DNA of 38,589 bases from Kiritimatiellales bacterium (GCA_030595785.1 JAUVCG010000003.1:1-38589), one strand, 5' to 3'; counted from the first letter of the stretch, positions 1-38,589 are shown. The notes: generated from the letters alone by a model not told the origin. Numbers and translations: made by a program.

Positions 1-14
1 TTGTGTAAAATATT

Positions 15-86
15 CTCCCCCTCCTCCGGAGGAGGGGGAGGCGCTCCCTCCGGGAGCACCGACCGGAACGGCTCCCTTTGGGAGCC
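15..86. repeat. Three consecutive intergenic hairpins
   Basis: Perfect 26-nt palindrome CTCCCCCTCCTCC/GGAGGAGGGGGAG (15-40), then GCTCCC-TCC-GGGAGC (43-57) and GGCTCCC-TTT-GGGAGCC (70-86). Confidence 0.7.
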
Positions 87-167
87 TCGAACAGAACAAA
101 CAACAGAGCTAAAAGTGACAACTTAAAATCAGGACTGGACAAAAAGCCGCATTTATTGGTGAAAATA

Positions 168-209
168 CGCGTAAAAATAAAAACGGCGAACTCGCATTGA
201 GTTCGCCGT
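168..209 (-). terminator. Rho-independent terminator downstream of tRNA-Pro
   Basis: 11-bp stem ACGGCGAACTC-GCATT-GAGTTCGCCGT (183-209); on the minus strand it is followed by TTTTTATTTTTA. Confidence 0.8.
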
Positions 210-218
210 AAGAAAGAT

Positions 219-295
219 TGGTCGGGGTGGAGAGATTCGAACTCCCGACCTATTGCTCCCAAAGCAACCGCGCTACCAGACTGCGCTACACCCCG
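219..295 (-). tRNA. tRNA-Pro (anticodon UGG), 3' CCA encoded
   Basis: Reverse complement CGGGGTGTAGCGCAGTCTGGTAGCGCGGTTGCTTTGGGAGCAATAGGTCGGGAGTTCGAATCTCTCCACCCCGACCA: full cloverleaf, GTTCGAATC T-arm, anticodon loop TTTGGGA. Confidence 0.95.
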
Positions 296-305
296 TCTCC
301 AAAGA

Positions 306-1358
306 TTGGAAAGCGCGGAAATATCAATGATTCGCCCGGCAAAGGCAATTCCTTTTTCGAATATTCCTGAAACGGTTGCATCGGGAAAACGAACGGGTAT
401 GATGGAACCCACCATGGCTATGAGTATCAAGACTGTCAATGAACTGAATGAAGTGATCCGCAACGGAGATGTCCGCGAATATATCCGCCAGGAGGAAAAG
501 GCTAAAGGGCTGGAGGTGGAAAACATTGCTGCTGAAGTCGCAGAACAGAACCATCGTCTGAAATGGATCTGGCTGGCCGGGCCGTCGTCGGCCGGCAAGA
601 CCACATTCACACAACGGCTGGCGACCGCACTTGGAGCACAGGGCATTCCAACGCACCAGATCTCGCTGGACAACTATTTTGTCAATCGCGAGCTGACGCC
701 GAAAAACTCCAAGGGCGAACACGACTACGAACATCTCGAAGCCATCGACCTCCCCCTGTTGGAGCGTCATCTGGACAAACTGGAAAACGGCCACACCATC
801 GAGATGCCTCACTTTAAGTTTTTGCGTGGCCGCCGCGAGTTCCGGGGCGATATCATCAGCCTGGAATCGGATGAGCTCGCACTGATCGAGGGCATCCACG
901 GACTGAACCCGCGCATAACCTCGTTTGTCGATCCCTCCCACGCGCTGAAGATCTACATCGGAGCGCGCACCACGCTGATGCTCGACGACGACACGCGCAT
1001 TTCGAGCACCAATCACCGGATGATGCGCCGCATGATACGCGACCATAACTTCCGTGGAAACCCGGCGGAAAAAACCTTCAATCTCTGGCCGGCAGTACGG
1101 GCGGGTGAAGATAAATGGATCTTTCCGTTTCAGCCCCTGGCCGATCAGGAATACAACTCAGCGCTGGGGTATGAGATTTCCGTTCTCAAGCCGCTGGCGG
1201 AGCCGCTGATCCGCTCGCTCCCCGACCAGCACCCGGGGCACAAAAAAGCCCTGGAAATGCTGGAGTTCCTGAGCCATTTTGAACCCATCGACAAATTGCT
1301 CGTTCCGGAGGATTCCATCCTGCAGGAATTTATTGAATCGCCAGCGAAAAGCATGTAG
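306..1358 (+). CDS. Uridine kinase-like / phosphoribulokinase-uridine kinase family NTPase
   Basis: Walker A WLAGPSSAGKTTFTQRL, SLDNYFVNRELTPKNSKGEHDYEHLEAID and EGIHGLNP typical of the udk-like family. The true start may be an internal ATG at 399 or 402. Confidence 0.85.
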   Translation: MESAEISMIRPAKAIPFSNIPETVASGKRTGMMEPTMAMSIKTVNELNEVIRNGDVREYIRQEEKAKGLEVENIAAEVAEQNHRLKWIWLAGPSSAGKTTFTQRLATALGAQGIPTHQISLDNYFVNRELTPKNSKGEHDYEHLEAIDLPLLERHLDKLENGHTIEMPHFKFLRGRREFRGDIISLESDELALIEGIHGLNPRITSFVDPSHALKIYIGARTTLMLDDDTRISSTNHRMMRRMIRDHNFRGNPAEKTFNLWPAVRAGEDKWIFPFQPLADQEYNSALGYEISVLKPLAEPLIRSLPDQHPGHKKALEMLEFLSHFEPIDKLLVPEDSILQEFIESPAKSM

Positions 1359-1458
1359 TCCCGCCTTTCGGCGGCGTTCTTGATCGTCCTCGTCCCTCCT
1401 CCTCGTCCTCGGCAAACGGTCCGAGGACGAGAACGAGAACGAGCTCGAAGGACGCGGG

Positions 1459-1525
1459 CGAGGAATACAACTCGGCACTGGGCTATGAGGTTTCCGCCCT
1501 CAACCCGCTGGCGGCGCAGCCGCTT
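1459..1525 (+). pseudogene. Fragment of a second uridine-kinase-like gene
   Basis: GAGGAATACAACTCGGCACTGGGCTATGAGGTTTCCGCCCTCAACCCGCTGGCGG (EYNSALGYEVSALNPLA) closely matches 1146-1205 (EYNSALGYEISVLKPLA). Confidence 0.75.
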
Positions 1526-1596
1526 TGGTGTGCGCAGACCCACTTCGCGAAGCGAATGATAATTTGCGAATTATGGCAACTGGATCAAGAAGTGAA

Positions 1597-1615
1597 GCGG
1601 GGTCAACGACCCCGC
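1597..1615. repeat. GCGGGGTC-AAC-GACCCCGC hairpin
   Basis: Perfect 8-bp inverted repeat between the kinase fragment and the 3' end of lpxA. Confidence 0.6.
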
Positions 1616-1640
1616 CTACAACGCTCCCCACTATTGCGAT

Positions 1641-2414
1641 TTATCGGGTGATGCCCTTTTCGGAGGCGCGGCAAAATTCGAGTAGATGCTTTACTTCAGG
1701 CGTCTGCTCCACCTCGGTCTCGATTTTGTCGAGAGCTTCGGCAACGGGCGCATCCTGGCGGTAGATGATGCGGTAGGCTTCCTTGATCGCTTTGCGTCCG
1801 GCCTCGTCAACCCCGCGGCGCTCCATGCCGATCCGGTTGAAGCTGCGCACTTCGAGCGGGTCGCCATGGGCAATCATGTAGGGCGGAAGATCCTTTGAGA
1901 CCTTTGAGACTCCGCCCACGAAGGCCATGGTTCCTACGCGCAGGAACTGGACGATCCCGACCAACCCTTCGATGGTGGCCATGTCTTCGATCGTCACGTG
2001 CCCGGCGATCTGGCAGGCGTTGGCAATGATGACCTGGTTCCCGATGTGGCAGCAGTGCGCGATGTGCGTATAGGCCATGAGCAGGCAGTTATCGCCCACG
2101 ATTGTGAAGTCACCCTCGTTGGTTGCGGAGTTGACCGTGACGTATTCGCGAATGGTATTATTATCGCCGATCTTCACGCCCGGGTAGCCGCCCTTGAACT
2201 TGAGATCCTGCGTTCGCCCGCCGAGCACGGCGAACGGAGAGACGCGGTTTCCGGCACCCAGGATCGTGTTGCCTTCAATAACCACGTGAGATATCAGCTC
2301 GGTGCCGCTGCCAATAACGGCCTGGGCACTGACGGTGCAGTAGGGACCGATAATGGCGTCATCAGCGATCTGTGCGCCATCGGCCACAATGGCTGTTGGG
2401 TGAATATCTGCCAT
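1641..2414 (-). CDS. lpxA: Acyl-ACP--UDP-N-acetylglucosamine O-acyltransferase
   Basis: Left-handed beta-helix hexapeptides; IHPTAIV, YTHIAHCCHIGN, AGHVTIED, LPPYMIAHGDP, GMERRG. Start taken at MADIHPTA rather than the upstream ORF start. Confidence 0.93.
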   Translation of the reverse strand: MADIHPTAIVADGAQIADDAIIGPYCTVSAQAVIGSGTELISHVVIEGNTILGAGNRVSPFAVLGGRTQDLKFKGGYPGVKIGDNNTIREYVTVNSATNEGDFTIVGDNCLLMAYTHIAHCCHIGNQVIIANACQIAGHVTIEDMATIEGLVGIVQFLRVGTMAFVGGVSKVSKDLPPYMIAHGDPLEVRSFNRIGMERRGVDEAGRKAIKEAYRIIYRQDAPVAEALDKIETEVEQTPEVKHLLEFCRASEKGITR

Positions 2415-2418
2415 GGGA

Positions 2419-2856
2419 TTACTCTGCTCCGTAACCAAAGGTCAGTTCGCCTTCACTTACAAGATCCTCACCGACATAGGCTTTACCCTGAACCGTTGCT
2501 ATGCGCGAACGCAAGCGTATAGGCTCCACTTCAATGCGGAGCTGGTCACCAGGAATGACCATTTTGCGAAACTTCACATTGTTCATCGAAACGAAATAGG
2601 CGGTTTTCCCCTGATTTCCGATACGAGAATTGAGCATCACGCCGGCAACCTGAGCCATTGCTTCCATTTGCAGAACGCCCGGCATAACCGGATTGCCGGG
2701 GAAATGCCCCTGGAAATGCAGTTCGTTATTCGTGACGTTTTTGATTCCAACGACGCGACCTGTTTCCATATTCAACTCAATAATCCGATCAACCATCTGG
2801 AATGGGTAGCGGTGCGGCAGAATTTCCATAATTTCGGTGACTTCCATAACTGACAT
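2419..2856 (-). CDS. fabZ: 3-hydroxyacyl-ACP dehydratase
   Basis: ILPHRYPFQMVDRI and HFQGHFPGNPVMPGVLQMEAMAQ FabZ hot-dog signatures. Confidence 0.95.
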   Translation of the reverse strand: MSVMEVTEIMEILPHRYPFQMVDRIIELNMETGRVVGIKNVTNNELHFQGHFPGNPVMPGVLQMEAMAQVAGVMLNSRIGNQGKTAYFVSMNNVKFRKMVIPGDQLRIEVEPIRLRSRIATVQGKAYVGEDLVSEGELTFGYGAE

Positions 2857-2893
2857 ATCTCTTCTCCTTTAGTGATAAATAAGCGCGCGCAAG

Positions 2894-3298
2894 CTAAGGC
2901 TTCTCCGCGCTCTGTTCAATATTATTCTGTTTGGCCACGAGTTTATCGAGTTCCGGACAGCCTTCCCGGACGCTCCAGGCAAACGGAAAAGAACGGCACT
3001 GCTCCGGCCGCGCTTCATAGATCCTGCAGCGATTCCCCTCAAGAAACGAACAACTCCCATCGGACTCGTCGATCAACGCCAACTGGATCCGATTGGGAGC
3101 CAAACGGGTGTGCCAGTCGATGAATTCCTGCTCCGACAGCCCAAGCCAGACCGCCATGGACGCACTGTCCCGGCTGGTCAGCAGCACGGAGCCTGTCCAG
3201 CGGCAGCATGTCCCGCAACCCGCGCATTTAAAGTCCTTTAAAACATCCGAATCCATCATTTTGACCAATCCATTAAGCGCGTCCGAATTCGTTGACAT
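2894..3298 (-). CDS. YkgJ-like cysteine-cluster protein (UPF0153-like)
   Basis: FKCAGCGTCCRWTGSVLLT, CSFLEGNRCRIYEARPEQCRSFPF cysteine pattern. Start taken at MSTNSDAL. Confidence 0.8.
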   Translation of the reverse strand: MSTNSDALNGLVKMMDSDVLKDFKCAGCGTCCRWTGSVLLTSRDSASMAVWLGLSEQEFIDWHTRLAPNRIQLALIDESDGSCSFLEGNRCRIYEARPEQCRSFPFAWSVREGCPELDKLVAKQNNIEQSAEKP

Positions 3299-3390
3299 TC
3301 GTCCATAATAAAGACAGTATGCTCTCTTTACATCCATTTACGGTAAGTGCGGTGTGTATTAGAGCAACCTCGAAGAAAGGATCAAGAGAG

Positions 3391-4467
3391 ATGTTTAACA
3401 AATTGGCAAAAACAACATTTTTGATGGCACTTGTTGCCGCCGCATTGGTATTCACCGGATGCGATGAAGAGGAAATCGCAGAAGCCCCAGCTGCGGAACA
3501 AGTCGATCTGGCTCAAACCGAAGACCTTTTTGCACAACCTGTACAGCCGAACCCGCTGACCACCGATCCCAACGCGGTAGTCGTTCGTGTAAACGGAGAA
3601 GAGATCACCCGTGGCGAGATCCAGGAGGTCATGGACGCAGCTATGCGACAGGCTGGAGGGCAGGTTCCTCCGCAGCAGCTCCAGCAAATGCAGGCCCAGA
3701 TGTACCAGCGCATCAGGGATGACTTAATCACAAAAAAACTGATGGATGCCGCCATCGCCGCAGCTAACGTGGTTGTCAGCGAGGAAGATCTCGCCGCCGC
3801 CATGGACGATATCCGCTCCAATGTGCCACCGGGACAGGATCTCGAAACGTCGCTCGCCGCAGCAGGAACCACCCTTGAAGAGCTGACCGCAAACGTCAAA
3901 GAACAGCTGGCAACCCGTCAGTTCCTTGAAAGCAAAACGGAAGGCATTACGGAGGCTACCGAGGCCGAAGCCCGGGAATTCTACGACGCCAACCCTGACC
4001 GCTTCAAGAAGCCGGAAAGCGTTACAGCCAGCCACATCCTCATCACGACCGCCGAGACTGACACCGAGGAAGCCAAAGCCGAAAAGAAGGCGAACCTTGA
4101 AAAGATCCGGACTGATATCAATGCCGGAACCGTCACCTTCGAGGATGCGGCCACAGCCAACTCGGATTGCCCCAGTAAAGCACAGGGCGGATCGCTCGGC
4201 ACTTTCGGCAAGGGCCAGATGGTTCCGGAATTTGAGATCGCAGCCTTCACTCAGGATATCGACGAAGTCGGCGACGTTGTTGAAACCCAGTTCGGCTACC
4301 ACATCATCAAAGTATCCAAACGTGATGAAGCAGGCGTTGTAAGCTTCGAAGAATCCGAAGAGCAAATCATGGCCTTCCTCACGGGCCAGAAGAAGCAAGA
4401 GGCCGTCACTGCATTCATCAAGAGCTTGCGCGACAGCGCCACTATCGAGGTGGTTTCCGAACAGTAA
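3391..4467 (+). CDS. Parvulin-type peptidyl-prolyl isomerase lipoprotein (SurA/PrsA-like)
   Basis: Lipobox-like LVFTGC after a hydrophobic signal; rotamase core ASHILITTAETDTEEAKAEKKA...SDCPSKAQGGSLGTFGKGQMVPEFE...VETQFGYHIIKV. Confidence 0.9.
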   Translation: MFNKLAKTTFLMALVAAALVFTGCDEEEIAEAPAAEQVDLAQTEDLFAQPVQPNPLTTDPNAVVVRVNGEEITRGEIQEVMDAAMRQAGGQVPPQQLQQMQAQMYQRIRDDLITKKLMDAAIAAANVVVSEEDLAAAMDDIRSNVPPGQDLETSLAAAGTTLEELTANVKEQLATRQFLESKTEGITEATEAEAREFYDANPDRFKKPESVTASHILITTAETDTEEAKAEKKANLEKIRTDINAGTVTFEDAATANSDCPSKAQGGSLGTFGKGQMVPEFEIAAFTQDIDEVGDVVETQFGYHIIKVSKRDEAGVVSFEESEEQIMAFLTGQKKQEAVTAFIKSLRDSATIEVVSEQ

Positions 4468-4494
4468 CCAGAAGACGGAATTTCCGCCTTATAG

Positions 4495-4524
4495 CACCCC
4501 TCCCAACCCGAGGGGTGTTTTTTT
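4495..4524 (+). terminator. Rho-independent terminator of the PPIase gene
   Basis: CACCCCTC-CCAACCC-GAGGGGTG followed by TTTTTTT. Confidence 0.9.
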
Positions 4525-4792
4525 GGTTCAAGTCACGAAGACACTTCCTTTAGCGTAAATTGCGCGCGTACCTGGTATATCCGCAAATAGAGAGGTGATG
4601 TTGTACATCCGGGCCTGGGACATGTAGACAGCTATTCGATTGTTTTGGCTCGAAGCCCAACTCCTTCGAGCACGACCTTGTCTCTTCAGGGCGTTCACCA
4701 AATTCCGGAACCCAGCTCAATTCTGCTGATGGGTATGTCCGGTGGACTCATCGGCTTCATCAGACGTCTGAGAATGTAGACCCCGCGCATCT

Positions 4793-4852
4793 ATCCTTCT
4801 CATCCTCGTTCTCGATGCTCTGCATGTCCGAGGACGAGGGAGGAGGACGAAA
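4793..4852. repeat. CCTCGTCCTCG/GAGGACGAG-type dispersed repeat
   Basis: CTCATCCTCGTTCTCG...CCGAGGACGAGGGAGGAGGACGA is related in inverted orientation to 1388-1450 (CTCGTCCCTCCTCCTCGTCCTCGG...CCGAGGACGAGAACGAG). Confidence 0.6.
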
Positions 4853-4886
4853 GACGATCTATTACGTTCCCCTCCCCCAACTCTCA

Positions 4887-5336
4887 TTAATCTCCGCGCA
4901 TCAACTCCACAACCTCGGCTGCGTTTTCGGCGTTGATGAGCGCTCTGCAAAATGCCTTGGACTGGGCCAGCTTGGCAATCTCGGCCAAAGCCTGCACGTG
5001 GGGTCCTGCCTTGTCTGGAGGAGCCACCAGCAGGAAAAAGAGTTTGGTGGGATTCCCGTCCAATGCATTAAAATCGATTCCGGCGGGGGCAATGCCGATG
5101 GCCATCTTCAAGCTGTCCACGGAAGCGGACTTTGCGTGCGGCACAGCAATCCCTCCCTCCAGCCCGGTACTCATTTGATCCTCACGCTCCTGCACAGCAC
5201 TCAGGACAGAGTCAAAGTTATCGATACGACCTGCATCCATCAATATCTGCACCAATTCCCGCAAAACGTCCGGCTTGTCCTGCGACGTTAATGGTGTTTT
5301 CACAATTTCTTCTGCCATCAATTCAATGACTGCCAT
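4887..5336 (-). CDS. ptsN: PTS IIA-like nitrogen-regulatory protein
   Basis: REDQMSTGLEGGIAVPHAKSASVDSLKMAIGI (active-site PHAK) and FFLLVAPPDKAGPHVQALAEIAKL. Confidence 0.88.
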   Translation of the reverse strand: MAVIELMAEEIVKTPLTSQDKPDVLRELVQILMDAGRIDNFDSVLSAVQEREDQMSTGLEGGIAVPHAKSASVDSLKMAIGIAPAGIDFNALDGNPTKLFFLLVAPPDKAGPHVQALAEIAKLAQSKAFCRALINAENAAEVVELMRGD

Positions 5337-5379
5337 GGGTAAATCTCCTTAGTTCCTTACACACACTTCCTGCCGGTTT

Positions 5380-5490
<111 letters not shown>

Positions 5491-5497
5491 ACTCATC

Positions 5498-5983
5498 TTA
5501 AACCAACGCTTCATACCTATCATAAACGGCATCTTCATCCTTCACGATCAGCACCGAGCAGGGTACGGAACGCATGGCCCGTTCAGATTCGTCGTAGAAT
5601 TCGTCACGACGGCTGCGGATGCGGGACAACTCACCCATCACCAGAAGATCCACTCCCTCGTCCTTGACCAGCTTGTCGATCTCCTTGTGCACACTGCCTC
5701 GAGCGCTGTGCTTCGAAATAGATATCCCCTTTTTGAGGGCCAACTCATTGACATAGTTCAAATAGCGCTCGGCATCCGCTTCCATATCGCGTTCGTACTC
5801 GACCTGTTCGTTCTGCAAAAAGATCTGGGCTTTGAGCAGATCTTCCATCGCCCTCGTATTAATCACATACAGTGCCAGCAATTCCGCCCGGGAATCAGAC
5901 GCCAGACAGATAGCATACTGCGCTGCGGTAACGGATTGTTCCGTGCCGTCGATATAAACCAGTATTTTATTAGCGGTACTCAC
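5498..5983 (-). CDS. Universal stress protein (UspA family)
   Basis: KILVYIDGTEQSVTAAQYAICLA...DLLVMGELSR...VPCSVLIVKDED. Confidence 0.9.
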   Translation of the reverse strand: MSTANKILVYIDGTEQSVTAAQYAICLASDSRAELLALYVINTRAMEDLLKAQIFLQNEQVEYERDMEADAERYLNYVNELALKKGISISKHSARGSVHKEIDKLVKDEGVDLLVMGELSRIRSRRDEFYDESERAMRSVPCSVLIVKDEDAVYDRYEALV

Positions 5984-6029
5984 GATGTTCCTCCACCGTT
6001 ACCTTACACTCACGCTTCTTGCCATGTTG

Positions 6030-6190
6030 CGTTCTATAAGCATGCAACCTTAAAAGGTTGGCAATGCATTGCCGATTTCCGATTTTTGATTTCCGATTTG
6101 CGGAACTCAGTCGGCGTTGGCCTCTTTCCAGCAAAGGCGTCGCAGACCCGAAAATCGGAAATCAAAAATTAAAAATATGCGGCGAAGCAG
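6030..6190. repeat. Mosaic intergenic repeat, copy 2
   Basis: GCATGCAACCTTAAAAGGTTGGCAATGCATTGCCGATTTCCG...GCGGAACTCAGTCGGCGTTGGCCTCTTTCCAGCAAAGGCGTCGCAGACCCGAAAATCGGAAATC. Confidence 0.8.
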
Positions 6191-6192
6191 CG

Positions 6193-6822
6193 TCATGCCT
6201 TTTTCTTCTCCAGGTTTTCCTTAACCATCTTCATGAGGACAAACATATCCCGCTCATTCTCTTCCAGTCGGCTCTGGATATACTGCACGGTATCCTGCAG
6301 GTCGGGGATTGCAATCTTTTCCAAGGCATTGACCTTCCGGATCGTCTTCTTGACTTCATTGGCCAAGCGCAATACTGAGATCCTCAACTCAGCCAGCTTG
6401 CCAAGTATCTTAAGAGCTTCTTTGAATGACTGCAACGAATTATCGATCCAGAAGCTGGTTCCGGCCGGGCTGTAGTACGGAGCCTGCTCCTTGAATTCCG
6501 TGGTGATAACGGGCAGGGAGACGCCCATCACCCGGCGCGAGCCCACCTTGATGTCCGTCGAGATATTCACGGCACCGGTCAGGTACTGGACCTTAAGTTT
6601 GCCCATGTCCAGCACCGCTGCCTGCAAGGCCTCGTAGGCCTTGGCCAGGGCATTCTCCACGCGGCTTTGATAATCTGCGGTCTGATCCACCAGGGCCAGC
6701 AACTCAATGATCAGGATATTCCGCTTCTGGTCAAGCAGTTCATAGCCCTGCTGCGCAAACTTGAGGTCGTTCTTCAAGTTCAACAGATTTGTTTTGGTTG
6801 GAGCGTAGTTTAACTGAGCCAT
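6193..6822 (-). CDS. atpD: V-type ATP synthase subunit D
   Basis: APTKTNLLNLKNDLKFAQQGYELLDQKRNILIIEL N-terminal signature and position after subunit B. Confidence 0.93.
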   Translation of the reverse strand: MAQLNYAPTKTNLLNLKNDLKFAQQGYELLDQKRNILIIELLALVDQTADYQSRVENALAKAYEALQAAVLDMGKLKVQYLTGAVNISTDIKVGSRRVMGVSLPVITTEFKEQAPYYSPAGTSFWIDNSLQSFKEALKILGKLAELRISVLRLANEVKKTIRKVNALEKIAIPDLQDTVQYIQSRLEENERDMFVLMKMVKENLEKKKA

Positions 6823-6854
6823 TAGTTCCTTCCATTCACACTTCTATCCATTTT

Positions 6855-7083
6855 ACGTTCCATAACCATGCAACCTCCGTAGGTTGGCAATGCATTGCCG
6901 ATTGCCGATTTTTGATGAACCACTCCCGATGGTCGTTATTTCCCTTCGGTAAATTATCTTTCCGCTTCGCTCCAAGGGCCGATTTGCGGAACTCAATCGG
7001 CGTTGGCCTTTTTCCAGCAAAGGCGTCGCTGACCCGAAAATCGGCAATCGGAAATCTAAAATCAAAGATCTGCTGCGAAGCCG
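6855..7083. repeat. Mosaic intergenic repeat, copy 3
   Basis: CCATGCAACCTCCGTAGGTTGGCAATGCATTGCCGATTGCCGATT...GCGGAACTCAATCGGCGTTGGCCTTTTTCCAGCAAAGGCGTCGCTGACCCGAAAATCGGCAATCGG. Confidence 0.8.
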
Positions 7084-7085
7084 CA

Positions 7086-8489
7086 TTAGCCGCCATAGTA
7101 CTTTTCGATCTCTTCTTCGGTAATCCGGTGAAGTTCCTCCACGGGCAGGGAGCGTAGAACGTCCCAGCCAATATCGAGGGTTTCCTCGATGCTGCGCTCC
7201 TCGTCCTGGCGTTGGGAGACAAACTTTTGCTCAAAGTGTTTGCCGAACTCCAGGTAATCGTGATCCAGCGGAGTAAGTTCCTCCTCGCCGATCACAGAGG
7301 CCAGGTTGCGCACATCCTTCACATAGCTGTACGCGGCGAAGAGCTGGCTGGCCAGATGCGGGTGGTCCTCACGCGTCATACCTTCGCCGATCCCGTCTTT
7401 CATCAGGCGCGACAGCGACGGCAAACCCGCAACCGGCGGATAGATTCCTCGTCCGTCCATCTCCCGTTCGAATACGATCTGGCCTTCGGTGATATATCCG
7501 GAAAGATCAGGGATCGGATGCGAAATATCATCATTGGGCATGGTCAGGATCGGCAAGGAAGTAATTGATCCCGCCTTACCCTTGATCATGCCCGACCGCT
7601 CATAGAGTTCAGCCAAGTCCGAATAGAGATAACCCGGATAGCCCTTGCGCGAAGGAATTTCGCCACGAATCGTGGAGATTTCCCGCAACGACTCGCAGTA
7701 GTTGGTCATGTCGGTCATAACCACCAGAACGTGCATATCCTCATTGAAGGCCAGATGCTCTGCCAGGGTCAGGGCTGTGCGCGGCGTTATCAGCCGCTCG
7801 ATCGAGGGATCGTCGGCCAGCGACAGGAACAGTGCCACATTGTCCAGCACACCGCTCTCTTCAAAGGAACGGATAAAGAAACGCGCCACATCGTGCTTAA
7901 CTCCCATGGCCGCAAAAACCACGGCAAATTCGGTTTGGGTGCCGCGGATCTTGGCCTGGCGCGCTATCTGGGCCGCCAGTTCGTTATGGGGAAGACCATT
8001 GCCCGAAAAAATCGGTAATTTTTGGCCACGGATCAGGGTGTTCATACCATCGATCACAGAGATGCCGGTCTGGATGAAGTCACGTGGATACTGGCGTGCG
8101 ATGGGATTGATGGCCATGCCGTTGATATCCAAAGCCAGATCGCCGCGCTGGGGGGGACCACCGTCAATGGGTTGGCCCAGCCCGTTGAATACGCGGCCCA
8201 ACATCTCCTTGGACACGGGCAGATTCAAAGGCTCCCCGCAAAAACGCATGCGCGTATCGGGCAGGGTCAGCCCGGCGGTTCCTTCAAAAACCTGTACCAC
8301 CACGGCATCGGTTGAGGATTCGAGGACAATGCCCAGACGCATCTGGCCGTCCTTGTCCACACACTCGATCAACTCCCGGTAGCCCACCGGATGGGTATTC
8401 TTCACAAAGATCAAGGGTCCGTCTATTCGGTCTACACCAACGTATTCACGGCCGGCCAACAGGTGCCTGTTTTCTTTTGCTGATTCCAT
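7086..8489 (-). CDS. atpB: V-type ATP synthase subunit B
   Basis: [78 protein letters not shown]. Confidence 0.97.
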
Positions 8490-8503
8490 CTTCTATCCTT
8501 AGA

Positions 8504-8605
8504 GGAACTTCCCGGGGAAGTTCCGGTTCATGGTTGTTTGTTGCTGGTTGATGGGCATGCGGCGGTTGTCGCAATAACCATCAATCAACAACCTATCAAC
8601 TGCCT
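8504..8605. repeat. Intergenic inverted repeats between subunit A and B genes
   Basis: GGAACTTCCC-G-GGGAAGTTCC (8504-8524), and GGTTGTTTGTTGCTGGTTGATGG facing CCATCAATCAACAACC (about 8532-8600). Confidence 0.65.
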
Positions 8606-8644
8606 CGGCCAAACCAAAGGTTTGTACGAGGCCTCTTTTTTCCC

Positions 8645-10417
8645 TCACGAATGCAGCGCCTCCATTTGATCCATGGAACGCTCCAGACGTGCTTCGATCT
8701 TGTCCAGTCCGGACAGGTCTTCGTTCGGGACAGTAAACTTCATCTTAATAATGTCCTGATAGGCCCTCAGCTTGCGCATCTTGACCAAAGTCGCCCCGTT
8801 CTTAATGGCTTCCTGGCCACGTTTCCAATAGGTCACGATAATGTGCATCATGCGCGCCTGCTTCTGCATCGTAGAAAACATATCGATCTTGTCGTAGGCA
8901 TTCTGCTGCAAAAAAGCGTTTTTGAACAAGGTACACACCTCCAGAATGAAACGCTGGGTATCCGGCAGGGCATCCGGTCCCACCAGTTTCACCACCTGCT
9001 GCAGGCGTACCTCTTTATGAAGCAGCTCCATGATCTCCGTGCGATCCTCGAACCACTCCGGATTGACCTCCTGCTCGAACCAGGGCGCCATGTCCTGCAT
9101 ATACTCGCTGTAACTCTCCAACCAAGATATGGCCGGGTAGTGCCGGGCATTGGCCAGATTCCGATCCAGGGCCCAGAAGCAACGGATAAAGCGCTTGGTG
9201 TGCTGCGTCACCGGTTCGGAAAAATCCCCCCCCGGCGGCGAAACAGCCCCGATGATGGTTACCGATCCCTGGTCCCCGCTCAGGGTTTCCATGCGCCCGG
9301 CCCGTTCATAAAACTCGGCAATCTTGGTGGGCAGATATGCGGGGAAACCTTCCTCCGCAGGCATCTCCTCCATGCGACCGGAAAGCTCGCGCAAGGCTTC
9401 CGCCCATCGCGAAGTGGAGTCTGCCAGGATGGCTACGTGCTTGCCCTGATCGCGGAAGTATTCGGCCATGGTGATGCCGGTATAGATACTTGCCTCGCGC
9501 GCGGACACCGGCATGTTGGAGGTATTGGCAATTAGAATGGTCCGCTCCATGAGCGAACGCCCGGTGCGCGGATCGATCAGCTCAGGGAACTCGGTAAGCA
9601 CATCCGTAATCTCGTTCCCGCGTTCCCCGCAACCGATATAGACAATCAGATCCGCATCGCACCACTTAGCCACAGCCTGCTGCGTCATGGTCTTGCCCGT
9701 ACCGAAACCGCCGGGTATGGCAACGGTTCCGCCCTTGGCTACCGGAAAGAGGGCGTCGATCACCCGCTGCCCGGTGATGAGCGGAATATCCAGCGGCAGG
9801 CGTTCTTTCGTGGGACGCTGTATGCGAATAGGCCAGCGCTGCATCATAGACAGATCCTGCATGCCGCCGCAGTCTCTCTCTATCGTGGCCACGGTTTCCG
9901 TTACCGTATACTCCCCTTCCGGCGCAACGGACTGCAGCACACCGGACACCGTTGGCGGTGCCAGAATCTTGTGCTCGAGGTTTTCCGTTTCCTGAACGGT
10001 GCCGATGACGCTGCCGGCGGCGACATGCGCCCCGGGTTCCACACACGGCACAAAATGCCACTGTTTTTCGCGATCCAGCGAAGGGACCGTGACCCCCCGG
10101 GTAATGAAGATCCCTGTCTTTTCATAGATCGCTTCCAGCGGACGTTGAATGCCATCGTAGATCGTACCGATCATGCCGGGACCCAGCTCCGCCGACAGCT
10201 GCATGCCTGCTCCGAATACCGGATCGTGGGGGGCAATACCGGTGGTATCCTCGTAGACCTGAACCACGGCGGAGTCGGCTTCCAGTTTGATAAGTTCCCC
10301 GATGAGGTTCTGCCGACCCACACGCACCAGCTCGAACATTTCGGCGTCGGTAATACCCATCACCTCAATCACCGGTCCGTTAACCCGTTTGACTTTTCCA
10401 ATAATTCGTTCGTTCAT
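8645..10417 (-). CDS. atpA: V-type ATP synthase subunit A (catalytic)
   Basis: P-loop IPGGFGTGKTMTQQAVAKW, YIGCGERGNEITDVL, ADSTSRWAEALRELSGRMEEMPAEEGFPAYLPTKIAEFYERAG. Start taken at MNERIIGKVKRVNGP. Confidence 0.97.
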   Translation of the reverse strand: MNERIIGKVKRVNGPVIEVMGITDAEMFELVRVGRQNLIGELIKLEADSAVVQVYEDTTGIAPHDPVFGAGMQLSAELGPGMIGTIYDGIQRPLEAIYEKTGIFITRGVTVPSLDREKQWHFVPCVEPGAHVAAGSVIGTVQETENLEHKILAPPTVSGVLQSVAPEGEYTVTETVATIERDCGGMQDLSMMQRWPIRIQRPTKERLPLDIPLITGQRVIDALFPVAKGGTVAIPGGFGTGKTMTQQAVAKWCDADLIVYIGCGERGNEITDVLTEFPELIDPRTGRSLMERTILIANTSNMPVSAREASIYTGITMAEYFRDQGKHVAILADSTSRWAEALRELSGRMEEMPAEEGFPAYLPTKIAEFYERAGRMETLSGDQGSVTIIGAVSPPGGDFSEPVTQHTKRFIRCFWALDRNLANARHYPAISWLESYSEYMQDMAPWFEQEVNPEWFEDRTEIMELLHKEVRLQQVVKLVGPDALPDTQRFILEVCTLFKNAFLQQNAYDKIDMFSTMQKQARMMHIIVTYWKRGQEAIKNGATLVKMRKLRAYQDIIKMKFTVPNEDLSGLDKIEARLERSMDQMEALHS

Positions 10418-10432
10418 AACCATATCCAAATT

Positions 10433-10545
10433 TGAGATTGCGGAACTCAATCGGCGTTAGCCTCTACTTAATAAAGGCGTCGCAGACCCATAAATCGAAA
10501 ATCGAAAATCTAAAATCTAAAATTCGCTGCAAAGCAGCCGTTAAT
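10433..10545. repeat. Mosaic intergenic repeat, copy 4 (partial)
   Basis: TTGCGGAACTCAATCGGCGTTAGCCTCTACTTAATAAAGGCGTCGCAGACCCATAAATCG shares its core with copies 2 and 3. Confidence 0.75.
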
Positions 10546-11160
10546 TTATTGTTCAAACAATGCCTCATGAATCAAACCCTGGATTTCGCGCTGATGCCGC
10601 TGAATCCGCGTCCGCACCTGGTTGTTGAAGGCCAGGCGGCCGCTCGTGGAGGTAAGCACTACACCCTGCGCACCCAGAGGATCGGCTTTCGACAAGGTCA
10701 GGAGCACCTTGTGCTCCAGCATCTCCATCGCCTCGCTTAGCAGGGCCTCATCCATCAACTCACGTTCCGCGGAACTGGCATTGATGTCCGCGGCATCCAC
10801 GTTCAGACCCCGGGCGGCTTCAACGATCCAGTGTCGCAGAACCGCGCGGTAGTCCGGTGTCGCAATCCGTGTTTCCATCCGCTCTTCCACCCGCTTCATT
10901 AGATCCTGCAGGATGGTATCGCGTAAACGCAGGGAACGGCGGCGGATATCCAGCTCCACGCTTGAGACCCCCTTCCGCTTGATCTCCTCGGCCTGTTTTT
11001 CGGCACGCTGACGGGCGTCAGCCAGAACGGACTCGATTTTCTGGTCGCCATACTTGCGCTTATCCGCAGCCTGCTGTTCGGCTTCGGCCAGAATCTTCTC
11101 CTCCTCCTGCCTGGCATCGGCTTCAATGCCGGCTATCAGGATATCCTTGCTCTGGTTCAT
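10546..11160 (-). CDS. atpE: V-type ATP synthase subunit E
   Basis: Charged coiled coil (EEEKILAEAEQQAADKRKYGDQKIESVLADARQRAEKQAEEI) followed by a globular C-terminus with GGVVLTSTSGRLAFNNQVRTRI-like motif; operon position. Confidence 0.85.
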   Translation of the reverse strand: MNQSKDILIAGIEADARQEEEKILAEAEQQAADKRKYGDQKIESVLADARQRAEKQAEEIKRKGVSSVELDIRRRSLRLRDTILQDLMKRVEERMETRIATPDYRAVLRHWIVEAARGLNVDAADINASSAERELMDEALLSEAMEMLEHKVLLTLSKADPLGAQGVVLTSTSGRLAFNNQVRTRIQRHQREIQGLIHEALFEQ

Positions 11161-11462
11161 ATCTTAATTCCAATCGCTGCGTTCACCATTTCCTTGATCC
11201 CCGGTCGTCCGGGCAAACGGCCCTGGCGGTCTGGGATTTCCACAATCAGGGGAAAGCTCTGGGTCAACAGATACTGGTCCACCAACGTGCGGATCTTGTC
11301 CGCCAACCGCTCGGTGATGATGATGATACTTACATCCTGATCCTCCAGCAGTTCCTGGAAGGCGCGCCGCGTCTCCTCTTCGTTTGTGGCGATCTTGCCC
11401 AGAACGCCTACAATACCGAAGCCGAGAACCGTATCCTCATCACCAATAACCGAGTATTTCAC
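11157..11462 (-). CDS. atpF: V-type ATP synthase subunit F
   Basis: YSVIGDEDTVLGFGIVGV...SIIIITERLADKIR...PLIVEIPDRQG. Confidence 0.9.
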   Translation of the reverse strand: MKYSVIGDEDTVLGFGIVGVLGKIATNEEETRRAFQELLEDQDVSIIIITERLADKIRTLVDQYLLTQSFPLIVEIPDRQGRLPGRPGIKEMVNAAIGIKI

Positions 11463-11487
11463 TAGTTGTCCATTTCCTGTTTATTTT

Positions 11488-11562
11488 TCCAACACCAAGG
11501 TCGCTAAGTACGCAAAGGCGAGAGATTCCAGCTTCGCGACCTTTGCGGCCTTCTGTTCAAAA
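11488..11562. repeat. CGCTAAG.ACGCAAAGG-type dispersed hairpin, copy 1
   Basis: CCAAGGTCGCTAAGTACGCAAAGGCG...CTTCGCGACCTTTGCGGCCTT; related to 18536-18604 and 19473-19550. Confidence 0.65.
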
Positions 11563-11604
11563 AATCCGATTTCATCCGCAGTTTATATTGGGTTGCACCT
11601 GTTG

Positions 11605-12015
11605 CTAAACTTTACCAAGGATCATCAGCGCGGTAATAAAGCCGAAGACCACGATCCCTTCCGCCAGGGCGACGAAAATCAGAGCCTGACCTGCGACTTC
11701 AGGCTTCTCGGCCACGGCACCCATCGCGGCAGCACCCACGTGGGAGATGGCGATTCCCGCACCGAGGGCCCCCAGCCCGAAGGCTACAGATGCAGCAATG
11801 ACCGCAAACTTCAACCCCCCCATTTCGATCTGGGCGATTCCAGGGTCGGCAGCCACAACGGTTCCCTCCCCATGCCCTGCTTCATCCGCAGCGAATGAAT
11901 TGCTGCAGAAAATAACCGTCACGATGGCCATGATGCTCATCATGCCCGCCACACTGCCCTTAATGTTCTTTTTCAATCTCTTTGCCGGATTGTCCATTGA
12001 TTCTGTTCCTTTCAT
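11605..12015 (-). CDS. atpK: V-type ATP synthase subunit K (c-ring proteolipid)
   Basis: Glycine/alanine-rich two-helix hairpin GLGALGAGIAISHVGAAAMGAVAEKPEVAGQALIFVALAEGIVVFGFITALMI with carboxylate-bearing LAEG. Confidence 0.9.
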   Translation of the reverse strand: MKGTESMDNPAKRLKKNIKGSVAGMMSIMAIVTVIFCSNSFAADEAGHGEGTVVAADPGIAQIEMGGLKFAVIAASVAFGLGALGAGIAISHVGAAAMGAVAEKPEVAGQALIFVALAEGIVVFGFITALMILGKV

Positions 12016-12028
12016 TTTTAGTTCATGT

Positions 12029-14056
12029 TTAACTCTGTAATTTGCTGTTCAACGCAATGGGCGTATACAGCCTGCCCGTACCATGGAAAAATTTCGTGAA
12101 GAACTCGTAATAATTCAGACGCAGGGCCTGAATGCCTGCGGATAATCCTTCCAGTCCAATGACCAGCATATTTCCGAGAATCAGGATCACGCCTTTCATA
12201 ACAAGGGAATCCGTCATACCGGCCAATGTGGCGAAAGAGATCATCAGGCAGACATGCGCAATCCCTAATCCGGCGACCCGCATAAAGGAGAGCGTATTCG
12301 AAAGATAGCCGCTGAAGATTTCCAGCAGTTCCACGATCCACTCCATAAGAATATTCATACAGAGCATGGCTATGTTTTCCTTTTCCCCGCCATCGTCCGC
12401 CTGCCGCCAGAGGTGCAGCGGTTCCTTGAGCAGGAGCAGGAGGGCCGGAAGGCCGAGAAGCATGAAAAGTATGTTGCCTGCGGGAAACTCCTTGTATCCA
12501 TGGGTCACCATGAAAGTGGCCGTGTAGATGCCACCGGCATACATCCAGCCTCCCAGCAGACCGCCTTTGTCGAATACCAGGGTCAACCACTGCTTCATAC
12601 GTGCGAGATTGACCCAATTAAAGATTAATCCCAGACTGATGACCGCAATACCGAAGTAGATCGTAATCAGCAGAATGTCGTAGACATTGTTAATGGCTGC
12701 ATCCGCCGCGCTGTGGCCCGCCACAATTCCATGGAAGTCGAACCACAGGGGTTTAAACAGACTGTACCCGAAATAGGCTCCGAAAAGGGCTCCGAACACC
12801 ATGGAGGAACCTCCGCACCAGATGATCAGCCAGGCCAGCTGAAGCATGCCCTCTTTACCGCTCCTGCCCTTCAGCGCCTTGACCCCCAGGGCTCCCAGAA
12901 TAGCCAGCACAAGCCCCTGCCCCACATCCGCAAACATGAGCCCGAACATGGCCAGGTAAAGCGGCATCACAAAGGGGGTGGGATCGATGGTGCCGTACTT
13001 TGGAATACCAAAATTGCTTACGAGCATCTGAAAGGGCGCCAGAGCCTTGGGATTCCTGAGCCGCACCGGAATCTCGCTGCCGATCATGTCCTCGCTGCCA
13101 GCCTCCGCCCACTCCAGATAGCAGCGGTTTTCGCTGGCTTCGGCAATGGCCTTTTGCAAAGGGGCTTTCTTCTCAGCAGGCAGCCATCCAGCAAAAATAA
13201 TCGTATGCGAGGAGGACTGGAAATGATCCTGAATACTCTGGCACAACTCCTCCAAACGCAGATCAGTCCACAATTCCTGCAAGTGATCCGCCTCCTGTTC
13301 AACCAGGCCGTCCACCTGCTTCTGAAGTTTTTTCTGCTCGTCGCTGAGACCCTCGATCTTAGTGGCCAGTTCACCGAAAAGATCCTTTTTCATGGACAGC
13401 ATTTCGGGGGTCACTTCCACCTGGCTCCAACGCAGTCCATCGAGGATTCGGCTGATCTTATCCCGGTCACGTTTCATGGTGATCACCAAATGGTGAGATT
13501 CGTCGCCATCCAAACCCAGATCAATGTTCAGGGCCGGCAATCCCTTGAGTTCGGCGGTGAGCTGCTCGGCCAGGCCCGCCTGCAACTTGCCGGTTTGGAT
13601 GGAGAGGATGGAGTTCCTGTTCGACAGGTTTACGTTGTACAGGCCAATGCCATAGAGGTTGACCTGCCGCTGAATGTCTTCCATGCGCAGGATCTCCTGC
13701 TGCAGGATACGCTGGCGTTCGCGAATACTCCCGCGCTCGCCCTCGATGGTATCGAGCAGCTGTCCTTCCTTCTTCAGATCCACGGCCTTGCGCTGGCTCA
13801 GGTCGGTTTCCTCCAGCGTGCTCGGTACGATCCCAATCGTATGAAGGAAGCCCTCAACCCGCTTGCGAAGATCGGCAATCTCGCCCTTGGAAATGCGCGG
13901 CTCAAGGGCATTCAGATTTGGCGATTGGGTGGTGGTGTGCTCGGAGGTGTGGATAAACTGCATCACCCCTTCACGTAGGAGGGCTTCGGTCACGCGATCC
14001 TTGTCCCCGGCCAGAACCACCGCAAAAAGTTGGGTCATCTGCGTCGTAAACATCAT
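12029..14056 (-). CDS. atpI: V-type ATP synthase subunit I (membrane stator)
   Basis: Cytoplasmic coiled-coil N-terminus plus hydrophobic C-terminal half: GTIDPTPFVMPLYLAMFGLMFADVGQGLVLAI, LSNTLSFMRVAGLGIAHVCLMISF. Confidence 0.93.
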   Translation of the reverse strand: MMFTTQMTQLFAVVLAGDKDRVTEALLREGVMQFIHTSEHTTTQSPNLNALEPRISKGEIADLRKRVEGFLHTIGIVPSTLEETDLSQRKAVDLKKEGQLLDTIEGERGSIRERQRILQQEILRMEDIQRQVNLYGIGLYNVNLSNRNSILSIQTGKLQAGLAEQLTAELKGLPALNIDLGLDGDESHHLVITMKRDRDKISRILDGLRWSQVEVTPEMLSMKKDLFGELATKIEGLSDEQKKLQKQVDGLVEQEADHLQELWTDLRLEELCQSIQDHFQSSSHTIIFAGWLPAEKKAPLQKAIAEASENRCYLEWAEAGSEDMIGSEIPVRLRNPKALAPFQMLVSNFGIPKYGTIDPTPFVMPLYLAMFGLMFADVGQGLVLAILGALGVKALKGRSGKEGMLQLAWLIIWCGGSSMVFGALFGAYFGYSLFKPLWFDFHGIVAGHSAADAAINNVYDILLITIYFGIAVISLGLIFNWVNLARMKQWLTLVFDKGGLLGGWMYAGGIYTATFMVTHGYKEFPAGNILFMLLGLPALLLLLKEPLHLWRQADDGGEKENIAMLCMNILMEWIVELLEIFSGYLSNTLSFMRVAGLGIAHVCLMISFATLAGMTDSLVMKGVILILGNMLVIGLEGLSAGIQALRLNYYEFFTKFFHGTGRLYTPIALNSKLQS

Positions 14057-15120
14057 CGGGCGCCTCCCGTCAGTTCCGGCGTCAACCCGTAATGCTTGGC
14101 ATTCAACAGGGTTCTGACCCGCGCCATCTCGTCGCCTTTTAAAAAGAAATAGGCCAGAATGATCCCTACGGTAAAGGGATATCCGGAAAGGATATGTTGA
14201 ACCTCCTGCCTCTTGATCTCCTCCAGGATTTGCTGCAGCACACGCAGACGTGCCGCACTGTCCGCCGTAGGCGTTCCCAGCAAGGTGGACAGCCCCGGAT
14301 ACTGTTCCTTAACAAAATCCTGAAGCACGGAGGTCATGTTCCGGGCGCGGTACAGGTCTTCGACCTGAAGCCGCCGCAGGCTGTATCCGCCCGGAATCAG
14401 GGTGGTCAGCACGGTCTCCAGCGGAAGATCGTAGTACCGCTTCAAACGCATGATCCAACTGATGTTCTGCAAATCGATCTCCGTGCCGATGAGGCGCTGG
14501 GCAATACGTTTGTCGCGCACGCTCAAATGTTCAATCGAACCCAATAGGGTTTCATAGTAGTAATGATCCAGCGCCACTTCCAAACGGAAGAGCGAACCCT
14601 CGGATTCCACCACATGGCTGTACTTACGGATGATTTCGGCGTAAGGCGTGTGCTGGCAGACACCGTCGATTTCGTCGAAACCGTTGGCATTGACCACGAC
14701 ATCCATAGGGATGGAATGAATGATTGTTTCGTGCAGAATATAGTGCACGCTGGCTTCCACAGACCGGCCGCGCACCCGGCGGTCGAAATACACTCGAATC
14801 GCATTCTTCAGGTTGTCGATTTCAAAACGGGTCAGGAGGGCATGGAGGATCGGCTGGGTGTTCTTGTGCAGATGTTGCCCGATCTCGATATAAAGCCCGA
14901 TCTCCAGCTTGAGCAACTCCAATTCCGCGAGCTTTAGATCGCCGGTTGTGGCGTAGATCCCTTCCAGACCGGAATAGGCCGTATCACGAAGCAGCGCCAA
15001 AGCTGCGTCCAGGGAGGGGGCTTTGGACAATTGGGCAAAAGTCTCCTCGGGCAGGATCTTGCTGATCCGACCCCGCAGCTTGGCGTTAATAAAGGCGTAT
15101 TTTGACAGTGGCCCGGCCAT
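14053..15120 (-). CDS. atpC: V-type ATP synthase subunit C
   Basis: YAFINAKLRGRISKILPEE..., ARFEIDNLKNAIRVYFDRR-type V-ATPase subunit C/AC39 pattern; operon position. Confidence 0.87.
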   Translation of the reverse strand: MAGPLSKYAFINAKLRGRISKILPEETFAQLSKAPSLDAALALLRDTAYSGLEGIYATTGDLKLAELELLKLEIGLYIEIGQHLHKNTQPILHALLTRFEIDNLKNAIRVYFDRRVRGRSVEASVHYILHETIIHSIPMDVVVNANGFDEIDGVCQHTPYAEIIRKYSHVVESEGSLFRLEVALDHYYYETLLGSIEHLSVRDKRIAQRLIGTEIDLQNISWIMRLKRYYDLPLETVLTTLIPGGYSLRRLQVEDLYRARNMTSVLQDFVKEQYPGLSTLLGTPTADSAARLRVLQQILEEIKRQEVQHILSGYPFTVGIILAYFFLKGDEMARVRTLLNAKHYGLTPELTGGAR

Positions 15121-15154
15121 GGCTAGTTTCTTCCCCTCAAGCTCCTATTCATTT

Positions 15155-15297
15155 TACATTCCACAACCATGCAACCTCTTGTAGTTGGACAACCATTGCC
15201 GATTGCCGATTGCCGATTAAAAAGCAGTAGCTGCCTGCTAACCAATCGGCATTCGGCAATCATCAATCGGCAATCAAAAATCTACGGAAAAGCAGCC
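15155..15297. repeat. Mosaic intergenic repeat, copy 5
   Basis: ACATTCCACAACCATGCAACCTCTTGTAGTTGGACAACCATTGCCGATTGCCGATTGCCGATT...AATCGGCATTCGGCAATCATCAATCGGCAATC. Confidence 0.75.
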
Positions 15298-15627
15298 TTA
15301 ACGGTTTCCTTGATCCTCCGTGGTCAGTATGGTTTCACAGATTTGCTCCACGAGCCGGTCGATGGCATCCGCCTTACCGGTCATCAGGGTTTCCTTTTCC
15401 CGGTCTGCCTCCGCTAACCTCCCGTCGCGCAGACGTTCGGCCTCTTTCCTGGCCTCCTCAACCGCGTTCTGGACGAGTAGACGCACCTCATCCTGAGTTT
15501 CCGCCATTTTTGCGGCGACATCCTTCTCGGCCGCCGCCTTGATATGGGCGGCCTGCGCCCGGGCCTCCTGCAACCGGACATTGACCCCCTCTTCCGCCTG
15601 AAGAACCTCCGTTACAATCTGTTTCAT
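15298..15627 (-). CDS. V-type ATP synthase coiled-coil subunit (G/H-like)
   Basis: Short Ala/Glu/Arg-rich coiled coil (MKQIVTEVLQAEEGVNVRLQEARAQAAHIKAAAEKDVAAKMAE) at the head of the ATPase operon. Confidence 0.75.
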   Translation of the reverse strand: MKQIVTEVLQAEEGVNVRLQEARAQAAHIKAAAEKDVAAKMAETQDEVRLLVQNAVEEARKEAERLRDGRLAEADREKETLMTGKADAIDRLVEQICETILTTEDQGNR

Positions 15628-15793
15628 AGACGGGGACCCTGCATCGTTAACCAACGGGGTTGTAAGTAAACCTTCATCATGTTCCAACCTTTGTTTTCAA
15701 TATATTCTGTCTCATAGAAACCGGCACAAAAAATCCCAGAGGCTCGTCGGCACTCCAGGATTGATTTAAAAACAGGATCATGTGTATTCCGAA

Positions 15794-16129
15794 TCAGATG
15801 GCAAACCCGCCCATAAGCAGTACGATAAAGGTCAGTATACAAACCGCGCTCAGGCCAAGCGAAAACCAGGGCATCGCCCCTTCATGGTTTTTCCGGCAGC
15901 CCAACTTCGACCAGGTGGAGGTCGCCGACAGGGCAAACGTCAGCAACAGTGCCAGTATGAAGGCCGCCTTGTTCTGGCCCGCATGTTCCACCCGGCTTCC
16001 GGCCGGTCCCACCAGCGGCAGGATCATGCACAAAAAGAAAAACGACAACCCGGCGGCCACCGCCAGGATGGTGCCGGTAAGCGGTCGGAAAAGGATTCCG
16101 TTGTCTAAATGGGTTTCTACCTTGTCCAT
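15794..16129 (-). CDS. Small membrane protein of unknown function
   Basis: Three predicted hydrophobic segments; start taken at MDKVETHLDN. Confidence 0.6.
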   Translation of the reverse strand: MDKVETHLDNGILFRPLTGTILAVAAGLSFFFLCMILPLVGPAGSRVEHAGQNKAAFILALLLTFALSATSTWSKLGCRKNHEGAMPWFSLGLSAVCILTFIVLLMGGFAI

Positions 16130-16209
16130 GTTTTCCTCACTAACTGTAAAGGCCAACAGTGTATGCGCGGATTCCAAGGGTTGGAAGAAAAAAAGCGATT
16201 TTCACATCG

Positions 16210-18516
16210 TCAGGAAGCGGTTTGTCTGCCCGGAAGCTTCATTCCATACATGGAGTTGAAGATAACAATGAGATTGGAGAAGACCATGCCGACGGCGCAA
16301 TATTTGGGCGACAGCCACCCCACTCCGGCGAGGAACATGCCGACGATATTGTAGAGGAATGCCCATCCATAGTTCTGCCGGATCTTGCGGCGAACCTTGC
16401 GCTGCATGAAGGGAAGGTCGCGCAGCTTTCCAATCTCCGGAACCATAAAGACGCCGTCCGCGCTCATCTTGGCGGGGATCTGACCGGAGAAGACCGCGAG
16501 GCCGAGATCGGCCGCCGCCAGCGCCTGCGCATCGTTGATACCATCACCGACCATCATAACCGTCTTGCCCTGCCGCTGGAGCTCAGCGATTTCGGTCTGC
16601 TTGTCACCGCTGCCCATTTCGGCGCGATAGTTGCCGATACCCAACTCGTCTGCCACCTGCCGGACGACTGCTTCCCGATCGCCGGAAAAGATGAGCGGTT
16701 CGATGCCTGCTGTCTCAAGGTCGGCCACCAGTGCCTTTGACTCGTCACGAACGGTGTCCCGCAAGCCTGCGATGAGATAGCACTCGTCCGCCGTGCCAAA
16801 TGTTACAATGGTGGAATTTTCCAGGTTGGGCGGAATCTCCAAATCGGGATATAACCCGGCGCTTCCGGCGATATAGTGGAGATCACCGACCTTGGCGGAA
16901 ACGACGGTGCGGGCAATGGTGCGTTCACTCACGGCGCGGGGTGTTCCGACCACCGTGAGCGCACGGGCGATGGGATGCTCGATACCGTTTTCGAGTGAGG
17001 CGAGAATATTGAGAAGGTCCGGTTCTTCATCGACCAGCCATATGATGTCGTGCACTTCCGGCGCACCACGTGTGAGGGTACCCGTCTTGTCGAACACGGC
17101 CACGGTGGGCTTGAGCGCCAGCACGGCCCCATTGAAAATCTGAATACCCAACCCGCGCACTTTTTCAATGGCAGCGGTCAGCACCATCGGCTCGGCAATT
17201 CCAAAGGCACACGGACAAGCCACAATAAGTACGCTCAACAGGCGAATAACCGACTGACTCCTATCCCCCCATAAAATATTGGCAACAAAGACCAGCAGAC
17301 CGATGGCTACCACAATCGGAACAAACACCTGGCTAATTCGATCGCCCAGCGAAAGCTGCTCCTTGCGAGTGTTGAAGGCCTCGATGGTGCTTTCGACGAT
17401 CTTCTGGATCAGGTTGCTTATCCCGGTCGCGGGCACCGACAGACGGGCCCCGTCGGAGAGCAGTTTGGCGCCCGCCCCGACGTAGTGCCCCTGCTCCAAT
17501 GTCACACCGTGCGACTCGCCGGTGATCAAGCTGAAGTCAAACTCGGATGACGCCATCAGGATGCCATCGGTCGGGATAATCTCGCCGCGCAGCACTTGAA
17601 ACTCCTGCCCCGGCTGAAGGTCTTCGGTGACAGCATAGTCGTCGTCGGCGATCCGCGCTTTCTTCGGTAGCTGCCACGCAAGCGAGCTGACGCGACGACT
17701 GAGCTTTTTGTAGAAGCTTCCGGAGATCAGGTTGCCGGTCTCGATAAGCATCAGTAGCAGCGCGACAACGTCGAAGTAGAGATGCGCAAAATCGCCGATA
17801 ACCATCGAATAGACGGAATAGATCCACGCGGCGGTAGCTGATAGAAAGACCAGGCTTTCCATCCGGTACTGACGCATCAGGAGCTGACGAAGGCCGGAAA
17901 GCATCGTGTTCCGCGCGGCATAGAGTGGTACCAGCGTGCCGAACAGCGCGAGAAGAACCGAGCAGACCAGCTGCATCGCAAAGGGCACCTCCCAGCGCTC
18001 GGCGGAGTACACCACGAAAGAGATCATCATGTTGTTGAGCGCAAAAAACCAGCCCGCCCCAAATCGAAAATAGTCGTAGCCGCCGCGCTGCGCGTCGTCG
18101 CCCTCGTAGAACTGATAGCCGAGGGTCTTAATCTTCTGCGCAATGTCGTCCTTACCGATCTTCATCGGGTCATAGGAAAGCGTGCAGGTTTCGGCGATAA
18201 AGTTCAGGTTGATGTTCCCGACCCCGGAAAGCTTCCCGAGGCTGTGGTGAACGAGCCATGAGCAGGCCGGACAAACCATTCCGCCCACAAGGAAGCAAAG
18301 CTCCTGGCCATGCTCCACGTCCTCCTCCATGGCGTTATCAATCTCCTGCCCCGCCGGAAAAACGCCTTCGAGCAGCTGCGTGATGCGCTCGTCGCGCGCT
18401 GAACCTTCCAGCCCCATCTTGCCGACAATGGTATAAACCGCCGCACACCCTGGGCAGCAAAACTCCCCCTCCCCGCCGGGAACGCTTCGATTACAGACTA
18501 TGCAGTGCTCAGCCAT
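16210..18516 (-). CDS. Heavy-metal translocating P1B-type ATPase, CcoI/FixI-like
   Basis: N-terminal CIVCNRSVPGGEGEFCCPGC metal-binding region, HMA-like GGMVCPACSWLVHHSL, CPC in transmembrane helix (VACPCAFGIAEP), DKTGTLTRG, EHPIARAL, MVGDGINDAQAL. Start taken at MAEHCIV. Confidence 0.93.
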   Translation of the reverse strand: MAEHCIVCNRSVPGGEGEFCCPGCAAVYTIVGKMGLEGSARDERITQLLEGVFPAGQEIDNAMEEDVEHGQELCFLVGGMVCPACSWLVHHSLGKLSGVGNINLNFIAETCTLSYDPMKIGKDDIAQKIKTLGYQFYEGDDAQRGGYDYFRFGAGWFFALNNMMISFVVYSAERWEVPFAMQLVCSVLLALFGTLVPLYAARNTMLSGLRQLLMRQYRMESLVFLSATAAWIYSVYSMVIGDFAHLYFDVVALLLMLIETGNLISGSFYKKLSRRVSSLAWQLPKKARIADDDYAVTEDLQPGQEFQVLRGEIIPTDGILMASSEFDFSLITGESHGVTLEQGHYVGAGAKLLSDGARLSVPATGISNLIQKIVESTIEAFNTRKEQLSLGDRISQVFVPIVVAIGLLVFVANILWGDRSQSVIRLLSVLIVACPCAFGIAEPMVLTAAIEKVRGLGIQIFNGAVLALKPTVAVFDKTGTLTRGAPEVHDIIWLVDEEPDLLNILASLENGIEHPIARALTVVGTPRAVSERTIARTVVSAKVGDLHYIAGSAGLYPDLEIPPNLENSTIVTFGTADECYLIAGLRDTVRDESKALVADLETAGIEPLIFSGDREAVVRQVADELGIGNYRAEMGSGDKQTEIAELQRQGKTVMMVGDGINDAQALAAADLGLAVFSGQIPAKMSADGVFMVPEIGKLRDLPFMQRKVRRKIRQNYGWAFLYNIVGMFLAGVGWLSPKYCAVGMVFSNLIVIFNSMYGMKLPGRQTAS

Positions 18517-18535
18517 AGCAGTGTATCGTGAAATC

Positions 18536-18604
18536 CCTCGCAGAGGCACAGAGGTCGCGAAGAAAACAGCGCAACAGCTCTGTGGTCTCAGCGCCTCTGC
18601 GAGG
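18536..18604. repeat. Dispersed hairpin, copy 2
   Basis: Perfect 12-bp arms CCTCGCAGAGGC...GCCTCTGCGAGG plus internal CACAGAG...CTCTGTG. Confidence 0.8.
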
Positions 18605-18644
18605 AACAATCCTGATAGTTTTTATGAAGAAAGGGGATTCCATT

Positions 18645-19316
18645 TTACTCAGCAGGGATCAGTTTCTGTGCAAACATGACGACATAGAAAACTCCGATGG
18701 CCAGGCAGATCCACGGGAAGGCCTTTTCGAAACGTGCCCCCCATTTCCTGTCGACCAACCGGCCGAGGGAGATGCCGAGCTGCATAAAGAAGGTTTGGGT
18801 GATGACAAAGGCCAGCATGAACGCCCCGCCCAGATACCATCTACCGGTTCCGACCGCCATGGCAAAGGCGGCGTAAAGCATGCCGCAGGGAATCAGCGAG
18901 GTGCAGACCCCACCCGCCGTCAGTTTGCCCAGCCCGCCGCTGAAGAAGCGCGACATCCAGCTGGTCTTCGGTGCCCTCAGCCCCTTCTTGCGGAAGGCAT
19001 ACCAGGCAATGAAAAACATCATCACGCCGGGAAATAACAGCGCCAACAACGCACCGCGCAACGGATGGGCGCCTTCCTGGCAACAGTAATGCGCCGGGCC
19101 TATGTTGATGAATTCGCCAAATGCGCCGAATAGAAGCCCCGCAACCGTATAGCCCACGATACGACCGAGATTAAACAGCGACAACGCCTTGAGGCTCTTC
19201 TCGCGGTGCAGCGCGCAAACAGAGATGTGCAACGGCCCGCACATGGCATAGCAGTGCGGAATGGCAACCCAGCCCAGCGCGGAACCGGCAATAATAGCAG
19301 CAATCAGCTCTTTCAT
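18645..19316 (-). CDS. Sulfite exporter TauE/SafE family membrane protein (UreH-like domain)
   Basis: GSALGWVAIPHCYAMCGPLHISV, FNLGRIVGYTVAGLLFGAFG, GLGKLTAGGVCTSLIPCGMLYAAFAMAVGTG. Confidence 0.88.
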   Translation of the reverse strand: MKELIAAIIAGSALGWVAIPHCYAMCGPLHISVCALHREKSLKALSLFNLGRIVGYTVAGLLFGAFGEFINIGPAHYCCQEGAHPLRGALLALLFPGVMMFFIAWYAFRKKGLRAPKTSWMSRFFSGGLGKLTAGGVCTSLIPCGMLYAAFAMAVGTGRWYLGGAFMLAFVITQTFFMQLGISLGRLVDRKWGARFEKAFPWICLAIGVFYVVMFAQKLIPAE

Positions 19317-19472
19317 AATCCGCATACTAGTTTATCACCTATCACCTACAATACAATTTCAGTGATAAATTGATGCGAAAGCGATGAAGGACCTACCTGT
19401 CCGCAGATCCAGAGCATTTAACGATTCGATATGACGCATACTGTGCAGAGCCCATTAGAATGGAGGATACCG

Positions 19473-19550
19473 CGCAACGACGCAAAGGCGCTGAGAAGAC
19501 AAAATCCACAACTTTTCGCGCCATTACGTCTTAGCGTCTTTGCGTGAAGT
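19473..19550. repeat. Dispersed hairpin, copy 3
   Basis: ACGACGCAAAGGCGCTGAGA facing ACGTCTTAGCGTCTTTGCGTGAAGT. Confidence 0.7.
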
Positions 19551-19816
19551 AATGACATCTCATTTGATTAACTCCCTAGCGCTACTCCGCAAAACGGATG
19601 CGAAGGCCAGCGCTGATTTGATAATTATGAAAAATAATTTCCATTTATAAACTATCGCTTCTCCTTATTATTCAACAACTAACGATACAATGCATCAACT
19701 CGGCACTCGCGAACAGGTATATAGATACTAAAATCGGTTGACAGCTCAGATGGTGCATGGTATAAAAAAACCGTGAATCAGAGAAACTACTCCTGTCGAG
19801 CAGGGAAGGTAAAACA

Positions 19817-20605
19817 ATGAAAACGAGTAAATATGTGGGATTAACCGCGTTAGCTGCAATGCTGGCATTCTCCGCAATAGCAAACGTAACCTCCACCAAC
19901 TATGGTGACTTCGCCGCTCAGTCGGTGGATTTTCTTAGTGTTGAGGAGCACACGTCAACCTTTGGTGACACGGTGCCTAAGTATGGCATGCCGATTGTCA
20001 ATGCAGGCAGTGATTCAATGGATTTTAATCCGGTCGGATTCTCTGCCGAAGCAGGCAACGGGGATGTCGATTTTACGGATGGGAACCTGGTCTTCCAGAT
20101 CGAGAGCCGCGGGGACGCCGTTATTGATAAGGTTGGTTTTTCCGAGGCCGGCTTTTACTCACTTCTGGGCGCCGCAGGAACGGATGCAACTCACGTGAAT
20201 GTTACGGCATCGTTTATTCTGGAAGTCTACGAGATCAACGGTGCTCCTGTTCAGCACTTTGGCCAATCATTTTCGCTGGATTTCTCTCCCGGCGATGGAA
20301 CGTATCAGAAGATCACGGATGGTGCCGGAACCCAGATAGCATGGTCAGGCGATATTTTGGTTGACGTTATCGCCATGCTGGATCAGGCCGGTTATGATCC
20401 TGAAACCGATCACGCAACCAAAGTTTCCATAGACTTGAACAATGAGCTTTCGGCATTTTCCGAGGCAGGTACCATCGCCAGCATCTCTAAAAAGGATTTT
20501 GATGTTGGAGTAAGTATCACAGTGATCCCCGAACCGGCTTCAGTGGCACTGATGTTGGGCGCATCCTCACTGATCGTACTCGCACGCCGCCGCTTCATCA
20601 GCTAA
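19817..20605 (+). CDS. PEP-CTERM sorting-domain protein of unknown function
   Basis: N-terminal signal peptide and C-terminal VIPEPASVALMLGASSLIVLARRRFIS (PEP motif, TM helix, basic tail); upstream GGGAAGG. Confidence 0.9.
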   Translation: MKTSKYVGLTALAAMLAFSAIANVTSTNYGDFAAQSVDFLSVEEHTSTFGDTVPKYGMPIVNAGSDSMDFNPVGFSAEAGNGDVDFTDGNLVFQIESRGDAVIDKVGFSEAGFYSLLGAAGTDATHVNVTASFILEVYEINGAPVQHFGQSFSLDFSPGDGTYQKITDGAGTQIAWSGDILVDVIAMLDQAGYDPETDHATKVSIDLNNELSAFSEAGTIASISKKDFDVGVSITVIPEPASVALMLGASSLIVLARRRFIS

Positions 20606-20626
20606 CCGCATCTTCCAAATCATTGC

Positions 20627-20654
20627 AAAACCCCGTCAGTGACGGGGTTTTTTT
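20627..20654 (+). terminator. Rho-independent terminator
   Basis: AAAACCCCGTC-AGT-GACGGGGTTTTTTT directly after the PEP-CTERM gene. Confidence 0.92.
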
Positions 20655-21036
20655 ATGGTTCAAGTCACATTTCCGGAACGACAGCGCAAATGCTGTTTTT
20701 CATCACGTTGGAGGAAGAGGGCCTCGGCAGGGAGGACGCCCCGCCCTACTGCAATTCAGCTGTGCTGCCGCCGTGCTCAACCATCCATGCCCAGGAAGAC
20801 CGAGCAACGGCTCTTGGTGAAGGCCAAGGCGGCCGTCTAAAAACCCCGATCAACCCACCTCGGCGTTGCCAAGGTGGAAGTAGCAGGACCGGAACTTGCG
20901 GTTCCTTTATTAAACAACCGAGGACCTCAGAACAAAAGTGCGAAAGATTATGGATACAACCACAGTGGAAGATGCTGCTTTTTGATCTGGCCGTTGTAAG
21001 CCTCGGGGAAAGGATTGGGTTAACGTTTAATCAGCC

Positions 21037-22146
21037 CTATTTCATAATCAATGCAAGAAACGCATCGAAGCCGTCTAGTGCTTTTTTCTTTAGAGCAGCC
21101 TTGGTAACTATTCTTCGGGCCATCTTACGTTCATGCGCAACGACCATATGGTTCCAGACCATCTGATCCAACCCTTTGTACCAAACATGTACTTTGCGCC
21201 AAACGGGGAGCAGTCGTGTCTTCACCGCTTGCAGAAGCCCGGTCAGATCGTCCAATACTCCACAACCGACCTCCCCCTCTTCCATAGAGAAGAAGATATC
21301 GCACAAATGCTCACGCCTGATTGGGAACACGCTACTGCCGGCCAGTTTGCGCCGCCGTTTGGAGCGGGTGAGAAACAGACCGATCGTGCTCAAGCCCATC
21401 AGGCTTATCGTTCCCGGCTCCGGAATGGTTTCCGTGATCCAGTCCGCATAGTCATCCACGGCAATTGCAAATGTTGCTTTATAGTCACCGCCAATTAACG
21501 AGCGCAGAGTGTTAATTCCTGCGAGTTTCCAAACACCGCCATCATTGTAAAAGTCTCCACCCCCTGAGTCCCCTTCACCCGTCCCGGCCTCATAGGTCGT
21601 GTTGATGAGATCAAAGTCCATCCAAAAGCCGCTGTTTTTAGTCGTCACACCGCCGACCTCATACCACTGAATATCGGTCCGATCCATCTCCTGAGTTCCC
21701 CAACGCTTTGTTCCCCTCCCGTCCCCGTTATCGGTCCAGGAGAAATTACGAGCACTGCCCATCGTACCGAACCCCACCATGAGCACCTGAAGCTTGGGAT
21801 CCTCTCCCTGTGGCAGCAGATCTCCCGTGTATAGGGGATAATATCCCGGCAAGGCCTTGTCATAACGAACCAACGCCAAATCGGCCAAGGGGTGGTTAAT
21901 GATCTCCTGCTGAGTGTAGACAGTGCCATCAATGGTCAATGAGCCTGTTCCGCCATCATCCGCAACGTGCCTCGCGGTCAGTATCCAATAGTCATCCACC
22001 GCCACAGCAGAACTTCCTTTGTAGTAGTAGACATGGCTCCAGTCCAGGCCGGGAGGTGCGGACGCCGCTATTGTGTAATTCTCCACAACGATGGCCTGGG
22101 CTGAGGCAACCCATCCGATAAGAAACAATACAACGGTCTTATGCAT
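21037..22146 (-). CDS. Trypsin-like serine protease with internal PEP-CTERM-like segment
   Basis: Triad motifs ILTARHVADDG (His), HPLADLALVRYDK (Asp), GEGDSGGGDF (Ser); then IPEPGTISLMGLSTIGLFLTRSKRRRK, followed by about 100 further residues. Confidence 0.85.
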   Translation of the reverse strand: MHKTVVLFLIGWVASAQAIVVENYTIAASAPPGLDWSHVYYYKGSSAVAVDDYWILTARHVADDGGTGSLTIDGTVYTQQEIINHPLADLALVRYDKALPGYYPLYTGDLLPQGEDPKLQVLMVGFGTMGSARNFSWTDNGDGRGTKRWGTQEMDRTDIQWYEVGGVTTKNSGFWMDFDLINTTYEAGTGEGDSGGGDFYNDGGVWKLAGINTLRSLIGGDYKATFAIAVDDYADWITETIPEPGTISLMGLSTIGLFLTRSKRRRKLAGSSVFPIRREHLCDIFFSMEEGEVGCGVLDDLTGLLQAVKTRLLPVWRKVHVWYKGLDQMVWNHMVVAHERKMARRIVTKAALKKKALDGFDAFLALIMK

Positions 22147-22557
22147 GTTTTTGTACCTTTCACCCGGCCGACTAGATGGGAATTTTATTCGACTTAGGTA
22201 TCTATAAAGACGCTAAGCTTAGCACAAACTGTGCCCACCGTCACCGCGCTTATACCCACTGCCGGAATGAGTGTAAATACAATAAATTTGACTCAATAGA
22301 TCAGGGAAAGCTGTTTCGCTACGTTTCCTTCCCCTTGGAACAGCATCATGATGTCATGCTTCGTAGAGCGACTTTTTCGCATCTATTCTGAAGACTTCGG
22401 ATCAGTGAAGCGGAAAAGCGTATTCCCCTCCCCAAAGTCGTTCGTGCAAGCCTCGGCGCAGAGGTTGCTGTTGGAGCTGAAAAGTGGTTTTCGCTTGAAC
22501 TGCCGAGTTCGCCCTTGCCGGTCTTGGATATATAGTGTTTTATCGAAATTGTCGCAG

Positions 22558-22590
22558 AATACCCCGGGGCTTGCCCCGTGGGAGTATCAC
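22558..22590. repeat. CCCCGGGGC-TT-GCCCCGTGGG hairpin
   Basis: ATACCCCGGGGCTTGCCCCGTGGGAGTAT inverted repeat upstream of the 22708 gene. Confidence 0.6.
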
Positions 22591-22707
22591 TTTTCATTGA
22601 TAGGTAGCGTCTGCATTAGTCGTCCTTGCCCAACCGGCCATGATCATATTTTGGGAATGAAACCAGCGGATTCAAATGTGCAGCAACATAATCAGAAGGA
22701 GTAGTTC

Positions 22708-23319
22708 ATGTCCAAGCATACGTCAAAAAAGCAAAACCCTCTCGACGATTCCTACTGGCAGTATTTCCTGAAGCTGGAATCCGATTTCCACGCCGCCACG
22801 CGCTACATCGCATGTTCCAAAACCAACGACACCACCTGCTCCATCGAATTTGCGCAGCAGCTCGTCTGCATCAATACGGAATGCGAAGCGATCCTCAAAA
22901 AGATCTGTAAAATAATCGACCCCAAGAATCCGGCCGCCAACATGGGGCATTATAAACGGACCATGCTGAAAAAATTTCCAGAGATGCACAAAGCCCCGGT
23001 TCGACTGGACCGGTTTGATCGGACCGTACATCCCTTTGCTGAATGGAACAACGCCGGCGGGCGGCTCGATTGGTGGAATGCCTACCAGGACATCAAACAT
23101 CATCGCGACAGTAATTTCGAAAAGGCAAACCTGAAAAACACATTGGAAGCGCTCTGCGCGCTGTTGATCCTCGAACTCTACCTGTACGAGAGCGTCTCAT
23201 CCAACGGAGCAGAAAACCGCTGCGGAACATTGCTGCTGTGGGCGCCTGGCATGCCCCGATCAAAAATGGTGCCTTCAACAGAATTCCTGCCCCACCTGCC
23301 ACTGCACGCAAAGGAGTAG
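22708..23319 (+). CDS. Hypothetical protein with HEPN-like C-terminal motif
   Basis: SD AAGGAG 7 nt before ATG; DWWNAYQDIKHHRDSNFEKANLKNTLEALCALLILELYLYE resembles WWxAYNxxKHxR helices seen in HEPN-like families. Confidence 0.6.
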   Translation: MSKHTSKKQNPLDDSYWQYFLKLESDFHAATRYIACSKTNDTTCSIEFAQQLVCINTECEAILKKICKIIDPKNPAANMGHYKRTMLKKFPEMHKAPVRLDRFDRTVHPFAEWNNAGGRLDWWNAYQDIKHHRDSNFEKANLKNTLEALCALLILELYLYESVSSNGAENRCGTLLLWAPGMPRSKMVPSTEFLPHLPLHAKE

Positions 23320-23422
23320 GTCGCTCCTTTCCACTCCGCCAAAAAAGGGAAAGAGACGGTGCGGATTGGATTTTTTACAGAATAATTGCGGTGCGGACGG
23401 GCAAAATTGTTCTCTCCCCAAA

Positions 23423-23615
23423 TTATTTTGCCTTAACTTCCGCAGGCTCGGGGTCGGTGAGATGGAAGAGATCGCACATAGGCTTATCGTTACCGGATCG
23501 GGGATAGCACCCGCAACCCAGTCTTGCTCGCGCCGGCAATCAGCACCCAATGCTCGCGTGACATGCCGGTGAATGGGCTTTTTACAAAATCCGGATCTGA
23601 TACATGAAAGGCCAT
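23423..23615 (-). pseudogene. Truncated remnant, N-terminus resembling DUF2264 proteins
   Basis: Minus strand from 23615 reads MAFHVSDPDFVKSPFTGMSREHW, then degenerates; another frame ends ...DKPMCDLFHLTDPEPAEVKAK-stop at 23423. Confidence 0.4.
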
Positions 23616-23728
23616 AATTCATTCCCTATTGAAACACAGGGATACTATTACATGTAAGCCGTACTGCACAACAGAGCATGTGCGCAATACAAGACCCTAT
23701 TTTACGCCACATCACGCGAAAGGGAGTC

Positions 23729-24844
23729 TCAGCCCATCGCAAGAGAAATGACCTCTTTGATCTGGCGTTGGCGAGTTTCTATGCTTTCACAGAGCCGAAA
23801 TTGAACCTGCGCTCGCTGGAGGTTTTGCTCGGGCGATTTCACCTTGAAGTAACGATTCCCCGAGAGATAATCCTGGAAGAAGCGTAATCCAAGCTCAAAG
23901 GTGATCAGACGGATTGAATCGTATAGATATTTCTTATCGTTTTCGGTAAGAAAATCCCTAGCCTGGACAATGTATCCACGAACGAATGCTTCACAGAGAT
24001 CCAGATCGAATGAAACACGACCGAGCTCATTTGTTTCCTCCCCTTCACGATTACATAGTGAGCGTAATGCATCGCCGAAATCGTAATGGATTAGGCCGGG
24101 CTTTGCCGTGTCTAGATCAATAATCGCGGTGCCCTTTCCCGTATCGTCATCGATCATAATATTGCTGATCTTGGGGTCGCCATGAATCAACCGCACCTCG
24201 AGCTCGCCGGCATCCAGTGCGTTATGCAAAACAGAGGAAAACCCGCGCCGATCCTCGACAAAGCGCTGCAGGTTTCGCACTTCCATTGAGCTTCCAATTA
24301 AATCCTTTACCTCGGGCGTTTGCGCAACAGCATCGTATTGTTCCAGATATTTCGGTGTCTCATGAAAGCCGGGAAGCGTATCGCGCAGGCTCATAGGATT
24401 CATGCTGGATACCAGGCGATGGAACAGTCCGAGTACAGTTCCGATTTCGTAAGCGTGCTCAGCACTCTGTGCAACATCGTAGGACTTGGCTGAAGCAATC
24501 AGGGTCAATGCCCGCCAGTAGTGACCATCGGCATCCTTGAAAAAATCCTGTCCGTCTCGACAGGAAACAAGACGCGGAAGCTGCCAGATACGGTCGGCGG
24601 TTGCGCTTTCAGCCTGAAGTTGTTTATGGCAGTGGTTGGTGAGAATACTCATGTTTTCCATGATCCACTCGGGATGAGCGAAAACATGGCTGTTTACACG
24701 CTGGATAATGATTCTCTCTTCAGAAAAGTGGGTACGGAACACCGCCAGATAAGTGTCGTTGACGTTCCCGCTGCCGGTCGGCCGAATACTTGCCAATTGC
24801 CCGGAAACTTCAAATTGTTTTGCAACAGCTGTTGGTGTCATCAC
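23729..24844 (-). CDS. Phosphotransferase (APH superfamily), divergent NahK-like sugar kinase
   Basis: RPTGSGNVNDTYL, RLIHGDPKISNIMIDDDTGKGTAIIDLDTAKPGLIHYDFGDALR, LITFELGLRFFQDYLSGNRYF. Confidence 0.82.
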   Translation of the reverse strand: MMTPTAVAKQFEVSGQLASIRPTGSGNVNDTYLAVFRTHFSEERIIIQRVNSHVFAHPEWIMENMSILTNHCHKQLQAESATADRIWQLPRLVSCRDGQDFFKDADGHYWRALTLIASAKSYDVAQSAEHAYEIGTVLGLFHRLVSSMNPMSLRDTLPGFHETPKYLEQYDAVAQTPEVKDLIGSSMEVRNLQRFVEDRRGFSSVLHNALDAGELEVRLIHGDPKISNIMIDDDTGKGTAIIDLDTAKPGLIHYDFGDALRSLCNREGEETNELGRVSFDLDLCEAFVRGYIVQARDFLTENDKKYLYDSIRLITFELGLRFFQDYLSGNRYFKVKSPEQNLQRAQVQFRLCESIETRQRQIKEVISLAMG

Positions 24845-24864
24845 ATGCCTCCGGGTTTCTGCAC

Positions 24865-25779
24865 TCAGCGTTTTGTAAAATATTTAATTGTGGCCCGGAG
24901 ACCTTCATCAAAACTGCAAGCCGGCATAAAACCGGCCGACGTGATTTTTTCAACAGAGGCCATTGAATGTTTCACGTCGCCGGAACGCTCAGGAGAATAG
25001 TCGATCTTCGAAGACGATCCTGTCAGTTCTATGATTTTCCGGGCGAGGTCATTGATGGTCAACCGCCGACCGTAAGCCACGTTATAGAAGCCGGGAGCGG
25101 TGTCGTTCATGGCGAGGAAAACGTTGGCGGCCACTATATCCTTCACATAGATAAAGTCACGTGTCTGCTCCCCATCGCCAAAGATCGTAATGGTTTCGTT
25201 CCGTACGGCCCTATCGATAAAGATCGGAACCGCAGCCGCATAAGCACTGCCCGGATCCTGACGCGGTCCGAAGACGTTGAAGTAGCGCATGACGCCCGTA
25301 GCGATTTTCCCTTCACGCGAAAACATGTCGCAGTAATATTCCCCGTCAAGCTTGGTGATCGCATACGGGCTCTTGGGCTCCGGCAGCATGGTTTCAATCT
25401 TTGGAACCACTGGATTATCGCCGTAGCTGGCGGCCGAGCTGGAAAAACACATTTTCTTTACGCCGGCCTTGGCGGCCTCTTCCAGCACAACCAGTGTGCC
25501 CGTGGTATTGATCTCCACGCACTCAATCGGCTTTTCCATCGATTCAGGAACGCTGATCATCGCGGCCATATGGAAAATATAGTCCACCCCTGCTACGGCC
25601 GCCTGAACCGTGTCGCGGTCGGTTATCGAGCCATCAACAAACTCGTATTCAAATCCCTGAAGGTTCTCGAGATAACCACTGCGCAGATTATCGAGAACCC
25701 TCACTTCGGCTTTGCCCTGGAAATGCTCAACGATATGGCTGCCAATGAAACCGGCTCCACCTGTTACAAGTATTGTCAT
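24865..25779 (-). CDS. NAD-dependent epimerase/dehydratase (UDP-hexose/HexNAc 4-epimerase-like)
   Basis: ILVTGGAGFIGSHIVEHF, SSSAASYGDNP, SPYAITKLDGEYY, RYFNVFGPRQDPGSAYAAAVPIF. Confidence 0.9.
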   Translation of the reverse strand: MTILVTGGAGFIGSHIVEHFQGKAEVRVLDNLRSGYLENLQGFEYEFVDGSITDRDTVQAAVAGVDYIFHMAAMISVPESMEKPIECVEINTTGTLVVLEEAAKAGVKKMCFSSSAASYGDNPVVPKIETMLPEPKSPYAITKLDGEYYCDMFSREGKIATGVMRYFNVFGPRQDPGSAYAAAVPIFIDRAVRNETITIFGDGEQTRDFIYVKDIVAANVFLAMNDTAPGFYNVAYGRRLTINDLARKIIELTGSSSKIDYSPERSGDVKHSMASVEKITSAGFMPACSFDEGLRATIKYFTKR

Positions 25780-25784
25780 ATTCA

Positions 25785-25935
25785 GATTCCTGGTTTCTAA
25801 TATCTAAATCCAAGACAAATCCCAAGCCACAATCCCCAACTTTAAAACAACTGGCCTCACCCTGTTTCGAGCATTCTTCTCTTCCCCTTTTGGAATTGTT
25901 TAGAATTTAGAGCTTAGGATTTGGAGTTTTCGTAT
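25785..25935. repeat. Intergenic AT-rich imperfect inverted repeat
   Basis: TTTCTAATATCTAAATCCAAGACAAATCC on one side and GAATTTAGAGCTTAGGATTTGGAGTTTTCG on the other. Confidence 0.5.
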
Positions 25936-25942
25936 CGCGGTT

Positions 25943-27031
25943 TTACCGCGCCACGATTGCCTGCATGGCATCCATCTGTTCCTCCATGGATTGAACCATC
26001 TTGAACTGCTTGCGGCAACGGTCAATATTCTGCCCCTCACGATGTGTTTTGAAATAGGTATCGCCCTGAAGATAGTCCGTGAGGAAACGCAAGCCGATCT
26101 CAAAGGTAATCAACTGACCCGACATGGGAAGCAGTTCCTTTTCCTTCGGCACCAGGAAGCCATCCGCGGTTTCGAGGTAGCCGTTCACCAAAGCTTCGAA
26201 ATAGTCGATATCCATCCATATCCTGGATGTGTCCCCCTCGTCCTCGACCGCCTGGTTAGTCGTGGTGCGGATCATGTCGCCAAAGTCGTAAAGCACCGAG
26301 CCAGGCATCACCGTGTCCAGATCAATCACACACATGCCTTTTCCGGTTACTGTATCGAGCAGCACGTTATTCAGCTTCGTATCGTTATGCGTCACGCGCT
26401 CCGGCAGTTCGCCGGAGGCCAGCAGATCAATGCCCGTATCCACCAGCCCCTCGTGTGCCGTTGCAAACTCAATATCGGCCTTCACGCCGACCGCGCGGTT
26501 GAACGGATCCGCTTCAATGGCAGCCATCAGCGTGTCATAACGCGAGCGTGTGTGGTGGAAGTCGGGAATGGTTTCATGCAGGCGCCCAGGCAGATCGGCC
26601 AGTTGACATTGGAATTCACCGAACGCCTTGGCTGATTCATAGGCCTGATCCGTATTCTCGATCACATCGATGCCCACCGCGCCTTCGACAAACACATACG
26701 TACGCCAAAAATCCCCCGCGGCATCCTGATGGAAATCCTTGCCATCGACCGTCGGGACAAGAGTCAGTACCCGTCGATCCAATTCCCCCGCTCCAGCTTC
26801 TTCAAACTTTTTGCGCTGGTGGCGGGTCACCCGACCAATGTTTTCCATCAGCGCCGGGACATCCTTGAAAATATTATGATTCACCCGCTGGTGGATATAG
26901 TGCACCACGCTTCCGTCCTCGTTGTAGTACGCCTTGTAGGTATCGTTGATATGCCCGCTACCGTACGGCTCTTCACCCAGGTAGGTGCCCGGGCATTGGA
27001 ATGCCGAAGCGATTTCGTTGAACTGTTCCAT
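25943..27031 (-). CDS. nahK: N-acetylhexosamine 1-kinase-like phosphotransferase
   Basis: EPYGSGHINDTYKAYY, RVTHNDTKLNNVLLDTVTGKGMCVIDLDTVMPGSVLYDFGDMIR, ITFEIGLRFLTDYLQGDTYF: strong match to remembered bifidobacterial NahK. Confidence 0.88.
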   Translation of the reverse strand: MEQFNEIASAFQCPGTYLGEEPYGSGHINDTYKAYYNEDGSVVHYIHQRVNHNIFKDVPALMENIGRVTRHQRKKFEEAGAGELDRRVLTLVPTVDGKDFHQDAAGDFWRTYVFVEGAVGIDVIENTDQAYESAKAFGEFQCQLADLPGRLHETIPDFHHTRSRYDTLMAAIEADPFNRAVGVKADIEFATAHEGLVDTGIDLLASGELPERVTHNDTKLNNVLLDTVTGKGMCVIDLDTVMPGSVLYDFGDMIRTTTNQAVEDEGDTSRIWMDIDYFEALVNGYLETADGFLVPKEKELLPMSGQLITFEIGLRFLTDYLQGDTYFKTHREGQNIDRCRKQFKMVQSMEEQMDAMQAIVAR

Positions 27032-27048
27032 GGGTTCCTCCTCAAGTC

Positions 27049-28500
27049 TCAGTTCCGGTATTTTCCGAACTGGAATTTTGTATTCACCGGCTTGTCGCGT
27101 TCGCGAAGGATAATCGCCTCCACCTTCGCAACGATCTCCGGGTGCTGTACCGCCACATTGGTTTTTTCCGAAGGATCGTCCTTCAGATTGTAAAGCTCGA
27201 GCGGGGCTTCAGGATTCTTTTTCACGTTCCGCTTCACGCCTTTCCAATCGCCCATCCGCACGGCAATCTGCCCGCCGTAGCCGGCAAAGTCCCAGAAGAT
27301 AAATTCATGCTTCTTTTGCCGCGCGCCCTGACCCAGCAGCTCGGGCAGGATGCTGATGCCATCGGTATCGGGCGAAACTTCGGCTCCGGCGATTTGCGCC
27401 AGCGTGGTCGGCATATCGTAGTGCGCGCCAATATGGCTGGAGACGGAGCCGGCCGGAACATGTCCCGGCCAGCGGACAATGAACGGCTCGCGTACGCCAC
27501 CTTCGTAGACCGAGCCCTTGAGACCGCGCAGTTCGCCGACGCTGTCGAAAAATTCATAGTCCACCTGCTTGAGGTGGGTCACGCCATTGTCGGAGGTAAA
27601 AATCACAATCGTGTTCTCGTCGATGCCCAGTTCCTTGAGCAGCGCGAATAGACGCCCCATCTGCTTGTCCATGAAGGCAATCATGGCAGCGTAGCAGGCG
27701 CGCGGCGTTGGATGGGGCTGATATGCCCTTCCGGTATACGGGGTCTCTTCCCACTCCCCGAGATAGGCCTCGATCTCTTCCTGCGGAGCCTGGAGTGCCA
27801 GATGCGGAATTACGGTTGGGTAGTAGACGAAAAAAGGCTTGTCATGCTCTTTCCTCACAAACTCCAGCATTTTGTCGGCAATCAATTGCGGCGCATATTT
27901 TTCGCCGGTCACGCCGCGCGTGTTGCCATCGAGGAATTCGGGTTTGCCGTCGCGGTCGAGATACTTCGGGTAAAGGTTATGTGCATGGCGCTGGCAGTTG
28001 TAGCCATAAAAGTGGTCGAAGCCCTTCTTGAGCGGATCGCCGGTGGTACCCGCTGCGCCGAGCCCCCACTTGCCAAAGCACCCGGTTTTATAGCCCTTGG
28101 CCTTGAGGACTTCCGCGATGGTGGTTTCTTCCGGCGGCAGGGGCGTCTGCCCGCCATAGATGGTTGCGCCATTGAGTTCATACTGGTTCGCCTTGATCTC
28201 GCCGTTGTTGCGGATGCAGGCATGACCTCCATGCCTGCCGGTCATCAGGTTGCAGCGGGCCGGGCCACAGACCGGCGCGCCGGTGTGGAACTGCGTAAAG
28301 CGCATCCCCTCCGCCGCCATCTGATCAAGATGCGGCGTGCGGATTTTCTTCTGCCCGTAGCATCCAAGTTCTTTCCAGCCGAGGTCGTCGGCCATCACCA
28401 GAATAATGTTCGGCGGCTTCGAGGAACGGGCCCCTGCCAGAACGGATCCAGCAGTACATGCGGCCGTTGCCGACACCATAAATTTTCGTCTGCTGTTCAT
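27049..28500 (-). CDS. Type I (formylglycine) sulfatase, Tat-like signal
   Basis: NIILVMADDLGWKELGCYG; C-x-P-x-R FGly motif VCGPARCNLMTGR; MNSRRKFMVSA twin-arginine-like leader. Confidence 0.93.
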   Translation of the reverse strand: MNSRRKFMVSATAACTAGSVLAGARSSKPPNIILVMADDLGWKELGCYGQKKIRTPHLDQMAAEGMRFTQFHTGAPVCGPARCNLMTGRHGGHACIRNNGEIKANQYELNGATIYGGQTPLPPEETTIAEVLKAKGYKTGCFGKWGLGAAGTTGDPLKKGFDHFYGYNCQRHAHNLYPKYLDRDGKPEFLDGNTRGVTGEKYAPQLIADKMLEFVRKEHDKPFFVYYPTVIPHLALQAPQEEIEAYLGEWEETPYTGRAYQPHPTPRACYAAMIAFMDKQMGRLFALLKELGIDENTIVIFTSDNGVTHLKQVDYEFFDSVGELRGLKGSVYEGGVREPFIVRWPGHVPAGSVSSHIGAHYDMPTTLAQIAGAEVSPDTDGISILPELLGQGARQKKHEFIFWDFAGYGGQIAVRMGDWKGVKRNVKKNPEAPLELYNLKDDPSEKTNVAVQHPEIVAKVEAIILRERDKPVNTKFQFGKYRN

Positions 28501-28501
28501 G

Positions 28502-29815
28502 CTACATTCCAATCACTGGAAGTTTGGCCGGGTCGACATCCACGATTCCCAGCGGTGTATTGGTTTTCCATTGCCCTCGGGTAAAGTCGGGCACCATGAT
28601 CCGTTCGCTATCCTTCGCAACCGACTCGATGCTCAGCGGCATGATGCTACTCCATGCGGCAGCATCGTACACATCCTGATCGAGCGGCAGCCCGTTTTTG
28701 AGGCAGTAGATCAGCCGATAGTCCATGATAAAATCCATACCGCCGTGGCCGCCCACCTTGCGGGCGACCTCACCCATGGTGCGACTCAGTGGATGCCGGT
28801 ATTTTTCTTCCAGCTCTTTCATCTGCTCGGCAGTCTGCCACTTGTGCCCCAGCGCAATGCGCGGCTCGGGATATTTCCGTGCCATGCCCTTGGTGCCCTG
28901 CAATAGGTGGATCCGGCTATAGGGGCGCGGCGTGCTGACGTCGTGCTGTACCATCACCGTCTGCCCCCTGGCGCATTTGATGAGCGTCGTGTTCATGTCG
29001 CCGCGATAGTTTTCGAGCGAGGCCATGTTCGGTTTATTGTTTTCCGTCGCCCACGCCGTGAAGGCCGCCTGCTGGCTCGACATGGAGACCAGATGTTTAA
29101 ACCGGTTCCCGCGGTTGATGTTCAGACACTGTGCAATGGGTCCGAGTCCATGGGTGGGATAGAGATTGCCGTTCTTGGTGTTGTTTTGATGAAAACGCCA
29201 CATGCCCTGATAGCCGTTCTCTTTGGAAATCAAACCGCACAGCGTATGGATGTAAGCACCCTCCGCATGGGTCAGTTCACCGAAAACGCCCTGCCTCACC
29301 ATGTTGAGCGTCTGCAGTTCGAAAAAGTCGTAACAGCAATTCTCAAGCATCATGCAGTGCTTGCCGGTTTTCTCCGATGTTTCGACCAGTTGCCAGCACT
29401 CTTCGGTCGATGTGGAGGCGGGAACCTCGGTGGCGGCATGCTTGCCGTTTTGCATGGCATGCACACACATCGGCGTGTGCCAGCGCCACGGCGTGGCGAT
29501 ATAGACGAGATCAAGATCGAGGGCGACCAATTCCTTCCAGATCTCTTCATTGCCGGAAAACGTCTTCGCGGCCGGACGCCCGGCATCGGCGAGAATTTTT
29601 GCCGCCTTCGCCACCATCTCCCCGCGCAAATCACACAGCGCAACGATTTCGACATCGCGAATTTTCGAGAGGCGCTTGACCGCCCCCTTGCCGCGCATAC
29701 CCAGGCCAATGATGCCGACGCGGATCTTTCCCCGCGAAGGAGCAGAGCGTGCAATCATCGGAGCCGCAGCCGCCAGCGCGGTTGCAATCAAGAAATCTTT
29801 ACGGTTTGTGTTCAT
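28502..29815 (-). CDS. Gfo/Idh/MocA-fold protein, GH109-like (alpha-N-acetylgalactosaminidase candidate)
   Basis: GIIGLGMRGKGAV NAD-binding motif, TEVPAS, MLENCCY, NLYPTHGLGPIAQCLNINRGNRFKHLVSMSS (GH109-type Y-P-T-H). Confidence 0.85.
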   Translation of the reverse strand: MNTNRKDFLIATALAAAAPMIARSAPSRGKIRVGIIGLGMRGKGAVKRLSKIRDVEIVALCDLRGEMVAKAAKILADAGRPAAKTFSGNEEIWKELVALDLDLVYIATPWRWHTPMCVHAMQNGKHAATEVPASTSTEECWQLVETSEKTGKHCMMLENCCYDFFELQTLNMVRQGVFGELTHAEGAYIHTLCGLISKENGYQGMWRFHQNNTKNGNLYPTHGLGPIAQCLNINRGNRFKHLVSMSSQQAAFTAWATENNKPNMASLENYRGDMNTTLIKCARGQTVMVQHDVSTPRPYSRIHLLQGTKGMARKYPEPRIALGHKWQTAEQMKELEEKYRHPLSRTMGEVARKVGGHGGMDFIMDYRLIYCLKNGLPLDQDVYDAAAWSSIMPLSIESVAKDSERIMVPDFTRGQWKTNTPLGIVDVDPAKLPVIGM

Positions 29816-32592
29816 CACTTCATCTCCCTGTAGTTAATGCCCACCGCATCGAAGCGGCGTTCCTGTACCTTCATGCGTTCGAGAAAGCTTTCGTAGTCCT
29901 TTTGCTCCTGCGGGAGCCACACCAACTCGGTGAGGGCACAGGCGCGCGGGAAGGCCATGTATTCCGCGTGTTTCATCGACGGAATATATTCCGTCCAGAT
30001 CTGACCCTGTGCTCCGAGAATGTGTACAGCCGTTGCTGCATCGACCCCTTGGATGACCGGCTCAAAGTTGTAGACTTTTTCCAAGGGCAAGTAACCGCCA
30101 ATGGCCAGCGGCTCGTTCTTCTTGTCCTTGCTTTGGTAGTAGTCGAAATAGAGGCTTCCGTTGGCGGCCACAACAATATCGTGTCCCTCCTCGGCAGCTT
30201 TCCTGGCAATCTCCAAACCATGGGTTTGCCCGGCCTTTCCGCGCCACCACATCACGGCCGCATTTTCGGCCAGTCCACCCTCCGCTATCTCGTCCCAGCC
30301 GATCAGCCGGCGGCCATTGTCCACCAGAAAGTCATCGATCTGCTTGATGAACCAGCTCTGCATTTCGTGCATATCCTTCAAACCGCGCTCTTCGCGCAGC
30401 TGCTGGATGCGCTCGCTGGCCTCCCACTGATCCTTCTTCGCCTCATCACCGCCTATATGGATGAACTCTGAGGGAAAAAGCTGCATCACTTCGGTCAATA
30501 CATCCTTGCAAAACCGGACGGTGGAATCTTCGGGATTGAGGATGTTTTTACTGACACCCCACTCCGTTTTAACAGGTAGCGGGTTGGTGGTGCATCCCAG
30601 TTCCGGATAGGCCGCAATGGCGGCCTGCATGTGGCCGGGCATATCGATTTCCGGAATAATAACGATGTGGCGCTCAGCGGCATAGGCCACCACCTCGCGA
30701 ATGTCGTCTTGTGTGTAGAAGCCACCGTGCGGCTCCCCGTCATACTCGAACGGAATCTTTTTCTCACGATAGTCACGGATATGGCCTACCACGGTTTCCT
30801 TGCGCCATGCTCCGACCTCGGTGAGCTTCGGATATTTCCTGATCTCGATACGCCATCCCTGGTCTTCGGTTAGATGCCAGTGAAGGGTGTTAAATTTGAG
30901 TGTCGCCATCGTGTCGATGAATTTGAGTACGTCCTCCTTCGGCATAAAATGGCGGCCAACGTCCAGCATCAAGCCGCGCCAGTCAAACCGTGGCACGTCA
31001 CGGATTTCAACCGTCGGAATTTTCCAATCATAGAAACTTTTTTTTGCCGAATAAATTTCCGGAGGCAGGAGCTGACGAAGAGTTTGCGCGCCGTAGAAGA
31101 GACCGGACGCCTGCGGCGCCTTAATGGATACGTAATCCGTGACGCGTAATTCATACCCCTCTTTGCCCAGGGAACTATCTTTCGATGTTTTGAAAACAAT
31201 ATCACCTTTGTTTCCTTGCCGGACCGGAAGCTGGAAGCCGGTGGCGGGACGAAGCTGGGTGGCGAGCAGTTCGGCGGTCTCCTTGGCTGAAGCATCGGCA
31301 TAGGCGATTACAACGTCCGGTTTGAGCTCCCACGTGTCGCCCGTTTCTTTCAGCTCCATCGGCTGCGGAATAATGGCCGGGGAAGCGCCGCCGAGTGCCG
31401 TTGCCACCGGCTGCGTCCAAGCCTTGGGGACAATGTCGCCAAACTCGTCGTAGGCGCATACGGCCGGCGCGTCACAACTCACCACTGCCCGAATAAACAA
31501 CTCTCTGCCATTCAATGTGTAGACTGACTTCGAACCTTCCACAATTTGGAAAACCTTGCCGGTTTCTTCCGCCGTACTGCCGATAAACGTGATCGTGTAG
31601 TTGATGCCATCCTCCGGCTCCACCGCAACGGTGTACGTGCGTTCCTTCTGGTCGAACGCAATGTTTTTCAGCGTAATGCCAGTGGAGGAATAGAAGTCAC
31701 CGCGCAACATGGACGCCGTGATGGCATCCGCCGTCAGTTCGGGACTTTTCACCATGACCCAGGCCAGTCCGGGACCATTCGCGTGAGGTGTTTCATGGTG
31801 GTAATCGTGCGTATCGTCGGTGGCGCAGCCGTAGAGAATGGGCAGCCCCCTTTTCAGCCGCACCGTATTGGCGATATCCCAGACGCGCTCCATGGGCGGC
31901 AGGTCGACACCGTTGCCTTCGTTCAGGCAGCCGCTGCTGGCATTCATGATTTCAACCCCGTGGGCACCCTCGACCGCGGCGAGCTGCTCTCCAGTGATGG
32001 ACGATTTCCAGTTGGGATGGTTGATGTGCCAAAAGATGGGATGATCCGCCTCATCGATGTGGCCATGCACCAGCTTTTCATGCAGCGCCAGTTCCTGCTC
32101 CACCGTGTTCGGGCTTTGCCTTGCCACGGTCAATGACTTCTGAATATTGATCGGATTGGAATGCACCTGTTTCCCGCTGGACAACGCCGATGTCAGCTCG
32201 ACGCTTTCGATCATGATAAACCGCCCTGGTTCTTCGACCCGTTCCCGAACCTCGATCAGCGGCATGAGCCGTATCTGGCGTTTCCCATCGTTCTCGCGAA
32301 ACTGTAGATGCTCTTTCCCCCAGCGGGCTTCCGACCGCTCGACGGCCGCGTCCATTCTATCTGCCTTGTAGTTTTTCCAGTGCTCGCCGCGTGAAACTAC
32401 GTTGTGGTCGGAAAGCGACAGGAAATGGTAGCCCATTTCCTTATAGCGATCCGCCACCGTCTCCGGAAACTCCTTCCCGTCCGACCAGAAGGTATGCGTG
32501 TGCGTATTTCCTTTGTACCACTGCGACCTGGCGGCATAGCCCGTACTCAACCCGATGCACAGCGCAATGGCTGCAAATCTTATCTGCTTCAT
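29815..32592 (-). CDS. PHP-domain metallohydrolase fused to GH20 beta-N-acetylhexosaminidase
   Basis: N-term WYKGNTHTHTFWSDG...LSDHNVVS...IESVELTS...WHINHPNW...GCATDDTHDYH (PHP ligands); C-term GH20: FDWRGLMLDVGRHFMP, LHWHLTEDQGWRIEI, FIHIGGDEAKKDQW, LIGWDEIAEGG. Confidence 0.93.
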   Translation of the reverse strand: MKQIRFAAIALCIGLSTGYAARSQWYKGNTHTHTFWSDGKEFPETVADRYKEMGYHFLSLSDHNVVSRGEHWKNYKADRMDAAVERSEARWGKEHLQFRENDGKRQIRLMPLIEVRERVEEPGRFIMIESVELTSALSSGKQVHSNPINIQKSLTVARQSPNTVEQELALHEKLVHGHIDEADHPIFWHINHPNWKSSITGEQLAAVEGAHGVEIMNASSGCLNEGNGVDLPPMERVWDIANTVRLKRGLPILYGCATDDTHDYHHETPHANGPGLAWVMVKSPELTADAITASMLRGDFYSSTGITLKNIAFDQKERTYTVAVEPEDGINYTITFIGSTAEETGKVFQIVEGSKSVYTLNGRELFIRAVVSCDAPAVCAYDEFGDIVPKAWTQPVATALGGASPAIIPQPMELKETGDTWELKPDVVIAYADASAKETAELLATQLRPATGFQLPVRQGNKGDIVFKTSKDSSLGKEGYELRVTDYVSIKAPQASGLFYGAQTLRQLLPPEIYSAKKSFYDWKIPTVEIRDVPRFDWRGLMLDVGRHFMPKEDVLKFIDTMATLKFNTLHWHLTEDQGWRIEIRKYPKLTEVGAWRKETVVGHIRDYREKKIPFEYDGEPHGGFYTQDDIREVVAYAAERHIVIIPEIDMPGHMQAAIAAYPELGCTTNPLPVKTEWGVSKNILNPEDSTVRFCKDVLTEVMQLFPSEFIHIGGDEAKKDQWEASERIQQLREERGLKDMHEMQSWFIKQIDDFLVDNGRRLIGWDEIAEGGLAENAAVMWWRGKAGQTHGLEIARKAAEEGHDIVVAANGSLYFDYYQSKDKKNEPLAIGGYLPLEKVYNFEPVIQGVDAATAVHILGAQGQIWTEYIPSMKHAEYMAFPRACALTELVWLPQEQKDYESFLERMKVQERRFDAVGINYREMK

Positions 32593-34382
32593 CTTCTACC
32601 CCATAGCTTAAACAACACAACAGCAGATATGATCGCAACGACTGAAAGGATGGTGGCCGGCATAATTTGACCATAAAGCCAGCAGCCGGTGGCAAACAGC
32701 GCGCTATAGACCAGGGCGCAACCTATTACCATACACAGGATACCTCGCGGCAGATTGACAGCATCGCCTTCGACCTTGCCGCCTTCGGCGTCGATGGCAG
32801 CATAGATGCGCTTCCATCCCTTCCCTCCCGGATTGGTTTTTTTACAGAACGACTTGAGTGTTTCTTCGTCGACCGGCTTGGTGAACATCGCGGCTGTAAG
32901 CCATGCCGCTGTTGTGATGCCCACTCCGATCAACAGTTGCTGCCAGCTCTCCAACCCGTTATCCACAACCTGGAAAACCACTGCCACGACAAACGAAACC
33001 ACCATGGCCACCAGCTCGCTGATGGCGTTGATGCGCCACCAGAACCATCGCAGAATAAAGAGCAACCCGGTACCTGCTCCGATCTGCATCAGAATCTGGA
33101 AAGCCTGCAAGGCATTGGTGAGTTGTAACGCTATGGTTCCGGCGGCGACCATCATCAGCACGGTCGAAATCCGGCCCACCAGCACCAGCTCTTTCTCGGG
33201 CGCATCGGGCTTCACGAAGCGTTTGTAGAAATCGTTCACGACGTACGAAGAGCCCCAGTTGAGGTGCGTTGAAATGGTCGACATGTAGGCTGCCGTCAGC
33301 GAGGCCAGCACCAAACCGAGCCAGCCGGCAGGCAGCACTTTCTGCAGCATAGCCGGATAGGCCAGGTCATCATTCACAATGTTCGGATCAACATTCGGGA
33401 AGGCTTCACGTAAACTTCCCAGGTCTGGAAAAACCACCATCGAACAGAGTGCCACAATGATCCATGGCCAGGGGCGCAAGCCATAGTGTGCAATGTTGAA
33501 AAAGAGCACGGCGCCGGTGGCGTTCTTTTCGTCCTTGGCGGCCAGCATGCGCTGCGCAAGATATCCGCCGCCGCCCGGTTCGGAACCGGGATACCACACA
33601 CTCCACCACTGTACGGCGATCGGAATAACCAGTACGGAAACCAGCAGGTTCATACTCTCGGGCGTATAGCCTCCGCCTTCCGCCGGAACCAGCTGTGGAA
33701 ATAGCGATAGTTTATCCGCCACGGCCGGATGGCTGAACAGTGCAGACAGACTGCCGATCTCCGCTGAATTCACTGCAAAGACCGCCGCACCCACCGCGCC
33801 TATCATGGCAATGATGAACAAAACAAAGTCGGTAAGGAGGACCCCTTTCAAACCGCCGAGCGAGGAAAACAGCACCGTAACAATCGACGCCCACACAATG
33901 CAGTTGATTGGAGATAAACCGAGCATTACCCCGCCGATTTTGATCGCGGCCAGCGACACCGCCGCCATGATCATTATGTTGAAAAAGACGCCGAGATAGA
34001 TCGCACGGAAGCCGCGCAGAAAGGCTGCCGTTTTCCCGCTATAGCGGATTTCGTAAAACTCCACATCGGTTAAAACCTCGGACCGCCGCCAAAGTTTTGA
34101 ATAGATGAAAACCGTCAGCATACCTGTCAACAGGAACGCCCACCAGACCCAGTTGCCCGCCACACCATTCTTTCGAACAATGTCGGTGACGAGATTGGGC
34201 GTATCGGTCGAGAAGGTGGTCGCCACCATCGAAACCCCCAGTAGCCACCACGGCATGTTCCGCCCTGACAGGAAAAAGTCAGAGGAGCTCTTCCCCGCCT
34301 GCCGCGTACACATTATGCCGATGCTCAGCGCCAGCACGAAGAATCCTAAGATAAATCCCCAATCCAGTCCTGTCAGTTGCAC
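32589..34382 (-). CDS. Sodium:solute symporter (SSS/SLC5 family)
   Basis: Multi-TM; SSSDFFLSGRNMPWWLLGVSMVATTFS...WVWWAF. GTG start at 34382 preceded by AAGGAG. Confidence 0.92.
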   Translation of the reverse strand: MQLTGLDWGFILGFFVLALSIGIMCTRQAGKSSSDFFLSGRNMPWWLLGVSMVATTFSTDTPNLVTDIVRKNGVAGNWVWWAFLLTGMLTVFIYSKLWRRSEVLTDVEFYEIRYSGKTAAFLRGFRAIYLGVFFNIMIMAAVSLAAIKIGGVMLGLSPINCIVWASIVTVLFSSLGGLKGVLLTDFVLFIIAMIGAVGAAVFAVNSAEIGSLSALFSHPAVADKLSLFPQLVPAEGGGYTPESMNLLVSVLVIPIAVQWWSVWYPGSEPGGGGYLAQRMLAAKDEKNATGAVLFFNIAHYGLRPWPWIIVALCSMVVFPDLGSLREAFPNVDPNIVNDDLAYPAMLQKVLPAGWLGLVLASLTAAYMSTISTHLNWGSSYVVNDFYKRFVKPDAPEKELVLVGRISTVLMMVAAGTIALQLTNALQAFQILMQIGAGTGLLFILRWFWWRINAISELVAMVVSFVVAVVFQVVDNGLESWQQLLIGVGITTAAWLTAAMFTKPVDEETLKSFCKKTNPGGKGWKRIYAAIDAEGGKVEGDAVNLPRGILCMVIGCALVYSALFATGCWLYGQIMPATILSVVAIISAVVLFKLWGRR

Positions 34383-34396
34383 GGCTTCTCCTTGAA

Positions 34397-35185
34397 CTAT
34401 GCGTCTTGCTGCCACCTGGGCTTACCGTCATAGACCCACCGATAATAATCGGATAATGTTAGCGCAGATGCGGCGGGTTCGTCGATAAAAACCTTGGCGG
34501 CCGGATGGTGCTGCAAAATCGATGCGGGCATGATGGCCGAGACCGGTCCCTCGACCATGGCCGCAACCGCTTCGGCTTTGCCTTCGCCAAAAGCCAGCAT
34601 CAGGTTCATCCGTGCATCCATGATGGTGCCGATGCCCATGGTGATGCAGTGGTGCGGCACCTTGTTTTCGTCACCATCAAAGAAGCGAGCGTTGTCGGTC
34701 ACGGTCTGCTGCGTCAGCGTTTTGATGCGGGTGCGCGATGCAAACGACGAGGTCGGCTCGTTAAAACCAATATGGCCATCGGAGCCAATGCCCAGCACCT
34801 GCAGATCTATACCGCCATTTGCAATTATGGTGGATTCATACGTTGCGCATGACAGAGGAATATCGTCGGCCATGCCGTCGGGGATATGAACCTTTTCCGG
34901 ATGGATATTGATCTGGCTGAAGAGGTTTTTCCACATGAAGCTGTGGTAGGACTGCTCGTGTTCTTTTTCCAGCCCGGCATACTCGTCCAGGTTGAACGTG
35001 GTGACCTGGCTAAAGTCCAGCCCGTCTTCCTTATGCAGACGGATCAGTTCCCTGTAGAGCACCAGCGGCGTACTGCCCGTGGCCAGTCCCAGCACCGCGT
35101 TCGGCTTTTCGCGTACCAGTCGCGCCACGACGCGCGCCGCAGCCTCACTGGCCGCCTCTCCATTTTCCTTGATGATGATTTCCAT
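34397..35185 (-). CDS. nagB: Glucosamine-6-phosphate deaminase
   Basis: LGLATGSTPLVLYREL, TTFNLDEYAGLEKEHEQSYHSFM, LGIGSDGHIGFNEP. Confidence 0.97.
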   Translation of the reverse strand: MEIIIKENGEAASEAAARVVARLVREKPNAVLGLATGSTPLVLYRELIRLHKEDGLDFSQVTTFNLDEYAGLEKEHEQSYHSFMWKNLFSQINIHPEKVHIPDGMADDIPLSCATYESTIIANGGIDLQVLGIGSDGHIGFNEPTSSFASRTRIKTLTQQTVTDNARFFDGDENKVPHHCITMGIGTIMDARMNLMLAFGEGKAEAVAAMVEGPVSAIMPASILQHHPAAKVFIDEPAASALTLSDYYRWVYDGKPRWQQDA

Positions 35186-35982
35186 TAGAATACCTCCTTT
35201 AAAGCTTCGGTGCCCATCGGGACATACTTGCCGCCTTCGATCATGTTGACTAATTCACCCTCCTGCCATTTGCGAAGGCGGTACAATGTTGCAAACGAAC
35301 AATCCAGAGCAGCACCGCCCTGCCCGCCCACCAGTTCGCCACCCCGGCGGACGTTATCCTGCATCCACGCGGGCAGCAACAAATGGTATGGGTTTCGAGC
35401 CACCTCCTCGACATGCAGGGAAGTTGCAGCAACAAGATCGGCGACGGTTTTGATATCGGCCTCGACCATCAGGTTCGGGTCGTCCATTGCGCCCCAGTAT
35501 TCCGTTTCCACCACGACACATGAAAAATCGGACTCCATTTTCTCCAACGCATCCACAACCAGAAAGTGAGTCGAAATATGCCGCGAGTTCCAATCCTTGG
35601 AGTGTGGTACAAAAATGATTTCCGGCCGGAAGTTTTCAAGAATCTGAACCATATCTTCGACTTCCAGTGCCTGAAAGTTTTCCGGTTCATGATGAATTTC
35701 CCAACCGAGATAGTTGCAGGCACTTTCCAACTCCCCGGCTCGGCCGGCCTGTCGTTCGACATCGCTTCCGAACGTGACTGGAATATTTATGATCTGCTTC
35801 CCCAGCTCCCTCATTAAGCGCAGCGGCAAAGCACCCGTGATGCACTCATCATCCGGATGTGGTGAGAACAACAGCACCTTTGATGCTGATTCCACCGGTT
35901 CCACTTTGCCGGAAACCGATACGCTCCTTGCCAATTCAGTCGCTCGCTTAATGCTTTCAACAAATTCAAGATATGGATTCAT
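35185..35982 (-). CDS. PIG-L/LmbE family N-acetyl sugar deacetylase
   Basis: VLLFSPHPDDECITGALPLRLM plus second metal motif VPHSKDWNSRHISTH. Confidence 0.92.
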   Translation of the reverse strand: MNPYLEFVESIKRATELARSVSVSGKVEPVESASKVLLFSPHPDDECITGALPLRLMRELGKQIINIPVTFGSDVERQAGRAGELESACNYLGWEIHHEPENFQALEVEDMVQILENFRPEIIFVPHSKDWNSRHISTHFLVVDALEKMESDFSCVVVETEYWGAMDDPNLMVEADIKTVADLVAATSLHVEEVARNPYHLLLPAWMQDNVRRGGELVGGQGGAALDCSFATLYRLRKWQEGELVNMIEGGKYVPMGTEALKEVF

Positions 35983-37367
35983 TTTGATTTTCCAACCATA
36001 GGAAGGCTTGCGGCGGCAACGGCCTGTCCATGCCGCTTGTCCTTCTCGTTCGGGGTTACGATTTCAATCCGCTCTGCCAGCACCGGAAACTCGGCGGCAA
36101 GCACCTCATTGGCTTTTTCAACAATGACCGCCCCGCCTTGTCCGCTGGTCACGCGACCCAGCAGGAGCACCTTTCTGATTTCGTAGAAGTCGGCATAGTG
36201 CGCAATTGAGTAGCCGAGATAGGTTCCAATAGTGGAATAAATTTTCGCGGCGCGTTCGTCGCCCTCGGCCATCCGTTTCTGCACTTCGACAAGTTGTTCG
36301 GGAAATGGCATGCCTTCCGGAAAATCAATGCCGGCCAGCGGGGCAAGCCGCGCCACGGCCTGCTGCGAGAAATACTGCACACCGCAGCCGATATCGCCCG
36401 ACCATTCATCGACGGGGCCGTCTTCGCGATAGTCGACCGGTGCAAAGGCCAGTTCGTTGAGCATGGGTGTAATAGTACCGCAGGGTGTCACATAGCCAAC
36501 AGCTTCGCTGGTTCCCATGGCCAGACCAAGGACAGCATTTTCATTCATCGACATCGAACCGGCCAGCGCGGTCACCTCACCGTCGTTGACAACGTCGAAC
36601 GGAATGTTGCCCCATCGCTCTTTCAAGTCGAAAAAGATACGGCGCACCTTGGATTCGAAATCTGCCGAAGTGACTCCTCTGAAAAGCGAAGCCACGCGCA
36701 CCTCATTATTGACGTAGATGCCTGCGGAACTGCCACCGACAGCATCAACCCGTGGCAGATGAGAGGCTGCACGCTGGAGCGTGTCGTTAATGCCTTCGAT
36801 ATGGTAGTTCGGATCGTTTTCGAAATAGGGATTCCATTCCATCTCTTCGGAAAAAACCACTTCGCCATCGATCACAGCAGCGCATTTTCGGTCGGAACCG
36901 CCGAGGTCGAATCCAATGCGGCACCCGTCGAGATGGCGACCGAGCGGCATGGAGGCTTCGTTGGCCGCAGGAATCTCCCCGAACGAACAGGTGTGGATTT
37001 CCAGTGGCTGAAGATATATCTGCTCTCCGAAAAAGGCATGGTCGAATGCTCGCTCGCCACCGGGTGAATAGATCGCGGCAAGTTTCTCGGTTAGACCGTC
37101 GCATCCTGCAAACAACACCTTGCATCCGCCCCGTTGCCAAAGTAAAAACTTAAGGATGCGCTCCAGATAATGGAGCGTCAGCTCCTCGTTATCTTCTGTC
37201 AGCGGCCGTATGGCTGTCTTGAAAATTGAACAGGTTTCGTCTGGACGCAACAACGCAATGGAAACTTCCACTGATGCATCCGCCTGCTGTAAATAGGCGC
37301 GGTTCCATAATACGGCCGGCACAAATTCCGGATCCAGTTCAGGTTTAATCGATACTTCAACTATCAC
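35979..37367 (-). CDS. ROK-like/ASKHA sugar kinase with about 150-aa N-terminal extension
   Basis: IGFDLGGSDRKCAAVIDGEVVFSEEMEWNP phosphate-1 motif, VNDGEVTALAG, GLAMGTSEAVGY. GTG start with GAGAGG upstream. Confidence 0.8.
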   Translation of the reverse strand: MIVEVSIKPELDPEFVPAVLWNRAYLQQADASVEVSIALLRPDETCSIFKTAIRPLTEDNEELTLHYLERILKFLLWQRGGCKVLFAGCDGLTEKLAAIYSPGGERAFDHAFFGEQIYLQPLEIHTCSFGEIPAANEASMPLGRHLDGCRIGFDLGGSDRKCAAVIDGEVVFSEEMEWNPYFENDPNYHIEGINDTLQRAASHLPRVDAVGGSSAGIYVNNEVRVASLFRGVTSADFESKVRRIFFDLKERWGNIPFDVVNDGEVTALAGSMSMNENAVLGLAMGTSEAVGYVTPCGTITPMLNELAFAPVDYREDGPVDEWSGDIGCGVQYFSQQAVARLAPLAGIDFPEGMPFPEQLVEVQKRMAEGDERAAKIYSTIGTYLGYSIAHYADFYEIRKVLLLGRVTSGQGGAVIVEKANEVLAAEFPVLAERIEIVTPNEKDKRHGQAVAAASLPMVGKSK

Positions 37368-37411
37368 AGTGTTTTCCTCTCAATTGAAGCAAGGAGGATG
37401 GAGCACCACAG

Positions 37412-37430
37412 ATAAACCATAAAGGTTTAT
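37412..37430. promoter_or_regulatory. Inverted repeat ATAAACC-ATAAA-GGTTTAT in divergent promoter
   Basis: Perfect 7-bp arms between the araC-type gene and the amino-sugar operon. Confidence 0.5.
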
Positions 37431-37462
37431 ATTTTATGTTTATTAGCTATATTTTAACTATA

Positions 37463-37491
37463 TTGACTTTTTCCATCATGTAGGCATTCTA
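37463..37491 (+). promoter_or_regulatory. Candidate sigma70-like promoter of the AraC-type gene
   Basis: TTGACT, 17-nt spacer, ATTCTA, immediately upstream of ATG 37497. Confidence 0.35.
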
Positions 37492-37496
37492 CCCAC

Positions 37497-38351
37497 ATGA
37501 AGGAGTCGCTGTTAAAGCTGATAGAACCACCGGATTATTTTTCCGGGATTGGTAAAAGCCAATTACCCACACCGACCAATGTGATCCTGTTTCTCCGGAA
37601 GACTAAAGAAATGCTGCAACAGGAAGCCCTGCAAAATCGATCGCACCACCGCTTCGTACTGGCTTTTAACCTCGAAACCGAAGGGCATGTGCATCTTGAT
37701 AATCTCGCGCTGCCGTTCAACTCTGGACAGGCGCTGCTGATCCTCCCCTACCAGTTCCACCACTTCAGCCAGTTGGCCTCCAGCAAGCTCAAGTGGCTTT
37801 TCTGCACCTTCGAGCTCGAACCACGCACTTTCCTCGAACCATTGAGAAACAGGGTAATCAATACAGGTAACAAGACACGGCAGACCATGAAGGATTTATT
37901 GAATGAGTGGCACCAGCCCCATGCGGAACTCCAAGCAGCACAATTGCAGGCGATCTTACTGCACCTACTGCTTTCATTGAAGCAGGATCGCCAGGCATCG
38001 GGCACCGACATTCCACCGGAACCCCAGGACAACCTTCTGCGAACCATCAACCGCCTGATGGACGAATGGCGGGGCAGAACCGTTGTAGTGACCGACCTCG
38101 CCTATGCTATAGGCTATTCTGAATCGCGCCTGCGCGTTTTATTCAAGGACACCGCCGGAATACCGCTTGGAAGTTATATTCAGAACTACCGGATTAACCG
38201 GGCAATGGCATTGCTGCGAACCTCCACACTATCCATCGCCGATGTCGCTGAAGAGGCCGGCTTCGGATCGCCCCAGGCCTTTAGTCGTATCTTCAAAAAG
38301 AAAACCGGACACACCCCCCGCTCCTATCGTCAGTCACTACATTTAAATTAA
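37497..38351 (+). CDS. AraC-family transcriptional regulator
   Basis: Two C-terminal HTHs: VTDLAYAIGYSESRLRVLFKDTAGIPLGSYIQNYRINRAMALLRTSTLSIADVAEEAGFGSPQAFSRIFKKKTGHTPRSYR; cupin-like N-terminus. Confidence 0.95.
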   Translation: MKESLLKLIEPPDYFSGIGKSQLPTPTNVILFLRKTKEMLQQEALQNRSHHRFVLAFNLETEGHVHLDNLALPFNSGQALLILPYQFHHFSQLASSKLKWLFCTFELEPRTFLEPLRNRVINTGNKTRQTMKDLLNEWHQPHAELQAAQLQAILLHLLLSLKQDRQASGTDIPPEPQDNLLRTINRLMDEWRGRTVVVTDLAYAIGYSESRLRVLFKDTAGIPLGSYIQNYRINRAMALLRTSTLSIADVAEEAGFGSPQAFSRIFKKKTGHTPRSYRQSLHLN

Positions 38352-38374
38352 GGTTCAAGACAACTGCGCGAAAT

Positions 38375-38443
38375 GGGGTCAGCCGATGAATTTTAGAATC
38401 CAGTCTTTTTCCCTGCTCCATTCTATTGCGCACAGCTGACCCC
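38375..38443. repeat. REP-like inverted repeat
   Basis: GGGGTCAGC (38375-38383) facing GCTGACCCC (38435-38443) downstream of the AraC gene. Confidence 0.6.
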
Positions 38444-38589
38444 TCTCTCCAATTGCCACTCCCGCCTTCGGGAACTCCCCCGAAAGCAAGTGGCTATTGT
38501 GCGCAAAGCGGTCCATAGGCCTTGACTGGATCCAGGGCACCATTCCCTTTGAAAAGATGGATCTGCTGTTCAGCTATCTATCTGATATA

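Follow-up and report, generated by a model that had tools for sequence, protein, structure and literature searches.

A single long open reading frame (ORF) in a 38,589-nucleotide stretch of DNA from a Kiritimatiellales bacterium (here called the window) raised two questions: whether a PHP metallohydrolase and a GH20 hexosaminidase are really fused in one protein, and what the PHP half would do there. A preliminary description had given the ORF as 925 aa long and uninterrupted, with the coordinates that we also obtained (Table 1). However, the gene lies on the minus strand, running from 32592 to 29815, and the plus strand carries stops in its frame. The ORF overlaps its neighbours at both ends: its start shares an ATGA with the stop of the SSF gene upstream, and its stop runs into the start of the GH109-type gene downstream. 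Both enzymes indeed occur in the one protein, as had been proposed, with the PHP module at aa 24-397 followed by the GH20b and GH20 catalytic domains. The linker between the PHP end and the GH20 N-domain has about seven residues. A secretion-like leader had also been noted, and MKQIRFAAIALCIGLSTGYAA looks by eye like a Sec type I signal. The fusion of the two enzymes is almost certainly real. The gene lies inside an operon for amino-sugar catabolism, and its product, with two complete, ligand-intact enzymes, is probably exported.

Table 1. Features of the fused gene, of the surrounding operon and of related fusion loci
Feature	Coordinates	Strand	Remarks
Fused PHP-GH20 ORF	29815..32592	-	925 aa, ATG start
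Sec-like leader MKQIRFAAIALCIGLSTGYAARS	32524..32592	-	about aa 1-23; by eye, and low pLDDT in first 20 residues
PHP metal-binding barrel	31681..32523	-	about aa 24-304; H31, H33, D38, H63, E132, H144, H192, D260, H262
Beta-sandwich of PHP family	31402..31680	-	about aa 305-397; ends in conserved WTQP
Linker	31381..31401	-	about aa 398-404; aligns with leader end of standalone GH20
GH20 N-domain (GH20b)	30997..31380	-	aa 405-532; Pfam
GH20 catalytic domain	29911..30987	-	aa 536-894; D716-E717 pair; YFDYYQ from aa 815; Pfam, alignment
GH109-type Gfo/Idh protein	28502..29818	-	
Sulfatase	27049..28512	-	Tat-like leader by eye
APH-fold kinase	25943..27031	-	possibly N-acetylhexosamine kinase
NAD epimerase/dehydratase	24865..25779	-	GalE-like
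Second APH-fold kinase	23729..24844	-	
SSF sodium:solute symporter	32589..34415	-	
NagB, glucosamine-6-phosphate deaminase	34397..35185	-	passes TIGR00502 cut-off
PIG-L-type deacetylase	35185..35982	-	
ROK-like protein	35979..37367	-	weak, just below cut-off
AraC-family regulator	37497..38351	+	divergent
GH2-PHP locus	L202:2072-6139		
PHP-GH5 locus	L203:644-3178		
Calcineurin-PHP loci	L194:239-3007, L195:1599-4412, L197:6590-9391, L198:1932-5216		

The Pfam domain-architecture search proposed in the preliminary description placed GH20b and GH20 above their cut-offs, while the PHP half matched PF02811 with an E-value of 0.016 and 16 bits, below the gathering score of 26.4. Other members of its family likewise fell below this score. 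The NCBIfam CehA/McbA model (NF038032) matched the PHP half at 2.7e-14 and 53.3 bits, below its curated cut-off of 80, and the nearest standalone relative reached 60.6 bits. Relatives can be aligned over about aa 8-397, where they end at the conserved WTQP; the window therefore has the whole of a PHP protein of roughly 425 aa. All nine metal ligands are present. In a 70-row alignment of PHP proteins, H31, H33, H63, E132, H192, D260 and H262 were invariant, the D38 position was D in 68 rows and H in two, and the H144 position was H in 69. The ligand set was thus complete, as first described, but its supposed HxxH-like element was not borne out: ligands six and seven are H144 (VHSN) and H192 (NHPN). 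The AlphaFold2 model of the PHP half (pLDDT 94.1, pTM 0.91) predicted a barrel followed by a beta-sandwich. All 13 matches with E<=1e-3 in a PDB fold search were PHP proteins, with modest TM-scores of 0.3-0.4 of the query. The best match and closest solved fold was BVU_3505 (PDB 3e38), which also combines PHP with a second domain, at 12-13% identity and a TM-score of about 0.4. Homology and predicted fold together settle the PHP assignment of aa 24-397. By sequence, the module is a member of a CehA/McbA-like family that is widespread, uncharacterised and normally standalone, and the HTH...SDG start of the domain is common to it and the CehA/McbA metallohydrolases. Structure prediction, earlier suggested as a check on both domains, was confident for the PHP half. 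In the full-length model, however, the GH20 part was weak (mean pLDDT 73, with four GH20 rows in the alignment), so no domain orientation is claimed.

The GH20 half matched Pfam GH20b (1.8e-28, 100 bits) and the Pfam GH20 catalytic domain (7.8e-124, 414 bits). The catalytic Asp-Glu pair was kept in a GGDE motif, and both the non-catalytic N-domain and this pair had been recognised correctly at the outset. The best solved relative, PDB 6q63 (E 1.6e-141), is homologous to the window protein over aa 403-922 and has the same pair and the same YFDYYQ after the active-site Tyr. Unlike the window protein it has no PHP domain, and its 774-residue chain extends past the matched GH20 part. In the 6-sulfo-GlcNAcase Bt4394, whose motif residues have assigned roles (PMC11659886), YYINR stands in place of YFDYYQ. 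In the alignment, the window GH20 lacks the sulfate-binding N-R of this Bt4394-type motif, other sulfate motifs being more variable. Since F-D-Y replaces the sulfate-binding I-N-R, the window GH20 probably needs undecorated HexNAc and is probably made for HexNAc without 6-sulfate; the same paper warns that sulfate specificity is not safely predicted from sequence alone.

The fused gene sits in a hexosamine operon with AraC, ROK-like, PIG-L, NagB, SSF, GH109-like, sulfatase, epimerase and two APH-type kinase genes, in a bacterium that is probably marine. Our main reading, to which we give a probability of about 0.5, joins the fusion to this setting. The protein would be exported through the PHP leader, and the GH20 half would trim non-reducing beta-HexNAc from oligosaccharides outside the cytoplasm. 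The PHP half, a probable multi-metal hydrolase, would cleave a phosphoester on the same glycan or, as a second choice, another ester-type bond, and one polypeptide would then strip both the decoration and the sugar. The SSF symporter would take up the released HexNAc, which would then be deacetylated (PIG-L), phosphorylated (ROK/APH) and deaminated (NagB). Because the GH20 probably needs undecorated HexNAc, decoration-stripping partners fit this setting, the sulfatase two genes away included. Phosphate removal by the PHP domain before GH20 cleavage, the role first suggested for it, is plausible. If its substrate is indeed phosphate or another ester borne on a glycan, the PHP half would supply a step missing from the breakdown of amino-sugar glycans. 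The two APH-fold kinases of the operon (23729-37367) differ from each other and, with the GalE-like epimerase beside the NagB/PIG-L route, suggest two parallel HexNAc entry routes.

Phosphoester hydrolysis is the established chemistry of PHP enzymes. The choice of a phosphoester follows from this chemistry and from fusions of the same PHP family elsewhere in the class of the window. There, PHP precedes GH5 in three genomes (L036, L037, L203), GH2 precedes PHP in one (L202), and a calcineurin-like phosphoesterase precedes PHP in at least four (L194, L195, L197, L198). The partners thus differ from that in the window, and in the GH2 and calcineurin cases so does the domain order. The nine ligands were kept in every fused copy tested. 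These PHP domains share 27-30% identity with that of the window, and in a tree built without the GH2 and calcineurin fusions the GH5-linked ones lay on long branches away from its clade; the three types probably arose separately from PHP-GH20. As Rosetta-stone evidence, the GH5 and GH2 fusions support a tie between the PHP family and glycans and hint that it works on them, and the calcineurin fusions tie it more weakly to phosphoesters. The PHP half is most likely a glycan-linked hydrolase of the phosphoesterase kind. We propose only tentatively that the whole family consists of unrecognised carbohydrate-active metalloenzymes that strip phosphate-type glycan decorations and are repeatedly welded to the glycosidase they serve (GH20, GH5 or GH2). 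The PHP-GH20 pairing is a substrate clue for a large uncharacterised family of polysaccharide-degrading bacteria, and if the PHP half does act on such an ester the question becomes directly testable, because the partner glycosidases narrow the substrate. In two more Verrucomicrobiota genomes, a laminin-G-like lectin domain comes after PHP (above the cut-off in L035, below it in L034). At two further loci (L199:2035-4959 and L200:3600-6086), PHP had N-terminal parts of about 380-520 aa matching no Pfam family.

The PHP half might instead be an active metallohydrolase other than a phosphoesterase, cleaving a carbamate, an acyl or sulfate ester, a lactone or a product of the 3-keto-glycoside route, which we regard as somewhat unlikely. 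The characterised members of the nearest named model, CehA and McbA, cut carbamates (PMC8292978), so other bonds are possible for the PHP half. They are distant relatives, however, with the window PHP below the NF038032 cut-off, and are not glycan-linked in that paper. Most solved PHP relatives among the fold matches are annotated as phosphoesterases, and the calcineurin-type fusions point the same way, though from distant cousins. The neighbours of standalone PHP genes argue in the other direction. Of 73 close co-directional neighbours, 8 were DUF1080 3-keto-disaccharide hydrolases, whereas distal genes included at most 1 in 110 (p=0.003). Collapsed to lineages, the comparison became 4 versus 1 (p=0.07), and we treat this adjacency as a lead, not proof. 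Four of the eight belonged to the nearest kin of the window PHP, in Opitutales, and three of those four had a sulfatase upstream, so that the nearest standalone relatives are flanked by both genes. Sulfatase adjacency to standalone PHP was not enriched (4/73 adjacent, 6/110 distal). In these closest standalone cases (L049, L051, L052, L053), the small DUF1080 gene lies downstream, almost touching, and the upstream gene is mostly a HEAT-repeat sulfatase; a three-gene catabolic unit is possible.

A sister genome of the same genus (G028) has the operon in the order AraC, ROK, PIG-L, NagB, an extra gene, SSF, standalone GH20, GH109, sulfatase, kinase, epimerase, another sulfatase and kinase. Its GH20 (534 aa, 78% identity to the window GH20) occupies the same slot with its own leader, MFARQTTILCVLIAGSATFATPALIPLP; its GH109 and sulfatase are 85% and 80% identical to their counterparts. 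In the window, the join KAWTQPVATALGGASPAIIPQP consists of the PHP end and then a stretch that aligns with the end of this leader. Of this leader, the start and core have been lost, as has any inter-gene gap; the PHP gene was thus joined to the GH20 at its leader. Since the orthologous GH20 has no PHP partner, GH20 action as such does not depend on PHP, which counts against the main reading. A second genome of the genus (G003) has ROK, PIG-L, SSF (87%) and GH109 genes, and no GH20 was found in its orthologous operon. Just before its GH109, a 13-residue piece, FDAAGINDRETE (L170:11341-11379, E 0.85), resembles the GH20 C-terminus and is suggestive of a remnant of a lost GH20.

A search of 42 relatives of the order at E 1e-10 gave no match to the PHP half, and the module was not detected elsewhere in the genus. 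In the PHP tree, five Opitutales proteins formed its sister group (99/97) and Pelagicoccus followed; horizontal gain would be the simplest reading. An in-frame deletion may simply have joined two neighbours, with PHP supplying an export leader and the enzymes acting on unrelated molecules. This is unlikely in our view: other genomes of the class carry the same PHP family joined to GH5, GH2 and a phosphoesterase, the start of the PHP gene and the stop of the SSF gene overlap within one operon, and the ligands are intact despite a long branch. Still, at the join the end of the full PHP gene meets precisely the end of the GH20 leader, the fusion was seen once, and the operon differs in composition among the sister genomes. 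An assembly or binning error, with PHP and GH20 being separate genes or from different genomes, is very improbable even though the fusion comes from a single MAG (1.78 Mb, 59% complete) and PHP went undetected in the order relatives. The join is in frame, and such an error would have had to remove the greater part of the leader together with all of the inter-gene gap, not a single base. GC and GC3 run continuously across the join and match the rest of the contig; GC3 reaches 0.71 in the PHP part and 0.66 in the GH20 part, values like those of the neighbours, hence no composition break. The flanking SSF and GH109 both belong to the same-genus operon.

The main reading concerns an architecture known from one incomplete MAG, within a family that is common. 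PHP relatives occurred in 41 of 388 sampled genomes of the window's phylum, 60 of 346 of its class (a sample overlapping that of the phylum), 66 of 392 Planctomycetota and 23 of 346 Bacteroidota, that is, in about one-sixth of the Planctomycetota and one-tenth of the Verrucomicrobiota sampled. Neither the roughly 1,300 genomes sampled nor the 80 best GTDB matches yielded a second PHP-GH20, counts in which few candidates were scored per genome and part of the class sample's long ORFs were opened, so that a rare case can be missed. The 80 GTDB proteins were standalone or at most N-terminally extended, and a plasmid search with PHP gave two distant matches only. Long PHP ORFs in three Planctomycetota (G719, G510, G797) were rejected as fusions; they had no other Pfam domain and may reflect over-long starts. 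The preliminary description knew of no characterised example, and the literature that we searched, on PHP with GH20, hexosaminidase, glycosidase or CehA, likewise contained no PHP-GH20. Both folds are known; the architecture is new as far as searched. PHP modules do occur in similar carbohydrate-degrading, cell-surface settings, namely in Paenibacillus JDR-2 1611, an exported CCT/PHP/BIG3/3SLH protein of a polysaccharide degrader (PMC4765114), and among the modules named in a B. cellulosolvens cellulosome paper (PMC5590126), but are listed there without a GH20 catalytic domain or a function.

Elsewhere in the window, positions 7086-18609 carry V/A-type ATPase genes (A, B, E, I and C subunits), adjoined by a heavy-metal P-type ATPase with a DsbD-like gene.
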